DNA from: an uncultured cyanobacterium
GTDB taxonomy: Bacteria > Cyanobacteriota > Cyanobacteriia > PCC-6307 > Cyanobiaceae
DNA: 64,000 bases
Direction: 5' to 3'
Assembly: GCA_903871775.1 (NCBI GenBank)
Contig: CAIQIA010000004.1
Coordinates: 1-64,000, forward strand
In this document: piece by piece, positions 1-64,000 of the stretch
How positions within the stretch are numbered: the stretch's first letter is position 1
Layout: the number at the start of each line of letters is the position of its first letter
Notes under the pieces: generated by a model
Seen by the model: the letters and a program-made list of their open reading frames with translations, nothing else
Told to the model about the DNA's origin: nothing
The model's database searches: none
Translations under genes and position numbers: made by a program

Positions 1-64
1 GGATCCGATCCTCGATCGACACGTAGGAGAACAGGGAGCCGCTGCGCTCCTGTTGACCTCGCAT
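1..64 (-). CDS. IS5-like family transposase, N-terminus only (runs off the window)
   Basis: An ATG at 64-62 on the minus strand opens a frame that stays open to base 1 and encodes 21 residues, beginning MRGQQERSGSLFSYVS. This MRG...LFSYVS start is characteristic of IS5-type transposases with a DUF772-like N-terminal domain, which cut and rejoin DNA at the element's terminal repeats. Only the extreme N-terminus is visible, so the DDE catalytic residues and the intactness of the gene cannot be judged. It is too short to appear as an ordinary open frame, but the match is distinctive. Confidence 0.7.
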   Translation of the reverse strand, partial: MRGQQERSGSLFSYVSIEDRI

Positions 65-112
65 CTCAGCCGAGCAGTTGCCCCATTTTTGCAGGGGTAG
101 CTGGGTTTTTCA
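1..112 (-). mobile_element. Terminal part of an IS5-like insertion sequence
   Basis: The left edge holds one end of an insertion sequence: the start of a transposase gene on the minus strand plus about 45 bases of non-coding terminus. The hsdS reading frame next to it loses similarity to the HsdS family at about this point and then runs into IS sequence until a stop. The boundary near 105-115 is an estimate, because the other end of the element and the target duplication lie outside the window. Confidence 0.7.
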
Positions 113-491
113 GCGAGCTCTTAAGGATCTCAAGGTAATACTTGACGAAACGGACGTCTGCTTTGGAGGGGTCTGCGACAAAGCCCACGACGCTATCGGG
201 GAAGCATCCTTCCACTGCCAGGATCGCGCTTTCGGCAATATTTGCGGCGATTGTGATGCATAGGGTGCCCGGCTGCCAAAGCTTGCTTTGGGCAAGTCCA
301 GCTTCGCTGTATGTCTGCGAGTGTTCGGTCAGGTAAAAGTTTGAGGCCTTAATATCTCCCGTCTGGAAAAATGGGTAGGGGCCTCCGTATAAAAAAGCCG
401 CGTTTCGAGGGCGATGACGTGACCTTCCGCGGCCAACGTGACCTAGTTCATCCAGTTTTGCCGGGCTCCATTCGGAAGCAGTCATCCTCAC
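66..491 (-). pseudogene. hsdS: Type I restriction enzyme specificity subunit HsdS, truncated
   Basis: HsdS gives type I restriction-modification complexes their DNA target specificity through two target-recognition domains. Only the first half of one domain remains, 141 residues against about 400 normally. It carries the family signature RGRSRHRPRN, then YPFFQTGDIKAS and TLCITIAANIAES. The last 12-15 residues do not resemble HsdS and appear to be encoded by the end of the adjoining IS5-like element. The start overlaps the stop of the upstream hsdM-like remnant in an ATGA arrangement, the normal hsdM-hsdS coupling. With the second recognition domain lost it is probably non-functional. Confidence 0.85.
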
Positions 492-590
492 AACTCCAAA
501 ATCCCTGCCACATTCGCCGCGATCGTCGCCTCCAGCTCCCGCGCGTTGGCATTCAACACCTCCAGCTTCTCGTTCTGCACCTCAAAAACA
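488..590 (-). pseudogene. Duplicated 3' end of an hsdM gene
   Basis: The last roughly 33 codons before the hsdS start encode ANARELEATIAANVAGILEL, matching the C-terminus of the full hsdM in this window (AQARELEARIAQNVAGILEA). The two DNA copies are similar but clearly diverged, so this is not a fresh duplication. It is more likely the tail of a second, related hsdM that stayed joined to its hsdS when the toxin-antitoxin genes arrived or when two hsd loci recombined. Upstream of it the frame runs into the HEPN gene and has no further HsdM similarity. Confidence 0.7.
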
Positions 591-599
591 GCCACCATC

Positions 600-968
600 T
601 CAACCCTCCCCCAGCAACAACACAGCCTCATGCCGAAGCTGCTCCATCGCCGCCAGAATCGCCTCCCGACTGGCTGCCAGCGGAAACGGCCCCTCCTCAT
701 AGCGCGCCTCCACCGCATAGGGCTGCAGTGCCATCAACCGAGGATCCAGCTCCACCCCGGCCAGCTGGGCGAGCACGTTCAACAGGTGCGTGAACGGCGG
801 CCGTTCATCCCGGAGCACGATCAACACCTTGAGCAGCTTCTCCACCGCCTGCAGGGCCGTGAGGCCCCACTCCTCATCCGGATAGGCCGGATCGAGATTG
901 AAGCGCAGAGCGCGCAGGTGGCGATCCACCAGGGCCAACAGCACGCGGGCGTCTTCCTGGGGGGTCAT
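600..968 (-). CDS. HEPN domain protein, predicted toxin of an MNT/HEPN pair
   Basis: This 122-residue protein looks like the HEPN family, small helical proteins that act as RNases in MNT-HEPN (MntA-HepT type) toxin-antitoxin modules. The pattern ALQAVEKLLKVLIVLRDERPPFTHLL is compatible with the HEPN fold, including an R...H motif (RPPFTH near residues 62-67). The start ATG overlaps the stop of the nucleotidyltransferase gene in an ATGA arrangement, so the two were translationally coupled. The reading frame is intact, whereas its partner carries a frameshift. Family assignment comes from context plus motif; RNase activity is inferred. Confidence 0.7.
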   Translation of the reverse strand: MTPQEDARVLLALVDRHLRALRFNLDPAYPDEEWGLTALQAVEKLLKVLIVLRDERPPFTHLLNVLAQLAGVELDPRLMALQPYAVEARYEEGPFPLAASREAILAAMEQLRHEAVLLLGEG

Positions 969-1319
969 GGCTGCACCACCAACACCCGCCCATGGCGGGC
1001 CGCTTCGCTGATCACATGCCAGCGGGAGCCGGCCAGGCGCTCGGCATCGGCGCTGCCACTCACCACCAGATCCACCGGCAGAGGCAGGGATTGCAGCGGC
1101 TGGAAGTAACGCCACCAGCAGATCGAGATCGGAATCGTCGCGGGCGGTGCCCGTGGCGCGGGAGCCGAACAGCACCAGCGCCTGCACTGAGGGATCGGCC
1201 GCGAGCTGGCGCAGGGCTGTTTCCAGTTGATCGCGCAGTGGCCCCTCCACCCCGGGTCCCAGGTCCGGCAGGGCGAAGGGCTGGGGGGTGGTCCAGTCAG
1301 CGAGGGCAGCGGTGGTCAT
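965..1319 (-). pseudogene. Minimal nucleotidyltransferase (MNT), predicted antitoxin, frameshifted
   Basis: The N-terminal half encodes the nucleotidyltransferase motif LFGSRATGTARDDSDLDLLV, with GS and the DxD metal-binding pair. MNT antitoxins neutralise HEPN toxins by AMP transfer. Just after DLDLLV the sensible protein moves to another frame (WWRYFQPLQSLPLPVDLVV), which continues to a TGA overlapping the HEPN start. The interval of 355 bases is not a multiple of three, so one base is extra or two are missing near 1110-1130. In the uncorrected frame the protein runs into the HEPN gene as a fusion. A real inactivation, a programmed shift and a sequencing error are all possible. Confidence 0.7.
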
Positions 1320-1335
1320 GGTCGCAGTTTGGTGC

Positions 1336-1629
1336 TCAGCGCCGCACCAACGGCTGGATCCGTTCCAGCTCTTCCGCCAGCTCAGCACTGGCGACCTCTG
1401 TGTCGTGGGCAGCCTGCGCACGCAACCAATACCCCGGACTGAGCCCCAGCACGCGGCAGAGGCGCAGATCGGTGTCGGCGGTGATCGCTCGTTGTCCGGT
1501 GATGATCTCGCTGATGCGGGAGGCGGGCACGTCAATGGCCTTGGCCAGGCGATACTGGCTGATGCCCAACGGTTCGAGGAACTCCTGCAGGAGCAGTTCA
1601 CCGGGGGTGATGGGAGTGAGACGATCCAT
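1336..1629 (-). CDS. higA: HigA family antitoxin, XRE-type DNA-binding protein
   Basis: A 97-residue protein with an early helix-turn-helix (GISQYRLAKAIDVPASRISEIITGQR, residues about 23-48) and the GLSPGYWLRAQAAHD segment typical of HigA. HigA binds and neutralises the HigB mRNA interferase and represses the higBA promoter. It starts 9 bases after the stop of the upstream toxin gene. The toxin-first order is the characteristic arrangement of higBA modules. The protein is full length for the family. Confidence 0.9.
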   Translation of the reverse strand: MDRLTPITPGELLLQEFLEPLGISQYRLAKAIDVPASRISEIITGQRAITADTDLRLCRVLGLSPGYWLRAQAAHDTEVASAELAEELERIQPLVRR

Positions 1630-1638
1630 AGGGCAGGT

Positions 1639-1917
1639 TCAGTGGTAGTCAACGATCTCAACGTCTTCCGGGCCGCTGTCGCTCCAGCGAAAGCAGAGCC
1701 GGAACTGGTCATTGATGCGGATGCTGTGCTGCCCGGCCCGATCTCCCCGCAGCAGTTCGAGACGATTGCCAGGCGGCACCCGCAGATCCTCCAAGCGTTG
1801 GGCGATCTCCAGCTGCCGCAGCTTGCGGCGCGCCACCCGCTCGAACGCCTGGAAGCGCGGTACATCCCAACCCTGGGCCAGTGTTTCGGTGTCGGCGCAT
1901 CGGAACGACCGGATCAT
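1639..1917 (-). CDS. higB: HigB/RelE family toxin, ribosome-dependent mRNA interferase
   Basis: 92 residues, starting MIRSFRCADTETLAQG, with the conserved core FERVARRKLRQLEIAQRLEDLRVPPGNRLELLRGDRAGQ broken only by family variation, then the strand QFRLCFRWSDSGPEDVEIVDYH that closes the RelE fold. Such toxins cleave mRNA on the ribosome. It lies 41 bases after hsdM and directly before higA on the same strand, so the pair is inserted between hsdM and the hsdS remnant. The reading frame is complete. Confidence 0.9.
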   Translation of the reverse strand: MIRSFRCADTETLAQGWDVPRFQAFERVARRKLRQLEIAQRLEDLRVPPGNRLELLRGDRAGQHSIRINDQFRLCFRWSDSGPEDVEIVDYH

Positions 1918-1958
1918 GACCCCACCATAGTTCCGTCACGCAGAATGGGGTCAGCCGC

Positions 1959-3935
1959 TCACGCCTCCAGGATCCCCGCCACATTCTGGGCAATCCTGGC
2001 CTCCAGTTCCCGCGCCTGGGCGTTCAGCCCCTCCAGCTCCTCCTGCAGCTTCTCCAGCTGCTCCTTGAAGTCTTCATCGCTGAGGTCTTCCCCCGCCGCC
2101 ACGCCCACATAACGGCCAGGGTTGAGGCTCCAGCCCTGGGCTTCGATCACTTCGAGCGTGGCCGCTTTGCACAGCCCGGCGATGTCGCGGTACTGCGGCT
2201 CGGCTCCCTCTTCGCTGCTGAAGTAAGTCTCGATCCAGCGCTGCGCCTCCTCACCTCCCAGGGTCACATCCACCGCCTCACCGCGAAAAAGGCGCACGAT
2301 GTTGGCCAGAAAGCCGATCTGGGCTTCGCTCCAGTCGCGATGGGCCCGGTCGATCTGGCGGTACAGGTGCCGGGCATCCACGAACAGCACCGTGTTCTCT
2401 CGCCCGGTGCCCTTCTTGCCGCGATCGAAGAACCACAACGTGCAGGGCAGGGTCACCGTGTAGAACATGTTCGGCCCCACGGCCACCATCACATCCACCG
2501 CCTTCGCTTCGATCAGCTTCTGGCGGATCGCCTGTTCTGAGCCGCGGGCATCGGAGGCGGAGTTGGCCATCACGAAGCCGGATCGGCCCTTCTCGTTCAG
2601 CGAGGAGTAGAAGAGCTGGATCCAGAGGTAGTTGGCGTTGTCCACGCTCGGCGTACCGAACGGGAAGCGCCGGCCGGGGCCCACCGATCCGCTCAGCCGG
2701 GCCATGTCGACCGCGTTCACATTGAACGGCGGATTGGCCATCACATAGTCGAAGGCACCCACCGCATCGTGGGGATCGAGGTAGTAGCTGTTGCTGTCGC
2801 CGCCGTGGACGATGCGGCCCTCCAGGCCATGGATCGCCAGGTTCATGCGGCACAGGCGGCCGGTTTCGTCGGTCTTCTCCACGCCGCAGATCGCCAGATC
2901 ACCGGCCGGGTTGCCGCGGTGCGCCTTCACGAAGCGGGCGCTCTGCACATACATGCCGCCCGAACCTGAGGCAGGATCCAGTAGCCGCCCGGCAAAGGGC
3001 TCCACGATCTCGGTGATCAACACCACCAGCGAGGTGGGCGTGAAGTATTCGCCGCCCTTCTGCCCCTCGCTGCGGGCGAACTCGCGCAGGAAGTATTCAT
3101 AGATCCGCCCGAAGGCATCGAACTCCAGAGTGGTGGGGATCTCGGAGATGCGTTTGAGCAGCTCAGAGAGCAGCTGCGGCGTGAACAGGTTGTAGCTGCG
3201 CGGCAGCACCCCGGCGAGCTTGCTGTTGTGCTGCTCGATCAGCGCCATGGCCTCGTTCAGCCGGGCGCCGATGTCGGCACCCTCGGGCAGGTCGAGCAGT
3301 TCCTGGTAGCGAGAACCGGGGGGTAGATAGAGCAGGCCCTCGCTCTGGTACGCGTTCGGGTCTTCCTCGCGGCTGCCGCGGCGTTCGCTGCCACCGGCCG
3401 CCTTGAGCTGTTGCCAGCGGGGCATGAAGCGCGCATCGGCGAAGCGCAGGAAGATCAGCCCGAGGATCGGGCCGGAGTACTCCTGGGCCTTGAGACCGGA
3501 GTTGGCACGGAACTGATCGGCAGCGTCCCAGAGGCTCTTCTCCATCTGGGCCTTGCCCAGATCGCGCTCGGGCGGCGCCACCCAGCCCAGAAAGCCGCGG
3601 CTGGGGTCGCCGGGTTCGGGGGGAGGGCTGGCCGGCGCTGCAGCTTCGATGGACTGTCGCCTTTTCGAGCCGTTGCCATTGCGGCTTGTGCGGCCAGCGG
3701 CAGCTCGGGCGGGCGGTTCCACACCGGCAGCTTTCAGACCACCGCCAGGCCCGCGGGCTTTTTCCGCCGCACCCATCGCCACCACAAAGGTTTTGGCTTC
3801 TTCCACCTGGGCGTCGCTGAGCGGCTCTCCCACCTCCTGCTCCAGCGCCACCTTGATCTCACCATTGCTGATTCGGCTGCCGTCCTCAGGGACCAGGGCA
3901 ATCAGGGCGTCGGTGAGATCGTCGCGGCTGGGCAT
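1959..3935 (-). CDS. hsdM: Type I restriction-modification system DNA methyltransferase HsdM
   Basis: HsdM transfers a methyl group from SAM to adenine in the target set by HsdS. Visible here are an N-terminal helical region, the HsdM_N segment (LWDAADQFRANSGLKA, about 135-150), SAM motif I DPASGSGG (320-327) and catalytic motif NPPF (401-404), followed by the C-terminal HsdS-contacting coiled region. The frame is open a further 55 codons upstream, but those residues look like noise. ATG 3935-3933 begins a plausible protein of 658 residues. Residues 1-110 form a small extra domain and an A/P-rich linker not present in every HsdM. No hsdR is seen, so restriction activity is not supported by this window. 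Confidence 0.92.
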   Translation of the reverse strand: MPSRDDLTDALIALVPEDGSRISNGEIKVALEQEVGEPLSDAQVEEAKTFVVAMGAAEKARGPGGGLKAAGVEPPARAAAGRTSRNGNGSKRRQSIEAAAPASPPPEPGDPSRGFLGWVAPPERDLGKAQMEKSLWDAADQFRANSGLKAQEYSGPILGLIFLRFADARFMPRWQQLKAAGGSERRGSREEDPNAYQSEGLLYLPPGSRYQELLDLPEGADIGARLNEAMALIEQHNSKLAGVLPRSYNLFTPQLLSELLKRISEIPTTLEFDAFGRIYEYFLREFARSEGQKGGEYFTPTSLVVLITEIVEPFAGRLLDPASGSGGMYVQSARFVKAHRGNPAGDLAICGVEKTDETGRLCRMNLAIHGLEGRIVHGGDSNSYYLDPHDAVGAFDYVMANPPFNVNAVDMARLSGSVGPGRRFPFGTPSVDNANYLWIQLFYSSLNEKGRSGFVMANSASDARGSEQAIRQKLIEAKAVDVMVAVGPNMFYTVTLPCTLWFFDRGKKGTGRENTVLFVDARHLYRQIDRAHRDWSEAQIGFLANIVRLFRGEAVDVTLGGEEAQRWIETYFSSEEGAEPQYRDIAGLCKAATLEVIEAQGWSLNPGRYVGVAAGEDLSDEDFKEQLEKLQEELEGLNAQARELEARIAQNVAGILEA

Positions 3936-4147
3936 CGGGGCGGGATAGGGGCGGGATCTGGGAGTCGGGCTTGCACCCCGCTCTCCAGCAGCAGTCTGCG
4001 TCCTTCTACAGCCGGAAAGACGTACACGCCGTGAGGTCTCACCCCCCATGACGGCAGATCTATGCGTCGATGCATAGAACCGCGATGCCCCTCCCCTCAA
4101 GTCTTGGCGCTATGACAGAGAGGAGCTGGGATGTGAAAGCAGCGACA

Positions 4148-4234
4148 TCACTCCTCCTCGGAAGCACCCAGGGGAATGAGCTTGATCTGCTTGCGGCCCA
4201 GCTTCATCACGAACTCATCGCCCCGCTGAAGGCC
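4148..4234 (-). pseudogene. C-terminal remnant of a cyAbrB-type regulator gene
   Basis: On the minus strand a short frame ending at a TGA (4150-4148) encodes RGDEFVMKLGRKQIKLIPLG followed by ASEEE. This aligns with the C-terminus of the intact cyAbrB at 29037-29402 (PGDEFEIKLGRKQIRLVPAG). A stop codon about 34 codons upstream and the absence of the rest of the protein show it is a fragment. It lies between hsdM and a methyltransferase gene and marks an old deletion or rearrangement point. Confidence 0.8.
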
Positions 4235-4292
4235 CGATGGGGTGACCTCTCAATGGCGTGATGGGTCCACCAGGGGTGCCATCCGTGGCGAC

Positions 4293-4943
4293 TCAGCCGG
4301 GCCTGCGGGCGATCACGGCAAAGAACGGATCGCCGTTGCCGCCCAGCAAACCCTTCCAGCCACTGGCCCGGGTCGCTTCGGCGACGATCTGCGGTGGCGG
4401 CCACCCCTGGGCCACCAGCACCCGGGCGACGATCTCGAGGTGGTCACGATCGCTGCCATCGGCCCACACCTGCGGAGCCTTGGTGAAGAACATGCGATTC
4501 GAAAAGGCCACGATCAGCTGTCCCTTGGGCCGGGTGATGCGCAGCAGTTCGGCCGCCACGGCCTCGGGATACTGCAGATACTGCCAGCCGGCCACGATCA
4601 GGGTCGCATCGATGCTGGCGTCGTCCAGCGGCAGGCGCTGCTCACGATTCAGGTTCTGCACCCAGTGACGCTGAAGACGCGGATTGGCTGCCAGTTCCTC
4701 TTCATTGAGGCCGTGGCCGATGACGCCGGCGTAGGTGACGTCTTCGGGGAGATGCGACACCCAGCTCGACATCAGGTCCAGCACCTCGGCCTCGGGCGGG
4801 ATGCGTTCGCGGTAGAGCTGGGTCAGCCGCTGCCGGAAGGCGTCATCCAGATGCTGGACGAACCGTGGCTGGGCATAGAAAAGCGCGTCATCGCTGCTGT
4901 CCCAGCGTCGCCGCTGGGCATCGCTCAGCACCTGTACCACCAC
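4293..4943 (-). CDS. Class I SAM-dependent methyltransferase-like protein
   Basis: The protein has the DUF-type methyltransferase features AEVLDLMSSWVSHLP (motif I region), GLNEEELAANP, and the later ELLRITRPKGQLIVAFSNRMF strand-helix typical of SAM-dependent methyltransferases. The glycine-rich loop is degenerate, so enzymatic activity is uncertain and the substrate is unknown. A GTG at 4943, preceded by an AAGG six bases upstream, is the preferred start (216 residues). An alternative upstream start at 5015 would overlap the preceding kinase gene by 34 bases. It probably shares a transcript with the PfkB kinase. Confidence 0.75.
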   Translation of the reverse strand: MVVQVLSDAQRRRWDSSDDALFYAQPRFVQHLDDAFRQRLTQLYRERIPPEAEVLDLMSSWVSHLPEDVTYAGVIGHGLNEEELAANPRLQRHWVQNLNREQRLPLDDASIDATLIVAGWQYLQYPEAVAAELLRITRPKGQLIVAFSNRMFFTKAPQVWADGSDRDHLEIVARVLVAQGWPPPQIVAEATRASGWKGLLGGNGDPFFAVIARRPG

Positions 4944-4981
4944 GACGTGCCTTGCATTCCTGGGACCATTGTGGAGTGCTC

Positions 4982-5827
4982 CTACGTTCCATAGGGGCCA
5001 AACCGGCTGATGCAAGCAGCGCCGCAGTGGCTGCCCAGGCTGATGGCCTGCTCGACGCTCCAGCCGGCCGCGAGGCCGGCGGTCACCCCGGCCGCAAAGC
5101 TGTCGCCGCAGCCGTAGCTGTCCACGGGCGCCTGCGTGAGCAACGGTGCCGCAAAGCGACCGCCGGGCATGGCGACGCCACCGGCGGCCCCCTCGGTGGC
5201 GATCCGCAGGGCCGGGGCCGGGGCGAGGGCACCGTCGGGAACGGCTTCACCGGGATCGAGGCCGCTGCCGATCAGGGCATCAAGGGTCACGGCGGCCCCT
5301 TGCAGCAGCGGCAGCCCGAGCCGTGGGGTGGCCGCCAGCATCGCGGCGGCACGGCAGTGGAGCAGGGCTCCTGCATCGGCCGCCGTGACGAAGACCCCAT
5401 CGCAGGCGGCCAGCTGCTCCCACGGGAGCGGATCGGCGGCAGCCGGCGTGAGCCGTTCACCGATGACGGTGATCGAGCGGTCCCCATGGCCGTCAACGAA
5501 GCTGATGCCGCGGCGGGTGGGCTGCTGGCGCCAGGCGACCTGCAGATCAAGGCCGAGCTCGCCGAGCCGCTGGGCGGCCCGTTCGCCGACCGCATCACGA
5601 CCCAGGGCCGTGAAGAACGGCACCGGTTGCCCGAGCAGGCGTGCGAGCTGCACGGCCACGACGGCACCACCACCGGCAGGCTCCTCGAGCACACGCTGGG
5701 CATGGCCGATGCGGCCTGCCGCCGGCAGGGTATCGACCGCCAGAAACGTCACCCACTCGACATGGCCCACCACCGCCAGCCGCAGGGGCGGCAGGGGTGG
5801 CAGGGCATCGGGGGGCCAGAGGCGCAT
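4982..5827 (-). CDS. PfkB family carbohydrate kinase
   Basis: 281 residues with ribokinase-fold features: an N-terminal strand LRLAVVGHVEWVTFLAVD, an internal GGGAVVAVQLARLLG segment, and the C-terminal PfkB signature DSYGCGDSFAAGVTAGLA, in which the aspartate of GCGD is the catalytic base. It should phosphorylate a sugar or nucleoside with ATP in the cytoplasm; the substrate cannot be told from sequence. Homologues of this shape are common in cyanobacteria. The next gene downstream is the methyltransferase-like gene, with a short gap. Confidence 0.88.
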   Translation of the reverse strand: MRLWPPDALPPLPPLRLAVVGHVEWVTFLAVDTLPAAGRIGHAQRVLEEPAGGGAVVAVQLARLLGQPVPFFTALGRDAVGERAAQRLGELGLDLQVAWRQQPTRRGISFVDGHGDRSITVIGERLTPAAADPLPWEQLAACDGVFVTAADAGALLHCRAAAMLAATPRLGLPLLQGAAVTLDALIGSGLDPGEAVPDGALAPAPALRIATEGAAGGVAMPGGRFAAPLLTQAPVDSYGCGDSFAAGVTAGLAAGWSVEQAISLGSHCGAACISRFGPYGT

Positions 5828-5835
5828 GGCGTCGT

Positions 5836-6420
5836 TCAGGGTCTGGACTTGGACTTAGAGAAGAGCTTCTCAGGTTTGATCGCAATCAGAAAGCCGCTGA
5901 CGGCCAGCAGAAACACCGAAAAACAGAACGCCACAAGACCACCAGAATCCTTGACGGGAATCTGGATCATCGCCTTGAAAGCCGAGACGATGAGGGCAAC
6001 CACAAGCACCTTCACCAGCTTTTCCTTGAGCTGATCCAGGTTTTTGATATCCAGCAAGCCACCACTTTCAGGATCACTGGATTGGTCGCGGTACACATCG
6101 ATTTCAGAGATCAGCAACTCGTAGATGCCATAGCCGAAGATCAGCAGAGCAATCCCGATCAGATAGAAGTCAACACCCGAAACGACGCCTGCCAAAGACG
6201 ACTGATCAACGTGGTGATTCTCGCCCGAGAAGAGGTAGAGATGGATGGAGTCGAGAATGTCACGGGTACCGATGAAGAACGTCAGCAGCGTGCTGGCCAG
6301 GCTCATCACCACGGGAATGAACGCGATCAGCCGAAACCGCCACAGAACGAGTTCAAGCACAGATTCCAAACGCTTGGAAAGCCTTGATCTGCGAGGGGGC
6401 AGAGAGTCTGGATTCGCCAT
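5836..6420 (-). CDS. YqhA family (UPF0114) membrane protein
   Basis: 194 residues with about four membrane segments: LIAFIPVVMSLASTLLTFFI, DFYLIGIALLIFGYGIYEL, VLVVALIVSAFKAMIQI and VAFCFSVFLLAVSGFLIAI. The N-terminal ESVLELVLWRFRLIAFIPV and the FGYGIYELLISEID stretch are hallmarks of the UPF0114/YqhA family of unknown function. It ends 8 bases before the kinase start on the same strand. The composition is less GC-rich than its neighbours. Confidence 0.85.
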   Translation of the reverse strand: MANPDSLPPRRSRLSKRLESVLELVLWRFRLIAFIPVVMSLASTLLTFFIGTRDILDSIHLYLFSGENHHVDQSSLAGVVSGVDFYLIGIALLIFGYGIYELLISEIDVYRDQSSDPESGGLLDIKNLDQLKEKLVKVLVVALIVSAFKAMIQIPVKDSGGLVAFCFSVFLLAVSGFLIAIKPEKLFSKSKSRP

Positions 6421-6513
6421 TGAGCTGTCGATGGAATGTATAAGGCGCTACGAATATCACCCTGTCGCGCGTGCCGGTTCTACCACACAAAAGTGATGCC
6501 CTCCAGCAGAGCC

Positions 6514-7503
6514 TCAGGCCCCCGGCCGGCAGCGGCCCTGCTGACGGCGGAGGTTGAGGGCGATCATGGCGGGATCGAGTTGCTGCTCTGCCGCCCCCAG
6601 CTCAAACGCTGCCCGGGGCATGCCATACACCACACAGGTGGCCTCGCTCTGGACCATCGTGTGCCACCCGGCCTGCCGCAGTTTCAGCAACCCTGAGGCA
6701 CCATCTCGCCCCATCCCCGTGAGCACAACCGCCTGCCCCGGCGTCACCCCAGGCCGCAGCAAGCTCAAAAACAGCTGGTTGACCGACGGCCGGTACGGTT
6801 CATCGCGGGGTTCGACGACGTAACCCAGGCGGCCATCGGCCTTAAGCACCAAATGGTTGTTGCTGCAGGCAAGCTGAACGACGCCCCGGCGCACAGGGTC
6901 ACCCTCCTGCACCGCCTCCACCGGCAGAGGGATCTGGCTGTTGAGCCATTGGACCAGGCCTGGAGCGAATTGGGCATCGATGTGCTGGGCCACCAGCACC
7001 GCGGCGGCCAGGTCAAGGGGGAGGGGAGCCAGGCAGCTGACCAGGGCCGCGGGACCTCCGGTCGACGAGCCGATCGCAATCAACGGCGGCAGGGTTCTCG
7101 GCTGCTTCTCCGGCGTGTTCAGACGTTCGATCTGCCTGATCCGACGCAACAGGGGTTGCCCTGCAATCGCGGCTGGTTCCAGCAACGACGGTGTCTGCAC
7201 CGCATCGAGAGCTCCATGACCGAGGGCCTCGTAGATGAGCCCGTTGCGTGATTCGACGCTGCTGGTCACCAGCAGGATCGGACAGGGGCTGGCGGCCATG
7301 ATCCGCCGGGTCGCCTCAACGCCGCCGACTCCCGGCATCAACAGGTCCATCAGGATCAGGTCTGGCTGGTCCCGCCGCGCCATCTGCACCGCTTCGGCGC
7401 CATCACGGGCCTCCCAGGCGATCTCATGCCGCGGTTCCAACGCCAGCACCCTTCGCAACGCATGCAGCGCCAGGGTCGTGTCATTGACCAGGGCGATGCG
7501 CAT
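6514..7503 (-). CDS. cheB: Chemotaxis-type response regulator methylesterase CheB (WspF-like)
   Basis: CheB removes methyl groups from receptor glutamates and so resets adaptation. Residues 1-120 are a receiver domain with phospho-acceptor D53 in LILMDLLMPG. Residues about 140-325 are the methylesterase domain, with the serine of GSSTGGP (146-147), H174 in AQHI and D267 in TGMGRDGA forming the catalytic triad. The start lies 3 bases after the stop of the CheA-type kinase, so it is the last gene of the leftward arm. In Wsp systems the equivalent (WspF) is a negative regulator whose loss locks signalling on. Confidence 0.95.
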   Translation of the reverse strand: MRIALVNDTTLALHALRRVLALEPRHEIAWEARDGAEAVQMARRDQPDLILMDLLMPGVGGVEATRRIMAASPCPILLVTSSVESRNGLIYEALGHGALDAVQTPSLLEPAAIAGQPLLRRIRQIERLNTPEKQPRTLPPLIAIGSSTGGPAALVSCLAPLPLDLAAAVLVAQHIDAQFAPGLVQWLNSQIPLPVEAVQEGDPVRRGVVQLACSNNHLVLKADGRLGYVVEPRDEPYRPSVNQLFLSLLRPGVTPGQAVVLTGMGRDGASGLLKLRQAGWHTMVQSEATCVVYGMPRAAFELGAAEQQLDPAMIALNLRRQQGRCRPGA

Positions 7504-7506
7504 CGC

Positions 7507-9759
7507 TCACACGCAAGCTGGACCAATCAGATCATGAACGGCCTCCAGCAGCACCCGCCCGTCAAAGCCGGTCTTGCCAAGGTACCCATCAGCACCGGCC
7601 CGCAGACCTTCCAGCCGATCAGCCTCGCTATCGCGGCTCGAGAGAATGAGCACCGGCAGCGATCCAAGAGGTTCAGGCAGTTCCCGCAACCGTCGCACCA
7701 GCGCAAAGCCATCCAGCTTCGGCATCTCGACATCGCTGAGCACCAGGCTCACCCGCCGTCGCTGCAGCAGGGCCAGGGCCTCTTCGCCATCGGCGGCCTT
7801 CTCGACCCCGTAGCCCTGCCCCTCCAGGGTGCGACCCACCGATTCGCGCACCATGCGGCTGTCGTCAACCACCAGCACCCGCTGCGGTTCGGAAGCCACC
7901 ATCGCGGGCTCGGTGGTCGCTGGCGCAGACACGGGAGGCAGAGGCGCCACATCACCGATCTCGAGCCGCTCCTGCACCACCTGCAGCAGCACGCCGGCAT
8001 CGAGCACCAGAATCGGCGCACCGTCCCCCATCAACGCCGCCGAGGCAATGCAGGGGACCGTGCCCAATCGTGGATCGAGGGGGCGCACCACCAGATCCTG
8101 TTCGCCGAGAAAACGCTCAACCACCAGGCCGTAAGCCTTGCCCTGGTCACTGAGAACCATCACCGGCAACGGGTCGCTCAAGGTGGCCGGACAGGGCCGC
8201 CCGAGCAGCGGCTGCGCCTGGATCAGACCGATGGCACGGCCATCGAGCAGCAGGGTGGAGCGACCTTCGTGGCGATCAATGGCCGTCAACGGCGCCGCCA
8301 CAATCTGATCCAGCCGTGCCAGGGGCAGGGCGTAGGGTTCGCCGCCGATCTGCACCAGCAGCGTGCGCACCACCGAGAGGGTGAGCGGCAGCTGCAGGTG
8401 CAGGCTCAGCCCCGTGCCGGCCACCGACTGAAGCCGCAGGGAGCCGCCCACCTCGCGGGCCATGGTGTCCACAACATCGAGGCCAACGCCGCGACCTGAG
8501 AGTTCGCTCACCTGCACGGCGGTGGAGAAGCCCGGCCGCAGCAGCAGCGCCATCAGATCGTTCTCGCTGGGGTCCCGTTCAGCGCCATCGCCGACGGCGG
8601 TCAGCAGTCCCCGTTCCTGGGCCCTCTGGCGCACAGCCTCGAGGTTCACACCGGCTCCATCGTCCCGGATGGTGATACTCAGCATGCCGCCGCGGTGCAG
8701 CGCCTCGATCCGCAGCGTCCCCTGCTCGGGTTTGCCAGCCCTGCGGCGCTCTTCGGGGGTCTCCAGGCCGTGGTCGATGGCGTTGCGCACGGCATGGGTC
8801 ACCGGCGCCTCCAGGCGGCGCAGGATGTCGCGGTCGACAAGGGTGTTGCGACCCACGATCTCGAGGCGCACCCGCTTGCCGAGACTGGCTGCCAGGTCGC
8901 GCACCAGACGGGGCAGGGCGCTGAGGCCCTCGTGAAAGGGCCGCATGTTGGCATTGAGCACCTCGCCGTAGAGGCGGTGGGCAATCGTGTTCGAGCGACG
9001 GGTGAAGGCCTCCAGTTCTTCGATCTGTTGTTGCAGCAGCAGCTGGCACTGGCGCTCCTTTTCGCGGATCAGATCCAGAGGGGGGTCGTTGGCGCTGATC
9101 AGTTCGGTGACCTCCCGCTGGCGGCTGCGCAGCTGCTGCAGGCCATCGGCGAACGGTTGCAGCCAGCGGGCCGCCACCATCGACTCCCCCGCCAGGGCGG
9201 CGATGCGGTTGAGCTGCAGGGCGTCAAGCTTCACGGTGCGCTCGGCTGGAGGCACGCCGGCGGAGGCTCCCGGGGCAGCTCCGGAGGATGGCGGTCCTGC
9301 GATGGATCCCGGCAAGCCGCCGGCGCGAGGCGACGGGTTCTGCAGGCCCAGGGTGAGCGCCTGCAGTTCGCCCTCGAGAGCTGCCAAGGCCTCGGCCTCA
9401 CCCTGCAACCGCTCGGGAAAGGTCTCGCAAGGGCCGCTGTGGAACTGCTCCAGCTGATCGAAGGCTCGAAACAGCAGCGCCACGGCCTCGCCAGGGAGGG
9501 CCGCCCCATCGGCGGCCGTCGCCAGGGCCGCCAGCACCAGATCTTCGATGGCATGGGCCAGCCGTTCCAGAATCGTCAACCCCACCATCCGCGCCGCCCC
9601 TTTCACGGTGTGGGCCGCCCGCATCAGGCTGTCGCGGCTGCCGGAGCTGGCCGAATCAGCCTCCAAGTCTAGCAGGGCACCATTCAGCAGGCTGAGCTGG
9701 TCCCCCAGCTCCTCCACGAACAGGGCAAGGTTGCTGTTCTGCTCATCGGGGCCGCTCAT
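7507..9759 (-). CDS. cheA: Hybrid CheA-type histidine kinase with C-terminal receiver (WspE-like)
   Basis: 750 residues in the order Hpt (phospho-histidine H50 in AAHTVKGAARM), linker, dimerisation segment, HATPase (N box HAVRNAIDH near 322-330, then DDGAG), CheW-like domain (about 475-600) and a receiver domain (about 628-746, acceptor D676 in LSDVEMP). It takes receptor input through CheW and phosphorylates its own receiver and CheB. The CheA-REC fusion is the WspE layout. The start overlaps the stop of the CheW-type gene by four bases (ATGA). No separate CheY gene is present here. Confidence 0.95.
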   Translation of the reverse strand: MSGPDEQNSNLALFVEELGDQLSLLNGALLDLEADSASSGSRDSLMRAAHTVKGAARMVGLTILERLAHAIEDLVLAALATAADGAALPGEAVALLFRAFDQLEQFHSGPCETFPERLQGEAEALAALEGELQALTLGLQNPSPRAGGLPGSIAGPPSSGAAPGASAGVPPAERTVKLDALQLNRIAALAGESMVAARWLQPFADGLQQLRSRQREVTELISANDPPLDLIREKERQCQLLLQQQIEELEAFTRRSNTIAHRLYGEVLNANMRPFHEGLSALPRLVRDLAASLGKRVRLEIVGRNTLVDRDILRRLEAPVTHAVRNAIDHGLETPEERRRAGKPEQGTLRIEALHRGGMLSITIRDDGAGVNLEAVRQRAQERGLLTAVGDGAERDPSENDLMALLLRPGFSTAVQVSELSGRGVGLDVVDTMAREVGGSLRLQSVAGTGLSLHLQLPLTLSVVRTLLVQIGGEPYALPLARLDQIVAAPLTAIDRHEGRSTLLLDGRAIGLIQAQPLLGRPCPATLSDPLPVMVLSDQGKAYGLVVERFLGEQDLVVRPLDPRLGTVPCIASAALMGDGAPILVLDAGVLLQVVQERLEIGDVAPLPPVSAPATTEPAMVASEPQRVLVVDDSRMVRESVGRTLEGQGYGVEKAADGEEALALLQRRRVSLVLSDVEMPKLDGFALVRRLRELPEPLGSLPVLILSSRDSEADRLEGLRAGADGYLGKTGFDGRVLLEAVHDLIGPACV

Positions 9760-10445
9760 GATGCTTCCAGCTGGATGCGCAGGGTGCTCAGCAACCGCGG
9801 ACCGTCGATCAGGGCCACCTGACGCCCCTTCCAGCGGAACAGGCCATCGGTGAGGGCCTGGGCGGGGTTAAGCACCACCGGCGGCGGTTGCAGTTCCTCC
9901 GCCCTGCAGAGATGGATGCCGAGCACCTCATCGATCGCGATCACCCATTGCTCGTCGCCCGGAGCGGTCACCGCCATGCGGGCGTTGCCGTCACCCATCG
10001 GGCTTGTGGGGTCGCGCTCCGGCAGACCCAGCAAGCGGCGAAGACAGGCCGCCAGCAGAATCTCGCCGCGGATGTTGACCAGGCCGAGAAAGCAGCCGTT
10101 GCTGCGGCCCGGCACGCTGTGAATGCCAAACGGTGGGGTGACCTCCTGGAGCAGCTTCAGGGGCAGCGCCAGCAGCTCCTGGTCCACCCGAAACACCATC
10201 AGCGCCAGGGCCTGCTCACCACCGACCACCCGCTCGTCGCCCTCAGCAACGCCCGAGCGGTCGTTGCCGCCGCCGTCGGCCAGTACCGCTGTCCAGCTGG
10301 ACAGGTAGTCGGCAGGGGGCTGCCGCTCGAGCAGGCTGCGACCAGCCCGGGAATAGACGCTGCAATTGCGGCAATGAACAACAGTGGGCAGTTCAGGGCA
10401 GCTACCGTCGCCACTGACTCCGATGTGGTTCCAGCAGTCGTCCAT
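9756..10445 (-). CDS. CheW-type adaptor with cysteine-rich N-terminus (WspD-like)
   Basis: 229 residues. The C-terminal two thirds is a CheW domain (ALMVFRVDQELLALPLKLLQEV, NIRGEILLAACL). The N-terminus, DDCWNHIGVSGDGSCPEL then VHCRNCSVYS, is the cysteine-containing segment found in WspD-type adaptors rather than in classical CheW; its role is unknown, although four cysteines could bind a metal. It begins 8 bases after the receptor gene stops and overlaps the kinase start. It should couple the receptor to the CheA-type kinase. Confidence 0.88.
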   Translation of the reverse strand: MDDCWNHIGVSGDGSCPELPTVVHCRNCSVYSRAGRSLLERQPPADYLSSWTAVLADGGGNDRSGVAEGDERVVGGEQALALMVFRVDQELLALPLKLLQEVTPPFGIHSVPGRSNGCFLGLVNIRGEILLAACLRRLLGLPERDPTSPMGDGNARMAVTAPGDEQWVIAIDEVLGIHLCRAEELQPPPVVLNPAQALTDGLFRWKGRQVALIDGPRLLSTLRIQLEAS

Positions 10446-10453
10446 CAGGCCCC

Positions 10454-12130
10454 TCAGCCGGTGACCTGGAACTGGCCCAGCTCGCGCCGCAGCACAAGGG
10501 CCGAATCCTCGAGCTGCACCAGGCTCGTGTTGGTGTCAGCGATCGCCTCGGAGGTCTGCTGCGCCGACTCGCTGAGCTGCAGCATCGCCTCGCTGATCTG
10601 CTGGGCACCTTCCGACTGCTGCTGCACAGCCTCACCGACCTGCTGGAACTTCGGCCCCAGACCCTGCACCTGGGTGATCACCGCCTCCACTTGATCACTC
10701 ACCCGCACGACATCTTCCACAGAGCTGGCGACCGCTGCACTGAAGCGGTTCATTTCGAGCACGCCGCTGGTTACCGCCGCCTGCATGTCGCGCACCATCT
10801 GTTCGATCTCGAGGGTGGCCACGGCGGTCTGGTCGGCGAGTCGGCGGATCTCGCGGGCCACCACCGCGAAGCCGGCGCCATACTCACCGGCCTTTTCGGC
10901 TTCGATCGCGGCATTGAGCGAGAGAAGGTTGGTCTGATCAGCCACCTTGGTGATCGTGGAGACGACGCTGCCGATGCTGCTGGCCCGATCATTCATCGTG
11001 TCGAGTTTGGCCGAAATCTCGGCAGTCGATGCTGAAAGGCCCCGCATCATCGCCTCCATCCGGTTGAGGTCGTCCTGACTGCGGGACGCAGCCGTGGCGG
11101 TTTCGCCTGCCTGGCGGTCCACCTCGCCCATGGTCTGCACCAGCACGCGCGAAGTGGCGGCGATCTGCTGACTGGTGGCACTCACCTCATTGGTGCTGGC
11201 GACCTGTTCGGAGACCGTGGCCTCGAGCTGGCGTCCAGCGGCGGCGATCTGGGTGGCGGCGGTGTTGATCTGCACGCCCGACCGCTGGATCTCGCGCACC
11301 AACCGGGTGAGGTTGTCGCCCATGCTGTGGAAGGCGTTCTGCAGCTTGCCCAGTTCGTCGGCCTCTTCGGTTGGCGGCAGGTTCTCGCGCAGATCCCCCT
11401 CGGCGATGGCCTCGGCCACCTCGACGACTGTGGCGATGCGGGCACCCAGGGGCCGGGCGATCGTGCGGGTGAAGTAACCGGCCGCCGTGATGCCGATCGC
11501 CGGAGCCAGAACGATCATCACCAGTGACCAGAACTGGGCCTGGTTGATGCTGGCGGTCGCGTCTTGCTTGGCCTTCTCACCCGCCTGTTGGTTGTAGCGG
11601 ATGACCTGAAGAAGGGCGTCGGTGGCGTCCTGATAAGTCTGATTCTGTTGCTTGAGTTCGGCGCGCAGTCGTGCAGCAGCCTGGGGAGTGACGGCTCCAC
11701 CATTGGTGCCCATGACCGCGTTGATCTGGCGCATCAGCTCACGATGGCTGTCTTGCCACACCTGCCAGCGTTCACGCACGCGGCTGTAGAGGGCTTTTTC
11801 CTCAGCATCAGAATCGGTGGCTTCGTATTGATGCCGTCCCTCTTCGATCTGCTTCCAGGCGGCATCAATCCGCTGGAGTTCCACCTGACGGGCAGCAGGA
11901 GGCTCTTCCGGCTCGATCAGCAGCCGCTGGGCCGACTGGATCTGGGTCTGGCCTTCATTGATTTTCCAGAGTCCATCAACACTCGGCAGTCGATTGTCTG
12001 CAAGCTCCTCGATCCGTCCGCCGAGGCTGCGGGCGGTCGCCATCGCGAGGACGGCGATCAGCAGCGCCAACCCCCCCATGGCCAGGAAGGCATAGCGGAG
12101 GCGAGCCTCCATCGACTGGTGCTGGGCCAT
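10454..12130 (-). CDS. Methyl-accepting chemotaxis-type receptor (WspA-like)
   Basis: 558 residues with an N-terminal membrane helix ([17 protein letters not shown], about 14-30), a helical periplasmic sensor region to about 205, a second membrane helix ([19 protein letters not shown]), HAMP and a long cytoplasmic coiled coil. The signalling tip is [19 protein letters not shown]. The periplasmic part is all-helical, like the four-helix-bundle receptors of Wsp systems, and has no PAS or Cache motif. It is the first gene of the leftward arm, transcribed from the 12131-12473 intergenic region. The ligand or stimulus is unknown; Wsp receptors in Pseudomonas respond to surface contact. Confidence 0.93.
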
Positions 12131-12473
12131 GAGTGTGGACTGCGGGCGAGGGGGTGCTGGGGGGGGCGGGGGTGGTCACTGGACCGAAATCAGTGCACTG
12201 GAATAGGCCCAAACTGATCTGTGGGTGGGCGCAGAATGGAAACTGATTTATATAAAGACGCTCGATAGGGTTGTGGATTTTTATCACGTGCGGCATTATT
12301 CTCATGCTACAGAAAAATTAAGGCTTTACAAGCCCCCTGCCAGGCCAAACCCCAACGTGATGTCCGAGTTTTGTTACGTATGCGACCGTCCTGAGCGTTT
12401 CAGGGGTCTAAGGCTACGTCTGGAGTCGCTCGACACCTTGATCGGGACACGGCCCTGATCCACCCCGGCTCTG
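12131..12473. promoter_or_regulatory. Divergent promoter region between the two chemosensory arms
   Basis: This 343-base gap separates the receptor gene (leftward) from the CheW gene (rightward) and contains no credible gene. The middle, about 12240-12330, is markedly AT-rich for this genome and includes ATTTATATAAAGAC at about 12245-12258, a plausible promoter core. A short inverted repeat CCTGA-GCGT-TTCAGG lies at about 12391-12405. Both arms are most likely transcribed from here, but no specific start site can be assigned. Confidence 0.5.
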
Positions 12474-13037
12474 ATGCAACAGCTCCCGCCCCCTCCGCAG
12501 CCTTCGCCTTCACTGCCGCAGCCCACCCAGAGCGGGGGCATGGGCACCGGTGGAGACGGCGCCTGCCTGTTGCTGCTGCTTGGGGTTGGGGATCAACTCT
12601 TCGCCCTTGAGACCGCCAACGTGGTGGAGGTGATCCCACGGGTCCTGCTTCGCCCTGTGAGCGGGTCTCCCCCCCACCGGCCCGGGGTGTTCAACTTCCG
12701 CGGTCGCGTGGTTCCGGTTGTGGATGTGTCGCAGCTGATCGCCGGCCACCCCTGCGCCGAACATCTCAGCAGCCGGATCATCATGGTGCGTCATAGGTCT
12801 GGTGGCAGCGGCGAGCGAGACGGCCTGGTTGGTCTGCTCGCCGAACGCGTCACCGACACGGTGCTCAAATCTCTCAACAGCTTCCAGCCCGCCGATGGGG
12901 CGGCGCAGCTGGCACCGTTCCTGGGCGGTGTGGCCCTGGATGAGCGGGGGCTGATCCAGCTGCTGCATGCCGATACCCTGGCCCAGGTGGGCCTGGCCCA
13001 AACGTCAGAGGAGCCGGAGACGGATGACCGCGGCTGA
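12474..13037 (+). CDS. cheW: CheW-type adaptor protein (WspB-like)
   Basis: 187 residues: a proline- and glutamine-rich N-terminus of about 28 residues, then a CheW domain with LLLGVGDQLFALETANVVEVIP, GVFNFRGRVVPVVDVSQLI and IIMVRH. It should bridge receptor and kinase. The extra N-terminal stretch may be a linker or mean the true start is the internal ATG near residue 23. It is the first gene of the rightward arm and overlaps the following cheR by 14 bases. Its place before cheR reproduces the wspB-wspC order. Confidence 0.9.
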   Translation: MQQLPPPPQPSPSLPQPTQSGGMGTGGDGACLLLLLGVGDQLFALETANVVEVIPRVLLRPVSGSPPHRPGVFNFRGRVVPVVDVSQLIAGHPCAEHLSSRIIMVRHRSGGSGERDGLVGLLAERVTDTVLKSLNSFQPADGAAQLAPFLGGVALDERGLIQLLHADTLAQVGLAQTSEEPETDDRG

Positions 13038-14100
13038 GCTGGATCCCTTGCGCAGCTGGCTGCAGAGCACCACCGGTCTGGAGGCCGATTTGCTGGGCCG
13101 CCAGAGCCTGGAGCGAGCCGTCAGGAAGCGACTGGCGGACACCGACGGTCTGACGTCGGCTGACTATCAACGCCTGCTGATGCAGGATCCCGCCGAACAG
13201 CAGATGCTCATCGAAGCGCTGGTGGTGGGCGAGAGCTGGTTCCTGCGGGAGCCGCGTTCGTTCTCCCAGCTGGTGGACATGGCCCGCCGGCAGTCTCAGC
13301 GACCGCTGCGGCTGCTCAGCTGCGGCTGCGCCGGTGGCGAAGAACCCTATTCGCTGGTGATGGCCCTGCTGGAGGCCGGGCTGTCGCCGCAACAGCTGGA
13401 GGTTGAGGCCATCGACATCAGTGCAGTGGCGCTGGCCCGGGCGGCTGAGGGCTCCTACGGCAGCCATGCCCTGCGGGGAATGGAGCTCCGGCGGCTGCAG
13501 CGGTTCTTCGATCCCGACGGGCAGCGCTGGCGGCTGCGGCCCGAGTTCCGGGGCATGGTGCGCTTCCATCACGGCTCGCTGCAGCAGCGGCTGCAGGAGC
13601 TGCCGGGGGGCTGGCAGGCGGTCCTGTGCCGCAATGTGATGCTTTACATGAACGACGAGGCACGACAGGATCTGCTGAGGGTGATCGCCGGTCGACTCGC
13701 CCCGGATGGGTTGCTGCTGGTGGCAGCTGCTGAGTCGGCCCTGGTGCCATCGGCGATCTATCGCCGTCTTGACGGCGGACACCGGGCAGGCTTCATCCGT
13801 CGCAATGGCCCTCCAGAGCCTGCTCCCGCCACCATCAGCACGCCGCGGCAGCCCCGTCGCTCCGTGCCCAGACTGGCGCCACCCCTGGAGCCCGACACCC
13901 ACCTGATGGCTGCCCGTCAACTGAAACAGCTGGGCCAGCTGGAGGAGGCCCTGGTGGCGTTGCGCCGCTGCCTCTACCTCGATCCCCGCCATCGGGAGGC
14001 CCTGATCCTTCGCGCTGAACTGTCCAGCGCGCTGGGGCGCCACGAGGCAGCCGAGCAGATGCGGCGACGCCTGGAACGGATCAGCCGTCAGAACCCATGA
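13024..14100 (+). CDS. cheR: CheR-type MCP glutamate methyltransferase with TPR tail (WspC-like)
   Basis: CheR methylates receptor glutamates using SAM. ATG 13024 gives 358 residues. The catalytic domain has LLSCGCAGGEEPYSLVMALLE (SAM loop and the GEEPYS motif, about 98-118) and later LCRNVMLYM, where the usual motif is CRNVxIYF. The C-terminal 70 residues (QLKQLGQLEEALVALRRCLYLDPRHREAL) form TPR-like helices, the WspC layout. It overlaps the CheW gene at its start and the ion-channel gene by four bases at its end, so all three are probably co-translated. Confidence 0.94.
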   Translation: MTAAELDPLRSWLQSTTGLEADLLGRQSLERAVRKRLADTDGLTSADYQRLLMQDPAEQQMLIEALVVGESWFLREPRSFSQLVDMARRQSQRPLRLLSCGCAGGEEPYSLVMALLEAGLSPQQLEVEAIDISAVALARAAEGSYGSHALRGMELRRLQRFFDPDGQRWRLRPEFRGMVRFHHGSLQQRLQELPGGWQAVLCRNVMLYMNDEARQDLLRVIAGRLAPDGLLLVAAAESALVPSAIYRRLDGGHRAGFIRRNGPPEPAPATISTPRQPRRSVPRLAPPLEPDTHLMAARQLKQLGQLEEALVALRRCLYLDPRHREALILRAELSSALGRHEAAEQMRRRLERISRQNP

Positions 14101-15137
14101 GCCAACGGCGGTGGATGCTTCTGGGGCTGCTGGGGCTGCTGCTGGCCTTGCTGCTGGGTGGCACCCTCAGGCCGGCCCGGGGAGCCGGCGACGCCAGCGG
14201 GGGAGTGGCCACCTGCCGCATGGGCGTCTTCATCGAAGATCTGCGCGATTTCAGATTCGCCGAGAAGTCTCTGTTCGCCTCTCTGAGGGTCTGGAGCGTG
14301 TGCCCTTCGGACGGGCTCACACCATTGGCTGATCTTGAGATACGCAATGCCAACGAGATCAACATCGGCGAAGTGAAGACCCATTTAGAAACCAACCACT
14401 CGCGCTCATTCCCAGGCAAGTCGAAGTTGTACTGGTCTGAGGTCGGCATCACCGGGACATTCTATTACCCGTGGTCAGCCCAGAACTTCCCCTTTGATCG
14501 TCATCATCTCCGTTTTGAAATTGTTCCCCGTGGCGTCAGTCGAGCTGGCTTTGTGGTGACCCCTGACTATCAAAGCTCTGGCTACAACGCAAGGATCAGC
14601 TCGGGGGACTGGATCGCCTCCAACTTCATGCTTAACGAGGAGAGCCTCGAGCAGGGAAGCAGTTTTGGAAATCCATCGATGACCAGCGTTCACGGCGAAG
14701 GGGTCAGCACGATCACCGCTTCGATTGAGCTGCGCCGTGCACGCATCACCAGTTTTCTGAAGATGAGCGCTGGTGTTTATGCCGCTGTTGTAATCTCGGC
14801 GATGGCCTTTTTCATGGATCCCCGCGAACCAGATCTGGTAAGCGGTCGCACGGGACTGTGTGTGGGCTGCTTGTTCGCTGCCATTGTCAATATGCAACAG
14901 GCCGAGTCAACGCTTGGCATTTCGGAAGATGTCACCCTGACAGACCAGATCCATATCATTGCGATCCTTTACATCCTGATCTCGACAGTGCTTGCCATCG
15001 TCAGCTATCTGCGTTGCGAGCGAGACCAGGCCGACCGTGCCCGACATCTCGACCGGCACTATTACCTGCCGATCTTCGGCAGCACTTATCTGGTCACGAA
15101 TGGCGTGATCATCGCCTACGCCGTGCTGGTGGGGTGA
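14097..15137 (+). CDS. Prokaryotic pentameric ligand-gated ion channel homologue
   Basis: 346 residues with a signal peptide (LLGLLGLLLALLLGGT, A/G-rich end near 30), an extracellular beta-sandwich region of about 180 residues, and four C-terminal membrane helices at about 218-240, 250-272, 281-304 and 323-345. The motif NFPFDRHHLRFEI (130-142) matches the FPFD signature of the Cys-loop/pLGIC loop, without the flanking cysteines, as in bacterial channels such as GLIC. M2 (TGLCVGCLFAAIVNMQQAES) is in the expected place to line the pore. The gene overlaps cheR by ATGA, tying it to the chemosensory cluster. The ligand and ion selectivity cannot be read from the sequence. Confidence 0.82.
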   Translation: MSQRRWMLLGLLGLLLALLLGGTLRPARGAGDASGGVATCRMGVFIEDLRDFRFAEKSLFASLRVWSVCPSDGLTPLADLEIRNANEINIGEVKTHLETNHSRSFPGKSKLYWSEVGITGTFYYPWSAQNFPFDRHHLRFEIVPRGVSRAGFVVTPDYQSSGYNARISSGDWIASNFMLNEESLEQGSSFGNPSMTSVHGEGVSTITASIELRRARITSFLKMSAGVYAAVVISAMAFFMDPREPDLVSGRTGLCVGCLFAAIVNMQQAESTLGISEDVTLTDQIHIIAILYILISTVLAIVSYLRCERDQADRARHLDRHYYLPIFGSTYLVTNGVIIAYAVLVG

Positions 15138-15233
15138 CCCACTCCACGGGCCTGGGCAGCAGATCGGCAGCGCCGCCGATGTTGCCGCCTGCGCCGATCA
15201 GACCCATCGTTGGGGGTCGCATGCAACCGGCGG

Positions 15234-16904
15234 ATGTCCCCCTGGCCCGTGGCCGCTGTCCCCCTGGTGCTGGCCGTGCTCACGGCGCCCCCCCTCGGTC
15301 GGCACCTGGATGCCCTGATCAGCGACCGGCCGCAGCCGGCCTGGGACCGCTGGGTCGGTCCGCTCGAAGCGGCTCTGATGCGCTGGGTCGGTGATGCGGG
15401 CCGCCCGGCCGACTCGGCCATGGGCTACCTGCTGCCGTTGCTCGTGAGCAACGGCCTGTTCGGCCTCGTGGCGCTGGTGCTGCTGCTGCTGCAGCCCCCC
15501 TGGCTCAACCCCCTCGGCTTTGCAGGCCTGCGGCCTGACCTGGCCCTGCACACCACGGTCTCGTTTCTGACCAACACCGACCAGCAGCACCTGGTGCCCG
15601 AGACCAGCCTGGGCAACCTCGCCCAGCTGGGGGTGATCCAGTTCCTGATGTTCGTCTCGGCGGCAACGGGTCTCGCCGTGGGTTTCGCGGTGATCCGCGG
15701 CTTCTGCGGGCGGCCCCTGGGCAATCTGCACCGCGATCTGGTGCGGTCGCTGACGCGGCTGCTGATTCCGGGTGCGCTGCTGGTGGCCCTGGCCCTGCTG
15801 CTCTGCGGTGTGCCGATGACCCTGGCCCCGCCGCAGGTGATCACCACCCTGGAGGGGGCCCGCCAGACCCTGCCCGTGGGCCCCATCGCCCTGTTCGAGG
15901 CGATCAAGCAGCTGGGGGAGAACGGCGGTGGCTTCGTGGCGGCCAATGGGGCCCACCCCTACGAAAACCCGACGCTGCTCAGCAACCTGATCAGCACCTG
16001 GGCGATGCTGGCGATCCCCGTGGCCACCATCGACGCCTTCGGCCGCTGTCTCGGCAACCGCCGCCAGAGCAATCTGCTGCTGGTGCTGGTGCTGGCCCTG
16101 TTGCTGCTGGGGGGCGCCGTGGCGATGGTCGCCGAAGGCGCTGGCAATCCCGCCCTGAGCACCTGGCTCGATGGACCGAATCTGGAGGGCAAGGAGCTGC
16201 GCTTCGGTGCCCCGCTCACCGGCCTGTGGGCCGCCGTCACCACCGGCACGATGACCGGTGCCGTCAACGGCTCCCTGGACGCCGCGATGCCGGCGACGCT
16301 GGTCGTGGCGCTGTTCAACCTGTTCCTGCAGGTGGTGGTCGGTGGCCAGGGCACCGGTGTGGCCTACCTGCTGGTGTTCGTGCTGCTGGCGGTGTTTCTC
16401 ACGGGCCTGATGGTGGGCCGCACCCCCGAACTGCTGGGCCGCAAGGTCGAGAAGCCCCAGGTGGTGTGGGCCAGCCTGGTGCTGCTGATCCATCCGCTGT
16501 TCGTGCTGATCCCGGCGGCCCTCACCCTGGCCGGCGGCACCGCCCTGGCGGCCACCGGCAACCCGGGCCCCCATGGCATCAGCGAGGTGGTCTACGAGTA
16601 CGCCTCGGCGGCCGCCAACAACGGCAGCGGCCTGGCGGGTCTCGGCAACGGGTCCCCCTGGTGGAACCTGAGCACCACCGTCAGCCTGCTGGGGGGGCGC
16701 TACCTGCCGATCGCAGCCCTGCTGGCCCTGGCCGACGGCATGCGCCGAAAGCCGGCCCTGGCCCCGGGCCCCGGCACCCTGCGCACCGACACCACCCTGT
16801 TCACGCTGGTCACAGCCATGGTGCTGCTGATCCTCGGGGCCCTCACCTTCTTTCCGGTGCTGGCCCTCGGGCCCATCGCCGAGGGCCTGGCGACCGTCTC
16901 CTGA
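15234..16904 (+). CDS. kdpA: Potassium-transporting ATPase potassium-binding subunit KdpA
   Basis: KdpA is the channel-like subunit of the KdpFABC high-affinity potassium pump. The 556-residue product from ATG 15234 is very hydrophobic, with about ten membrane segments and the repeated selectivity-filter regions: TTVSFLTNTDQQHLVPE, QLGENGGGFVAANGAHPYENP, TTGTMTGAVNGS and YASAAANNGSGLAGL. A TTG start at 15210 would add eight residues. The gene begins 96 bases after the ion-channel gene and is followed by kdpB after 9 bases. Expression of kdp is usually induced by potassium limitation. Confidence 0.95.
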   Translation: MSPWPVAAVPLVLAVLTAPPLGRHLDALISDRPQPAWDRWVGPLEAALMRWVGDAGRPADSAMGYLLPLLVSNGLFGLVALVLLLLQPPWLNPLGFAGLRPDLALHTTVSFLTNTDQQHLVPETSLGNLAQLGVIQFLMFVSAATGLAVGFAVIRGFCGRPLGNLHRDLVRSLTRLLIPGALLVALALLLCGVPMTLAPPQVITTLEGARQTLPVGPIALFEAIKQLGENGGGFVAANGAHPYENPTLLSNLISTWAMLAIPVATIDAFGRCLGNRRQSNLLLVLVLALLLLGGAVAMVAEGAGNPALSTWLDGPNLEGKELRFGAPLTGLWAAVTTGTMTGAVNGSLDAAMPATLVVALFNLFLQVVVGGQGTGVAYLLVFVLLAVFLTGLMVGRTPELLGRKVEKPQVVWASLVLLIHPLFVLIPAALTLAGGTALAATGNPGPHGISEVVYEYASAAANNGSGLAGLGNGSPWWNLSTTVSLLGGRYLPIAALLALADGMRRKPALAPGPGTLRTDTTLFTLVTAMVLLILGALTFFPVLALGPIAEGLATVS

Positions 16905-16913
16905 AGCATCCCG

Positions 16914-19010
16914 ATGACCTCTTTTCCAAGGGTCCCGTTTCTGCGCATGCCCAGGGGGCCGCGGCACGAGCGACGCCACGTCGAACGCCCCCGCCATCAG
17001 GGGCTGTGGCGCCGGGCCCTGATCGATGCCGTGCGCAAGCTCGATCCGCGGCTGACGGTGACCAACCCGGTGATGTTCGTCACCTGGTGCGGCACCGCCC
17101 TCTGCCTGCTGCTGACCCTCAGCCCCGACCTGTTCGACGGCCCCGACGCCGGCCAGAGCCGCGGCTTCAACGGCCTCATCAGCCTCACCCTGCTGGCCAC
17201 CCTGCTGTTCGCGAACGTGGCCGAGGCCCTGGCCGAGGGGCGGGGCAAGGCCCAGGCCGATGCCCTGCGCCGCACCCAGGCCCGCACAGAAGCCCGGCGC
17301 CTGGCCGACGACGGCAGCATCGAACGGGTCGATTCGTCGGCCCTGCGCCGCGGCGACCGGGTGCAGGTGGAGGCCGGCGATGTGATCCCTGCCGATGGCG
17401 AGGTGATCGACGGGGTGGCCTCGGTGGATGAATCGGCCATCACGGGCGAATCGGCACCGGTGCTCAAAGAGGCGGGCTCGGATGTGGCCGGGTCGGTGAC
17501 CGGTGGCACGCGCATCCTCTCGGACCAGCTCACCCTGCGCATCACCGCCGATCCGGGGAAGGGCTTCATCGACCGGATGATCGCCCTCGTCGAAGGCGCC
17601 GAACGCACGAAAACCCCCAACGAGATCGCCCTGACGGTGCTGCTGGCGGTGCTGACCCAGGTGTTTCTGATCGCGGTCGCCACCCTGCGGCCCGTCGCCG
17701 GCTTCCTGGGGCAGGCGCCGTCGGTCGTGACCCTGATCGCCCTGCTCGTTGCCCTCATCCCCACCACGATCGGTGGGTTGCTGAGTGCCATCGGCATCGC
17801 CGGCATGGACCGGGTGGCCCAGTTCAATGTGATCGCCACCTCGGGGAGGGCGGTGGAGGCCTGCGGCGACGTCAACGTGCTGGTGCTCGACAAGACGGGC
17901 ACCATCACCCTCGGCAACCGCCTCGCCGAGGAGTTCCTGCCGGTGGGGGACCACAGCGTGATGGATCTGGCGATGGTGGCCCTGGCCGCCAGCTGCTTCG
18001 ACCAGACCCCGGAGGGCCGTTCGATCGTGCGGCTGGCCGAACGGCTCGGGGCGACGCTGGCCTTCGATCCATCCACCGCCCGCGGCATCGACTTCTCGGC
18101 GCGGACGCGGATGAGCGGCAGTGACACCCCCGAGGGGGTCGAGTACCGCAAGGGTGCCGTGGAGGCGATCAAGGGCTTCGTGCGCTCCCGCGGTGGTCAG
18201 GTGCCCGGGGCCCTCGACGACACCTTCGAGCAGGTGTCGAGCCTCGGCGGAACGCCACTGGCCGTCTGCCAGGGGAACGCGGTGCTGGGTGTCATCCACC
18301 TGAAGGACATCATCAAGCCGGGGATCCGTGAACGGTTCGAGCAGCTGCGCCGCATGGGCATTCGCACGGTGATGCTGACCGGCGACAACCCCATCACCGC
18401 CGGCGTGATCGCCCGCGAGGCCGGGGTTGATGACTTCATCGCCGAGGCCACACCCGAAGACAAGATCAGCGTGATTCAGCGCGAACAGGCCCTCGGCAAG
18501 CTGGTGGCCATGACGGGGGACGGCTCCAACGATGCGCCGGCCCTGGCCCAGGCCAACGTGGGGGTGGCCATGAATTCGGGCACCCAGGCCGCCAAGGAGG
18601 CCGCCAACATGGTCGACCTCGACAGCGATCCCACCAAACTCATCGACATCGTCACCATCGGCAAGCAGCTGCTCATCACCCGCGGTGCCCTCACGACCTT
18701 CTCGATCGCCAACGATGTCGCCAAGTACTTCGCGATCCTGCCCGCCCTGTTCGTCGAGGCGGGCCTCGGCCCGCTGAACGTGATGCAGCTGGCCTCGCCC
18801 CGGTCGGCGGTGCTGTCGGCGATGGTGTTCAACGCGCTGATCATCCCGGCGCTGGTGCCCCTGGCGCTGCGCGGGGTGCAGTTCCGGCCGCTGTCGGCGG
18901 AACAGCTGCTGCAGCGCAACCTGCTCATCTATGGCGTCGGTGGCCTCGTAGCCCCCTTTGTGGGCATCAAGCTCATCGACGTGGTCGTCAACACCCTGCA
19001 CCTGGTCTGA
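16914..19010 (+). CDS. kdpB: Potassium-transporting ATPase ATP-binding subunit KdpB
   Basis: KdpB is the P-type ATPase subunit that drives KdpA. In 698 residues one sees the actuator motif TGES (177-180), membrane segment [15 protein letters not shown] (280-294), phosphorylation site DKTGT with D326, nucleotide-domain residues, and hinge [10 protein letters not shown] then [15 protein letters not shown]. The first 45 residues are arginine- and histidine-rich and longer than usual. The start may lie slightly downstream. It is 9 bases from kdpA and 8 bases from the small kdpF-like gene. Confidence 0.97.
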
Positions 19011-19018
19011 GGTTCGCC

Positions 19019-19213
19019 ATGCCCATGCGTCTCCCCCCCCTGCTGCGCTTCTGGCTGCCCCTCCTGGCGGTGGTCACCATCCTCGGCCTGGTGCATGCCC
19101 TCGGCGGTGATCACCCCAGTGCCCAATCGATCGCCATGGCCCTGCTGCTCACGGGCACCATCGCCCTGGCGGGCTACCTGTTCGCCGTGATCGCCCAACC
19201 GGAGAGGTTCTGA
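19019..19213 (+). CDS. kdpF: KdpF-like small membrane subunit of the Kdp potassium pump
   Basis: 64 residues with two predicted membrane segments, FWLPLLAVVTILGLVHAL and AMALLLTGTIALAGYLFAVIA, ending in AVIAQPERF, the KdpF C-terminal signature. KdpF stabilises the KdpABC complex. The gene lies between kdpB and kdpC, sharing one base with the kdpC start. This is an unusual place compared with the enterobacterial kdpF-A-B-C order. The protein is also longer than the ~29-residue E. coli KdpF, which has a single helix; only the second half matches. Confidence 0.8.
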   Translation: MPMRLPPLLRFWLPLLAVVTILGLVHALGGDHPSAQSIAMALLLTGTIALAGYLFAVIAQPERF

Positions 19214-19767
19214 TGTCGTTCACCACCCTGGTGCTGCGGGGCCTGCGGCTCACCCTGGCCCTGTGGCTGCTCACCGTCGTGGTGATCACCCTGCCCCTGC
19301 TGGGCCTGGCCCGGGTGGTGGCCCCCGACAGTGCCACCGGCAGCCTTGTGCGCCGCAACGGCGTCGTGGTGGGGTCGCGGTTGCTGGGCCAGCCCTTCGC
19401 AGGGGATCGCTACCTGCAGGGGCGTCCTGCCGGCAACCCCAACCTGGGCCCGGCCAACCCGAAGCTGGCCATCCGGATCGCCGGGGCCGCCGACACCTGG
19501 CGGCGGGTCGGCATCACCAAGCCGGCGCCCGATCTGTTGTTCGTCTCAGGCTCGGGCGTCGATCCCCACATCAGCCTGGCGGCGGCGCGGCAGCAGCTGC
19601 CGCGGCTGGCGGCGACACGGCAACTGCCCCCCGAACGGCTGGAACGGCTGCTGCGGCAACACATCGACGGCCCGGGGCGCCTGCGGGCGATCGAGCCCCT
19701 GGTCAACGTGCTGGGTTTCAACCTGGCCCTCGATGATCTGAGCGACGGTGCGCCGCAGAGACCGTGA
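19213..19767 (+). CDS. kdpC: Potassium-transporting ATPase subunit KdpC
   Basis: KdpC is the single-span accessory subunit that helps ATP binding by KdpB. The 184 residues begin with one membrane helix (TLALWLLTVVVITLPLLGLARVV), then the family motifs SRLLGQPFAGDRYLQGRPA, VSGSGVDPHISLAAA and the C-terminal VNVLGFNLALD. It overlaps the kdpF-like gene by one base and the kdpD-like gene by four. Confidence 0.95.
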   Translation: MSFTTLVLRGLRLTLALWLLTVVVITLPLLGLARVVAPDSATGSLVRRNGVVVGSRLLGQPFAGDRYLQGRPAGNPNLGPANPKLAIRIAGAADTWRRVGITKPAPDLLFVSGSGVDPHISLAAARQQLPRLAATRQLPPERLERLLRQHIDGPGRLRAIEPLVNVLGFNLALDDLSDGAPQRP

Positions 19768-20882
19768 TCCGTTCCACCGCCCGCCGCGGACGGCACAAGG
19801 TGTTCATCGGCATGGCACCGGGGGTGGGCAAGACCTGTCGCATGCTTCAGGAGGCCCGCGAGGTGCTGAGGGAAGGCACCGACGTCGTGATCGGGCTGCT
19901 GGAAAGCCATGGCCGACCCGACACCGAACGGGAGGCGGACGGGTTCGAGCAGGTCCCCCGCAGACGGGTGGCGTACCAGGGGGTTGCCCTGGAGGAGATG
20001 GACGTGGCGGCGATCCTGGCCCGCCATCCGCAGCTGGTGCTGATCGACGAGCTCGCGCACACCAACGTGCCGGGCAGCGAACGGGAGAAACGCTGGCAAG
20101 ACGTGGAGATGCTGCTGCTGTCGGGCCTCGATGTGTATTCGACCCTCAACATTCAGCACCTCGAAAGCCTCAACGACCTGGTGGCCGAACTGACCGGGGT
20201 GGTGGTGCGGGAACGGATTCCCAACCGCGTGCTCGAACAGGCCGATGAGGTGGTGCTGGTGGATGTCACCCCCGAAACCCTGCAGGAGCGGCTGCGGGAG
20301 GGCAAGGTCTACGCCCCCGAAAAGGTGGCCCAGGCCCTGGCCCATTTCTTCCAGCGCCGGCACCTGGTGGCCCTGCGGGAACTGTCGTTGCGGGAGGTGG
20401 CCGACCGGGTCGAGAACGACGTACGCGACACCGTCACGCCCCTGCGCGAGCGGGTGATGGTCTGCCTGGGCCATGCCGGCACCAGCCTGCGGCTGCTGCG
20501 TCGAGCCGCCCGGCTGGCGGCCACGATGGATGCGCCTCTGCTCGTGCTCACGGTGCAGGATCCGGGCCGGTTCCTCAGCCGTGGCGAAGCCCTGCTGCAG
20601 GAACGCTGCCAGCAGCTGTGCGCCGACGTGGGGGGCACGTTCCTGCGGGAAGAGAGCAGCGAGGTGCTGGCCACCATCGCCCGGGTGGCCCTGGAGCGGC
20701 GCATCACCCAGATCGTTCTCGGCCAGACCCGCCGCTCGCGCCTCAGGGCCCTCCTCCGCCGGCCCCTCTCGGAACGGCTGCAGCATCAGCTGCGGGGCCA
20801 CAGCATCGATCTGCACCTGATCTCCGACCCCCCCGACAACGGGGCGACCGGAGCCGATCCGGACGGGGTGGGGTCAGCCTGA
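19764..20882 (+). CDS. kdpD: KdpD-like protein, N-terminal sensor half only (no kinase)
   Basis: 372 residues covering the KdpD N-terminal domain, with Walker A GMAPGVGKT (16-24), Walker B-like LVLIDELAHTNVPGS, and STLNIQHLESLNDLV, followed by a universal-stress-like domain (RERVMVCLGHAGTSLRLLRRAARLAA ... QIVLGQTRRSR, broken by variation). There is no membrane segment, no histidine-kinase domain and no kdpE. Short KdpD proteins of this kind are known in other cyanobacteria. The GTG start overlaps the kdpC stop. The gene ends 2 bases from the stop of the convergent giant gene. Confidence 0.92.
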   Translation: MIRSTARRGRHKVFIGMAPGVGKTCRMLQEAREVLREGTDVVIGLLESHGRPDTEREADGFEQVPRRRVAYQGVALEEMDVAAILARHPQLVLIDELAHTNVPGSEREKRWQDVEMLLLSGLDVYSTLNIQHLESLNDLVAELTGVVVRERIPNRVLEQADEVVLVDVTPETLQERLREGKVYAPEKVAQALAHFFQRRHLVALRELSLREVADRVENDVRDTVTPLRERVMVCLGHAGTSLRLLRRAARLAATMDAPLLVLTVQDPGRFLSRGEALLQERCQQLCADVGGTFLREESSEVLATIARVALERRITQIVLGQTRRSRLRALLRRPLSERLQHQLRGHSIDLHLISDPPDNGATGADPDGVGSA

Positions 20883-20884
20883 GC

Positions 20885-23800
20885 TCAGATCGTCAGCAAC
20901 CGCGACGGCGCCGTGGCGATTCCCTCCAGCAGGGCGATGAGGTCGTCGCCGTTGTCGTAGAGACCGTTGTTGTTGCTGTCGAGGTGCAGACCCAGGCCGG
21001 TCACCGCAGCGCCCTCAGGACCGACCACCGTGCGCTGGGCCGCGACCAGAGGCAGCCGGCCTGACACCACCAGATCATCGCTGGCGGGGCGATACCCGCG
21101 CACCAGCGTGTAACCGCTGTCGCCATCGCCGGCGGGGGGCACGGCCGCAGGGCTGGTGAGCAGCAGGGTGCTGGCCCCGCTGAAGGCAGCGGCCTCGAGC
21201 ACATCGATGCAGCCGCCATCACCGGGAAGGCCGGTGACCAGATCCACCACCGAGAGCAACCGGTTGCCCAGGGGGGACGCCTGCAACCGGTCAGGGCCGG
21301 GGCCGCCACTTTCCACGAGCGTGAACGGGTCGCGGGCATTGGCCCCGGGGAACGCAGCGACGATGCGGGCCCGCAGAGCCTCGATCGGCGACACTGGGGC
21401 GCCGATGGCGCCGTCGCCGTTGGCATCCATGCCGAACGCCTCCTCGAGATCAGCAGCGGCCGGTGACCCCAAGGCCACAGGGGCCGTGCCGCCGGTGGGT
21501 CTCCAGCGCTGATCACAGGTCCAGCTGGCCAGCAGACCGCTGGCATCGTGGCGCCAGAGCAGGCGGTTCTCGCCCGCCGTGGCGGAGGCTGCCAGCAGAG
21601 TCCAGCCCGGCAGGCGGGGATCGGTGGCCAGCAGAGGGTTGTCGCCCCAGCGCAACGGCAGCGGCTCCTGGCCCCCAACCGCCACCGCCAGCTGCTGGCT
21701 GATGCCATGGCGCAGCAGGGTCAACCCTGAGGCTGTCGCGCCCGCAATCGCGATCCAGGGGGAACCGATGGCGCCGTCGCCGTTGGCATCGATCCCGAAA
21801 CGGCTCTCGAGGGCCAGGGCCGTAGCGCTGTCGCCGGCGACCGGGGCGATACCCGAGATGGGAGTCCAGAGCCCATCCAGGCTCCAGGTGGTCAGCTGAC
21901 CGCTGGGCCCATGGCGCCACAGCAGGGTGTTGCCGTCGTCAAGGCTGGCAGCAGCCAGGGCTGACCAGCCGGGCAGCCGCACGTCGGTGGTCCGGAGCGG
22001 CTGATCCCCCCAGCGCAGGGGAATCGGCGCTGCAGCGGTGTCGGCAACGGCCAGGGCGCCGCTGCCGCTCTGCCGCAGAAGCTGCACACCATGGACCGCG
22101 GCGATCAACGACCAGGGCGAGCCGATGCTGCCGTCGCCGTTGGCATCGAGGGCGAACAGGGTCTCCAGGGCCTGGGCCTCGGCCGAATCGCCGGCCACCG
22201 GGTCGGTGCCGTTGATGGCAGCAAGGTCGCTGTTCAAGGTCCAGGTCGCCAGCTGACCGCTGGCACCATGGCGCCAGAGCAGCTGCACCGTGTCCTGAAC
22301 CGCAGCGGCGGCGAGGGCGGTCCAGCCCGGCAGGCGCGGGTCCTGCTGGCGGAGCTGGCTGCCGTTCCAGGTCAGCTCCTGCAGAAGGCGCACATCATTG
22401 GGCACCAGGCTCACCGTCGTGAGCCAGAGGGCCCCGTCGCTGGAGGAGCGCAGGAGCTCGAGGGCACCGACCACCGCCACGGTGGCGCGGCGACCCGTCG
22501 GCACACCGATGCAGCCATCACCGTTGGCATCGCTGCTGAACGCCCGCTCCAGGGCCTGGGCTGCACTGCTCTGGAGGGCCACGGGCACCGAGCCGCCGAT
22601 GGCGGCCCAGCGCTCATCAAAAGACCAGCTGGCAAGCAGGCCGGTGCCGCGATGGCGCCACAACAGGCTGTTGACACCACCCACCAGGGCGGCCGCCACG
22701 GCGTGCCAGCCCGGCAGGCGTGGATCGTCGGCCTGCAGCAGCGTTCCCCCCCAGCTGAGGGCCACGGGCGGGTCACCATCCACGCTGGCCGCCAGGGCGC
22801 CACTGGCGTTGTGGCGCAACAGGGTCACCGGGCCTGCCACAGCCATGGGCACCCAGGCGCTGCCGATGCTGCCATCGCCGTTGGCATCGCACTGGAACAG
22901 GGCCTCAAGCGAGAGGGCCTTGGCCGAATCACCGGCCACCACCGGGCTGCCCTCGATGGCGGCCCAGCGATCATCAAAGCTCCAGGTGGTGAGGGAGCCG
23001 CTGGGGCCATGGCGCCACAGCAGGGTGTTGATGTTGTCGATGACAGCGGCAGCCAGGGCCGTCCAGCCGGGCAGCCGCGGATCGGGGGCTCCCAGGGGCT
23101 CACCGCCCCAGAGGAGGGTGGCGCTGGTGCCATCGGCACGGCGCACCAGCCACCGGCCCGTGTCGGCACGACGCAGCAGCTCGACGCTGTCGGTGCGGGC
23201 CACCACAACGGTGGTGTCGCCGAGCAGGCGATCACCGTTGAGGTCAACGCCGAAACGGCGTTCCAGCTCCCGGGCCTCGGGGCCGTCGGCCGCCAGCGCA
23301 GGAGTCCCCGCCACGGCGGCACCATCGGCAGCGAAGGTCCAGGTGGTGACCAGTGCCGCCGTTCTGTGAAGCCAGAGCAGGGTCGCGCCGCCACCGCTGT
23401 CGGTCATCGCCAGGGCGCTCCAGCCGGGCAGCCGTGGATCGTCGACCCGCAAGGGCTCCCCGCCCCAGGTGAGGGCAACCTGGATGTCCCCGGCAGCGCG
23501 CGCCAGCCGGCCGGAGCCCCCCTGTCGCAGCAGGCTGGTGCCCCCCACCCGGGCCAGCACGGCAGCGGGGTTGCCGATGCGGCCGTCGTGGTCAAGGTCG
23601 CGCTGGAACGTCGACTCAAGCTGACGGATTCCCACAGACGGGGCGGCGACGGTGCCCCGATCGCCGACCTGGCGGCCGCTCTCATCCAGCACCCAGACCA
23701 GCAGCCGGTCGCTGGCCCCCTCGCGCCAGAGCAGTTGCAGCATCCCGTCGCTGCGGGCTGCCGCCAGCAGCTGCCAGGCCCCGAAGGTGTCGGCCGTGAC

Positions 23801-25576
23801 CGTCTGCGGCTGAGGGCCCCCACCGAACCCGATCAGCCGTGCCGGACCCTCGCCGTCGGCAATGGCGTAACGGCCGGCGGAATCACTGAACAGCTCCAGT
23901 CCATTGACGAGGGACAGGCGGCTGCGGGTGGCATTCACGACCGTGACCGCAGTGGTGCCGTCGATCCCGGCAGCCGCAAGCACACCCGCCCAATCGGCAT
24001 CGGAGGCGGTCCGACGGACACTGTTGCCGGCACGGTCGCGCCATGTGATCGACGACAGGGCGTAGGTGCCGGACGCCGTCGTGGCACCCAGCACGGTGCT
24101 GGCACTGAGGCTTCCGGCCAGGGGCGAGCCCGCCTCGACGGCGCCGGCAAAGGCGCCATCGGCGACGGCGAAGACCAGCGACAAGGCCGGCAGCCGGGGA
24201 TCGGCGGTGGTGAACTGAACAGCAGCGTCGGCAAGGCCGGAGCGGTCGTCGACGAAGGCAAGGGTTCCCGACAGGACGGCGCCTCCAGGCTGCAGGGCGT
24301 CGAGCCGGGGCGTGGTGAGCCTGAACCCCGTCAGCACAGGCGCCAGCCTGTCGTCATTGGCATTGATGACACGGAACGCCAGATCAGGTGGTGGCACGCT
24401 GCTGCTGTTTCCAGCGGCATCGGTGAGGGTCAGGGCAGTGAGTCGCCACACACCGGAGGCCAGGTGTGGATCCAGAGGTGTGCTGCCTGTGAGGGTGCCA
24501 CGGGTCCACGAGCCTGAGAGCACGCCGCGGTCGCGGGAGAGCAGCACATCCAGACCGGCCCCACCATCAACAGCGGCGAAGCGGGCGATGGCTGAGCTGA
24601 AGCCCGATCCGACATCGGCAAAGCCAAGACTGAGCGTGAGCACATCGCCACCCTCCCGGGAGGGGTCCACAACGCTGCTCAGGAGTGCAGCGCCGCTCAA
24701 CTCCGGAGCCGTTCGATCCGTGTCGGGCGAGGGAGGAACCTGGGTACCACGCACATCGATCACGACGGTCCCAAGACCGACGCGCTCCAGCCATGCCGCC
24801 CAGTCGGGGCTGGAGCTGTCGATTGACCAGCGGTTGCCGGCCCGGTCGCTGATGCCCACGGCCCTGAGGGTCTTGCCACCGAGCGGACCAGCCGAGAACA
24901 GGTCACTGGTCCAGCGCCAGGTCCCCCCCAGAACACTGCCGGAGGTCTGCCAGGCCCGGTCCACATGGATCGTGGTGCTGAAGCCAGCAGCAGCGGCGCC
25001 GAGCCGACCGACGAATTCGAGGTCCATGCTGGCCACCCCCGAGCCCCCGTCAGCAGCCATCAGCGAGCCTGACAACAGAGCCCCGGCCGGGTTGGAGAGA
25101 TCGAGTGACTGGGGGGCGAACGACAGGCCGAGAAGGGTCGGGGGAGTCAGATCGGGGTGAGGGTTGTCGACCTGAAATTGCGTGGCGGTGACACCGGCGG
25201 CGGCCAGCACCTGCAGCCAGTCAGGATCGATTGCGGCGTGGTCAAGGGTGGTTCCGGCCCAGTCGACGGCCAGCAACGACGTGAGCAGCCAGGTGCCGGA
25301 AGCGGCCCGGGGATGAAGAGCGACGCTGCTGGAGACCGCGCCGGTCACCATGCCACCGCGGAAACTGCCGCCGTACCGGCTGAAGCGCAGGGTGATCTGC
25401 TGACCGCTGGTCAGCGAGGTGTAGGTGGCAGCGGCAAAATCAAAGCCGGTGAGGTCGTCGGCGAAGGCCAGCTCACCGGTCAACACGGCCCCACCCGGCT
25501 CGGAAGCCGAGAGAACTGCGCGACGGAGGCTGAGGCCGGTGATCCGCATCCGTGGAAAGGGCAGGGATATCGTCAA
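20885..25576 (-). CDS. Giant repeat-containing predicted surface or secreted protein
   Basis: 1563 residues in three parts. Residues 1 to about 560 are four Ig-like repeats of about 135 residues, each with a motif such as GGAVLTGELAFADDLTGF and a closing D-x-AGN segment. The middle is seven tandem repeats of 115-125 residues, built on DPRLPGWxALAAA, LLWRHGxSGxLxTW and ending in a calcium-loop-like DANGDGSIG. The last 155 residues are unique and end in LDSNNNGLYDNGDDLIALLEG, resembling the C-terminal bluetail domain of cyanobacterial surface proteins. There is no signal peptide, so type I secretion is likely. The start is uncertain; the HLIP promoter overlaps its first codons. Confidence 0.85.
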   Translation of the reverse strand: MTISLPFPRMRITGLSLRRAVLSASEPGGAVLTGELAFADDLTGFDFAAATYTSLTSGQQITLRFSRYGGSFRGGMVTGAVSSSVALHPRAASGTWLLTSLLAVDWAGTTLDHAAIDPDWLQVLAAAGVTATQFQVDNPHPDLTPPTLLGLSFAPQSLDLSNPAGALLSGSLMAADGGSGVASMDLEFVGRLGAAAAGFSTTIHVDRAWQTSGSVLGGTWRWTSDLFSAGPLGGKTLRAVGISDRAGNRWSIDSSSPDWAAWLERVGLGTVVIDVRGTQVPPSPDTDRTAPELSGAALLSSVVDPSREGGDVLTLSLGFADVGSGFSSAIARFAAVDGGAGLDVLLSRDRGVLSGSWTRGTLTGSTPLDPHLASGVWRLTALTLTDAAGNSSSVPPPDLAFRVINANDDRLAPVLTGFRLTTPRLDALQPGGAVLSGTLAFVDDRSGLADAAVQFTTADPRLPALSLVFAVADGAFAGAVEAGSPLAGSLSASTVLGATTASGTYALSSITWRDRAGNSVRRTASDADWAGVLAAAGIDGTTAVTVVNATRSRLSLVNGLELFSDSAGRYAIADGEGPARLIGFGGGPQPQTVTADTFGAWQLLAAARSDGMLQLLWREGASDRLLVWVLDESGRQVGDRGTVAAPSVGIRQLESTFQRDLDHDGRIGNPAAVLARVGGTSLLRQGGSGRLARAAGDIQVALTWGGEPLRVDDPRLPGWSALAMTDSGGGATLLWLHRTAALVTTWTFAADGAAVAGTPALAADGPEARELERRFGVDLNGDRLLGDTTVVVARTDSVELLRRADTGRWLVRRADGTSATLLWGGEPLGAPDPRLPGWTALAAAVIDNINTLLWRHGPSGSLTTWSFDDRWAAIEGSPVVAGDSAKALSLEALFQCDANGDGSIGSAWVPMAVAGPVTLLRHNASGALAASVDGDPPVALSWGGTLLQADDPRLPGWHAVAAALVGGVNSLLWRHRGTGLLASWSFDERWAAIGGSVPVALQSSAAQALERAFSSDANGDGCIGVPTGRRATVAVVGALELLRSSSDGALWLTTVSLVPNDVRLLQELTWNGSQLRQQDPRLPGWTALAAAAVQDTVQLLWRHGASGQLATWTLNSDLAAINGTDPVAGDSAEAQALETLFALDANGDGSIGSPWSLIAAVHGVQLLRQSGSGALAVADTAAAPIPLRWGDQPLRTTDVRLPGWSALAAASLDDGNTLLWRHGPSGQLTTWSLDGLWTPISGIAPVAGDSATALALESRFGIDANGDGAIGSPWIAIAGATASGLTLLRHGISQQLAVAVGGQEPLPLRWGDNPLLATDPRLPGWTLLAASATAGENRLLWRHDASGLLASWTCDQRWRPTGGTAPVALGSPAAADLEEAFGMDANGDGAIGAPVSPIEALRARIVAAFPGANARDPFTLVESGGPGPDRLQASPLGNRLLSVVDLVTGLPGDGGCIDVLEAAAFSGASTLLLTSPAAVPPAGDGDSGYTLVRGYRPASDDLVVSGRLPLVAAQRTVVGPEGAAVTGLGLHLDSNNNGLYDNGDDLIALLEGIATAPSRLLTI
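22860..23300 (-). repeat. Part of a tandem array of seven ~120-residue repeats inside the surface protein gene
   Basis: Within the giant gene, from about 21400 to 23900, seven diverged repeats of roughly 350-375 bases follow each other; this entry marks two of them. Recognisable DNA copies include the segment for GDGSIGSPW/GDGAIGSPW, the segment for DPRLPGW and the segment for LLWRHG. Each repeat closes with a DxNxDGxxG calcium-binding-like loop. The last repeats (near 21400-22250) are more alike than the first ones (near 23300-23900). Confidence 0.75.
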
Positions 25577-25583
25577 GGTCTGT

Positions 25584-25589
25584 TACAGT
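25584..25589 (+). promoter_or_regulatory. Candidate -10 element of the first HLIP gene
   Basis: TGT-TACAGT at 25581-25589 is an extended -10 shape, 25 bases upstream of the HLIP start. The same TGT-TAC..T arrangement occurs at the same distance before the near-identical HLIP gene at 32072. No convincing -35 is seen. It lies in the 37-base gap between this gene and the divergent surface-protein gene. Confidence 0.45.
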
Positions 25590-25613
25590 CTGCTTGACAA
25601 CCGAGAGGTTTCC

Positions 25614-25757
25614 ATGGAAGGCAATCAGTCGCGATTCGGATTCGTCTCCTTCGCCGAGACCTGGAATGGTCGTCTGGCGATGCTCGGCTTCGTGATCGGC
25701 CTGGCCACCGAACTGCTGACCGGCCAGGGCATTCTGGCCCAGATCGGTCTGGGTTGA
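25614..25757 (+). CDS. High-light-inducible protein (HLIP, chlorophyll a/b-binding-like)
   Basis: 47 residues with one membrane helix carrying the chlorophyll-binding motif ETWNGRLAMLGFVIGLATE. HLIPs bind chlorophyll and carotenoid in thylakoids, dissipate excess light and help photosystem II assembly and repair. The protein is full length for a single-helix HLIP and differs at only a few positions from the one at 32072-32218. The ATG at 25614 is chosen because the upstream frame is not HLIP-like. The next small gene starts 3 bases after the stop, so co-transcription is likely. Expression is expected under high light or stress. Confidence 0.95.
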   Translation: MEGNQSRFGFVSFAETWNGRLAMLGFVIGLATELLTGQGILAQIGLG

Positions 25758-25760
25758 TCG

Positions 25761-25889
25761 ATGCAAACCGACTACAGCACGGCCATCACCGCCCTCGTGG
25801 GCCTCGTCATCGTCTTCACGGCCATGGTGGGCTTCCTGCTCACCCGGCCCAGCGACCTGCCCAGCCGTCCGCAGACGCCCCGGCGCTGA
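25761..25889 (+). CDS. Small single-span membrane protein next to HLIP gene
   Basis: 42 residues, MQTDYSTAITALVGLVIV at the start, with one membrane helix (about 8-27) and a short proline/arginine-rich tail. It is not recognised as a named photosystem subunit. It starts 3 bases after the HLIP stop and 43 bases before another HLIP gene, which suggests a role in the same thylakoid or light-stress context. The evidence is open frame, spacing and hydrophobicity only. Confidence 0.6.
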   Translation: MQTDYSTAITALVGLVIVFTAMVGFLLTRPSDLPSRPQTPRR

Positions 25890-25932
25890 CGTCACTCCGC
25901 TGTCTTTTCTCCGTACCCCTTCAATCATTCCG

Positions 25933-26169
25933 ATGAGCAACCCCCAAGCCAACGAGAACTGGTTCCAGAACCGCGCCTCCGAGCAGATCCATCTGCAGCA
26001 GCTCAAGGCTGCTGAACTCTTCAATGGCCGCGCCGCCATGCTCGGCATCGTGATCGGCATCCTCACCGAAGCCATCACCGGCGCCGGCATTGCCCACCAG
26101 ATCGGTCTCGGTCCGCTGGTGGACGGCTATGCCGCCTGCCGCACCCAGTTCCTGCCCTTCTGCTTCTGA
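25933..26169 (+). CDS. HLIP-like chlorophyll-binding protein, longer form
   Basis: 78 residues with a hydrophilic N-terminus (NWFQNRASEQIHLQQLKAAE) and one membrane helix with the motif ELFNGRAAMLGIVIGILTE, followed by TGAGIAHQIGLGPLVDGYAAC. The E..NGR.AM pattern is the chlorophyll-binding site of HLIP/ELIP proteins. The conserved LGPLVDGYAAC end is seen in the HliC/ScpB-like longer forms of picocyanobacteria. It is the third gene in the small cluster and probably acts in the thylakoid membrane. Confidence 0.92.
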   Translation: MSNPQANENWFQNRASEQIHLQQLKAAELFNGRAAMLGIVIGILTEAITGAGIAHQIGLGPLVDGYAACRTQFLPFCF

Positions 26170-26231
26170 GCAGCTCCTGGAGTCGTCACGGAAGCAGCCG
26201 CAACCCCAGAGGGTGGCGGCTGCCTGCTGGT

Positions 26232-27412
26232 GTGATCCCATCGCTGCTCTCAACCCTGCTGGTGCTGCTGGCAGGGGCGTCACTGGCCCGGCTCACGGCC
26301 CGTCACCTTGCGCGCTGGGCCATTCCGGCCATCGTTCTTGAGTTAATGGTTGGTGCCGTTCTCGGCAACACCATCCTTCCCTTCGAGCGCATTCAACCCC
26401 TGGCCGGTCTCACCGAGCTGGGGGTGCTCAGTCTGTTTTTCCAGGTCGGGCTCGAGGTGAGCACCGACCTGGCCCGGTCGAGGCCACGGGCGGTGCTGCG
26501 CACCGTTCTGCTCTCGGCGCTCACGCCGTTGCTGGCCTGGTGGCCCCTGCAACAGCAGCTGGGTCTGACCACCGGACCGACCCTACTGGTGCTCGCCGTT
26601 CTCAGTGCCACCGGCACCGGCGTCACCCTGCGCACGCTTGCCGATGCCGGTGCCCTGTCGACGCCATCCGGGCGGCTGCTCGTGGGTGTGTCGGTGCTCG
26701 ATGATCTGCCCGCCATCGGCCTGCTGACCCTGGCCCTGGCCCAGGGCCAGACGGTCGCCGGCCCGGTGCAGCGCGGGCCTCCGGAGCGATTCTCAGCCTG
26801 GGCCTGGTGCTGGTGCTGGCGAGCCTCCCCCTGAGCACCTGGTGGCGTCACCACCACGGCCCCTGGACTCCTGGGGTGCTGGGGGTGCTGCTGCTGCTGA
26901 TCGGCTGCAGCTGGCTCGGGGAGACACCGCAGCTCACCAGCCTGCTCGGTGCCCTCTGGGGCGGAGTGCTGCTGAACCGCCTGACGGCTTTCACCCCCGG
27001 GGATGCGGCGGAACGGCAGCTGCGGGAGCAGCTGCGGCTGCTCTCGGATGTGTTCCTGCCCATCTATTTCATCAGCGTCGGTCTGCGGCTCGATGGGGCC
27101 AGCCTGCTGCACCCCCAGTCCTGGGGGCTGGCCCTGCTGCTCACCGCGGTCGGCGTGCTCTGCAAACTGCTCTGCGGGCTGGGGATCAGTGCTGCCGACA
27201 GGGATGCCGGAGTCGATCGGCTGGTGGTGGTGTTCGGGCTGATCCCCAGGGGTCTGCCTGGGCTGGTCTTCGCCTCGATGGCCCTCGACCGGGGCCTGAT
27301 CGCCCCCGCACTCTTCTCATCGCTGGTGCTGATGGTCACCGCCACCACCGTGCTGGGACTGCTGCTGCTGGCGCGGAGGCTGCAACAGCTCAACGGCTAC
27401 CGTCATGGCTGA
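26232..27412 (+). pseudogene. Cation:proton antiporter (CPA2/KefB-like), frameshifted
   Basis: Two overlapping frames together encode one antiporter of about 390 residues. The first (26232-26834) has helices SLLSTLLVLLAGASLARLTA through VSVLDDLPAIGLLTLALAQ, with a DD pair as in CPA2 transporters. The second frame carries the rest (SGAILSLGLVLVLASLPLS to LVLMVTATTVLGLLLLARR). The shift lies near 26765-26790, where the first frame turns into RGPPERFSAW with W/C-rich nonsense. One missing or extra base explains it. This is either a real inactivating mutation, a programmed shift or a sequence error; the high quality of the rest suggests recent damage. Confidence 0.85.
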
Positions 27413-27496
27413 GACCTGCTGGCCATCACGCTCCGTCCCGTCGCTGCCCTGCTGCTGGCGCTGGCTCCGCTGACAGCTGGGGGCTGGACCGCCACG

Positions 27497-27919
27497 GTGC
27501 TGCGGATCAGCGATGGCGACAGCCTGGTGGTGCAGCAGGGGGGTCAGCGCCTCCAGGTGCGTCTGGCCTGCATCGATGCACCTGAATTGCAGCAGGCTCC
27601 CTGGGGAACCATGGCGCGCAACTACCTCGAAAGCCGCCTGCCCCCCGGGCGAGAGGTGCAGCTGCGGCCGGTCGACCGCGACCGCTACGGCCGAACGGTG
27701 GCGGAGGTGATCAGCGAGATCAACATCGGCCTGGCCCTGGTGGAAGACGGCCAGGCGTTTGTCGAGCGGCGCCATCTCAAGGGCTGCGATGCCCTGGAGT
27801 ACATGGAAGCCGAGGCCCGCGCCGCCAGGCGCCGCTACGGCATCTGGCAGCAGCCTGGTGGGATCACCAGGCCCTGGCTGGTGCGTCACAGGCGAAAGCT
27901 GGCCAGCAGCGCCGAATGA
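27497..27919 (+). CDS. Thermonuclease (SNase-like) family protein
   Basis: The product has the SNase fold motifs RISDGDSLVVQQ, RLACIDAPELQQ (ligand aspartate and catalytic arginine region), DRDRYGRTVAEV and LVEDGQAFVE. It should hydrolyse DNA or RNA, probably outside the cytoplasm. GTG 27497 is the first canonical start, but coding character continues upstream to 27413 as a good signal peptide (ALLLALAPLTAGGWTATV). Upstream in that frame there is no ATG, GTG or TTG, only CTG codons at 27416 and 27419 directly after the antiporter stop. The 3' end overlaps the convergent phosphatase-fold gene by 34 bases. Confidence 0.85.
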   Translation: MLRISDGDSLVVQQGGQRLQVRLACIDAPELQQAPWGTMARNYLESRLPPGREVQLRPVDRDRYGRTVAEVISEINIGLALVEDGQAFVERRHLKGCDALEYMEAEARAARRRYGIWQQPGGITRPWLVRHRRKLASSAE

Positions 27920-28926
27920 TCGGAGGGGGCTTCATCCCGCCGGTCGGATGGACGTTCGGTGATGGATGGCAGGCCGCCTGCGGCTGTGATCGTGACGGCT
28001 GTCGGCAGATTTCCGGGGTTGACCAGCCTTTGGCTGGCAAAGATGTGGTCGATCAGCTCACCCCGATCGCGGAAGCGACGGCTGAAGGGCGGCGTCGCCG
28101 GGGGGTTGCCTGCGTTATCCCGATTGAGCAAGGGCGCCAGATTCCAAAGCCGGTCACCATCCCCACGGTCACCGGTGCGGAAGCCTTCCGTGAACAGTTC
28201 CGAACCGCTTGGACCCTGCAGCAGCTGGGTGGTGGCAGCGTCGGGCCCATCGTTGAGGTCACCGCAGACGACAACGGCCCGCTGGCGACCTACGCCTCCG
28301 TCAAGAATCCGGTTGACCCGATCACGCACCGCCATGGCCTCTCCGGTGCGGCGGTAGAGGGCGTAGGCCCCATAGCGGTAGCGCTCGTCCTCGCTGCCGG
28401 GATTGAACTGGCTCGCTTCGGCAAGACCACGCCTGCGGGGATAGCGGATCAGTTTTGACTTGAAGTGACAACACAGCACGGTGACAGATTCAGCGCCGAT
28501 CGTCACGGTGGCTTCCTGCACCGCTCGGCTGAGCCGATTGGTGAGCGACTCATCCTCCGCCGGGGTCGCCGGATCATCGAACTCGGGGTCACGGGTCTGG
28601 ACCGGTCTGATCCGATCCGGAAAACGCTGGACCTGGCGTTGCGAGTCGATCGGCAGGCTCGACATAATCGCACATCGGATCCCCCGCTCGTCCGGATCTG
28701 CGATGGCCGCAAAGGGCAGGGGTCGCCGCAGGCGCCTCTGGAGCGCTTGCAGGGCCTCTGGTCCGCCGACTTCCTGCAGAGCCAGGACTGTGGGAGCAGC
28801 CTCATCAATGGCCGCAGCCAGCAGGGTCAGCTTGCGGTCGAAACGCTCTCGGACAGCTGATTCTGACCCCGGGTCCGGGAGAAAGAGATTCTCCACGTTC
28901 CAGGTCATGATGCTGAAGTCAGTCAC
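27886..28926 (-). CDS. Endonuclease/exonuclease/phosphatase family protein
   Basis: The EEP fold is shown by MTWNVENLF at the start (metal-binding asparagine), ALQEVGGPEAL (catalytic glutamate), VVCGDLNDGPDA and the final PSDHSALL (catalytic D-H). Members hydrolyse DNA, sugar phosphates or lipids; the substrate here is unknown. GTG 28926 gives about 346 residues starting VTDFSIMTWNVENLF; the in-frame ATG at 28908 is another choice. No signal peptide is visible. It overlaps the SNase gene on the opposite strand at the 3' end. Confidence 0.88.
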   Translation of the reverse strand: MTDFSIMTWNVENLFLPDPGSESAVRERFDRKLTLLAAAIDEAAPTVLALQEVGGPEALQALQRRLRRPLPFAAIADPDERGIRCAIMSSLPIDSQRQVQRFPDRIRPVQTRDPEFDDPATPAEDESLTNRLSRAVQEATVTIGAESVTVLCCHFKSKLIRYPRRRGLAEASQFNPGSEDERYRYGAYALYRRTGEAMAVRDRVNRILDGGVGRQRAVVVCGDLNDGPDAATTQLLQGPSGSELFTEGFRTGDRGDGDRLWNLAPLLNRDNAGNPPATPPFSRRFRDRGELIDHIFASQRLVNPGNLPTAVTITAAGGLPSITERPSDRRDEAPSDHSALLASFRL

Positions 28927-29036
28927 GGTGACGCCAAAGGAGCACCCCCTGGGTAGCAACGAAGGCGCCCTAGGGGGTCATGCGTCAACGGTGTTGATCA
29001 GAGGCCAGGGGGCGGAACAGGTACCACCCCAGCGTC

Positions 29037-29402
29037 TCACTCCTCGTCGTCGGTGGAGCCGGCGGGGACAAGGCGGATCTGCTTGCGACCCAGCTTGATC
29101 TCGAACTCGTCGCCGGGCTGCAGGTTCAGCAGGTTGGTGTAGGCCTTGCCGATCAGCAGGTTTCCGTTGCCCTGCACGGTCGCGGTGTAGGAGAGCTTGC
29201 GACCGCCTTTACCACCGCCGCCGCCGGACTCACCAAGGTGCAGACCCTTGGCTTCGAGGAGGGCTTCGTAGAAGGCGGTGAAGTTGAGGCGCTCACCGCC
29301 ATCCTTCTTGGTGCTGACGTAGCCGCAGCTGCGAACCAGCTCGCTCTTGCTCACGTCACCGAGTTCCTTGACTTTCGCGAGCAGATCGGCACCAGTCAGC
29401 AT
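29037..29402 (-). CDS. cyAbrB-type transcription regulator
   Basis: 121 residues from ATG 29402, preceded by a GGAG box. The N-terminal part LTGADLLAKVKELGDVSKSELVRSCGYVS and the C-terminal AbrB-like fold (GNLLIGKAYTNLL, PGDEFEIKLGRKQIRLVPAG) are those of cyanobacterial cyAbrB proteins. These bind DNA broadly and tune carbon/nitrogen metabolism, hydrogenase and stress genes. A glycine-rich linker lies between the parts. In Synechocystis, AbrB-like proteins have been linked to hox regulation, which fits the hydrogenase cluster downstream but is not shown here. Confidence 0.93.
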   Translation of the reverse strand: MLTGADLLAKVKELGDVSKSELVRSCGYVSTKKDGGERLNFTAFYEALLEAKGLHLGESGGGGGKGGRKLSYTATVQGNGNLLIGKAYTNLLNLQPGDEFEIKLGRKQIRLVPAGSTDDEE

Positions 29403-29559
29403 GGGAGAACTCCATTGGATCACTGCACGGATTGTAGACAGCCGAGGGGCAAAAGTTCAAGACCTTGCACCAGAAGGCTGCGATTCAGACCATGACCATC
29501 GGTTTCAGGATCGTCGCCCACTGCTGACCGCAACCGACCACCACCGTCAGATCGCTCCC

Positions 29560-29565
29560 TAGGGT
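29560..29565 (+). promoter_or_regulatory. TAGGGT -10-like box before the DUF1460 gene
   Basis: TAGGGT sits 50 bases upstream of ATG 29615. Similar TAGG boxes stand 15-50 bases before starts of the outer-membrane protein (32503), DUF1622 (39554-39549, minus) and prenyl diphosphate synthase (63584-63579, minus) genes. The box overlaps the alternative GTG start at 29564 and so argues for the downstream start. Confidence 0.4.
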
Positions 29566-29614
29566 GAATCGCAGCAATCTGACGGCCCGCCATGGATCGC
29601 GTCCCGCCACGGTC

Positions 29615-30424
29615 ATGATTCCTCTCGCCACCGCTCTGCTGCTGCTGGCCGGAACCACAGCGGCCGGGGGTTCGGATCCCTTTGTTGCAGACAGTCTGCG
29701 GATGGCGCAGCAGGCGATGGGGCTCATGATCGAGCAGCCGGTGCCCCAGGGCATGGTCGATCAGGCCACCCGCTGGCTGGGTCGCCCCTACGACGCCGGG
29801 TCCCTCGATCGCCTCAGCCGTGAACGCCTGCGCATCGATCTCACCGCCTTCGACTGTCTGCTGCTGGTGGAGCAGTTGCTCGCCCTGGCCCACAGCCGCA
29901 GCCGTGATGGCCTGATCGAGCAGGTGCGCCTGCTGCGCTACGACGGCGGCGAGGTGAGCTTCTGTCGCCGCCATCATTACTTCAGCCGCTGGGCTGCCGC
30001 CGCTGCCGACCGCGGACTGGTGCGCGACATCACCCCCGACCTGCCGGGAGCCATCACCCGGGAACGGCCGCTGCGGTTCATGGGCCGCCACCCCCATCTC
30101 TACCCGCCCATGGCCCAGGCGGGAAATCGCGCCTGCATCCTGCGCGATGAACAGGCCCTGCGGGTTCGCCAGACCTACGTGCCCCTCGAGCGGCTGAGGG
30201 CTGTGACGCCCTGGCTGCGCAGTGGCGACATCTTTGCCCTCGTCACGGCCGTACCAGACCTGGATGTGACCCACACCGGACTGCTTGAACGGCGGCAGGG
30301 TCAGGTGGATGCCCTCCACGCCGCCCCGGGCCGGGGGGTGATGCGCAGCCCTGATCTGGTGCGCTACGCCGCCGGAGTTCCTGAGGTGATCGGCGTGTCG
30401 GTGCTCCGACCCAGTGATCGCTGA
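29615..30424 (+). CDS. DUF1460 family secreted amidase-like protein
   Basis: 269 residues from ATG 29615, with an immediate signal peptide (MIPLATALLLLAGTTAAGG). The DUF1460 signature is LRIDLTAFDCLLLVEQLLAL, in which the cysteine is the predicted nucleophile of an NlpC/P60-like fold, followed by later histidines (FMGRHPHLYP, DVTHTGLL). Related proteins cleave cell-wall peptides as N-acetylmuramoyl-L-alanine amidase-like enzymes. A GTG 51 bases upstream would put polar residues ahead of the signal peptide. The gene is followed after 5 bases by the deacetylase-like gene. Confidence 0.85.
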   Translation: MIPLATALLLLAGTTAAGGSDPFVADSLRMAQQAMGLMIEQPVPQGMVDQATRWLGRPYDAGSLDRLSRERLRIDLTAFDCLLLVEQLLALAHSRSRDGLIEQVRLLRYDGGEVSFCRRHHYFSRWAAAAADRGLVRDITPDLPGAITRERPLRFMGRHPHLYPPMAQAGNRACILRDEQALRVRQTYVPLERLRAVTPWLRSGDIFALVTAVPDLDVTHTGLLERRQGQVDALHAAPGRGVMRSPDLVRYAAGVPEVIGVSVLRPSDR

Positions 30425-30429
30425 CCCGC

Positions 30430-31344
30430 ATGGGGCCGCCCCTCGTCTACCACCCGGCGTACTCGGTGCCGCTGCCCAGCAGCCATCGGTTTCCGATGGC
30501 CAAGTTCCGCTTGCTGCACGACCTGCTGCGGCGGCAGGGCCTCTGCACCCCGGAGCAGCTGCATGAGCCCCTGCCGGTGCCGCGCCGCATCCTCGAGCGG
30601 GTCCATGGCCGCCAATACCACGAATCGGTGTCGCACGACCGGCTCACGGATGCCGAACGGCGGCGGATCGGTCTGCCTGCCACCAGGCCCCTTGTGCGCC
30701 GCACCTGGCTGGCGGTGGGGGGCACCCTGCTCACGACGCGGCTGGCCCTGCGCCATGGGCTGGCCTGCCATCTGGCGGGCGGCACCCACCACGCCTTCGC
30801 CGGTTTCGGCAGCGGTTTCTGCATCTTCAACGACGTGGCCGTGGCGGCAAGGCAGCTGCTGGCCGAGGGGGCGGTGGCCCGGGTGATGGTGGTCGACCTC
30901 GACGTGCACCAGGGGGACGGCACGGCGGCCCTGTTCGCCGCTGACCCGAGGGTGTTCACCCTCTCGGTCCACGGGGCAAGCAACTTCCCCCTGCGGAAGC
31001 AGATCAGCGACCACGACCTGCCCCTGGCCGATGGCATCGAAGATGACGACTACCTCAGGGCGGTGGCGGGGGTGCTGCCCGACCTGCTCGACACGGTGCG
31101 TCCCGACCTGGTCGTCTACAACGCCGGTGTCGACCCCCACCGCGACGATCGCCTCGGCCGTCTCGCCCTCAGCGACGGGGGGCTGCGGCGCCGCGACGAT
31201 CTGGTGCTGGAGGCCTGCCTGGGGCGCGGCATTCCGGTGGCGACGGTGATCGGAGGGGGCTACGACGCCCTTGACGCCCTGGTCGCGCGCCATGGGCTGG
31301 TGTTCGCGGCGGCGGCCGAGGCGGCCCGACGCCACCGTCTCTGA
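30430..31344 (+). CDS. Histone deacetylase family (arginase-fold) deacetylase
   Basis: 304 residues with the full HDAC-class active site: the histidine pair in GGTHHAF (H120-H121), GFCIFNDVAVAA, the zinc ligands in VVDLDVHQGDGT (D158, H160), and YNAGVDPHRDDRLG. Bacterial members are acetylpolyamine or acetoin-utilisation-type amidohydrolases. The substrate is unknown, and cyanobacteria carry several such proteins of unassigned role. It is probably co-transcribed with the DUF1460 gene. Confidence 0.93.
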   Translation: MGPPLVYHPAYSVPLPSSHRFPMAKFRLLHDLLRRQGLCTPEQLHEPLPVPRRILERVHGRQYHESVSHDRLTDAERRRIGLPATRPLVRRTWLAVGGTLLTTRLALRHGLACHLAGGTHHAFAGFGSGFCIFNDVAVAARQLLAEGAVARVMVVDLDVHQGDGTAALFAADPRVFTLSVHGASNFPLRKQISDHDLPLADGIEDDDYLRAVAGVLPDLLDTVRPDLVVYNAGVDPHRDDRLGRLALSDGGLRRRDDLVLEACLGRGIPVATVIGGGYDALDALVARHGLVFAAAAEAARRHRL

Positions 31345-31360
31345 CCGGGCGATGGCATCA

Positions 31361-31390
31361 GAAAAACACCCCCGGCCAGGGCCGGGGGTG
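31361..31390 (-). terminator. Rho-independent terminator of the hsp20 gene
   Basis: A perfect 10-bp GC-rich stem (CACCCCCGGC at 31367-31376 with GCCGGGGGTG at 31381-31390) with a 4-base loop is followed on the minus strand by TTTTTC. It lies 45 bases after the hsp20 stop. A second hairpin (CGCCCGCC / GGCGGGCG, 31412-31429) stands between the stop and this terminator. Confidence 0.85.
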
Positions 31391-31434
31391 GGGGCACCTC
31401 TCCTTCGTGGTCGCCCGCCCTGGCGGGCGTTGGG

Positions 31435-31836
31435 TCAGGCTTCCACGCGAACGCTGACGCTGCTCACCTTCTGGGCCTTGGGGGCGGTGACGGTGAGCAG
31501 GCCGTCGCGGTAGCGGGCCTGCAGCTGATCACGCTCGATGGCCTGGGGGAAGCGGAAGCTGCGGCTCCAGGTGCCGTAGCGGAACTCGCTGAGCAGGGGG
31601 CCCTGCCCGGCCGGCTCCTCGCCGTGGCCACTGCGGCGCTCGGCGGTGATCACCAGGGTGCGCTCGGTCGCCTTGACATCGATGGCGTCGCGGTCAACGC
31701 CGGGGAGCTCAAGCACCACTTCATAGGTATCGGCGCTTTCGCGCACCTCGGCGGCAGGGACGCGCTCGGCGGTCTGCAGCTGCTGCTCCAGACGATCAAG
31801 GAGACCGAAAGGAGACGACGTACGGACGGTCAACAT
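31435..31836 (-). CDS. Hsp20/alpha-crystallin small heat-shock protein
   Basis: 133 residues from ATG 31836. The alpha-crystallin domain runs from about 37 to 130 with YEVVLELPGVDRDAIDV, ERTLVITAERR, GTWSRSFRFPQAIERDQL and the family motif RYRDGLLTVTAPKAQ. It is an ATP-independent chaperone that holds unfolding proteins, and in cyanobacteria it protects thylakoids and photosystem II. The C-terminal I-x-I motif is weak (VSSVSVRVEA). The open frame extends upstream, but those residues are not Hsp20-like. A strong terminator follows. Confidence 0.94.
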   Translation of the reverse strand: MLTVRTSSPFGLLDRLEQQLQTAERVPAAEVRESADTYEVVLELPGVDRDAIDVKATERTLVITAERRSGHGEEPAGQGPLLSEFRYGTWSRSFRFPQAIERDQLQARYRDGLLTVTAPKAQKVSSVSVRVEA

Positions 31837-32039
31837 GGTTCGGATGGCGATGGTGGAGTCGGGGTCGCCCCCGATGCCGTCACTGTTGCGACCCTGGCCA
31901 GCGCCGCCGATGGGGGCGACCGCACCTGGGGGCCGCAGGAACCGAACCGGGGCCGGTTCCCCGCACCAACCGCACACCGACCGTCGAGGGGGGGGGCTTC
32001 CCGTACCGCAACACCTGTCCACATTCCTTCACAGGCTGT

Positions 32040-32045
32040 TACGAT
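32040..32045 (+). promoter_or_regulatory. Candidate -10 element of the second HLIP gene
   Basis: TGT-TACGAT at 32037-32045 is an extended -10 shape, 27 bases before the HLIP start, matching TGT-TACAGT before the HLIP gene at 25614. No clear -35 is seen. Confidence 0.45.
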
Positions 32046-32071
32046 CAGTGCAGCCTTCAACCCTCTCAACC

Positions 32072-32218
32072 ATGGCCGAATCCAACACCTCCCGCTTCGG
32101 TTTCGTCGCCTTCGCCGAGACCTGGAATGGCCGTCTGGCCATGCTCGGCTTCGTGATCGGTCTCGCCACCGAACTGCTCACCGGCCAGGGCATCCTGTCC
32201 CAGATCGGCCTCGGCTGA
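32072..32218 (+). CDS. High-light-inducible protein (HLIP)
   Basis: 48 residues with the single chlorophyll-binding helix ETWNGRLAMLGFVIGLATE and the tail LLTGQGILSQIGLG. It is a paralogue of the protein at 25614-25757, from which it differs mainly in the first residues. It binds pigments in the thylakoid for photoprotection. The ATG is 27 bases after an extended -10, and a hairpin terminator follows 26 bases after the stop, so it appears to be a monocistronic light-stress gene. Confidence 0.95.
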   Translation: MAESNTSRFGFVAFAETWNGRLAMLGFVIGLATELLTGQGILSQIGLG

Positions 32219-32240
32219 TCCGCGTCAGCGGTAGATCCCT

Positions 32241-32420
32241 TCACCCCTCCGGTCCTCCGGAGGGGTTTTTGCTGTCCGGCCGTCGACGACGAACCTCGCG
32301 GCGGCACCGGTCCGAGCAATAGCGCACCTCGTCCCAGACGGCCTTCCACTTGCGGCGCCACTGAAACGGCCGTCCGCAGCAGACGCAGATCTTGGTCGGA
32401 CGATCGGCGTGGTGGGGCAT
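32241..32420 (-). CDS. DUF2256 zinc-finger-like small protein
   Basis: 59 residues from ATG 32420, starting MPHHADRPTKICVCCGRPF, then WRRKWKAVWDEVRYCSDRC. The two CxxC pairs (CVCC and CSDRC) separated by an arginine- and tryptophan-rich stretch are the DUF2256 pattern, probably a single zinc-bound site. The function is unknown. The 3' part overlaps the terminator used by the convergent HLIP gene. Confidence 0.88.
   Translation of the reverse strand: MPHHADRPTKICVCCGRPFQWRRKWKAVWDEVRYCSDRCRREVRRRRPDSKNPSGGPEG
32244..32270 (+). terminator. Rho-independent terminator of the HLIP gene, inside the DUF2256 3' end
   Basis: A 9-bp stem CCCCTCCGG (32244-32252) / CCGGAGGGG (32257-32265) with loop TCCT is followed by TTTTT (32266-32270). 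It ends transcription of the HLIP gene 26 bases after its stop. The same bases code for the last residues of the convergent DUF2256 protein. Confidence 0.85.
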
Positions 32421-32502
32421 CCCGGCACGATTGAGCTGCAGACACGCCGGACGACCACAGAGCTGGTCAGCTGCCCTGACGCCACGGCGGAACTCCATAA
32501 CC

Positions 32503-32508
32503 TAGGCG
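32503..32508 (+). promoter_or_regulatory. TAGGCG -10-like box before the outer-membrane protein gene
   Basis: The TAGG box lies 24 bases before ATG 32527, at a distance that suits a short leader. It belongs to the recurrent TAGG group described under findings. No confirmed -35. Confidence 0.35.
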
Positions 32509-32526
32509 CACCCAACGCCTTGAGAG

Positions 32527-33381
32527 ATGTTCAGGGTCCGTCCCCTGCCAGCAGCCCCCCTGTTGCTGGCCTGCCTCCTTGCGATGGGTCACCCTGCCGC
32601 CGCCGCCGAGACCACCGCCGAGACCGCAGCTGACACCCCCCCGGTTTCCCCCTCCCCCTACTCCTTCACCATCGAGCCCTACGGCTACCTGCCCTGGGCC
32701 CATGTCGACACCAGCATCCGCGGCTTCGACAGCACCACCGTGGTGTGCCCCGGTCAGCTCCTCAATGCGCTGGAGTTCGGGGTGGCGGCCCGGGCCAGTG
32801 CCGAGGTCAACCGCACCGGCCTCCTGGTCGACATGGCCTACTACCGCCTCGGCAACCAGCTCTCGCAGACAGGCCGCCGCGGACTGCTCACCGGCACTGC
32901 AGAGCTCACATCGCTCAACGGCACCTACGACATCGCCCTGCGCCATCGCTTCGGCGCCCGTGAAGCGGCCACCGGTCAACCCGGCGCCTGGACCGTCATT
33001 CCCTATGCCGGTGCCCGCATCCTGCAGGCGCAGCTCGATGTGGCGGCCCAGCTCAGGGGGCCCCGGGGGTTCGGCTTCGAAAAGGTGGGCAGCCTCGAGC
33101 GCACCTGGACCCAGCCCCTGGTCGGCACCGAGGCCTCGGTGTTCCTCACCCGCGATCTGCGGCTCTTCGCCCGGGGCGACATCGGTGGTTTCGGACTCGG
33201 CGGCGCCAGGGACCTGAGCGGCAACGCCCAGGTAGGCCTGGGGTACGCCCTCGGCGGCAACACGGCGGTCAACCTCTCCTGGCGCTATCTCGGCATCGAC
33301 TGGAGCAACGGCAACAACCGCTCCACCGGCTTCAGCAGCCAGCAGAGCGGCATCGAAGCGGGCTTCAAGGTCTTCTTCTGA
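32527..33381 (+). CDS. Predicted outer-membrane beta-barrel protein
   Basis: 284 residues with a signal peptide (PLPAAPLLLACLLAMGHPAAAA) and then alternating strand-like segments such as YSFTIEPYGYLPWAHVDTSI, GLLVDMAYYRLG, TWTVIPYAGARILQ, AQVGLGYALGG, AVNLSWRYLGI. The protein ends with SGIEAGFKVFF, a C-terminal phenylalanine as used for barrel insertion. This fits an 8- to 12-strand outer-membrane barrel, possibly a small porin or adhesin-like protein. The substrate is unknown. It converges with an AraC regulator gene 15 bases away. Confidence 0.8.
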   Translation: MFRVRPLPAAPLLLACLLAMGHPAAAAETTAETAADTPPVSPSPYSFTIEPYGYLPWAHVDTSIRGFDSTTVVCPGQLLNALEFGVAARASAEVNRTGLLVDMAYYRLGNQLSQTGRRGLLTGTAELTSLNGTYDIALRHRFGAREAATGQPGAWTVIPYAGARILQAQLDVAAQLRGPRGFGFEKVGSLERTWTQPLVGTEASVFLTRDLRLFARGDIGGFGLGGARDLSGNAQVGLGYALGGNTAVNLSWRYLGIDWSNGNNRSTGFSSQQSGIEAGFKVFF

Positions 33382-33396
33382 GGCGGTGGGCTGGCC

Positions 33397-34269
33397 TCAG
33401 CCGTGCCCCAGGGCCTGCCGCAGCACCGCCGAGGGTCGCCGGCCGTGCAATTGCAGAAAGTCGCGGCTGAACTGCGACAGCTGCTGATACCCCACGGCCA
33501 GGGCCACGCTCGACACGGTCGTGCCCGGGCACGGATCCAGCAGCAGCCCCAGGGCGGTGGTGAGCCGCTCCTGGCGGATCCAGGCCATCGGGCTGACGCC
33601 ACACCGGTCGCGGAACAGATTCCGCAGGCTGCGGGATGAATAGCCGCTGACACGTTCCAGATCCTCGACGGTGATCACCGCCTCGAGGTGGGCGCGGATC
33701 CAGGCCTGCAGGTCTTCGAGGATGCGGCTGCGGCTGGCCTGCAGCGATTCGCTGCCCTCGGGCTCGAGGGGGCGGGGCAGGGCCTCACCCCAGAACAGCA
33801 GCCCCAGGAGCCGCAGCAGCAACACCTCGAAGCCCACGGCTTGCAGCAGACCCGCGGGGGCCCCCCGCTGACCCTCGAGCAGATGCAGCAGCTGCGGCAG
33901 CAGCGCCCCCCCGGCCGGCGAGACGGTCCGCAGCTCACCCAGCCAGCGTTGCACCCGCCCCCGGGGGATCTGCTGCCCCGACAGCCACAGCAGCTGAGCG
34001 GTCATGTCGTCGGCCGAAAGCCGCAGGCGCCAGCCATGGAACGCCGACGTGTGCAGGCCGGCCGCCTCCACCGGCAGAAACAGCAGATCCGTGGGGGGGC
34101 GCAGGATCTGCTCCAGGTTTCCCTGCCGCAGGCAGAGGGTGCCGGCCAGGGGCAGCAGCACCTGGGGGCCGGCGAAGGGCCCGCAGGCCGCGGGGTGGTG
34201 GCCCCGGCACAGCTGCATTCCGCCGAGGGCGAGGACAAGGCCCCCACCGGGATCACGGTCAGACCGCAC
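33397..34269 (-). CDS. AraC family transcription regulator, downstream of sulfatase genes
   Basis: 290 residues with a C-terminal pair of helix-turn-helix motifs: EAVITVEDLERVSGYSSRSLRNLFRD and GTTVSSVALAVGYQQLSQFSRDF. The N-terminal part (about 1-180) is a poorly conserved sensor region. GTG 34269 is preferred because it overlaps the stop of the FGE gene by about 11 bases; an ATG at 34218 is possible. It is the last gene of the leftward sulfatase/FGE unit and may control it. Confidence 0.82.
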   Translation of the reverse strand: MRSDRDPGGGLVLALGGMQLCRGHHPAACGPFAGPQVLLPLAGTLCLRQGNLEQILRPPTDLLFLPVEAAGLHTSAFHGWRLRLSADDMTAQLLWLSGQQIPRGRVQRWLGELRTVSPAGGALLPQLLHLLEGQRGAPAGLLQAVGFEVLLLRLLGLLFWGEALPRPLEPEGSESLQASRSRILEDLQAWIRAHLEAVITVEDLERVSGYSSRSLRNLFRDRCGVSPMAWIRQERLTTALGLLLDPCPGTTVSSVALAVGYQQLSQFSRDFLQLHGRRPSAVLRQALGHG

Positions 34270-35191
34270 AGCGGAACCCCAGATGGCAGGTGGAGGTGTC
34301 GATCCCCTGGGCCATCCGCGCCGCCGGCCGGTAGCGGCGGCAGTAACTGGGGGCACAGAGAAACGAGCCGCCCTTGACCACCCGCCGCGGCAGACCGCCG
34401 TGCTCTGACCCCGGGTCGATGCTCGCCAGCCGTGCCTGTTCCGACGCACCACAGCAGCCCCCGCCATGGCCTTCGCGATACCAGCTGGCGGTCCACTCCC
34501 AGACGTTGCCGATCATGTCGACCAGCCCATAGCCGTTCGGTGCATAACTGCCCACGGGCGAGGTGCCGGCATGGCCGTCGGCACGGCTGTTGGCATGGGG
34601 GAAAGGGCCCTGCCAGACGTTGGCCAGGTGGCGACCCCCGGGCTCGAGCTCATCGCCCCAGGCGTAGGCCCTGGCCTCAAGGCCGCCACGGGCGGCCCGT
34701 TCCCATTCGGCCTCGGTCGGCAACCGTTTGCCCAGCCAGGCGGCATAGGCCTCGGCATCACCACTGGTCACGTGCACCACCGGATGGTGTGAGCGGGTGC
34801 GGATCGCGCTGCCGGGACCCTCGGGATGGCGCCAGCTGGCCCCCGGCACGTAATGCCACCAGCGATAGGGATCGTCGAGAGGGACGGGGTGGTCGGGGGC
34901 GATGAAAACGATGGAGGCGGGTTGCAGGCGCTCGGGCGGCGCCCCGGGATAGTCGGCCGGATCAGCCGGGCATTCGGCCTGGGTGCGGTGGCCGGTGGCG
35001 GCCACGAACTTCTGGAACTGGGCATTGGTGACCGGCGCCCGGTCGATCCAGAAGCCCTCGACCGTGCAGGGGTGGGCCGGTGCCTCCTCCCGGTAGTGGT
35101 CGTCCGACCCCATGGCGAAGGTGCCGCCGGGGATCCAGACCATCCCCGGGGCCGGAGGCCGGCCCGGGGTGGACCGTCCCTCAGCCGCCAC
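34259..35191 (-). CDS. Formylglycine-generating enzyme (SUMF1/FGE family)
   Basis: FGE oxidises the active-site cysteine of sulfatases to formylglycine. In 310 residues one sees the family start MVWIPGGTFAMGSDDHYREE, the centre GKRLPTEAEWERAARGG, NVWEWT, and the catalytic pair C279/C284 in FLCAPSYCRRYRPAAR, matching the two reactive cysteines of human and bacterial FGEs. It overlaps the end of the sulfatase gene by 11 bases, so the enzyme and its probable substrate are co-expressed. No export signal is visible, so maturation would happen in the cytoplasm. Confidence 0.93.
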   Translation of the reverse strand: MAAEGRSTPGRPPAPGMVWIPGGTFAMGSDDHYREEAPAHPCTVEGFWIDRAPVTNAQFQKFVAATGHRTQAECPADPADYPGAPPERLQPASIVFIAPDHPVPLDDPYRWWHYVPGASWRHPEGPGSAIRTRSHHPVVHVTSGDAEAYAAWLGKRLPTEAEWERAARGGLEARAYAWGDELEPGGRHLANVWQGPFPHANSRADGHAGTSPVGSYAPNGYGLVDMIGNVWEWTASWYREGHGGGCCGASEQARLASIDPGSEHGGLPRRVVKGGSFLCAPSYCRRYRPAARMAQGIDTSTCHLGFRCAV

Positions 35192-36683
35192 TGAGGGTGG
35201 CCTCCATCTTCTCGAGCACCTGCTGCACCGAGAAGCTGGCGGCCTTCTGCCGTGGGGGATAGTCGCGGAAGGTCTCCAGAAAACGCGCCACGAACGTCTG
35301 GGCGGGCACCAGCAGAAAGACGTGATCGAAGATCCAGTCCCAGTAGGTGTTGGAGGTGATGTCGGCCCGCTCGTAGGGGTCGGTGACCAGGTTGAAGATC
35401 TTGGGCACCCGCAGCTGGATGAACGGTTCGGCCCAGATCTGGCAGGTGCCGCTCACCCGCTGCTCCATGAACACGAACTTCCAGTTGTCGTAACGCAGGC
35501 CGGTGAGGTCGCCGTCATCCGAGAAGTAGAAGAACTCCTGACGGGGGCTTCGGTCAGACTTACCGGTCCAGTAGTCGAGCATGTCGTAGCCGTCGAGGTG
35601 CACCCGGAAGATCTTGCCGCCGACGCTGTGACCCTGCAGCAGCTTCTCCTTGACATCAGGCTCACCGGCGGCTGACAGCAGGGTCGGCAACCAGTCGAGG
35701 TGGCTCACGATGCCCGTGAAGACGCTGCCGGGGGCGATGCGACCGGGCCAGCGCACCAGGGCCGGCACCCGGTACGCCCCCTCCCAGTTGCTGTTCTTCT
35801 CGTTGCGGAAGGGCGTCATGCCGGCGTCGGGCCAGCTGTTCATGTGCGGACCGTTGTCGGTGCTGTACATCACGAGGGTGTCGTCGGTGATGCCCAGCTC
35901 GTCGAGCAGGTTGAGCATTTCGCCGATGCACTCGTCGTGATAGATCATCACGTCGTGGTATTCCGACTGCCAGCGGCCGCTGCGGCCCACGTCCTGGGGC
36001 CTGGCGTAGGTGCGGAAGTGCATGTGGGTGGTGTTGAACCACACAAAGAACGGCTCGCCGGAGGCGACGGCATCGCGGATGAAGCGCTTCGCCTCGGCCA
36101 TGAACTCGTCGTCGGCGGTCTCCATGCGCTTGCGGCTCAGCGGCCCGGTGTTCTCGATGCGCTGGCTGCCGTCGGGATTGGCCCAGCAGTGCAGCACACC
36201 CCGGGGGCCGAACCGTTCGCGGAAGTTGGGGAAATCTTCGGCGGGCGGGTAGTCGCGCAGTTCGGGCTCCTCCTCGGCGTTGAGGTGGTAGAGGTTGCCG
36301 AAGAATTCGTCGAACCCGTGCTGGGTCGGCAGATGCTCGTCGCGGTCGCCGAAATGGTTCTTGCCGAACTGGCCGGTGCGGTAGCCGTGGGGCTTGAGCA
36401 GCTCGGCGATGGTCGGATCCTCGGCCTTGTATCCCTGCTCAGCCCCCGGCAGGCCCACCTTGCTGAGGCCGGTACGGAAGACACTCTGGCCGCTGATGAA
36501 GGCGGCGCGGCCGGCGGTGCAGCTCTGCTCGGCGTAGTAATGGATGAAGCGACCACCTTCGCGGGCGACCCGGTCGATGTTCGGGGTCTGATACCCCATC
36601 AGACCGTCGCTGTAGCAGCTGAGATTGCTCTGGCCGATGTCATCACCCCAGAGGATGAGGATGTTGGGCTTGCCGTTGGGCAT
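35181..36683 (-). CDS. Sulfatase (arylsulfatase family), formylglycine-dependent
   Basis: 500 residues with the sulfatase fold: metal site WGDDIGQSN, the maturation motif SCTAGRAAF (C55 to be converted to formylglycine), GKNHFGD, and YSTDNGPHMNSWPD. It should release sulfate from sulfate esters; the substrate is not predictable. There is no signal peptide, so it is probably cytoplasmic. A gene of this type with its own FGE suggests scavenging of organic sulfate. Its promoter must lie in the 36684-36879 gap, divergent from an AraC regulator. Confidence 0.92.
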   Translation of the reverse strand: MPNGKPNILILWGDDIGQSNLSCYSDGLMGYQTPNIDRVAREGGRFIHYYAEQSCTAGRAAFISGQSVFRTGLSKVGLPGAEQGYKAEDPTIAELLKPHGYRTGQFGKNHFGDRDEHLPTQHGFDEFFGNLYHLNAEEEPELRDYPPAEDFPNFRERFGPRGVLHCWANPDGSQRIENTGPLSRKRMETADDEFMAEAKRFIRDAVASGEPFFVWFNTTHMHFRTYARPQDVGRSGRWQSEYHDVMIYHDECIGEMLNLLDELGITDDTLVMYSTDNGPHMNSWPDAGMTPFRNEKNSNWEGAYRVPALVRWPGRIAPGSVFTGIVSHLDWLPTLLSAAGEPDVKEKLLQGHSVGGKIFRVHLDGYDMLDYWTGKSDRSPRQEFFYFSDDGDLTGLRYDNWKFVFMEQRVSGTCQIWAEPFIQLRVPKIFNLVTDPYERADITSNTYWDWIFDHVFLLVPAQTFVARFLETFRDYPPRQKAASFSVQQVLEKMEATLSGG

Positions 36684-36879
36684 GGAACTGCACGAGCTGG
36701 CGCAGTTTCACCCTGTGCAGGGCTGCCGTCCCTGTCAAGCGACGGGGCGTCCAGGGCCAAGACCTGCGGTTTCAGCACAGCGGCTGGGTGCCGTGACCGC
36801 CCGGAGGCTGCCCCCTCAAAGAGGTGATGAACGTTCGGGATCGTGTTGACCGCCGTCGAGGGGCTTTTCAGAATCAGGG

Positions 36880-37944
36880 ATGTTCTGGCGACGGATGCCG
36901 CAGCGGATGCCTGGAGCCGGGGAACAGCACCCCTTTGCCGCACTGCCCCTGGTCTTTCACGACCGCACCGCCAGGGTCGACACCGATCCCCAGGCCCTGG
37001 CGTCCCGTCTGGCCCAGCACTATGCCCTGCGGGAGTTCGCCCCCCGCGGCACCAGCCACGGCTCCTTTCTGCACCGGTCGGCCAGTGCCAGCGCCGGAGG
37101 GCTGACCATCACCTGCGGGTACACCTCACCGATCCAGGGGGCCATCGGTGGAACCCACGGCAGTGCTGCCATCAACCTGGTGTTCGCCGGCGAGGCCCGC
37201 TACACCATCGACGGGCGGACCCTGGCGATCGACCCTGAGCGGCCTTTGTACTTCGCGCCCGAGCAGGACTACCGCTACAGCACAGGGCACTACAGCGGCA
37301 TGGCCTTCCATGTTGATCTGGAGCGGATGCAGACGACGGCAGCGGCCATGGCCGGCCCAGGGGTGGCCCCCGGCCGGTTGCAGACGGATCTGCTGCAGCC
37401 CCGGGTGGTGAGTGACCCCGCCAGCCTCAACCTGCTGCCCCTGCTGCAGCGGCAGGCCGGCCTGCTCGACGACGCCAGCCACCTGGCCGGGGCCTACCTG
37501 CCCCACCTGCAGCTCGATGATCTGCTCTACCGCACCCTGGCCCTGATCCTGATGCCGCAGCTGCGGCAGCTGCTGGCCGAAGAACGGGGCAGCCCAGCCT
37601 GCGACCGGCAGCGCATCATCGGCGCCCTGGTGGAGTGGATCGACGCCCATCTCGAAGAGCCCCTCGCCCTCAGCAGCCTCGAACGGCAGAGCGGCTACTC
37701 CCGTCGCAGCCTGCAGCTGGCGTTCCAGCACCGCTACGGCTGCGGGCCTGTGCAGTGGATCCGTCGCCGGCGGCTGGAGCGGGCCCGCCAGGCGCTGCTC
37801 AATCCGTCACCGAACGACAGCGTCGGCTCGATCGCCCGGCGGTTCGGCTATCGCAACCTGCCGGCCTTCAGCCGCGAGTTCAGCCATCGCTACGGCCAGG
37901 CCCCATCGCTGCTGCTGCGGGAGGGGCGGCGGTTCCGGCCCTGA
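36880..37944 (+). CDS. AraC family transcription regulator, divergent from sulfatase
   Basis: 354 residues with a C-terminal AraC DNA-binding domain (LALSSLERQSGYSRRSLQLAFQ and DSVGSIARRFGYRNLPAFSREFS) and an N-terminal domain of about 230 residues (GGLTITCGYTSPIQGAI, LYFAPEQDYRY) resembling AraC_binding_2 (PF14525)-type sensors. It is divergent from the sulfatase gene, the usual position for a regulator of that gene. Its 3' end overlaps the convergent transporter gene by 65 bases, and both frames look real. Confidence 0.85.
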   Translation: MFWRRMPQRMPGAGEQHPFAALPLVFHDRTARVDTDPQALASRLAQHYALREFAPRGTSHGSFLHRSASASAGGLTITCGYTSPIQGAIGGTHGSAAINLVFAGEARYTIDGRTLAIDPERPLYFAPEQDYRYSTGHYSGMAFHVDLERMQTTAAAMAGPGVAPGRLQTDLLQPRVVSDPASLNLLPLLQRQAGLLDDASHLAGAYLPHLQLDDLLYRTLALILMPQLRQLLAEERGSPACDRQRIIGALVEWIDAHLEEPLALSSLERQSGYSRRSLQLAFQHRYGCGPVQWIRRRRLERARQALLNPSPNDSVGSIARRFGYRNLPAFSREFSHRYGQAPSLLLREGRRFRP

Positions 37945-38785
37945 GCAGCCGCACCAGCGGCAGGCTGACCAGCACCGTGACGGCCATCTGCCCCAGGATC
38001 GCCCCCTTGAGCCCCGGCAGGGTGCCCCCGTGCAGGTCGGTGAGCAGCAGGGCCAGACCCGGGTTGCGCAGGGCCGTCACCAGGGCGGTGGTGACGCCGT
38101 GGGGGGATCGTGGCCCGGCCATCAGGCGCCCCAGGGCCAGACCCAGCGCGCCCATCAGGGCCATCAGGGCCATGGCCGGCAGCTGCCGCGGCCAGACCGC
38201 CACCAGCTGGGGCAATCCCACGGCCAGCAGCACCAGCAGCAACAGCAGCAGCGCCCCATTCGCCAGGCGGTTCATGGGGCGCTCCAGGCGATCCGCCAGG
38301 GTGGGCCAGCGATGGCGGAGGGTCATGCCCAGCAGCAGCGGCAGCACCTGGGCCTGCCCCACCTGCAGGGCCACCGGCACCGACCGCACCTGCCAGCCCT
38401 CGAGGCCGAACACCGACCGGAACATCAGCGCCAGCAGCGGCACCGAGACGATCGCCACGAAAGCCGCCCCCACCTGCAACAGGGCCGCAAGCTGATGGTC
38501 GCCTCCCTCCTGGCGGGCCCTGCGCAGGGCCAGGGGAGCGCTGGGGCACACCGCCATCAGGGCCACGGCGGTGCGTTCACTCATGGACAGGGCCCCTGTC
38601 CAGGGCATCTGCAGCAGCAGCAGGGCCAGCACCGGCAGCAGCAGGCACGACCCCAGCAGCACCCGCAGCAGCAGACCGGGGGACTGGAGCCAGCGGCGCA
38701 GCAGCGGCCAGCGCAGGCTGAGGCCGAGGGCCAGCATCGTCGTGAACAGCAGCAGCCGCACGATCACCGCCACGGTGGTGTTCAT
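37880..38785 (-). CDS. Bile acid:sodium symporter-like (BASS family) membrane protein
   Basis: 301 residues from ATG 38785 with about nine membrane segments (IVRLLLFTTMLALGLSL, VLLGSCLLLPVLALLLLQM, VPVALQVGQAQVLPLLLGM and others) and the conserved VTTALVTALRNPGLALLLTD stretch typical of BASS proteins. It may transport organic anions with sodium; the substrate is unknown. The start overlaps the DUF202 stop by four bases. The last 20 codons overlap an AraC gene on the opposite strand; the actual end could be earlier in an ancestral form. Confidence 0.75.
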   Translation of the reverse strand: MNTTVAVIVRLLLFTTMLALGLSLRWPLLRRWLQSPGLLLRVLLGSCLLLPVLALLLLQMPWTGALSMSERTAVALMAVCPSAPLALRRARQEGGDHQLAALLQVGAAFVAIVSVPLLALMFRSVFGLEGWQVRSVPVALQVGQAQVLPLLLGMTLRHRWPTLADRLERPMNRLANGALLLLLLVLLAVGLPQLVAVWPRQLPAMALMALMGALGLALGRLMAGPRSPHGVTTALVTALRNPGLALLLTDLHGGTLPGLKGAILGQMAVTVLVSLPLVRLLRAGTAAPPAAAAMGPGRSDG

Positions 38786-39162
38786 CGCTGCAGCGCCCCC
38801 AGCAGCAGCAGCACCAGGGCGGCGGCACCGATGAGGCTGATCATCACGGCGGTGGCCGACGCGATCGAGGCCTCCTGGGTGTAGGTGAAGTCGTCGCGCA
38901 GCAGGCGCCTGAGGTTGCGATCGTGCTGGCGGGTGGCGGCCACCATCGCCACGACGCCGGTGATGATGAAGGCGACGGCGATGCCACGCACGCTCCATTC
39001 GGCATGCATCCGCACCCCGCCACGGCTGCGGATCGCCGCCACGATCTTGTCGAGACCGAAGCCGAAGCTGATCAGCGAGAGGCAGGTGCGGATCCAGGCC
39101 ATCAGCGTCCGCTCGGCGGCATCGCGGTTGCGCTGGCGCGCCAACTGATCGGCCAGGGTCAT
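38782..39162 (-). CDS. DUF202 (YidH-like) membrane protein
   Basis: 126 residues, with the DUF202 signature RTLMAWIRTCLSLISFGFGLDKI followed by three membrane helices (IAVAFIITGVVAMVAAT, ATAVMISLIGAAALVLLLLGA). Function unknown; such proteins often sit in small membrane-protein operons. It overlaps the DUF1622 gene upstream and the transporter gene downstream by four bases each. Confidence 0.88.
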   Translation of the reverse strand: MTLADQLARQRNRDAAERTLMAWIRTCLSLISFGFGLDKIVAAIRSRGGVRMHAEWSVRGIAVAFIITGVVAMVAATRQHDRNLRRLLRDDFTYTQEASIASATAVMISLIGAAALVLLLLGALQR

Positions 39163-39518
39163 GGGTCGACCGCCAGGCGCCGCTCCGCCTCCAGGTCGCG
39201 CACCAGAAAGACATTGAGCAGGGTGCGGATCACGGCCACCACCGCCAGCTGCACGAGGTTCTGGCTGGTGGGGCCGCTGGTGGTGGCCACAATGTCGGCC
39301 CCCAGCTGAAACTCGAGGGCCAGGGACAGCCAGTGGCCGAAGCGCAGCCGGGCCGCCGCCAGCCGTGGCATCGGGCTGCCGTCCCGGGGCCAGGGGGCCC
39401 GCCGGCGCAGGGCATCGATCACCCCCAGCAGCACGGTGAGCACCGAGAGGGATTCGAGCAGCAGCCGCAAGCCGCCGGCCACGGCCGCCAGCACATGTTC
39501 AGCAGACCCCGGATGCAT
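39159..39518 (-). CDS. DUF1622 membrane protein
   Basis: 119 residues with two to three membrane helices (LLLESLSVLTVLLGVIDAL, LGADIVATTSGPTSQNLVQLAVVAVIRTLLNVFL). The core FGHWLSLALEFQLGADIVATT and IRTLLNVFLVRDLE define DUF1622. The function is unknown. It is first of three coupled genes (DUF1622-DUF202-BASS). A TAGGGT box at 39554-39549 lies 31 bases upstream. Confidence 0.9.
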   Translation of the reverse strand: MHPGSAEHVLAAVAGGLRLLLESLSVLTVLLGVIDALRRRAPWPRDGSPMPRLAAARLRFGHWLSLALEFQLGADIVATTSGPTSQNLVQLAVVAVIRTLLNVFLVRDLEAERRLAVDP

Positions 39519-39548
39519 GCCGCCGCCAGAGGGGAAGACTGCCCGGAC

Positions 39549-39554
39549 CCTAGG
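39549..39554 (-). promoter_or_regulatory. TAGGGT -10-like box before the DUF1622 gene
   Basis: On the minus strand TAGGGT stands 31 bases before the DUF1622 ATG, in the 80-base gap after hypE. It is one of the recurrent TAGG boxes in this window. Confidence 0.4.
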
Positions 39555-39598
39555 CAGCGCCGCAGGAACGCACCAGACCGTGGCGGCAGGGTTGGTGT

Positions 39599-40612
39599 TC
39601 AGCAGATCCGCGGCAGCAGATCCCCCGTGGTGGGAGGCAGCAGCCGCTCGCTGCCGAAGCGGGTGACCAGCACCACCCGTGGTGACAGGCCGGGGGGGGG
39701 CGACTGGGCCTGGCCCACCAGGGCACCGCCGGCGGGGGAGAGCAGCGCCAGGGCCCGGGGCAGCTGCCGGGGCTCCACCGCCAGCAGGAAGCGCCCCTCG
39801 CAGGCGAGCTGCAGGGGCTCGAGCCCCAGCAGCGCACAGGTGCCCGTCACTGCCGGCAGCAACGGCAGGGCCGGCTCCTGCAATCGCAGATCCAGACCAC
39901 TGGCCATCGCCAGCTCCTCGAGGGTGGCGGCCAGTCCGCCGCGGGTGAGGTCCCGCAGAAAGCGCGGCACCACACCGGCGGCCAGCAACTGCTGCACCTG
40001 GGGCCAGAGGGGGGCGCAGTCGCTGGCGAGGGGGGGATCGAGCCGCAGACCGTGGCGAGCCGCCAGGATCGCCACCCCATGGCGGCCCAGGTCGCCGCTG
40101 AGCAGCAGCGCATCCCCGGCCCTGAGGGCCGAAGCCGTGATCGGCCCGGGGGCCTCGACCACCCCGAGGCCGCTGGTGGTCACGTAGAGCCCATCGGCCC
40201 GACCGCGCTCCACCACCTTCGTGTCGCCGGTGACGATGGTGACGCCGCAGTCGCGGGCGGCCGCCGCCATCGAGGTCAGCAGCCGCCGCAGCAGGGGCAG
40301 GGGCAGACCCTCCTCGAGGATCAGCGCCAGGCTGAGGTGCAGGGGCCGGGCTCCGGCCATGGCGAGGTCATTGGCGGTGCCGACCACCGCCAGCCGGCCG
40401 ATGTCGCCGCCGGGAAACTCGAGCGGCTGCACCACATAGCTGTCGCTGCTGAAGGCCAGCCGGCCCGCGGGCAGCCCCAGCACCGTGGCGTCATGGTCAG
40501 CGGCGGCATAGGCGCCGAGGATCGGCAGCAGTTCGCCATGGATCAGGGCCCGCATCGCCTGGCCGCCCCCCCCGTGGGCCAGCCGGATCGTCGCGCTGTC
40601 ATCGGAGTCCAT
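39599..40612 (-). CDS. hypE: Hydrogenase maturation protein HypE
   Basis: HypE receives a carbamoyl group from HypF on its C-terminal cysteine and dehydrates it to cyanide for the iron of the [NiFe] centre. The 337 residues show the AIRS/PurM-type ATP fold (AHGGGGQAMRALI, SSDSYVV, GTANDLAMAGARP, VTGDTKVVERG) and the diagnostic C-terminal PRIC, whose cysteine is the carrier. It is the last gene in the hox-hyp block, 3 bases after hypD. Confidence 0.96.
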   Translation of the reverse strand: MDSDDSATIRLAHGGGGQAMRALIHGELLPILGAYAAADHDATVLGLPAGRLAFSSDSYVVQPLEFPGGDIGRLAVVGTANDLAMAGARPLHLSLALILEEGLPLPLLRRLLTSMAAAARDCGVTIVTGDTKVVERGRADGLYVTTSGLGVVEAPGPITASALRAGDALLLSGDLGRHGVAILAARHGLRLDPPLASDCAPLWPQVQQLLAAGVVPRFLRDLTRGGLAATLEELAMASGLDLRLQEPALPLLPAVTGTCALLGLEPLQLACEGRFLLAVEPRQLPRALALLSPAGGALVGQAQSPPPGLSPRVVLVTRFGSERLLPPTTGDLLPRIC

Positions 40613-40615
40613 GGC

Positions 40616-41641
40616 TCAGTGCCGCCGGTAGCGCAGGTGGGCGGCACAGGCCCCCTCGTCCGAGACCATCGGCGCCCCGAGTGGATGGTCCGGGGTGCAG
40701 GCACTGCCGAAGGCCGGGCAGTCGAGCGGCCGGGCCAGACCCCGCAGGATCCGACCGCTGATGCAGGGCCCGTCATGGTTGCTGGCATCGGGCGGAAGGA
40801 TCCCGAAGCGACGGTCGGCATCGAGCACCGCATAGCGACCCCGCAGCCGCAGGCCGCCACCGGGAAGCAGGCCAAGGCCGCGCCAGGGCACATCCGCCGG
40901 CTCGAACACCGAAGCCAGCAACCGCCGGGCCCGGGGATTGCCGTCGGCCGTCACCACCGAGGCGTAAGCGTTGTCGAGGCGGGCCTCGCCCCGCTGCAGC
41001 TGGCGCCGGCAGGCCCCGACGGCCTGCAGCAGCTCGTCGGGGCCGAAACCGGCGACCACCACCGGCAACCGATGATCGTCGACCAGCTGCTGCAGCTCTG
41101 CGGTGCCCATGACGGCCGCCACATGCCCCGCCGCGAGGAACCCCTGCACCGCCGTCGCCCGATCGGCGGCGATCAACCGCATGGCCGGCACCACCCGCAC
41201 GTGGCAGACCAGCAGCGACAGGTTGGGCACCCCAAGGGCCAGGGCCTGGCGGGCCAGCAGGGCCGTGGCGGGGGCCGTGGTCTCGAAGCCCACCGCCAGC
41301 ATCACCACCTGCCGCTCTGGATGGTCTCGGGCCACGGCGAGGGCCTGCAGGGGGGTGGTGAGCAGCCGCACGTCGGCCCCGCGGGCGCGCAGGCCCAGCA
41401 GGTCGTGGCCGGGGCGGCTGCCGGGCACCTGCAGCATGTCGCCGTAGGAGCAGAAGATGACGCCGGGTTGCCCGGCCAGGGCCAGGGCCCGGTCGATCCG
41501 CTCCGCAGGGGTCACACACACCGGGCAGCCGGGCCCGTGGATCAGCCGCAGGTCAGCGGGCAGCAGCTGATCCAGGCCCCAGCGCAACAGGGCGTGGGTC
41601 TGGCCGCCGCAGACCTCCATCAGCGTCCACGGCCCAGTCAT
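40616..41641 (-). CDS. hypD: Hydrogenase maturation protein HypD
   Basis: HypD holds a [4Fe-4S] cluster and with HypC assembles Fe(CN)2CO. Motifs: MEVCGGQTHALLRWG, GPGCPVCVTP, SYGDMLQVPGS and GFETTAPATALL are the HypD family set. The C-terminal region (RILRGLARPLDCPAFG) gives further cysteines. The product of 341 residues is slightly shorter than E. coli HypD. The ATG overlaps the hypC stop (ATGA). Confidence 0.95.
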   Translation of the reverse strand: MTGPWTLMEVCGGQTHALLRWGLDQLLPADLRLIHGPGCPVCVTPAERIDRALALAGQPGVIFCSYGDMLQVPGSRPGHDLLGLRARGADVRLLTTPLQALAVARDHPERQVVMLAVGFETTAPATALLARQALALGVPNLSLLVCHVRVVPAMRLIAADRATAVQGFLAAGHVAAVMGTAELQQLVDDHRLPVVVAGFGPDELLQAVGACRRQLQRGEARLDNAYASVVTADGNPRARRLLASVFEPADVPWRGLGLLPGGGLRLRGRYAVLDADRRFGILPPDASNHDGPCISGRILRGLARPLDCPAFGSACTPDHPLGAPMVSDEGACAAHLRYRRH

Positions 41642-41844
41642 GGCAGCCCCCCCGCAGCGTCGACCAGGGCCAGGGCCAGCCCCACGTGCACCAGCACCGC
41701 ATCACCGACGGAGGCGGTGGGCAGACAGGCCAGGCTGACCCGCTGCCGCACGCCCCCGAAATCCACCTCGGCCGATCGCCAGAGCGGATCGCCGCCGTCC
41801 CCTTCGGCGACACTCACGATCACACCGGCCGTGGCCAGACACAT
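41638..41844 (-). CDS. hypC: Hydrogenase maturation chaperone HypC
   Basis: 68 residues beginning MCLATAG; the N-terminal cysteine after Met1 is the conserved ligand that carries the iron cofactor with HypD and delivers it to HoxH. The core (VDFGGVRQRVSLACLPTASVGDAVLVHVGLALALVD in two parts) is the OB-like fold of HypC. The protein is short but complete. It is 25 bases after hypF and overlaps hypD by four. Confidence 0.93.
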   Translation of the reverse strand: MCLATAGVIVSVAEGDGGDPLWRSAEVDFGGVRQRVSLACLPTASVGDAVLVHVGLALALVDAAGGLP

Positions 41845-41869
41845 GCCCTGCGGGGTCCCTGGCCAGGGT

Positions 41870-44242
41870 CTAGGGGACGTTCAGGGCTGCCCAGAGCTGG
41901 CCGAGCGCAAGACCACCGTCATTGGCGGGCATCTGCTGCGACCAGAGGGGTTCGAGGCCGAGGTCGGTGAGGCCGCGGCGGCAGCCGGCCAGCAGCAGGG
42001 CGTTCTGGAAACAGCCACCGCCGAGGGCAACCTGACGGCAGCCGTGGCGGACGGCGGCCCGGCGGGCGACCCGCACCAGGCTGAGCACGACGCTGCGGTG
42101 AATCCAGAGGACCAGCCGCGCAGCCGAGACCCCCTGCGGCTGGCGCAGGTCCAGCAGGCGCTGCAACAGCGGCTGCCAGTCGAGCCGCGGTGGTCGGCCG
42201 GCGCCGGCCGGACGCAGGGGCATGGCCAGGGGCGGCGGATCGGTGGCCGGATCATCCGAGCCATTGCCGCATTGACCGGTGAGGGCCTCGAGCAGCAGGG
42301 CAGCCTGGCCTTCGTGGGTCTGCCGCTGCAGCAGGCCCAGCACGGACGCCAGCCCATCGAACAGCCGCCCGAGGGAGGAGGCCGGCGGTGCCTGCAGCTG
42401 CCGGTCCAGGGCCGTCAGCAGCAGGGCCGTGGCGTCAGCGGTGAAGGCGTCGCGGCAGGGCCGGGCCGCGGGATGGTCCAGCAGACCGGCCGTGTGCAGA
42501 AGCCCGAGGGCGCAGCGGCGCGGTTCCAGCGCCGCCCGATCGCCCCCCGGCAGGGGGAAGGGTCGCAGGCAGGCAAGGCGGCGCACCGGCTGCCCCGACT
42601 GCAGCAGCAGCAGCTCACAGCCCCGCAGGCAGTGGTCATCCCCATCGCCATCGCCATGGCCGAGGCCGTCGGCGGCCCAGGCCAGCACGGGGCCGCGGCG
42701 GCCATGCTCGGCAGCCACCGCCCAGGCGTGGGCGTGGTGGTGGGGAACCCGCCGCAGGGGGAGGTGATGGCGGTCGGCCAGATCCGCGGCCAGCCGACCG
42801 CTGATCGCCCCCGGATGGCTGTCGCACACCACCCCCTCCAGCTGGGGAGCCCAGCGGTGGAGCACGCGATCGAGCCCCTCGGCCAGGGACCGCTCGACCG
42901 CCGCCGAGGCCAGATCCCCCCGATGGGGTGCCGGCCAGACGGTCCCCTGCAGCATCAGGGCCGGGGCGGCCTTGAGGTCACCCCCCAGGGCCAGCAGGGC
43001 CTGGCCAGGGGCAGAGGCCAGCGGCAACCGCAGGGGGGCCGGCGCGAAGCCCCGGGCCCGCCGCAGCAGCACGGGGCTGCCATCCACCAGCTGCAGCAGC
43101 GAATCGTCGAGGGGGCGGGCGATGGAGCGGTCATGGATCAGAAAGCCATCGGCCACCGCCGCCAGCCGCCGGCGGGCCTCAGCCGGATCGATGCAGAGGG
43201 GCTCGCCGCTGGTGTTGCCGCTGGTGGCGACCAGGGGCGCGCCGCAGCCCTGGGCCAGCAGCAGCTGCAGCGGGGAGGGCGGCAGCATCACCCCCAGCCA
43301 GGGGCTGCCCGGCGCCACCGCCGCCGCCACCCCAGCGCCAGGATCCGCCCGGCGGGGCAGCAGCACGATCGGTGCCGCCGGATCCCCAAGGGCCGCCAGG
43401 GCCCCAGGGGGAAACGCCACAGCCGCCGACAGGCGTGCGGGGTCATCGAGCAGCAGGGCAAAGGGACGGTGGGGCCGCCGTTTGCGCCGCCGCAGACGCG
43501 CAACCGCCCGCCCATCGGCCGCCAGCACCAGCAGCTGAAAACCACCGACCCCCTGCATCGCCAGGATGCCGCCCTGGCGCAGCAGCCGGCAGGCGGCGGC
43601 GAGGCTGGCCCCATCCCCCCGGGCCAGGGGCGCCCCCGCCGCGGACTGCAGCTGCAGCCGTGGACCGCAGGCCGGGCAGCCGATCGTCTCGGCGTGGAAG
43701 CGGCGGTCACCTGGGTCATGGAACTCGCGCTGGCACGCCGGGCACAGGGGAAAGGCGGCCAGGGTCGTGTGGTCGCGGCACCAGGGTTCGGCCGTGGCGA
43801 TCGACAGCCGCGGACCGCAGCGGCAGCAGCTGATGAACGGATAGCGATGGCGGCGGTCAGCGGGATCGGCCAGCTCGGCGCGGCAGTCGGCGCAGGGGGC
43901 CAGATCGGGCGCCAGGGCCGGGGTCATCAGGCCGGGGCCGAGGGGCACCGTCGCGCCGGCACCGAGCTCCAGCCCCGGGGGTGGGGGCTGGAGCGGAGCA
44001 CACCACTGGGCCTGCAGCGCATCGAGGCGGGCCGGCGGTTCCAGGCCCTGGGGCAGCAGCTGCAGGAACTGCTCCAGGGCCTGCCGCCGCCCCTGCAGAT
44101 CCAGACGCACGGCCCCCGGGATGTTCTCGAGCGACCCCGCCAGCGCGAACCGGCGGGCCAGCCCATGGACCAGCGGCCTGAAGCCCACCCCCTGCACCAC
44201 CCCGCGGCAGTGCAGCAGCAGGCGCGCCTGGCCGTCGTTCAT
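41870..44242 (-). CDS. hypF: Carbamoyltransferase HypF
   Basis: HypF makes the carbamoyl group for the cyanide ligands from carbamoyl phosphate and transfers it to HypE. The 790 residues contain the acylphosphatase domain (GVVQGVGFRPLVHGLARR, near 15-32), two zinc-finger units (CADCRAE ... CCRCGPR; CPACQREF ... CPACGPR), the YrdC-like domain (RRRKRRPHRPFALLLDD) and the C-terminal Kae1-like domain with HHHAHAWAVA and GGCFQNALL. The gene overlaps hypB by four bases. Confidence 0.96.
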   Translation of the reverse strand: MNDGQARLLLHCRGVVQGVGFRPLVHGLARRFALAGSLENIPGAVRLDLQGRRQALEQFLQLLPQGLEPPARLDALQAQWCAPLQPPPPGLELGAGATVPLGPGLMTPALAPDLAPCADCRAELADPADRRHRYPFISCCRCGPRLSIATAEPWCRDHTTLAAFPLCPACQREFHDPGDRRFHAETIGCPACGPRLQLQSAAGAPLARGDGASLAAACRLLRQGGILAMQGVGGFQLLVLAADGRAVARLRRRKRRPHRPFALLLDDPARLSAAVAFPPGALAALGDPAAPIVLLPRRADPGAGVAAAVAPGSPWLGVMLPPSPLQLLLAQGCGAPLVATSGNTSGEPLCIDPAEARRRLAAVADGFLIHDRSIARPLDDSLLQLVDGSPVLLRRARGFAPAPLRLPLASAPGQALLALGGDLKAAPALMLQGTVWPAPHRGDLASAAVERSLAEGLDRVLHRWAPQLEGVVCDSHPGAISGRLAADLADRHHLPLRRVPHHHAHAWAVAAEHGRRGPVLAWAADGLGHGDGDGDDHCLRGCELLLLQSGQPVRRLACLRPFPLPGGDRAALEPRRCALGLLHTAGLLDHPAARPCRDAFTADATALLLTALDRQLQAPPASSLGRLFDGLASVLGLLQRQTHEGQAALLLEALTGQCGNGSDDPATDPPPLAMPLRPAGAGRPPRLDWQPLLQRLLDLRQPQGVSAARLVLWIHRSVVLSLVRVARRAAVRHGCRQVALGGGCFQNALLLAGCRRGLTDLGLEPLWSQQMPANDGGLALGQLWAALNVP

Positions 44243-44943
44243 CGGCCCCGGTCTGCCGAAAGCCCCAGGGCAGCGGCCAGGGCGGCCATCCCCTCCCCCG
44301 TACGGGCCGAGACGCTGACCACGGCGGCCTGGGGGGCGACCTGCTGCAGATGCTGGCGGGCGAGGGCGGCATCGAACCCGGCGGCGGCCGCCAGGTCGCT
44401 CTTGCTGATCGCCACCAGATCGGCGCTCTGGAACAGGGCCGGGTACTTGAGCGGTTTGTCCTCCCCTTCGGTCACCGACAGCAGCACCAGCCGCCGGCCC
44501 TCGCCGAGATCGAAGGCGGCCGGGCAGACCAGATTGCCCACGTTCTCGATCACCAGCAGCTGCAGGCTCCCCAGATCGAGGTGCTCAAGACCCCGCTGGA
44601 CCATGGCCGCATCGAGGTGGCAGGCCTGTCCGGTGGTCAGCGCCACGGCGGTCAGGCCGGCCTGCCGCAGCCGGCGGGCGTCGAGGTCGGTCGCCAGATC
44701 GCCGACGATCACCGCCACCCCCTCGCCGCCGCAGCGGCGGGCCAGGGCTTCGAGCAGGGCGGTCTTGCCCGCCCCCGGTGACGCCAGCAGATTCACCACC
44801 GGCAGCGACAGGGCGGCGAACCGCCGGCGCAGGTCGGCGGCCAGGGTCTGGTTATGGGCCAGCAGCGACCGCTGCAGGGTGAGGGTGCGCAGGCCGGAAC
44901 CGCCCTTCAGGGCGCCCCCCCGTCTATCGCCATCGCTGCACAT
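44239..44943 (-). CDS. hypB: Hydrogenase nickel incorporation GTPase HypB
   Basis: HypB is the GTPase that with HypA inserts nickel into the large subunit. ATG 44943 gives 234 residues. The P-loop is SPGAGKTALLEAL (about 52-64); other G-protein and metal motifs are GDLATDLDARRLRQAG, GQACHLDAAMV (cysteine and histidine at the dimer nickel site), VIENVGNLVCPA and ISKSDL. The N-terminus lacks the CxxCGC nickel site and the long histidine stretch of some HypBs. It starts 23 bases after the hypA stop. Confidence 0.95.
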   Translation of the reverse strand: MCSDGDRRGGALKGGSGLRTLTLQRSLLAHNQTLAADLRRRFAALSLPVVNLLASPGAGKTALLEALARRCGGEGVAVIVGDLATDLDARRLRQAGLTAVALTTGQACHLDAAMVQRGLEHLDLGSLQLLVIENVGNLVCPAAFDLGEGRRLVLLSVTEGEDKPLKYPALFQSADLVAISKSDLAAAAGFDAALARQHLQQVAPQAAVVSVSARTGEGMAALAAALGLSADRGR

Positions 44944-44966
44944 GCCCGACGGGCCACTGCCGGACC

Positions 44967-45311
44967 CTACGGGTCGAGGGTGAGGCTGTGCAGGTGCAGG
45001 TCCCGTCCCTGCAGCAGGTCCGCGCCATGGCGATGGCAGCGCGGGCACGGGCCCACACCACCGGCGACCCCGAAACGGTGGCCGCAGCGACGGCAACGGG
45101 CGATCGCCGGCAGCCAAGTGATGTGCAGCCGCGCGTCGGCGGCCGCCGTGCCGGCCATGGCCAGGGGAAAGGCGAACGCCAGGGCATCGGCATCGACCCC
45201 AGCCAGGCTGCCGATGCGCAGCTCGACCGCCAGCACCCGGATGGCCCCATGGCGCTGGGCCTCGGCCTGCACCTGTTCGGCCAGGGCCAGCAGCAGGCTC
45301 AGCTCATGCAT
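44967..45311 (-). CDS. hypA: Hydrogenase nickel/zinc metallochaperone HypA
   Basis: 114 residues starting MHELSLLLALAEQV; the MHE N-terminus (Met1-His2-Glu3) is the nickel-binding site. The zinc site is CRRCGH ... CPRCHRHG (about 73-95). HypA works with HypB in nickel delivery to HoxH. It overlaps the hoxW stop by 13 bases. Confidence 0.96.
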   Translation of the reverse strand: MHELSLLLALAEQVQAEAQRHGAIRVLAVELRIGSLAGVDADALAFAFPLAMAGTAAADARLHITWLPAIARCRRCGHRFGVAGGVGPCPRCHRHGADLLQGRDLHLHSLTLDP

Positions 45312-45736
45312 GGCCCGGCGGCCTGCCAGCGGTGCAGCAGGCGGCGGGCGGCCGGCAGCTGCCAGCGCAAGGCCGGCGACAGGCGGCGGTCATGGGGACA
45401 GGCGACGATCGGCACCAGCAGCAGCGCCGCCGCCGGACGGACGCCGTACAGATCGAAGGCGACGGTGAGCAACAGGGCCGGCGCGAGGCCATGGCTGCCG
45501 CCGCCGGCCCCCGCCGGCAGCAGGGGGCGCAAGCGCGGCCGCCGGGCACCGCCGGGGGCCAGCCAGCCATCGATGAACAGCACCCGCGACGGTCCCACCA
45601 GCTTCTCGGCCAGGTCAGGGGTGAGCTGACGCACGCAGCAGCCTCCGGCGGCGGCGGCCAGCCGCCAGCCGACGCCGTCATCCCCCCGCCAGGGATTGCC
45701 CAGACCGATCACCAACCCATCGCCGGCCCCGGTCAT
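45299..45736 (-). CDS. hoxW: Hydrogenase maturation endopeptidase (HoxW)
   Basis: 145 residues from ATG 45736. The start DGLVIGLGNPWRGDDGVGWRLA contains the glutamate/aspartate nickel-sensing motif (GNPWRGDD), and VLFIDGWLAPGG is the second conserved segment of the family. HoxW removes the C-terminal extension of HoxH once nickel is in place. The gene overlaps the hoxH stop (ATGA) and is typical in position just after hoxH. Confidence 0.9.
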   Translation of the reverse strand: MTGAGDGLVIGLGNPWRGDDGVGWRLAAAAGGCCVRQLTPDLAEKLVGPSRVLFIDGWLAPGGARRPRLRPLLPAGAGGGSHGLAPALLLTVAFDLYGVRPAAALLLVPIVACPHDRRLSPALRWQLPAARRLLHRWQAAGPCMS

Positions 45737-47178
45737 GGCCGCCGATCGTCGGCCCACACCTGCCCGTCGGCCCCCCGCAGCTGCACCTGCAGGGCCATGG
45801 CGCCGGCGGCGTGGGTGCTGCAGCTGAGGCAGGGGTCGTAGCAGCGGATCGCCGCCTCCAGCCGGTTCAACAGCTGCGCCGGCAGCTCCACCCCAGGCCC
45901 GATCGGCCACGGCAGCTCCTCCCTGGCCACGGCCTCCAAGGCGAGGTTCATCGCCCTGTTGTTCTGGCCGGTGGCAATGATCAGATTGATGCGGGTGATC
46001 AGGCCGTCGTCATCGACTACATAGTGATGGAAGAGGGTGCCCCGCGGCGCTTCGCTGACGCCGATGGCCTCGTTGGCGTTGAGGGCCGCCCGGGCCCGCA
46101 CACGCCCCTGGCAGAGGCTGTCATCGTCGACCAGCCGGGCGATCCCCTCCAGGCAGGCGACGATCTCCACCAGGCGGGCGTGGTGATAGGCGAAGGAGGA
46201 GGTGACCACCGGCGCGCCGGCCCGCTGGCGGAACTCGCGCCATTCGCGGTCGGCCCAGGGGGTGCCGATGCCGCTGCAGACATTGAGCCGGGCCAGGGGC
46301 CCGACGCGGTAGTGGCCGTCGATCCGCCCCCGGGCGCGCAGGTACGGAAAGCGGAGGTAGGTCCACGGCTCCACGGCCTCGTCGATCATCGACGGCATCG
46401 CGTCTTCGCTGAGGCGATCGGCGACGATCACCCCCTGGCTGTCGACGATGCGCAGGGCACCGTCGCTGCACGCCCAGGAGCCATCGGCGGCCACCAGGGC
46501 CATGAACAGCGACGGCAGGTCGCCGAAGCGACGGGCATCCCGCTGCAGGCGACCATCCAGCAGGGCTTTGAACCTTTCGAGGGCCAGGGCGGCGGTGCGG
46601 CGGGCCTCGGGCAGGTGCTCGAGGATCCAGGCGCGGGTCGCCGGGGTGAGGGCGCTGCGGACGCCTCCGGGCACCACCCAGCTGGGGTGGATGCGGCGAC
46701 CCGCCAGGCGTTCGATCACCCCCTGGCCGAACTGGCGCAGGCGGATGCCGGCACGGGCCAGCTCGGGATCGGCCGCGATCAGCCCGAAGATGCCGCGGCG
46801 GTCGGGATCATCCGTCCAGCCCAGCAGCACATCGGCACTGCTGAGGTAGAAGAACGACAGGGCATGGCTCTGGCAGATCTGGGCAAGGTTGAGCAGCTGC
46901 CGCAGGCCCCGGGCCGTGGCCGGCGGCTGCACCGCCAGCAGCTTGTCGCCGGTGCGCGCAGCGCAGAGCTGATGGCTCACCGGACAGATGCCGCAGATGC
47001 GGGCCGTGAGCATGGGCATCTCGCTGAAGGGCCGCCCCTCACAGAACGTCTCGAACCCCCGCAGCTCGGTGACATGGAAGCGGGCTGCCACCAGGGCACC
47101 GCGGTCATCGACCTGCAGGGTGATGCGGGCGTGGCCCTCGAGGCGGGTGACAGGGTCGATGGTGATCGTGCGTGCCAT
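45733..47178 (-). CDS. hoxH: Bidirectional [NiFe] hydrogenase large subunit HoxH
   Basis: HoxH carries the Ni-Fe site. From ATG 47178 (481 residues) the two cysteine motifs are [10 protein letters not shown] (C62, C65) and DPCLSCSTH (C450, C453, H456), giving the four nickel-iron ligands. Residues beyond STHA (about 25) are the extension that HoxW is expected to cleave. The N-terminus [15 protein letters not shown] is also typical. It shares one base with the hoxY stop. All catalytic residues are present, so the enzyme should be active in principle. Confidence 0.97.
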
Positions 47179-47687
47179 CAACCCAGCGACGCCAGCAGCC
47201 GGCCGATGCACCCGGGTTCCGGCGGGCAGCCCGGCAGCACAAGGTCGACACGGATCACCGCATGCAGGGGCAGCACCCGCTCGAGCAGCGGCGGCAACGG
47301 GCTGTCAGCCGGGGGGACGGCCTGCCCCCAGCAACGCTGCAGCACCCCCGCGAGACCGTCAGGGTGCTGGTTGCGCAGGGCCGTGACGTTGCCGGTCACG
47401 GCGCAGTCGCCGAGGGCCACCACCAGGCGGCTGCGCAGGCGCAGGCGCCGGGCCATGGCCAGGTTGTCGACGCTGGACACCGCCCCCTCCACCAGGCAGA
47501 CATCGACCCCCTCGGGGAACACCTTGCGATCGCTCAGCACCGGCGAGTGGACGATGTCGTACCGGTCGGCGAGGCTGACCAGGGCCTCGTCGAGATCCAG
47601 AAAGGCCATGTGGCAGCCGCTGCAGCCCATCAGCCAGACGGTGGCCAGACGCAGCCGTGGCTTCGCAGGGGGCAGGGCGGCGGTCAT
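47178..47687 (-). CDS. hoxY: Bidirectional hydrogenase small subunit HoxY
   Basis: 169 residues with the proximal [4Fe-4S] cluster ligands: [14 protein letters not shown] (C22, C25), LGDCAVTGN (C95), and LPGCPPEPG (C154). There is no Tat signal, as expected for a soluble cytoplasmic hydrogenase. HoxY passes electrons between HoxH and the diaphorase HoxFU. The ATG overlaps the hoxU stop by four bases. The frame continues upstream, but out of the real coding context. Confidence 0.97.
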
Positions 47688-48349
47688 GGCCCCGGCCAGG
47701 GGGAGAGGGGCACGTCCTCCCGGGTGACCAGCGCCCCGGTGGGGCAGACGGCCACACACTTGCCGCAGGAGGTGCAGCTGTCGACCGCCCCCCAGGGCTG
47801 ATCGAGGCCGGCGATCAGCCGGGTGCGGCCACCTCGTTCGGCCATGGCCCAGACGTGGGCCCCCTCGATCTCGTCGCAGACCCGCACGCAACGGCTGCAG
47901 AGAATGCAGCGGTGGTGGTCGAGCAGAAACAGCGGATGGGAGGCATCCACCTGCCGCGGCGGATGGCGGTAGGGCACGGTCACCCGATCCATCCCCACCC
48001 GCTGCGCCGCATCCTGCAGTTCGCAGTCGCCATCGGCGACGCACACAGCGCAGGGATGGTTGCCTTCGGCGAACAGCAGCTCGACGATCAGTCGGCGGCC
48101 CTGCCGCAGGGCGGGGGTGTCGGTGGCCAGCCGCTGCCCCTCGGCTGCGGCGGTGACGCAGGCGGGCACCGGCCGGGGGGCCCCCTCCAGCTCCACCAGA
48201 CAGAGACGGCAGGCGGCCACGGGGCTCAGGCGGGGGTGGTGGCAGAGGGTGGGCAGGGTCACGCCAGCTGCGGTCAGCGCCTGCAGCAGTGGGGCACCGG
48301 CGGGCACCGCCACCGCCATCCCGTCGACATGGAGGGTCACGACTGCCAT
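47684..48349 (-). CDS. hoxU: Bidirectional hydrogenase diaphorase subunit HoxU
   Basis: HoxU is an NuoG-like iron-sulfur subunit. The 221 residues have the [2Fe-2S] ferredoxin-like domain (TLCHHPRLSPVAACRLCLVE), the NuoG-type histidine-containing motif CAVCVADGDCELQDAAQRVG, and two [4Fe-4S] motifs (CILCSRCVRVCDE, CTSCGKCVAVCPTGAL). It overlaps hoxF by 13 bases and hoxY by four. Expected in the cytoplasm, bound to HoxE and HoxF. Confidence 0.96.
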   Translation of the reverse strand: MAVVTLHVDGMAVAVPAGAPLLQALTAAGVTLPTLCHHPRLSPVAACRLCLVELEGAPRPVPACVTAAAEGQRLATDTPALRQGRRLIVELLFAEGNHPCAVCVADGDCELQDAAQRVGMDRVTVPYRHPPRQVDASHPLFLLDHHRCILCSRCVRVCDEIEGAHVWAMAERGGRTRLIAGLDQPWGAVDSCTSCGKCVAVCPTGALVTREDVPLSPWPGP

Positions 48350-49956
48350 GGCGCCAGCGGCTGCAGCCGTTCGAGATAGTCGCCGCGGAAGTGGCGCAGG
48401 GTGCTGAACAGCGGATTGGGGGCGGTCTGGCCGAGGCCGCAGAGGCTGGTGCGCTGGACCACCTCCGCCAGTTGCACCAGCCGCTCCAGGTCGGCGGCAC
48501 TGGCGCGGCCCTGCACCAGCTGGTCCAGCAGGTCGGCCAGCTGCACGGTGCCCGCCCGGCACGGCACGCATTTGCCGCAGCTCTCGCCGGCACAGAAGGC
48601 CATGAACTGGCGTGCCAGCTCGGGCATCGCGCAGCGGTGATCCAGCACCACCAGACCGCCGGAGCCGAGGGATGACCCCAGGACCCGCAGGACGTCGTAG
48701 TCGATGCCGGTGTCGAGCAGGGACGCCGGCAGGCAGCCGCCGGAGGGCCCGCCGGTCTGGACGGCCTTGATGCCGCCATCGGAGCCGGTGCCATCCGGCA
48801 CCCCGCCGGCCATGGTCAGCACCACGGTGCGCAGGCTGGTGCCCATGGGCACCTCCACCAGGCCGGTGTGCACCACGGCCCCCGAGATCGAAAACACCTT
48901 GGTGCCAGGGCAGGTGGGCGGGCCGATGGCGGCATGGGCGTCGCCGCCCATGCGCAGCAGGGCCGGCAGGGCGGCCAGGGTCTCGATGTTGTTGATCAGG
49001 GTCGGGCAGCCCCCCAGGCCCTCCTGCGCCGGAAACGGGGGGCGCTGGCGGGGAATGCCGCGGCCCCCCGCGATCGAGGCGAGAAGGGCCGTCTCCTCAC
49101 CGCAGACGTAGGCCCCGGCCCCCACCCGCAGCTCGGGGGTGAAGGCAAAGGATCCTGCGCCGGTGCCCGCCAGCAGGCCCCGGTCTCGCACCTGGTCAAG
49201 GGCCCGCCGCAACCGCGCGATCGCCAGGGGGTACTCGGCCCGCACATAGATGTAACCCTGCCGGGCCCCCACGGCGTAGGCGGCGATGGCCAGCCCCTCG
49301 ATGAGCCGATGGGGATCGCCTTCCAGGATGCTGCGGTCCATGAAGGCTCCGGGATCGCCCTCATCACCGTTGGCCACCACCAGCCGTGGGCCCGGGGGTT
49401 GAAGGGCCACCGTCTCCCACTTCAGCCCCGTCGGATAGCCGGCCCCGCCCCGCCCCCGCAGGCCGCTGCGACGCACCTCGGCGCGCACCTGGGCCGGTGT
49501 CGCCGTCGCCAGCAGCCGCTGCAGCTGCCGGTAGGCGCCATGGGCGAGGGCATCGTCGAGGTCGGTGGGATCGACGCAACCACAGGTCTCGAGCACCAGC
49601 GGCCGCTGCAGGGCAAAAAACGGCTGGCGATGGTCGACGACGTGGCCAGCCAGGGCCGCCGACCGGATCGGTGCCGGTTCCCCACGGCCGCAGGCCAGGG
49701 CCAGCAGGGCGGGCATCTGGGCGGGGCTGAGGCCGCCATAGAGGGTGCTGATCCCGTCCCGGTCGACGGCCAGCAGCGGACCGCGGCTGCAGAGGCGCAG
49801 GCAGCCCACGGGCTTGAGCCGCGGCGGCGGTCCGCCGCTGGTCAGGCCCTCCAGACCGGCGGCCAGAGCCCCGGCGAGGGCGGTGGCGCCGGCCGCCCGG
49901 CAGCCGCTGGCGTCGCAGAGGCGCAGCAGCACGGCGGAGGGCTCGGCGGGGGTCAT
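48337..49956 (-). CDS. hoxF: Bidirectional hydrogenase NAD(P)-binding diaphorase subunit HoxF
   Basis: HoxF oxidises or reduces NAD(P)(H) with FMN. The 539 residues combine an N-terminal thioredoxin-like [2Fe-2S] domain and the NuoF core: RGRGGAGYPTGLKWE (NAD site), NGDEGDPGAFMDR and YVCGEETALLASIAG (FMN site), and the C-terminal cluster GESCGKCVPCRAGT ... TSLCGLG. Its ATG overlaps the hoxE stop by four bases. It is the largest and most conserved Hox subunit here. Confidence 0.97.
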   Translation of the reverse strand: MTPAEPSAVLLRLCDASGCRAAGATALAGALAAGLEGLTSGGPPPRLKPVGCLRLCSRGPLLAVDRDGISTLYGGLSPAQMPALLALACGRGEPAPIRSAALAGHVVDHRQPFFALQRPLVLETCGCVDPTDLDDALAHGAYRQLQRLLATATPAQVRAEVRRSGLRGRGGAGYPTGLKWETVALQPPGPRLVVANGDEGDPGAFMDRSILEGDPHRLIEGLAIAAYAVGARQGYIYVRAEYPLAIARLRRALDQVRDRGLLAGTGAGSFAFTPELRVGAGAYVCGEETALLASIAGGRGIPRQRPPFPAQEGLGGCPTLINNIETLAALPALLRMGGDAHAAIGPPTCPGTKVFSISGAVVHTGLVEVPMGTSLRTVVLTMAGGVPDGTGSDGGIKAVQTGGPSGGCLPASLLDTGIDYDVLRVLGSSLGSGGLVVLDHRCAMPELARQFMAFCAGESCGKCVPCRAGTVQLADLLDQLVQGRASAADLERLVQLAEVVQRTSLCGLGQTAPNPLFSTLRHFRGDYLERLQPLAPWQS

Positions 49957-50336
49957 GGCGCCACGGTGCGCTGGGGAACGCCATCGATCAGCAGCACGGG
50001 GGCCAGGGCGCAGGCACCGATGCAGCTGATCGTCTCCAGGGACCAGACGCCGTCGCCCGCCGGGTCATCGCGCCGCACCCCGAGGCGCTGCTCCTGATCG
50101 GCCGCCAGAGCGGCGGCCCCCCTGAGCACACAGGCGGTGCCGAAACAGATGCCGCAACGGTGGGGCGTCGGCGGTTGGAGGCGGAACAGGTGGTAGAAGC
50201 TGGCCACCCCGTAGACCTCGGCCGGGGGCAGCTGAAGCTGCCGGGCGACCGCCGCCAGGGTGTCGCGGGACAGGTGGCCGTGCTGCTGCTGCCGCTGATG
50301 CAGCACCTCGATCAGCATCCCGGGGGGCTGGTGCAA
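49953..50336 (-). CDS. hoxE: Bidirectional hydrogenase subunit HoxE
   Basis: A NuoE-like [2Fe-2S] subunit. Seen are MLIEVLHQRQQQHGHLS, YGVASFYHLFRLQP, and the cysteines CGICFGTAC and SCIGACALAP. From the TTG at 50336 it has 127 residues, or 121 from the ATG at 50318; both are shorter than the ~160 residues usual in cyanobacteria, because the variable N-terminal arm is missing. Upstream in frame there are no better starts. It is the first gene of the leftward hox-hyp block, so a promoter should lie in 50337-50423. Confidence 0.9.
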   Translation of the reverse strand: MHQPPGMLIEVLHQRQQQHGHLSRDTLAAVARQLQLPPAEVYGVASFYHLFRLQPPTPHRCGICFGTACVLRGAAALAADQEQRLGVRRDDPAGDGVWSLETISCIGACALAPVLLIDGVPQRTVAP

Positions 50337-50423
50337 CGGGGCAGGGGCGGATTCCCCACGGCTAGGGGGCCTGGGGGCCCCCGGCGGGCCTCTGCCGCAA
50401 CCCCGGGGCGGCAGGGGGGCAGC

Positions 50424-50846
50424 ATGGGACCCCCTGACGCCGCCGCCATGGCCGATGCCCCCTACCTGATCGCCCTGGCCCTGCTCGAACAGGACGGTCG
50501 CCGGGCCCTGCCGTTGCAGGGCACCTCCCTGCCGGAGGCCCCGGCACCCGAGACCGATCCCGGCGACGCGGGCCGCCGCCAGACCCTGGAGCTGCTGGTG
50601 CGGGTGTGGCAGCGCAGCGAAGCGGGCCCCCTGCGCCGGGCGGCAGCCGACACCAGCCTGCTGCTGGCCACCGTGCCCATGGAATGCCTGCTCGACACCC
50701 TGCCGGCCCTGAAGGCCCGCTGGATCGCCCAGGGCGATGCTGCCGCCCTGGTGCGGGGCCTGCTGGCCCTGGGGGGACGGGTCTGGAGCGTCAGGCTCGA
50801 GAACCGTCAGCCCCTGGAGTTTCTGGAGCTGGCTCCGGACCGCTGA
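50424..50846 (+). CDS. Conserved hypothetical cyanobacterial protein
   Basis: 140 residues from ATG 50424, which has an AGGGGGG purine run five bases upstream; another ATG is at 50448. The sequence is leucine- and alanine-rich (LIALALLEQDGRRALPLQG, LELLVRVWQRSEAGPL, TSLLLATVPMECLLDTLPAL) and looks soluble and helical. No domain is recognised. It is divergent from hoxE, and its 3' end overlaps the convergent SDR gene by 56 bases. Confidence 0.65.
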   Translation: MGPPDAAAMADAPYLIALALLEQDGRRALPLQGTSLPEAPAPETDPGDAGRRQTLELLVRVWQRSEAGPLRRAAADTSLLLATVPMECLLDTLPALKARWIAQGDAAALVRGLLALGGRVWSVRLENRQPLEFLELAPDR

Positions 50847-51771
50847 GATCGGTCAGCCCGGCCTGGCGCAGCAGCCCGAGGCTGCAGGTCCATAGCCGAC
50901 GGCACTGGTCGTCATCAAGGGCTGCGGCCGCCGGAGGCGCTTCGGTGGGCCAGCCGCGCAGGCCCCCCAGCCCATCGGGGGCGTAGTGCCCCCCGCCGCG
51001 GGCCGCCGGCGCCGTGGCCGCATACAACTGCGGCAGGGCACCGGCGGCGGCCGACTGGGCCAGGGGGGCCAGCAACCCGACCAGCCGGGGTTCGAGCCAG
51101 TTGCCGCTGGCCGCCGCCGAGGCCACCTGCAGGTTGGTGCGGGCCACGCCGGGGTGGGCGGCGAGGGAGAGCAGCGGCGAGCCCTCGGCCGCGAGACGGC
51201 GCTGCAGCTCGAGGGCCATCATCACGTTGGCCAGCTTGCTCTGGCCGTAGGCCCGCCAGCGGTCGTAACGGCGTTCCCCCTGCAGATCATCGAACGCCAT
51301 GCGGCCGAAGTACTGGGCGCCGGAGGTGACGGTGACCACCCGGGCGCCGGAACGCCCCCGCAGCAACGGCAGCAGCAGCAGCGTCAGGGCCAGGTGACCG
51401 AGGTGGTTGGTGCCGAACTGCCGCTCGAACCCGTCGCGGGTGAGCTGACGCGGCAGGGCCATCACGCCGGCGTTGTTGATCAGCAGATCGAGCCGGCCGT
51501 GGTCGTCGGCCAGGGTGCGGGCGGCCGCCGCCACCGATCCCAGATCGGCCAGGTCAAGGGGCAGCACCGCCAGGGTGCCAGGGGGGTCGCCGTCCGCCAG
51601 CAGTTCAGCGCGGGCGGCATCGGCCCGCCGGGCGTCGCGGCAGCCCAGCAGCACCGTGGCGCCGCGGCGCAGCAGGGCCCGGGCCGTCTCGAGGCCCAGG
51701 CCACTGGTGGCTCCGGTGACCAGGGCCAGGCGACCGCCCTGGTCGGGGATGTCAGCAACGGTCCAGACCAT
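50791..51771 (-). CDS. Short-chain dehydrogenase/reductase (SDR), light-dependent reductase-like
   Basis: 326 residues with the SDR pattern: GATSGLGLETARALL (cofactor loop TGxxxGxG), LLINNAGVM, VTSGAQYFG, and the catalytic YGQSK. The overall order and the long C-terminal region resemble the retinol-dehydrogenase/protochlorophyllide-reductase-like branch, but the substrate is unknown. The reading frame starts at a good ATG. It lies 4 bases after the small hypothetical gene on the same strand. Confidence 0.88.
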   Translation of the reverse strand: MVWTVADIPDQGGRLALVTGATSGLGLETARALLRRGATVLLGCRDARRADAARAELLADGDPPGTLAVLPLDLADLGSVAAAARTLADDHGRLDLLINNAGVMALPRQLTRDGFERQFGTNHLGHLALTLLLLPLLRGRSGARVVTVTSGAQYFGRMAFDDLQGERRYDRWRAYGQSKLANVMMALELQRRLAAEGSPLLSLAAHPGVARTNLQVASAAASGNWLEPRLVGLLAPLAQSAAAGALPQLYAATAPAARGGGHYAPDGLGGLRGWPTEAPPAAAALDDDQCRRLWTCSLGLLRQAGLTDLSGPEPAPETPGADGSRA

Positions 51772-51775
51772 CGGG

Positions 51776-52147
51776 TCAGCGTCCCCCGCGGATCAGGGGG
51801 CCGTCGAGGTCGCTGCGGCGGACGACGGTCAGGCCGGGCCAGCGCCCCTGCAGGCTGGCGATCAGGTCAGCGAAAGCCTGGCGGGTGTAGCCCGCACCGC
51901 CGGCCATCGATTCGGCGCTGGTGAGGGAGACCTCGAGGCCATCGCCGCTGTCGTTGAGGTGTTCGATCACCACCAGCCGCAGGGCCGGCAGGCGGATGTC
52001 GCCACTGCGCACGGCCTCCAGGCAGGGTCCGCGGGGAACCCCGACGGCCACGAACCCGAGGGGTTCGACGGTGCTGGCCACGGGCGCACACCAGACGCGA
52101 CCGAGGCTGCCGTCGCCGAGGCTCAGAATCGCGTCGAACCGGGCCAT
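51776..52147 (-). CDS. Conserved hypothetical protein
   Basis: 123 residues from ATG 52147 (a TTG 15 bases upstream is another option). The sequence MARFDAILSLGDGSLGRVW ... LVVIEHLNDSGDGLEVSLTSAESMAGGAGYTRQAF looks like a compact soluble domain, but no family is recognised. It is probably co-transcribed with the SDR gene that follows after 4 bases and is divergent from the DUF393 gene. Confidence 0.65.
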   Translation of the reverse strand: MARFDAILSLGDGSLGRVWCAPVASTVEPLGFVAVGVPRGPCLEAVRSGDIRLPALRLVVIEHLNDSGDGLEVSLTSAESMAGGAGYTRQAFADLIASLQGRWPGLTVVRRSDLDGPLIRGGR

Positions 52148-52202
52148 CGCCGCCGGCGACAAGGTGCATCAATCCTGGCGCGCCTTGGTTAACGTCGCCG
52201 CC

Positions 52203-52616
52203 ATGGCCGAACTGACGCTGCTCTACGACGGGGGTTGTCCCCTCTGCCGCCGCGAGGTGGAGACCCTGGGCCGCCGCGATCGGCGGCTGCATGGCGACAG
52301 GCCCCGCCTCGCCTTCACCGACATTGACCGACCCGATTACGACCCGGCAGACCATGCCGGCATCAGCTACCGGCAGGCCATGGGGCGCATCCATGGCATC
52401 ACCGCCGATGGCCGGGTGCTGCGCGACCTGGCGGTGTTCCGCCACGCCTATGCGCTGGTGGGGCTGGGCTGGATCCACGCCGCCACCCGCTGGCCCCTGG
52501 TCGGCCCCCTGGCCGACGGCCTCTATGGCCTCTGGGCCGGCCAGCGCCTGCGGGTCACCGGCCGTGGCGACCTCGACAGCCTCTGTGCCGCCCGTGCCGA
52601 CACCGCTCGACCGTGA
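52203..52616 (+). CDS. DUF393 (DCC) thiol-disulfide oxidoreductase-like protein
   Basis: 137 residues with the family signature LLYDGGCPLCRREVETL, a CxxC site at about residues 13-16 in a thioredoxin-like arrangement, followed by DIDRPDY and a helical C-terminus (YALVGLGWIHAATRWP). Members are named for the DxxCxxC motif; biochemical roles are unknown. The stop overlaps the GTG start of the first crcB gene. Confidence 0.9.
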   Translation: MAELTLLYDGGCPLCRREVETLGRRDRRLHGDRPRLAFTDIDRPDYDPADHAGISYRQAMGRIHGITADGRVLRDLAVFRHAYALVGLGWIHAATRWPLVGPLADGLYGLWAGQRLRVTGRGDLDSLCAARADTARP

Positions 52617-52996
52617 GCGGCGGCGCCCACGAAGCCTGGCTGGTGGCCGCCGGGGCGGTGCCCGGAGCCTGGCTGCGGTTCCGGCTCGTCAACGGGCTGG
52701 CGCCACGGCTGCCCCGGCGCCACTGGGGCACGGTGATGGTGAACCTGTCCGCCTGCCTGGCCCTGGGGCTGGTGGTGGCCAGGGTGCCGGCGACCGTGGG
52801 CCAGGGCCGGTCGCTGCTGCTGCTGCTGGCCACCGGATTCCTGGGCAGCTACAGCACCTTGTCGACCCTCTGCGCTGAACTCTGGACCGAGCTGGCAGAT
52901 CGGCGGCTACCGGAGGCGGCACGGCTGGCGCTGGTGTCGGTGGTGGGCGGTCTGCTGGCCGTGATGGTGGGGCTACGGCTCGGCGGCGGCCGATGA
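52613..52996 (+). CDS. crcB: CrcB/Fluc-type fluoride channel, subunit 1
   Basis: 127 residues with four membrane helices. Conserved Fluc features: GAVPGAWLRFRL near the start, the N-V-N-like VMVNLSACLALGLVV, and the central GFLGSYSTLSTLCAELW (GFxGxxTTFS-like loop). Fluc channels expel fluoride. Genes in pairs encode the two halves of a heterodimer. The start GTG overlaps the DUF393 stop and the end overlaps the second crcB gene by four bases. Confidence 0.88.
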   Translation: MSGGAHEAWLVAAGAVPGAWLRFRLVNGLAPRLPRRHWGTVMVNLSACLALGLVVARVPATVGQGRSLLLLLATGFLGSYSTLSTLCAELWTELADRRLPEAARLALVSVVGGLLAVMVGLRLGGGR

Positions 52997-53400
52997 ACGG
53001 CGGCCTGAGGCGCGAGTTGCGCGATCTGGCCCTGGTGGCGCTCGGGGCCGTCCCCGGTGCCCTGCTGCGCTGGCGGCTCAGCGACAGCCTGGGCAGCACG
53101 GCCGCTGCCGCCGACGGCATCACCGTGGCCAACCTGCTGGGCTCCCTGGTGCTGGGGCTGCTGCTGGCCCAGCCCGGACCCGGCGGAAGGCGGATGCTGG
53201 CACTGGGCATCGGCTTCTGCGGCTCCCTCACCACTTTCTCGAGCTGGATGCTGCAACTGGCCGACACCCTGCAGGCCGGTCGGCCGCTGGCGGGGCTCTG
53301 GGTGCTGGTGATCGGCCTGGCGGGTGGGGTGGCGATGGTGGCCCTCGGCCATCGCATCGGCACGGCGCTGCGGCGGCGACAGCGACGGCGAGACCGTTGA
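52993..53400 (+). CDS. crcB: CrcB/Fluc-type fluoride channel, subunit 2
   Basis: 135 residues with the same features in cleaner form: GAVPGALLRWRLSD, VANLLGSLVLGLLLA (asparagine of the pore), and GFCGSLTTFSSWMLQ (the fluoride-track motif). Together with the preceding gene it probably forms a two-subunit antiparallel channel. No fluoride riboswitch was recognised upstream. It ends 14 bases from the stop of the convergent TIGR03032 gene. Confidence 0.92.
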   Translation: MNGGLRRELRDLALVALGAVPGALLRWRLSDSLGSTAAAADGITVANLLGSLVLGLLLAQPGPGGRRMLALGIGFCGSLTTFSSWMLQLADTLQAGRPLAGLWVLVIGLAGGVAMVALGHRIGTALRRRQRRRDR

Positions 53401-53414
53401 TCGCCGCAGGCCGC

Positions 53415-54554
53415 TCAGGCGGGGGGAGGGGGCACCATCCAGACGGTCTGGCTGGCGTCGGCATCGTTGTCGGGTCCCACCAGCACCGGATGGCGGTATC
53501 CCGGCAGGGCCAGCACAGCGAAGATCTCCTCGACGCCGGAGCGGAACCAGAGGTGGGCCACGGTGGCGCCGCTGGCGAGATCGACCACCGCCAGGCCGCA
53601 CTGCAGGGCCTGATCGCCCTGCTGCAGCGGCAGGCCACCGAAGACCGCGCTCTCGCGGATGCGCGACAGCCCGACGAAGGCATGGCCGGCAAAGCAGTCG
53701 AGGCCGCGGGTGAACCCCGGCAGCTGGGCGATGACGGTCGGCCGGCCGCTGGCGGGGTCGAAGCGCAGCAGCTGTCCGCGGCCTGAGTCGAGCAGATGCA
53801 GCACGCCGCGGTACAGCCGGGGGGAATGGGGCATGGCCAGACCCCGCAGCACCACCTCGCCGCTGGGCACCTGCAGCAGGCAGCCGCCGCCGAGCCGGTC
53901 ATCGCGCCAGCCCTGGTCGCGGTCGCTCTCCGCCAGGGCCGTCGCCCAGAGCGGGCCGGAGCCGTCCTCGGCGAGGGCCACACCATTGAGATGGCAGCGG
54001 TCCTCGGGCACCCAGCCCGAGATGAAGGGCGGGATCCAGCGGGGCACGAAGCTCCAGGGCGCCTCGATGGTCACGAGCCCGTTGAAGAGGGTGTTGACCA
54101 GCCACAGCCGGGCACCATCCCAGGCCAGGTCGTGGCCGAGCAGCGGACCGCTGTGGTGGCAGGTGCGGGCCAGCAGGGCGATGTCGTGCTCCCTCTCCGG
54201 CGCGAGGCGGGGGGCGATCTCACGGTTGGCGGGCAGGCTCCAGATGCTCTGACGGCAGGCGACGGCAACGCCATCGGCGGTGCGCGCCAGACCCATGGGC
54301 TGGTCGAAGCGGCTGAAGCCGAGCCGCAGGGAACCCCCACGGGAGCCCAGGCTCACCACCTGGCCGGCCTGGTACGTCGAGAGAAGCAGGGACAGACCCA
54401 GACGGTCGAGCAGGTCGGGCAGACCAGTGGAGTGGTCGTAATCGACGCTGACCCCTGCAGGGGGGGAAAGAATGTCGGTGGGAGTCAGAGGGCCCGATGG
54501 CGCGCCTGATTCAGATAGCTCATGTCCCGGCCGTCCGCCATGACAAAACGCCAA
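53415..54554 (-). CDS. TIGR03032 family beta-propeller-like protein
   Basis: The protein has the TIGR03032 landmarks LLLSTYQAGQVVSLG, FDQPMGLARTADGVAVAC, LLGHDLAWDGARLWLVNT, RCHLNGVALAEDG and LPGFTRGLDCFAGHAFVG, consistent with a repeat-built propeller of unknown function. The start is uncertain: the frame is open far upstream, and no ATG or GTG precedes the conserved part. TTG 54554 gives 379 residues and overlaps the small ORF at 54485-54586 in another frame. It may depend on that small ORF for translation. Confidence 0.8.
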   Translation of the reverse strand: MAFCHGGRPGHELSESGAPSGPLTPTDILSPPAGVSVDYDHSTGLPDLLDRLGLSLLLSTYQAGQVVSLGSRGGSLRLGFSRFDQPMGLARTADGVAVACRQSIWSLPANREIAPRLAPEREHDIALLARTCHHSGPLLGHDLAWDGARLWLVNTLFNGLVTIEAPWSFVPRWIPPFISGWVPEDRCHLNGVALAEDGSGPLWATALAESDRDQGWRDDRLGGGCLLQVPSGEVVLRGLAMPHSPRLYRGVLHLLDSGRGQLLRFDPASGRPTVIAQLPGFTRGLDCFAGHAFVGLSRIRESAVFGGLPLQQGDQALQCGLAVVDLASGATVAHLWFRSGVEEIFAVLALPGYRHPVLVGPDNDADASQTVWMVPPPPA

Positions 54555-54586
54555 CCTAGGCGCAGGGCCCGTAGCAGTGTCGTCAT
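54485..54586 (-). CDS. Possible 33-residue small protein with strong ribosome-binding site
   Basis: A 33-codon frame from ATG 54586 encodes MTTLLRALRLGWRFVMAD then GRDMSYLNQARHRAL. It is preceded by AGGAGGAG nine bases before the ATG, one of the clearest Shine-Dalgarno sequences in the window. It ends just before the conserved part of the TIGR03032 protein and overlaps that gene's likely start in another frame. It could be a small protein, a leader peptide coupling translation of the downstream gene, or the remains of an N-terminus split by a frameshift. No family is recognised. Confidence 0.45.
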   Translation of the reverse strand: MTTLLRALRLGWRFVMADGRDMSYLNQARHRAL

Positions 54587-54761
54587 CAAGGTCGTCTCCT
54601 CCTGGCGTGGGTCGCTGACGTTGCCGTTGCATCGTTCTTGACCATTGTGCGGCGGGACGGCCGACCTGGAGTGCTGTGCGACACATTTTCAGCGTGTTGG
54701 TCGCCACAGAAGGGCGCCGTAGGGCCGCCGCCGATGATGAACGTTGAAATGCCCAGCCCCC

Positions 54762-55019
54762 ATGGCCGCCCAGCGAGACCGCGCCTACCTGGCGACCTGT
54801 GCCCGCCTGGCGAGCGTGCTGCAGCTCAGCAGTGCCACCGCCCGGTTGCGGGTCGAACAGTTGGCGGCCCGGGAGGGTGTGCGGGATCCCGCCGGTCGCC
54901 AGGCCATCGCCGAGCGGCTGCTGGCGATGGCGGAAGCCGAGGACGGAGCCACGGCACGGCTGCTGGAGGCCCAGCTGCGTCCGCTGGAGCATGAGAGCGG
55001 CTTCCTCGACGAGGACTGA
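54762..55019 (+). CDS. Conserved hypothetical cyanobacterial protein
   Basis: 85 residues from ATG 54762. It is helical and alanine/arginine-rich: RAYLATCARLASVLQLSSA, LAAREGVRDPAGRQAIAER, ending in HESGFLDED. It looks like a small soluble protein, with no recognised domain. It lies 13 bases before the PAP/fibrillin gene and probably heads that transcript. Confidence 0.65.
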   Translation: MAAQRDRAYLATCARLASVLQLSSATARLRVEQLAAREGVRDPAGRQAIAERLLAMAEAEDGATARLLEAQLRPLEHESGFLDED

Positions 55020-55032
55020 CGGGCACCGGACG

Positions 55033-55611
55033 ATGGATCCACCCTCTGAACCACGGCACGACGCGCTGGTGGCTCTGCTGCAGCAGGCCCGACCGGCCCC
55101 TGGCGCCGTGCTGCCCCTGATCGAAGAGGTCGAGGCCCTCACCCCCTGCGACCTGAGCCGCCCCCGGGATCTGGAGCAGCTCACGGGGGTCTGGGAGCTG
55201 CGCTGGAGCAGTGGTCGCCAGGCGTACCTGCAGCCGCAGCCCTGGCTCGAGAACCTGCAGGTGCTGCGGCCGTCGGTGGGGGCGGGCCTCAACCTGCTGC
55301 GGGGTCGGGGGCCGCTGGTCGCCTTCGGGGGTGTGGCGGTCGAGGCCGCCCTCACCCTCGAGCCCCCCCGCAGGGTGCAGGTGCGCTTCCGCCGCGGCGG
55401 CTGGATCGGTCCGGCGGTCGGTCCGCTGCAGGCCCGCCTGCTCACGGCGGTGCAGCAGTCGTTTCCCGCCTGGCTCGACATCACGGTGGTCAGCGACCAG
55501 CTGCGCCTCTGCCGCGGCAACACCGGCACCGTCTTTGCCTTGCTGCGACGGCAGGACCTGAATCCCGCGGAGCTGCTGCCGGACCCTGGCGAAACCGGCC
55601 CAGCGCCATAG
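55033..55611 (+). CDS. PAP/fibrillin family protein
   Basis: 192 residues. The core LTGVWELRWSSGRQAYLQPQ and VVSDQLRLCRGNTGTVFALLRR are the N- and C-terminal signatures of plastid-lipid-associated/fibrillin proteins, which bind lipids near thylakoids and plastoglobule-like bodies and help under light stress. The family is typical of cyanobacteria and plastids. It begins 13 bases after the preceding small gene. Confidence 0.9.
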   Translation: MDPPSEPRHDALVALLQQARPAPGAVLPLIEEVEALTPCDLSRPRDLEQLTGVWELRWSSGRQAYLQPQPWLENLQVLRPSVGAGLNLLRGRGPLVAFGGVAVEAALTLEPPRRVQVRFRRGGWIGPAVGPLQARLLTAVQQSFPAWLDITVVSDQLRLCRGNTGTVFALLRRQDLNPAELLPDPGETGPAP

Positions 55612-55639
55612 AACGGAACCAGCACGGGAGGCGGGCCCC

Positions 55640-55891
55640 ATGACCGACACCATCCGGGCGGGCAGCCGCTGCATCACCCTCACCGACCGCTGGGGTCATG
55701 ACCTGATGATCTGCGAACTGCCGCCCGACCTCAGCGACGACGAGGTGCGACGGCTGCACGGGCAGATCCTCGCCTGCTTCTCTGCAGATCTGGCAGCGGC
55801 GGGAACCCATCCAGGGCAAGGGCGGGTGCTGTCGTGGCCCGAGGTGGTGGAGCGGCTCGCGCAGCAACGGCGCCCCGGGGGCCCTGCCTAG
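55640..55891 (+). CDS. Small conserved protein, paralogue of the one at 61922-62164
   Basis: 83 residues: ITLTDRWGHDLMICELPPDL, then RLHGQILACFSADL and LSWPEVVERLAQQ. No known domain. The same pattern appears in the product of the gene at 61922-62164 (ITLTDRHGHALLICELP, RLHHQILVHF, LSWPEVVRRLEQ), so the two form a small paralogous family. The gene lies between PAP/fibrillin and a Rieske oxygenase gene, probably in the same transcript. Confidence 0.75.
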   Translation: MTDTIRAGSRCITLTDRWGHDLMICELPPDLSDDEVRRLHGQILACFSADLAAAGTHPGQGRVLSWPEVVERLAQQRRPGGPA

Positions 55892-55900
55892 GGTGGCGCC

Positions 55901-57214
55901 ATGACAGCCGCCGCCCCCACCAGCCCCTGGCGCGATCACTGGTACGCCGTGGCGGCCCTGGCAGACCTCGATCCGCGCCGTCCCCTGCCGTTCCGCCTGC
56001 TCGACGAACCGTTGGTGCTGTGGTTCGACCGCGACGGTGACCGCTGGCGGGCCTTCAGCGACCGTTGCCCCCACCGGCTGGTGCCCCTCTCGGAAGGGCG
56101 GCTGGACGGTGACGGTCATCTCGAATGTCCATACCACGGCTGGAGCTTCGATGGCGAAGGCCGCTGCCTCGCCATTCCCCAGCAGGAGCAGGGCCAGCGG
56201 CCCGGCGTGGGCAGCGCCTGCCGGTCCTGGGCCACCGCCACCGGCCAGGGCCTGCTGTTCGTGTTCGCCGGTGACCCTTCGCGGGCCCCGGAGGTGCCGC
56301 TGCCGCTGGTGCCGGTCCTCGACGAGGCGGGCTGGTTGGTGCAGGACACCTTCCGCGATCTGCCCTACGACGCCCTCACCCTGCTCGAGAACGTCCTCGA
56401 CGTGAGCCATGTGCCCTTCACCCACCACGCCACGGTCGGCAACCGCCAGACGGCCGGCCCGGTGAATCTCGAGCTGGTGCGGGCCGATGCCGGGGGGTTC
56501 GCCGGTCACTGGGCCCAGGGGCCCCGCCGGGGCACCCTCGGCCCCCAGGACACCACGTTTCTGGCGCCGGGCCTGCTGTGGCACGACCTCACGGCGCCGG
56601 GCTTCGCCCGCATCCTCACGGTGGTGTACGCGACGCCGATGGCCCGGGGGCGGGTGCGGCTGGTGGCCCGCTTCCCGTTCCGGTTCGACAAGCCGCTGCT
56701 GGCGCGGCTGTTCAACCTGACACCCCGCTGGCTGCGCCATCTGGGCAACAACGCGGTGCTCGAAGACGACCAGCTGTTCCTGCACCAGCAGGAACGGGAA
56801 CTGGACCGGCAAGGGGGCAGCGCCGAGCTGCTGCGGGCCTGCCATCTGCCGACGCCGGCCGACCGCTACGTGCAGGCCCTGCACCGCTGGGTGCTGGACC
56901 ACGGCGGTGTGCCCTTCCCCGGCCAGCCCCTGCCGCCATCGCTGGCCACCCCCGAGCTGCTGGAGCGTCTCCACAGCCACACCGACCAATGCCGCAGCTG
57001 TCGCACGGCCCTGCGGCGGCTGGAGCGGATCGAACGCTGGGGGCTGCCGCTGCTGCTGGTGCTGCTGATTCCAACGGCCTGGGCCGGTCCCACCGTCGCG
57101 GGAGCCGTGGGGCTGCTGCTGCTGCTGGCGGGCAGCCTCGGGCTGGTGCAGGTGCACCGCTGGGTGCGGGGCCTGCGCCAGGGCAGCCCGGTGCCGGCCC
57201 GCAACCGCCCGTGA
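55901..57214 (+). CDS. Rieske oxygenase of the PaO/Tic55 type
   Basis: 437 residues. The Rieske centre is CPHR (C56, H58) and CPYHGW (C76, H79), followed by the mononuclear iron region NVLDVSHVPFTHH. Near the C-terminus are a CxxC pair (TDQCRSC) and two membrane helices (LPLLLVLLIPTAWAGPTVAG, GLLLLLAGSLGLVQV), as in pheophorbide a oxygenase and Tic55 relatives. Such enzymes oxygenate chlorophyll breakdown products or related tetrapyrroles in membranes; the substrate here is unknown. It begins 9 bases after the upstream gene and overlaps the MscS gene by four. Confidence 0.9.
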   Translation: MTAAAPTSPWRDHWYAVAALADLDPRRPLPFRLLDEPLVLWFDRDGDRWRAFSDRCPHRLVPLSEGRLDGDGHLECPYHGWSFDGEGRCLAIPQQEQGQRPGVGSACRSWATATGQGLLFVFAGDPSRAPEVPLPLVPVLDEAGWLVQDTFRDLPYDALTLLENVLDVSHVPFTHHATVGNRQTAGPVNLELVRADAGGFAGHWAQGPRRGTLGPQDTTFLAPGLLWHDLTAPGFARILTVVYATPMARGRVRLVARFPFRFDKPLLARLFNLTPRWLRHLGNNAVLEDDQLFLHQQERELDRQGGSAELLRACHLPTPADRYVQALHRWVLDHGGVPFPGQPLPPSLATPELLERLHSHTDQCRSCRTALRRLERIERWGLPLLLVLLIPTAWAGPTVAGAVGLLLLLAGSLGLVQVHRWVRGLRQGSPVPARNRP

Positions 57215-58017
57215 CCGCGGCGCCGGTGTTGCCCCTCGACCGATTGCTCACGGCCGGCGGCCAGGTGCTGGTCATCGCCCTGCTGGTGCGGCTGGCCGAC
57301 CGCATGCTGCTCCGCCGCATCGGCCCGGCCCTGGCGCGGCTCGACCCCAACCAGGACCTCAGCCCCCTGACCTGGCTCGAACCAATCCTGCGCGGACTGC
57401 TGTGGGTGCTGGGTCTGCTCACCTGGCTGCAGCTGCAGGGGCTTCCCTTCTCGACGCTGCTGGGGGCCCTGGCCGGGGCGGGCATCGGCCTGGGCTTCGC
57501 CCTGCAGGGTCCGGCCCGGGATCTGATCAACACCCTCACCCTGCTGATCGACCGCCCCTTCGCCATCGGCGACCGCCTGCGGCTGGAGGAAGGGGCCGTG
57601 GTGGTCGAGGGACGGGTGGAGCGCCTGGGGCTGCGCTGCACCGAACTGCGGGCCCCCGACGGTAGCCTGGTGATGGTGCCCCACGCCACGCTGCTGCAAC
57701 GGCCCCTGCGGCGCCGGGCGGCCGGCGAGGCCCCCCGGCTCACCCTCCCCCTGCATCTGGACGGGGCGATCGACCCCGACCAGCTGGCGGCGGTGCCCCG
57801 GATCCTGGCCGAGGCCCTGGCGCCGTTGGCTGATCTGCAACTGGAGAGCTGCCGACTGGTGGCCCTCGACCGGGAGCGCTGCCGCTTTGAGCTGGTGCTG
57901 CAGCTGCCGGATGAGGCGTCAACGGTTCCCGATGAGGCGCGCCATCGCGCCCTGCTGACCGTGGCGCGGGAGCTGCGCCGCCACGGCATCCCCCTGGCTC
58001 CGCCGGCAACTCCCTGA
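57211..58017 (+). CDS. MscS family mechanosensitive ion channel
   Basis: 268 residues from GTG 57211. Two to three N-terminal membrane helices (LLTAGGQVLVIALLVRLAD, PILRGLLWVLGLLTWLQL) and the pore helix LLGALAGAGIGLGFALQGPARDLINTL are typical of MscS, followed by the beta domain (IDRPFAIGDRLRLEEGAVVVEG, RAPDGSLVMVPHATLLQ) in place of the usual iPN. It opens under membrane tension to release osmolytes. It is short because only one helix pair precedes the pore. It overlaps the Rieske gene by four bases. Confidence 0.92.
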   Translation: MTAAPVLPLDRLLTAGGQVLVIALLVRLADRMLLRRIGPALARLDPNQDLSPLTWLEPILRGLLWVLGLLTWLQLQGLPFSTLLGALAGAGIGLGFALQGPARDLINTLTLLIDRPFAIGDRLRLEEGAVVVEGRVERLGLRCTELRAPDGSLVMVPHATLLQRPLRRRAAGEAPRLTLPLHLDGAIDPDQLAAVPRILAEALAPLADLQLESCRLVALDRERCRFELVLQLPDEASTVPDEARHRALLTVARELRRHGIPLAPPATP

Positions 58018-58045
58018 ACCAGTACAGACGCACTATCGTGGAGGC

Positions 58046-58270
58046 ATGGTGACGTTCCTCCCCCAGCGGCCCCCGTGGCGGCGCTGCCTCTACTGCCGCC
58101 ATTTCGACTTCTGGGAGGGTCCCCTGGGGCGTTGTGGCCTCCACGGCGTGGTGCTGCCGCTCGAGGTCACCCTCGGCCGCCGCTGCGCGGACTGGCAGGC
58201 GGGCGCCACCGCCCAGCGGCGCTGGAGCTGCTGCAGCCCCCTCGACGAGGACCGAGGCGACGACGGCTGA
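58046..58270 (+). CDS. Small cysteine-rich conserved protein
   Basis: 74 residues: WRRCLYCRHFDFWEGPLGRCGLHG, GRRCADW, RWSCCSPL. Seven cysteines and several histidines suggest metal binding, but no family is recognised. It starts 29 bases after the MscS stop, with GGAGG upstream of the ATG. A TATCGT box at about 58033-58038 may mark its own promoter. Confidence 0.7.
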   Translation: MVTFLPQRPPWRRCLYCRHFDFWEGPLGRCGLHGVVLPLEVTLGRRCADWQAGATAQRRWSCCSPLDEDRGDDG

Positions 58271-58319
58271 TGCGCGGCAAGATCTTGTCGCCCGCCCGCG
58301 GGGGCGTCATCCTGCCCCC

Positions 58320-58577
58320 ATGCAGGACCTGCAACCCTGGGGCCACGAGATTCTGATCCTCCGGCCCCGGGGCCTGGAGGGCATGGAAGGGGCTGTCGAA
58401 GCCCTGCAGGGCCACCAGTCGGTGGTGGTTGATCTGGGGGCGCTCGATGCCGACCAGGCCCAGCGCTACGCCGACTTCGTGGCAGGGGGCACCGCCGCCC
58501 TGGACGGCCAGGCGGTGCGGGTGAGCGAACGGGTCTTCGTGTTCGTGCCGGTGTCGGTGCACCTGCGCGAGATCTGA
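58320..58577 (+). CDS. SepF-like domain protein (short paralogue)
   Basis: 85 residues: ILILRPRGLEGMEGAVEALQ then VVVDLGALDADQAQRYADFVAGGTAALDG and VRVSERVFVFVP. This is the conserved SepF core that binds FtsZ and polymerises at division sites, but without the N-terminal amphipathic helix and linker of full SepF (about 150-200 residues in cyanobacteria). It may be a second, domain-only SepF with a modified role. It precedes glnN by 117 bases. Confidence 0.8.
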   Translation: MQDLQPWGHEILILRPRGLEGMEGAVEALQGHQSVVVDLGALDADQAQRYADFVAGGTAALDGQAVRVSERVFVFVPVSVHLREI

Positions 58578-58587
58578 CGCCTGAAAA

Positions 58588-58611
58588 AGGTTCGGCACTA
58601 TACACGAACCT
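58588..58611. promoter_or_regulatory. Inverted repeat and possible promoter upstream of glnN
   Basis: AGGTTCG (58588-58594) and CGAACCT (58605-58611) form a perfect 7-bp inverted repeat with a 10-base spacer GCACTATACA, whose TATACA looks like a -10 core. It could be an operator for a regulator of glnN or a hairpin. No NtcA-type GTA-N8-TAC site was seen in this gap. Confidence 0.35.
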
Positions 58612-58694
58612 GCCCACTTCCATCTGTTGAACAGCAACGGCAACCCAGCCAGCCGATCCATAGGATCCGGAATATCCCGTCCCCCGGCCGCCGC

Positions 58695-60863
<2,169 letters not shown>

Positions 60864-60973
60864 AGCCCACCTGAGCGGTCAAGCCGGCCTGTGCCGGAGA
60901 GATCGTGAAAGAACGGCCAGGGACGATCGGAGGCATCAGTCTGTTGACGGTCCGTCCCCCTGCCGTGGTCACG

Positions 60974-61213
60974 ATGCTGTCGAATCAACCGAGGTCCGCC
61001 TACGGCGAGCGCCGCTACCGGTTGGTTGATCTCTGCGGCCACCCCCACCCAGAGGTCGACCTGCTGTTCGACAGCTACCAGGCCGCCTGCGACGAGGCCC
61101 TGCGCTGGGACCAGGCCCCCGGCGCAGGCGCCCCCAGGCCCTCGACGATCACCATCGAGGTGAGCACCGTCTGCGGCGCCTGGCGGAATCTGGGCCTGCC
61201 CCAGACGGCCTGA
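60974..61213 (+). CDS. Conserved hypothetical protein
   Basis: 79 residues from ATG 60974: SAYGERRYRLVDLCGHPHPEVD, LLFDSYQAACDEALRWDQA and TITIEVSTVCGAWRNLGLP. It is small, soluble, and conserved in shape with picocyanobacterial proteins of unknown role; no domain is recognised. It sits between glnN and the nitroreductase gene on the same strand. Confidence 0.65.
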   Translation: MLSNQPRSAYGERRYRLVDLCGHPHPEVDLLFDSYQAACDEALRWDQAPGAGAPRPSTITIEVSTVCGAWRNLGLPQTA

Positions 61214-61248
61214 CGTGCCAGGCTGCTGCGGCGACCAACCCCGCAGCG

Positions 61249-61896
61249 ATGACCACTTCCCCCGGGACCCTGCTCGAGGCCCTGCGCTGGCGCTACGCCA
61301 CCAAAGCCTTCGATGCCGGGCGCACCATTCCTGACGACCTCTGGCAGACCCTGGAGGACACGCTGGTGCTGACCCCGTCGTCCTACGGGCTGCAGCCCTG
61401 GCGGTTTCTGGTGATCCGCGACGCCGCCCTGAAGGCCGAGCTGCGGCCCCATTCGTGGAACCAGAGCCAGATCACCGATGCCTCCCACCTCGTGGTGCTG
61501 CTGGCGCGGCGGCGCATCGAGAGCCGTGACCTCGACCGGCTGATCGACGCCACCGCCGGCCGCCGAGGCCTGGATCCCGCCACCCTCGCCGGCTACAAAC
61601 AGATGATGGCGAAGGATCTGATCGACGGCCCCCGCAGCGCCAGCATCGACCGCTGGGCGTCGAACCAGGTGTACATCGCCCTCGGCAACCTGATGACCGC
61701 CGCCGCCCTGCTCGGGATCGACACCTGTCCGATCGAGGGGTTCTCCCCACCCAACTATGACCGGATCCTGGGCCTGGAAGACAGCGACTATCGCAGCTGT
61801 GTCGTCTGCCCCTGCGGCTACCGCAGCGCCGACGATCGCTATGCCTCCCTGGCCAAGGTGCGCTACGACCACGCCGAACTGATCGAACGGCGCTGA
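61249..61896 (+). CDS. Nitroreductase family NAD(P)H oxidoreductase (NfsB-like)
   Basis: 215 residues with the flavin-nitroreductase pattern: LRWRYATKAFDAGRTIPD (FMN phosphate-binding R/K region), TPSSYGLQPWRFLVI, WASNQVYIALGNLMTAAALLGIDTCPIEGF and PCGYRSADDRYASLAKVR. It reduces nitro groups or quinones with NAD(P)H using FMN. It is cytosolic and complete. It starts 35 bases after the preceding small gene. Confidence 0.92.
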   Translation: MTTSPGTLLEALRWRYATKAFDAGRTIPDDLWQTLEDTLVLTPSSYGLQPWRFLVIRDAALKAELRPHSWNQSQITDASHLVVLLARRRIESRDLDRLIDATAGRRGLDPATLAGYKQMMAKDLIDGPRSASIDRWASNQVYIALGNLMTAAALLGIDTCPIEGFSPPNYDRILGLEDSDYRSCVVCPCGYRSADDRYASLAKVRYDHAELIERR

Positions 61897-61921
61897 GGTC
61901 GCCGGGACGGGGTGCTGGGGA

Positions 61922-62164
61922 TCAGGCGACGCAGCCCATGCGCTGCTCAAGCCGCCGCACCACCTCGGGCCAGCTGAGCCGCGGCGGCCGGGCCGGCGGC
62001 GGGGCCTGCAGCTCGTCGTGGAAGTGCACCAGAATCTGGTGGTGCAGGCGGCTGAGTTCGCCGGGGCGGATGTTGCGCGGCAACTCACAGATCAGCAGCG
62101 CATGGCCGTGCCGGTCGGTGAGGGTGATCGAGGGAGCGGTCGCTGTTGCCACTGCGGTGACCAT
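61922..62164 (-). CDS. Small conserved protein, paralogue of the one at 55640-55891
   Basis: 80 residues: SITLTDRHGHALLICELP, RLHHQILVHFHDEL and RLSWPEVVRRLEQRM. Same three blocks as the protein at 55640-55891; the N-terminus and the proline-rich linker differ. No known domain. It converges with the nitroreductase gene, 25 bases between stops, and has no clear partner gene. Confidence 0.75.
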   Translation of the reverse strand: MVTAVATATAPSITLTDRHGHALLICELPRNIRPGELSRLHHQILVHFHDELQAPPPARPPRLSWPEVVRRLEQRMGCVA

Positions 62165-62291
62165 CGCTGGGCTGCGGCTGGAAGCTTGCTTCTCCTACGA
62201 CGGTCTGATGGGCAAATCCTGACCTGTCGGTTTGATTTTGGTTTTCACACCAGGTCGGCCCTGATACGTTGCGCGATCTTGACCTGCCGCT

Positions 62292-62570
62292 ATGGCTGAC
62301 CCCGACTGGAAGCGCCTGCCCGTGAGCCAACGGGTGCGGGCCCTGGTGCGGGGCATCGAGGGTCATGCCCGCTGGAACGAAGCCCTCGCCAAGGCACCCA
62401 CCGCCGACGCGATGCTGGATCTGCTGGTGTCGGCGTCCGACAAGCTGGGGCTGGGGCTGACCCGCGCCGACCTGGCCCGCACGCCACCGCTGCGGGACTG
62501 GCTGTGGTTCAAGACCAACAAGCCGCTGCTCACCATCGGCGACGACCTGCCCCGCTACCGCCAGAGCTGA
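62292..62570 (+). CDS. Conserved hypothetical protein, weakly Nif11-like
   Basis: 92 residues: RVRALVRGIEGHARWNEALAK, AMLDLLVSASDKLGLGLTRAD, LRDWLWFKTNKPLLTIGDDL. The helical middle with G-L-x-L-T-x-x-D-L (LGLGLTRADLAR) recalls the Nif11 leader-peptide/domain pattern, but there is no double-glycine cleavage site, no core peptide and no modification enzyme nearby. It is therefore left as hypothetical. ATG 62292 follows a 127-base gap with an AT-rich stretch. Confidence 0.65.
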   Translation: MADPDWKRLPVSQRVRALVRGIEGHARWNEALAKAPTADAMLDLLVSASDKLGLGLTRADLARTPPLRDWLWFKTNKPLLTIGDDLPRYRQS

Positions 62571-62585
62571 GGTCAGCAGAGGCGA

Positions 62586-63557
62586 TCAGTAGAGGCGCGA
62601 CAGCACGAAATCGGGCAGGCGCAGCAGGGCCTGGCGGGACGGTGACGGTGGCAGGAAGGCCAGGCACTCGCCCGCCTCGCGGGCGAAGCCTTCAGCCAGG
62701 GCCCTGGAGCGGGCGATGCCGTCGCTCTGGTGCACCAGTTCGAGGGCCTGCTCGAGGTCACCGGCATCGCGGAACTCGCGTTCGATCAGGCCCGCCAGGG
62801 CCGGCTGGCTGGCCATGGCATAAATCACCGGAGCCGTCAGCGTGCCCGAAGCCAGGTCAGAGGCGGCGGGCTTGCCCAGCTGGTCGTCATCGCCAATGAA
62901 GTCGAGGATGTCGTCGACCACCTGGAAGGCCAGGCCAAGCAGGCGACCGAAATCGTGCAGGGCCTGCAGCTGGGTGGCATCAATCCCCGACAGCACGCCG
63001 GCGGCGCGGGAGCTGTTGGCCATCAGGGACGCGGTCTTCCAGTAGCTCTTCTCGAGGTAGGTGTCGAGGCTCTGGCCGGTGTCGTAGCGGTAGAGGCCCT
63101 GGCGGATCTCGCCTTCGGCCAGGTCCATGATCACCCGCGACAGCAGCTTGACCACCTCGAGATCGTCGAGGTTGGCCAGGTGCCAGCTGGCCTGGGCGAA
63201 GAGAAAATCACCGGCCAGCACCGCCACCCGGCTGTTGAAGCGGCTGTGGACGGTGGGCACGCCGCGGCGGGTGCCGGCCTCATCGACCACATCGTCGTGG
63301 ACGAGGGACGCCGTGTGGATCATCTCGGTGATCTGCGCCAGGCGGCGATGGCGGGGGCCCAGGCCCCCCTGGGGATCGAGGGCCCGCGACAGCAGCAGCA
63401 CGATGCCGGGCCGCAGGCGCTTGCCACCGGCGCTGAACAGGTGCTCGGCGGCGGCCTGCAGGATCGGGTGGCCGGCGCCGATCAGGCGCCGCAGGTCACC
63501 GAGAAGGTCCTCCAGATCAGACTCGACGGGCTGTAGAAGCTCGGCAACCGTGGTCAT
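62586..63557 (-). CDS. sds: Long-chain all-trans prenyl diphosphate synthase (solanesyl type)
   Basis: 323 residues with both aspartate-rich motifs: HDDVVDE (D88, D89, D92) and VVDDILDF (D215, D216, D219), plus the helix AGGKRLRPGIVLLLSRAL. Enzymes of this type add isopentenyl units to make the C45 side chain of plastoquinone. The residues before the first Asp motif (TASLVH, small at the chain-length position) fit a long-chain product, though length is an inference. It begins 28 bases after the truncated murI gene; a TAGGAT box lies in that gap. Confidence 0.92.
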   Translation of the reverse strand: MTTVAELLQPVESDLEDLLGDLRRLIGAGHPILQAAAEHLFSAGGKRLRPGIVLLLSRALDPQGGLGPRHRRLAQITEMIHTASLVHDDVVDEAGTRRGVPTVHSRFNSRVAVLAGDFLFAQASWHLANLDDLEVVKLLSRVIMDLAEGEIRQGLYRYDTGQSLDTYLEKSYWKTASLMANSSRAAGVLSGIDATQLQALHDFGRLLGLAFQVVDDILDFIGDDDQLGKPAASDLASGTLTAPVIYAMASQPALAGLIEREFRDAGDLEQALELVHQSDGIARSRALAEGFAREAGECLAFLPPSPSRQALLRLPDFVLSRLY

Positions 63558-63578
63558 GACTCCGCCCGCGTGGCGGCG

Positions 63579-63584
63579 ATCCTA
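63579..63584 (-). promoter_or_regulatory. TAGGAT -10-like box before the prenyl diphosphate synthase gene
   Basis: On the minus strand TAGGAT lies 22 bases before the ATG of the prenyl diphosphate synthase gene and overlaps the murI stop region. It is the fourth of the recurrent TAGG boxes in this window. Confidence 0.4.
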
Positions 63585-64000
63585 GTGGGCCTCCCCGGGG
63601 GGCCGCAGGCAGACGTGCTCGACGGCGGCGGGAACCCCGAGCCACTGGCGGGCGCCGCAGGCGAAGGCTTCGGGATCCCCGGTGACGAGCAGACGGCAGC
63701 CGCTCAGGTCGGGTTCAGACCGGGGGGCGACCGCAGCGGCAGGCAGCAGCCCCTCGAGCACGGTCACGGCCGCCTCGGCGGGATCGATCAGGGTCACCTC
63801 AGGGGGCAGCAGCGACTCCAGCAGGGGCCGCAGCAGCGGGTAATGGCTGCAGCCCAGCACCACCGCCTGCACCCGGGCGTCGAGCAGGGGTTCGAGATAG
63901 GCCGCCGCCACGGCCCTCAGCCCCGGGCTGCCCAGGTCATGGCGTTCGATGGCCGGCACGAACAGCGGGCAGCCCACCTCGACCACCGTGCGGCCCTCCA
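63582..64000 (-). CDS. murI: Glutamate racemase MurI, C-terminal part (runs off the window)
   Basis: Glutamate racemase makes D-glutamate for peptidoglycan. Visible are EGRTVVEVGCPLFVPAIE, LGCSHYPLLRPLL with the second catalytic cysteine, and VTLIDPAEAAV. The frame is open to base 64000 on the minus strand, so the N-terminal half with the first cysteine lies outside. Adjacent murI and prenyl diphosphate synthase genes on the same strand are common in picocyanobacteria and fit the lineage. Confidence 0.95.
   Translation of the reverse strand, partial: EGRTVVEVGCPLFVPAIERHDLGSPGLRAVAAAYLEPLLDARVQAVVLGCSHYPLLRPLLESLLPPEVTLIDPAEAAVTVLEGLLPAAAVAPRSEPDLSGCRLLVTGDPEAFACGARQWLGVPAAVEHVCLRPPGEAH

Follow-up and report, generated by a model that had tools for sequence, protein, structure and literature searches.

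The genome of an uncultured picocyanobacterium analysed here carries a Wsp-type chemosensory gene cluster in which, judged from sequence comparison, the gene of a predicted pentameric ligand-gated ion channel (pLGIC or LGIC) appears to occupy the place held in related clusters by a receiver (REC) output gene. The cluster lies in a window of 64 kb, the whole stretch of DNA that was analysed, from the draft genome G000 (2.57 Mb, 27 contigs, 96% complete). Our main reading, to which we assign a probability of roughly 0.5, is that the Wsp-type core works with the pLGIC as a dedicated partner, probably its effector, instead of with a REC-enzyme such as WspR. Its parts are graded separately: the pLGIC is in all likelihood a functional part of the Wsp-type system, and its position on the output side rather than as a co-sensor is an even call.

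Six chemosensory open reading frames (ORFs) between positions 6514 and 14100, at the positions of the earlier note and named by Pfam, form two divergent arms. On the minus strand, the leftward arm encodes a WspA-type MCP receptor with 4HB sensor, HAMP and MCPsignal domains (10454..12130), a cysteine-rich CheW of WspD type recognised by Pfam and by its Cys positions (CysCheW, 9756..10445), a WspE-type CheA-REC with one Hpt, HATPase, CheW and REC domains (7507..9759), whose gene overlaps that of CysCheW by 4 nt, and a WspF-type CheB with REC and methylesterase domains (6514..7503), which also matched NCBIfam PRK12555 over the cut-off. On the plus strand follow a CheW in the WspB position (12474..13037) and a WspC-type CheR-TPR (12967..14100) with Pfam matches to CheR and TPR, for which an in-frame ATG at 13024 seems a likelier start than 12967. 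The intergenic region separating the arms (12131..12473) is the presumed site of both promoters; no promoter-like site came up there in a consensus scan. Hence the complete Wsp gene set, with MCP, two CheWs (one of them Cys-rich), CheA-REC, CheR-TPR and CheB, is present in one locus. The gene content that the earlier note gave for the two arms agrees with ORF positions and Pfam, and its view of a WspA-F set split into two divergent units agrees with Pfam content, arm directions and the CheA tree. It had, however, ended the rightward arm at CheR: both genes named there are confirmed, but the arm continues. An ORF that had been missed (14097..15137, plus strand) starts within the end of cheR by an ATGA overlap of 4 nt with its stop and belongs to the rightward unit, which reads CheW-CheR-TPR-pLGIC.

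The structural model identifies the putative product of this ORF as a pLGIC, a relative of the animal neurotransmitter-gated channels. Pfam named nothing in it, and its family Neur_chan_LBD gave no match for the window protein; five of six che-linked relatives scanned match this family below the cut-off, which is a tool threshold and not a biological trait. NCBIfam LGIC_1 matched the window protein weakly and below its cut-off (E=1.2e-5), and a single-sequence search of the PDB returned GLIC at chance level only (best E=0.39). A profile built from 21 sequences, searched against the PDB, had a GLIC-GlyR chimera as its best match (E=3.8e-10) and GLIC near 1e-7. The AlphaFold model, of moderate confidence (mean pLDDT 72.4, pTM 0.57), shows strands followed by four long helices, and Foldseek matched it to pLGICs throughout the PDB with E values down to 1.3e-17. 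Superposition with VIA-align gave Z 21.7 to GluCl (rmsd 4.0 over 284 residues, 13% identity), and the predicted fold matches GluCl, GABA-A and GLIC at Z of about 21. The model thus contains the predicted pLGIC fold, a beta-sandwich ligand-binding domain with four transmembrane (TM) helices; the M3-M4 cytoplasmic loop of the window channel is short.

All 21 channel sequences have in common the motif PFDRH, a Cys pair (C40 and C69 in window numbering) and an Arg at the mouth of M2, with G, A, P, D or S before it in each of them. As the M2 site is said not to predict ion selectivity in prokaryotes (PMC4795631), we make no claim on selectivity from this motif. The channel resembles GLIC and other prokaryotic pLGICs, described as Pro-loop receptors in that survey (PMC4795631), in its fold, the Pro-loop (here PFDRH), the four TM helices and the basic residue at the M2 mouth; it differs from them by an identity of 13-15% in structural alignments, the invariant pair C40/C69 and its chemosensory linkage. 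The same genome encodes a second pLGIC (G000:C26:151093-151947, equivalent to L166:9030-10031) of a paralogous subfamily, which has neither the Cys pair nor che neighbours, and no che genes were found in the 17-19 kb around each of the channel paralogs G000:C26, G047:C75, G549 and G485:C234.

The chemosensory core itself is assigned by sequence to the Wsp type (ACF class), with the defining effector missing. In a CheA tree of 29 rows, the window CheA is placed among WspE proteins of REC-GGDEF (WspR) loci, on a long branch with a support of 99; the same group also spans clusters with REC-cyclase, REC-SpoIIE, REC-kinase or LGIC genes. Ten of the 11 other CheAs from the searched cyanobacterial genomes, whose Pil/Tax identity is presumed, fall outside the WspE group, and the one inside it, that of L147, has its own Cys-CheW. 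The window CheA therefore falls with the WspE class and away from the other cyanobacterial CheA classes, in line with the assignment made earlier, and a Pil/Tax grouping was not found in this tree with its presumed Pil/Tax comparison proteins. The signalling tip of the MCP is nearly identical to that of MCPs from WspR-bearing loci, e.g. L128 and L133, and the N-terminal Cys residues of CysCheW are invariant in all five aligned proteins (window and four relatives). The phosphorylation sites read as intact: H50 of CheA and the acceptor Asp of its REC domain, both of which are conserved, and the acceptor Asp of CheB, in which the catalytic motifs are also present. The cluster contains no PatA/CheY-type regulators; CheA and CheB are its sole REC genes. 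Two peculiarities of relatives may be recorded here: in the filamentous LGIC loci L068, L069, L070, L071, L073, L086 and L087 a second MCP has the tip LNAALEAE and the first MCP LNAAIEAE, and at L171:15788-16547 cheB is seemingly broken into two ORFs, about 2 kb away from cheA.

Linkage of channel and core recurs across cyanobacteria. Few genomes of the family have Cys-CheW (5 of 251), and an LGIC gene lies 3' of CheR in three of the four other family carriers, the contig of the fourth stopping before that place. In a scan of named genomes with a Cys-CheW alignment, 80 loci were kept of 500 relatives, and in 14 of them, besides the window, the cluster includes one LGIC gene or two: seven are picocyanobacterial and seven come from Nostoc, Microcoleus, Pseudanabaena and others, with L068/L069 and L071/L087 as near-duplicates. 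Two more LGIC-bearing clusters in genomes G481 and G485 bring the number of distinct clusters to 17, window included, where G379 and G431, judged by length to be the same contigs as L073 and L071, were counted once. The contig of L066, labelled as a Bifidobacterium breve MAG, has a picocyanobacterial Wsp-type cluster; this bin is probably mislabelled or contaminated.

Three arrangements were observed among the 14 loci, the LGIC gene always being on the strand of its neighbour. It lies behind CheR with the 4-nt ATGA overlap in all eight picocyanobacterial loci that hold that end (seven directly, L064 from its in-frame ATG at 3388), 5' of CheW at a gap of 14-273 nt, or, in Pseudanabaena, 3' of CheB at a gap of 3-6 nt. 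The linkage is present in every locus of the LGIC clade whose relevant end is included. Strong LGIC matches (E<1e-60) occurred in 5 of the 28 cyanobacterial genomes that gave a full-length match to Cys-CheW (counted at E<1e-50) versus none of 358 without (Fisher 1.4e-6); relaxing the cut-off to E<=0.001 gave LGIC-like matches in 20 of 386 genomes, mostly weaker ones and from other subfamilies. Over the 14 loci, the distances of LGIC are correlated with those of CheA (Mantel r 0.81-0.83).

The outer genes are not common to distant lineages, except for UPF0114 (window and L173) and a LysR-like ORF (L071 and L171). Directly after the pLGIC, positions 15210-20882 of the window hold KdpA (Pfam) and ORFs read as kdpB, kdpC and a short KdpD-like protein of 372 aa; Kdp was rejected as part of the system, as no other scanned locus has it 3' of the LGIC. 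The UPF0114 membrane-protein gene just downstream of cheB and on the same strand (window 5836-6420) recurs once more, at L173:1931-2455, which is too little to include it. Two tandem genes of the CrcB fluoride-channel family lie 73 bp upstream of the pLGIC at L171:3793-4660 and L173:13435-14225, within one genus (Pfam run on the L171 copies only), and an EF-hand/arginase fusion gene is found 37-158 bp downstream of cheB in the picocyanobacterial loci L061 (13982-15610, the copy run against Pfam), L059 and L064. Near the start of the window (66-4100), the ORFs read as a small toxin-antitoxin-like pair flanked by type I restriction-modification-like genes.

The usual neighbour 3' of CheB in related clusters is a separate REC gene. 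Where the core is flanked on each side by 2 kb or more, such a gene is present in none of the 14 LGIC loci versus 33 of the 37 non-LGIC loci. The four exceptions (L084, L089, L099 and L122) have no detected cheB and may therefore be broken or split clusters. When flanks are disregarded, 47 of all 66 non-LGIC loci have the REC gene, and the other 19 are mostly cut contigs; L125 contains a GGDEF gene, within which the REC profile found no REC. Seven of the 47 were typed by Pfam, giving REC-SpoIIE in L065 and L110, REC-class III cyclase in L076 and L079, REC with kinase in L103 and L121, and REC-GGDEF in L128. No credible GGDEF motif was found in the cyanobacterial loci, the motif match in L103 being a 90-aa frame on the opposite strand.

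On a careful tree of CheA plus CysCheW (40 of 55 rows, 15 near-duplicates dropped and 4 rows unlabelled), LGIC versus REC is one change with a support of 95/97, a result recovered in 92% of 200 bootstrap trees. A quick tree of all 55 rows likewise unites the two LGIC groups; a tree of CysCheW only (81 rows) did not resolve their joining. As all LGIC/REC counts rest on one swap in the tree, they represent one evolutionary event and not many. The pLGIC thus appears to have taken the place of the REC output gene of related clusters once, followed by long retention, rather than in many independent cases.

The earlier note had reported that the diguanylate cyclase WspR is absent and had left the output of the CheA receiver open. 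No REC-GGDEF protein is encoded in the 64-kb window, and searches of the whole 96%-complete assembly returned no match for GGDEF, the check proposed at that time, and none for EAL while the search controls gave matches. The absence of WspR is confirmed, yet a specific candidate for the output, the pLGIC, can now be named. Since the genome has no GGDEF and no EAL, a c-di-GMP output of the window system seems very unlikely. Relatives examined within the family range from one to many GGDEF/EAL domains, against none in G000, and the four other picocyanobacterial carriers of the family gave 9-28 GGDEF and 5-16 EAL matches. G000 contains one MCP gene, that of the cluster, three matches to the PilB/PilT-type ATPase family, and 14 REC domains: those of CheA and CheB and 12 others, which from their open frames read as mostly OmpR-type regulators, one NarL-type and one stand-alone REC. 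The latter (G000:C16:221765-222187) was rejected as the missing CheY, as it does not track the cluster: an ortholog that is 86% identical (E 2.4e-76) occurs in G032, a 76%-complete genome in which no MCP was found, and nothing comparable was matched in the four other carriers (best E 2.5e-20). A greedy longest-ORF annotation around this gene was antisense noise and was set aside.

With the channel as effector, the receptor array would sense an envelope, surface or ionic stimulus and be tuned by CheR-TPR and CheB. Phosphate would pass to the REC domains of CheA and CheB as the sole clustered phospho-acceptors, the state of the array would alter opening or assembly of the channel, and the output would be an ion flux or a change of membrane potential rather than c-di-GMP. 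The fullest form of this proposal, in which the array drives a channel of neurotransmitter-receptor type as terminal effector, so converting a phosphorelay into a fast electrical output, and in which this is the native role of the whole pLGIC subfamily, is tentative and somewhat doubtful. Gene proximity is no proof that channel and array interact, and no sequence feature shows a route from CheA or CheB to the channel; moreover, many GGDEF proteins are kept by the other picocyanobacterial carriers, and the channel's own ligand-binding domain suits an input role no less well. As the acceptor sites of CheA and CheB read as intact, phosphotransfer to a response regulator in trans is possible.

In the reading that competes most directly, the pLGIC is a co-sensor: a periplasmic ligand would cause an ion flux, the MCP array would read potential or ions, and CheA would signal to a regulator encoded elsewhere. 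The ligand-binding domain of pLGICs, the 12 other response regulators of the genome with their one stand-alone REC, and the prediction of bacterial LGICs as chemotaxis receptors (Tasneem et al. 2004, PMC549065) all speak for it. However, an input gene would have to be gained and the clustered REC gene lost at one node, two changes where a single replacement would suffice, and this reading asks for a second, unlinked output, for which the only stand-alone REC does not track the cluster; we consider it possible but rather doubtful. That channel and core are merely co-expressed for the same stress and act independently would follow from operon coupling by itself, and ion-handling genes do adjoin some clusters (KdpA in the window, two CrcB in L171). 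Against this stand the linkage kept across three arrangements in every LGIC-clade locus with the relevant end and the ATGA overlap in eight of eight picocyanobacterial loci, which make independent action unlikely. An ordinary Wsp system whose WspR is encoded elsewhere or was missed by the assembly might be expected from a draft of 27 contigs and from the 9-28 GGDEF domains of the other carriers; it is highly improbable given that GGDEF and EAL are lacking in G000 under working controls and that no REC gene lies beside any LGIC-bearing cluster with flanks. A chance neighbourhood of pLGIC and cheR, for which one could cite that the outer genes on both sides do not stay with the cluster from one distant lineage to another, is refuted by recurrence in 17 distinct clusters of different lineages and arrangements, and we give it practically no weight. 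Our preferred reading stays with the channel as dedicated partner of the Wsp-type core.

The cluster resembles the Wsp system of the ACF class in its WspA-F set with Cys-rich CheW, CheA-REC and CheR-TPR, its WspE-group CheA and its MCP tip, and differs from it by the lack of WspR in the window and of GGDEF/EAL in the genome, the divergent arms and the pLGIC in the operon. A Wsp-like cassette without WspR, with a class III adenylate cyclase in its place, was described in 2016 for Phormidesmis priestleyi BC1401 (PMC4971617). Both cyanobacteria thus have a WspA-F core without WspR; unlike the window, the BC1401 cassette (Ga0079976_1038, our L082) includes a REC output gene and its locus gave no LGIC match, and the BC1401 genome is described as having GGDEF proteins (PMC4971617). 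Varied output domains of response regulators were reported for ACF systems with CheR-TPR in general (PMC3447774). Tasneem et al. likewise proposed a chemosensing role for bacterial LGICs, on the evidence of fused or operonic PBP, Cache and MCP-N domains; the passages of that paper drawn on here do not mention a neighbourhood of CheA, CheW, CheR and CheB (PMC549065). A WspR-less Wsp cluster in a cyanobacterium and varied ACF outputs are accordingly known already, and no report of a pLGIC in a che/wsp cluster was found among the open-licence PMC papers searched.

GLIC and other prokaryotic pLGICs serve widely as structural models of the neurotransmitter receptors of animals. Nevertheless, no biological role was known for any pLGIC of unicellular organisms according to the statement of a 2016 survey (PMC4795631). 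By sharing a conserved operon with a full chemosensory pathway, a subset of pLGICs gains a pathway, a class of stimulus and partners for knock-out. The window represents a natural Wsp-type system in a genome without any GGDEF or EAL, and the Wsp core resembles a chassis whose output slot has been refitted with a cyclase, a SpoIIE-type phosphatase, a kinase, a diguanylate cyclase and, apparently, an ion channel. The pairing kept in distant cyanobacteria could supply bacterial pLGICs with their first testable job.

Follow-up and report, generated by a model that had tools for sequence, protein, structure and literature searches.

The channel gene and its product

Why does a gene resembling those of the pentameric ligand-gated ion channels (pLGICs) overlap the end of cheR in a cyanobacterium? 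In the window, the 64,000-nucleotide stretch of DNA analysed here, an open reading frame at 14097..15137 of the plus strand starts with ATG and encodes 346 residues. The first-pass annotation, made from the sequence alone, took the product for a GLIC-type channel coupled to cheR and supposed that a chemosensory circuit uses ion flux as an input or output. Two matters had to be settled: whether the product is such a channel, and whether it belongs to the pathway encoded beside it.

The reading frame was found as described. Other genomes carry homologues with 47–69% identity, and dN/dS, where computable, is 0.07–0.27; the frame is thus not a chance ORF, and by these ratios the gene is under purifying selection. 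The ORF map shows that the channel ATG overlaps the TGA stop of cheR (ORF 12967..14100) as ATGA at 14097..14100 on the plus strand. Scans for promoters and terminators were uninformative.

Single-sequence searches proved too weak for this protein. A Pfam search gave no match, a PDB search reached GLIC at an E value of 0.39 only, and the match to NCBIfam LGIC_1 was below the cut-off. A profile of 18 homologues was used, and its hmmsearch against the PDB found GLIC at an E value of about 1e-18 over positions 48–343, the best match being a chimera (E 6.5e-21).

The AlphaFold model, with a mean pLDDT of 80.4 and a pTM of 0.68, displays a beta-sandwich at residues 39–214 and four C-terminal helices at 218–239, 250–273, 281–308 and 312–345. 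Foldseek aligned it with GLIC 6zgk at an E value of 4.6e-16 and a TM score of 0.71, and VIA-align at Z 22.3 with an rmsd of 2.8 over 282 residues, the structurally aligned positions being about 14% identical. The top structural score, Z 23.0, belongs to a GLIC-GABA-A chimera, and GABA-A and GluCl chains score like GLIC. The profile and the predicted fold, with both the beta-sandwich and the four-helix bundle, identify the product of 14097..15137 as a pLGIC. The signal-peptide-like N-terminus (residues 2–27 are hydrophobic), the beta-rich extracellular part and the four helices noticed at first pass all hold.

So does the FPFD motif at residues 131–134 (14487..14498, plus strand), the pro-loop counterpart of YPFD in GLIC. 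Among the 18 homologues P132 is invariant and D134 nearly so. In the homologue and GLIC alignment P132, D134 and R214 fall on GLIC P120, D122 and the pre-M1 R192. The residues were mapped onto a GLIC reference sequence that agrees with the stretches in the PDB matches and with the published numbering of E35, D122, R192, E222 and H235. No cysteines flank FPFD, and the product lacks the disulfide by which the eukaryotic Cys-loop subgroup is defined.

Pore, sensor residues and cysteine pair

The M2 pore helix was placed by the profile and a MAFFT alignment to GLIC at residues 249–270 (SGRTGLCVGCLFAAIVNMQQAE; 14841..14906, plus strand). It carries S-2', G-1', R0', G2', G6', F9', V13', Q16' and E19'. 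R0', G6' and F9' are invariant across the che-linked members, and M2 is among the best-conserved parts of the channel.

The residues for gating and selectivity differ from those of GLIC. GLIC has its key proton sensor in E35 (PMC5760087). In the window channel this residue is replaced by K57, and across the clade the position holds K or R, with one Q. GLIC D32 corresponds to F and H235 to A, neither GLIC residue being kept in the clade. Since E35 is absent in the clade, proton gating of the GLIC kind appears unlikely. The acidic -2' ring of GLIC, E222, corresponds to S249 in the window channel and to S, G or A across the clade. The lack of this ring counts against GLIC-like cation selectivity, and anion or non-selective permeation would be our guess.

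Two cysteines also distinguish the clade from GLIC. C40 and C69, at the ends of strands 1 and 2 (codons within 14214..14303, plus strand), are invariant in 16 of 16 members in the clade alignment, and are absent from the 30% identical paralogues, from more distant homologues and from GLIC. They may form a clade-specific extracellular disulfide.

The chemosensory module

Seven genes form a divergent module that ends with the channel; cheB-cheA-cheW-mcp read leftward and cheW-cheR-channel rightward. On the minus strand, cheB (6514..7503; Pfam CheB 4.6e-49, NCBIfam CheB above the cut-off) encodes a WspF-like methylesterase with a receiver domain. Gene cheA (7507..9759) encodes a WspE-like hybrid kinase with Hpt, HATPase, CheW and C-terminal receiver domains by Pfam. 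Next by rising coordinate come the first cheW adaptor gene (9756..10445; Pfam CheW 2.6e-22) and a gene for a WspA-like chemoreceptor (10454..12130), in which Pfam finds a 4HB sensor, HAMP and MCP signalling domains, with hydrophobic stretches at residues 9–40 and 197–222. This is the only MCP of the genome, with a single PF00015 match genome-wide. The arms are separated by an intergenic region at 12131..12473 in the ORF map, a layout repeated at six other loci (L029-L034).

On the plus strand, the second cheW (12474..13037; Pfam CheW 7.9e-21) precedes a WspC-like cheR with C-terminal TPR (13024..14100; Pfam CheR 9e-32, TPR_8 8e-6). The cheR ORF is listed from 12967, and its true start is probably 13024 (MTAAEL...), within cheW. 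With that start, cheW, cheR and the channel gene all overlap.

In the window, receiver domains occur on CheA and CheB only, and there is no receiver-GGDEF protein of the WspR kind. The genome, about 96% complete, holds 14 receiver domains, one of them on a stand-alone protein; its receiver ORFs beyond the window are of 289 aa or fewer, bar one of 606 aa (REC + Trans_reg_C). A WspR relocated elsewhere was rejected, as no ORF of receiver-GGDEF size was found. Two pilT-family genes of the genome score above the cut-off and a third matches more weakly. No flagella are known from cyanobacteria.

Downstream of the module, 15210-20882 carries kdpA, kdpB, kdpC and a gene for a KdpD-like K+ sensor, which are not conserved at the other che-linked loci. 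Membership of the channel in a Kdp potassium operon was rejected on that account. Further on, 20885-25576 of the minus strand encodes a protein of 1563 residues with seven W_rich_C (tryptophan-rich Synechocystis C-terminal) repeats, probably a surface or exported protein.

Linkage within the family

The close channel clade occurs in 8 of 300 genomes of the family, that of the window included. Of the seven other carriers, six have the gene whole; in G222 only a fragment of 43 residues is seen, where a contig ends, and cheR is cut off at the end of another contig. An MCP orthologue (E < 1e-60) is present in exactly these 8 of the 300 genomes, in each of them as the sole MCP. A second sample of the family added three genomes with the channel directly behind cheR; two family genomes of another sample have other MCPs. 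The sampled genomes are related, so that these counts are not independent, and a gene that seems missing from a draft genome may fall in a gap.

The ATGA overlap was found at all readable junctions (10/10, in ten family genomes). Flanking genes vary among genera, and the conserved block is thereby bounded by cheB on one side and the channel on the other. A channel paralogue of 30% identity in the window's own genome (L002, G000:C26:151096-151992) falls in another clade and does not lie near che genes; nor do the 30% paralogues of other genomes.

Linkage in other families

Among 390 genomes of the class, members of the channel clade occur in four other families. G321 and G399 (family f23) carry two tandem channel genes after cheB, G595 (f42) has two tandem channel genes before cheW, and G306 (f8) has one channel gene near cheW. 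In G405 and G487 (f15) the clade members (L081:9290-10453 and L082:9464-10492) have no che genes within about 10 kb; these two neighbourhoods are similar to each other. The linkage between channel and che genes is thus retained across four cyanobacterial families, and it outlived changes of gene order, as the channel takes other positions in the f8, f23 and f42 clusters. The neighbourhood proposed at first pass is therefore conserved in related genomes, and its coupling to cheR stands in part: the window's family keeps the overlap at every junction read, but the varied positions elsewhere make the chemosensory cluster as a whole the partner, and not cheR.

The tandem pairs within chemosensory clusters lie at L077:8964-11137, L078:8823-10992 and L080:7511-9596. 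Such pairs suggest heteromeric channels. In the L080 pair the middle part is nearly identical, with a look of gene conversion.

Clade membership has a support of 97/98 in the channel tree. The MCP tree puts all channel-bearing clusters in one clade (98/94), with a single channel-less exception, G305; this is a close cluster in a genome where no channel was detected, and its contig ends inside cheA. In the CheA tree one branch splits all channel-bearing from channel-less clusters. The simplest reading of these trees would be one old association of channel and cluster, followed by spread and perhaps a loss.

A plasmid-borne origin of the clade was rejected, as plasmids hold only distant homologues (21–27%). 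One of the plasmids, pAB510b of Azospirillum sp. B510, displays a second, independent neighbourhood of pLGIC and chemosensory genes (L149:7776-13824). There 19 bp separate AZL_RS21535, a distant pLGIC of about 24% identity, from the cheW downstream of it; next come a 4HB-MCP gene and the gene of an MscS-type channel that carries a cyclic-nucleotide domain. Unlike in the window, no cheA, cheB or cheR is annotated within the stretch read. The pLGIC-cheW-MCP cluster was not seen at the four other Azospirillum loci read.

Possible role of the channel

The reading that we prefer, although we give it only an even chance, makes the pLGIC a dedicated part of a Wsp/ACF-like pathway, in which it would add a further sensor, on the periplasmic side, to the one 4HB chemoreceptor. 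In its favour are the operon position with the ATGA junction, the shared occurrence of channel and MCP, the retained linkage in other families, the MCP and CheA trees, purifying selection, the unlinked 30% paralogue and the Azospirillum neighbourhood. To judge from the model, the channel most likely acts as a periplasmic input. About 180 residues are placed in the periplasm, and the cytoplasmic parts are only those around 240–249 and 309–311. Input is preferred because nearly all of the soluble mass is periplasmic, the cytoplasmic loops are tiny and there is no receiver domain. In such a pathway the large periplasmic domain would bind a small solute or ion and the homopentameric pore would open. 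Ion flux or local depolarisation, or else a direct membrane contact between channel and chemoreceptor, would alter the activity of the MCP-CheW-CheA array, which CheR and CheB would adapt. For the output, CheA and CheB would use their receiver domains, joined by a response regulator encoded elsewhere; type IV pili are a plausible target, guessed from gene content.

The pathway type does not need the channel, as is evident from channel-less versions of the cluster in several families. Those versions, the f15 members away from che genes and the G305 cluster all count against the preferred reading. Channel-less clusters also bear on the opposite direction of signalling, in which CheA activity would gate or regulate the channel and so change ion flux or membrane potential, the channel being the output where sister clusters keep an effector. 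An extra receiver-domain protein (histidine kinase, adenylate/guanylate cyclase, SpoIIE phosphatase or hybrid kinase) lies nearby in 7 of 12 related channel-less clusters, whereas none of the 11 channel-bearing loci has a receiver-domain protein other than CheA and CheB. This contrast has a p of 0.005 by locus but of 0.22 at one locus per family, with some loci cut by contig ends, and is on that account a lead only. The missing response regulator keeps the output reading in play. We nevertheless consider it rather unlikely, given a channel almost without a cytoplasmic part and without a receiver domain. Still a little more doubtful is a chemosensory phosphorelay with an electrical arm, in which the pLGIC would replace the response-regulator output, in some species probably as a heteromer of two tandem subunits, and CheA activity and ion flux would control each other. 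Examples of the effectors in sister clusters are the histidine kinase at L121:13223-14554, the cyclase at L125:3063-4574 and the SpoIIE phosphatase at L128:7431-8678.

Three further explanations separate the channel from ion signalling or from the pathway itself. The loss of the GLIC acidic ring (E222 to S or G), the glycines at 2' and 6' with phenylalanine at 9', and the clade-specific C40/C69 pair would all suit a ligand-binding co-receptor that conducts weakly or not at all and signals to the chemoreceptor by contact, its pore unused. The strong conservation of M2, however, suggests a pore in use, and we think such a co-receptor improbable. No greater credit is due to mere co-expression, by which the channel would be a valve for ion or osmotic homeostasis, needed under the same condition and without a link to signalling. 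In accord with this, the kdpA, kdpB, kdpC and KdpD-like genes, the last for a non-kinase K+ sensor, share the strand of the channel and begin 72 bp downstream of it, yet at other loci the kdp neighbours are not kept while the che genes are. Spread of the whole module as one block, with a channel on board that has no function in it, would fit the patchy distribution (8/300) and the flanks that differ among genera. Such hitch-hiking is nonetheless very improbable, as the linkage persists through rearrangements of gene order in other families, the dN/dS values are low and the channel marks the exact end of the conserved block.

Comparison with known systems

Bacterial pLGICs are much-studied structural models of neurotransmitter receptors, and at the time of the survey by Jaiteh et al. 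(2016) the in vivo role of no microbial pLGIC had been studied (PMC4795631). The linkage to chemosensory genes in several cyanobacteria offers a concrete, testable lead on what these relatives of neurotransmitter receptors do in bacteria. Tasneem et al. (2004) proposed bacterial pLGICs as chemotaxis receptors from the indirect evidence of Cache and periplasmic-binding neighbours (PMC549065). Their channels are fused to or lie beside sensor domains, whereas the present one is linked to cheA, cheW, cheR, cheB and mcp. Open-access full texts yielded no report that links a pLGIC with core che genes. With its full chemosensory core, in organisms that have a single chemoreceptor, the conserved operon would permit a clean genetic test of the 2004 proposal, and it is a natural setting in which to seek ligand, ion and signalling partner together.

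By its Pfam domains the module resembles the Wsp system of pseudomonads (WspA-F and WspR), with a 4HB-MCP, two CheW, a CheR-TPR, a CheA with receiver and a CheB. Unlike Wsp, the cluster has a pLGIC and no WspR, and it is thus not a Wsp system. CheR-TPR marks the ACF clusters, which mostly hold multidomain response regulators (PMC3447774). The channel-bearing loci differ from these pathways as well, for none of the 11 has such a regulator. A chemotactic role of bacterial pLGICs was already predicted; the new aspect is a Wsp/ACF-like module with a pLGIC built in.
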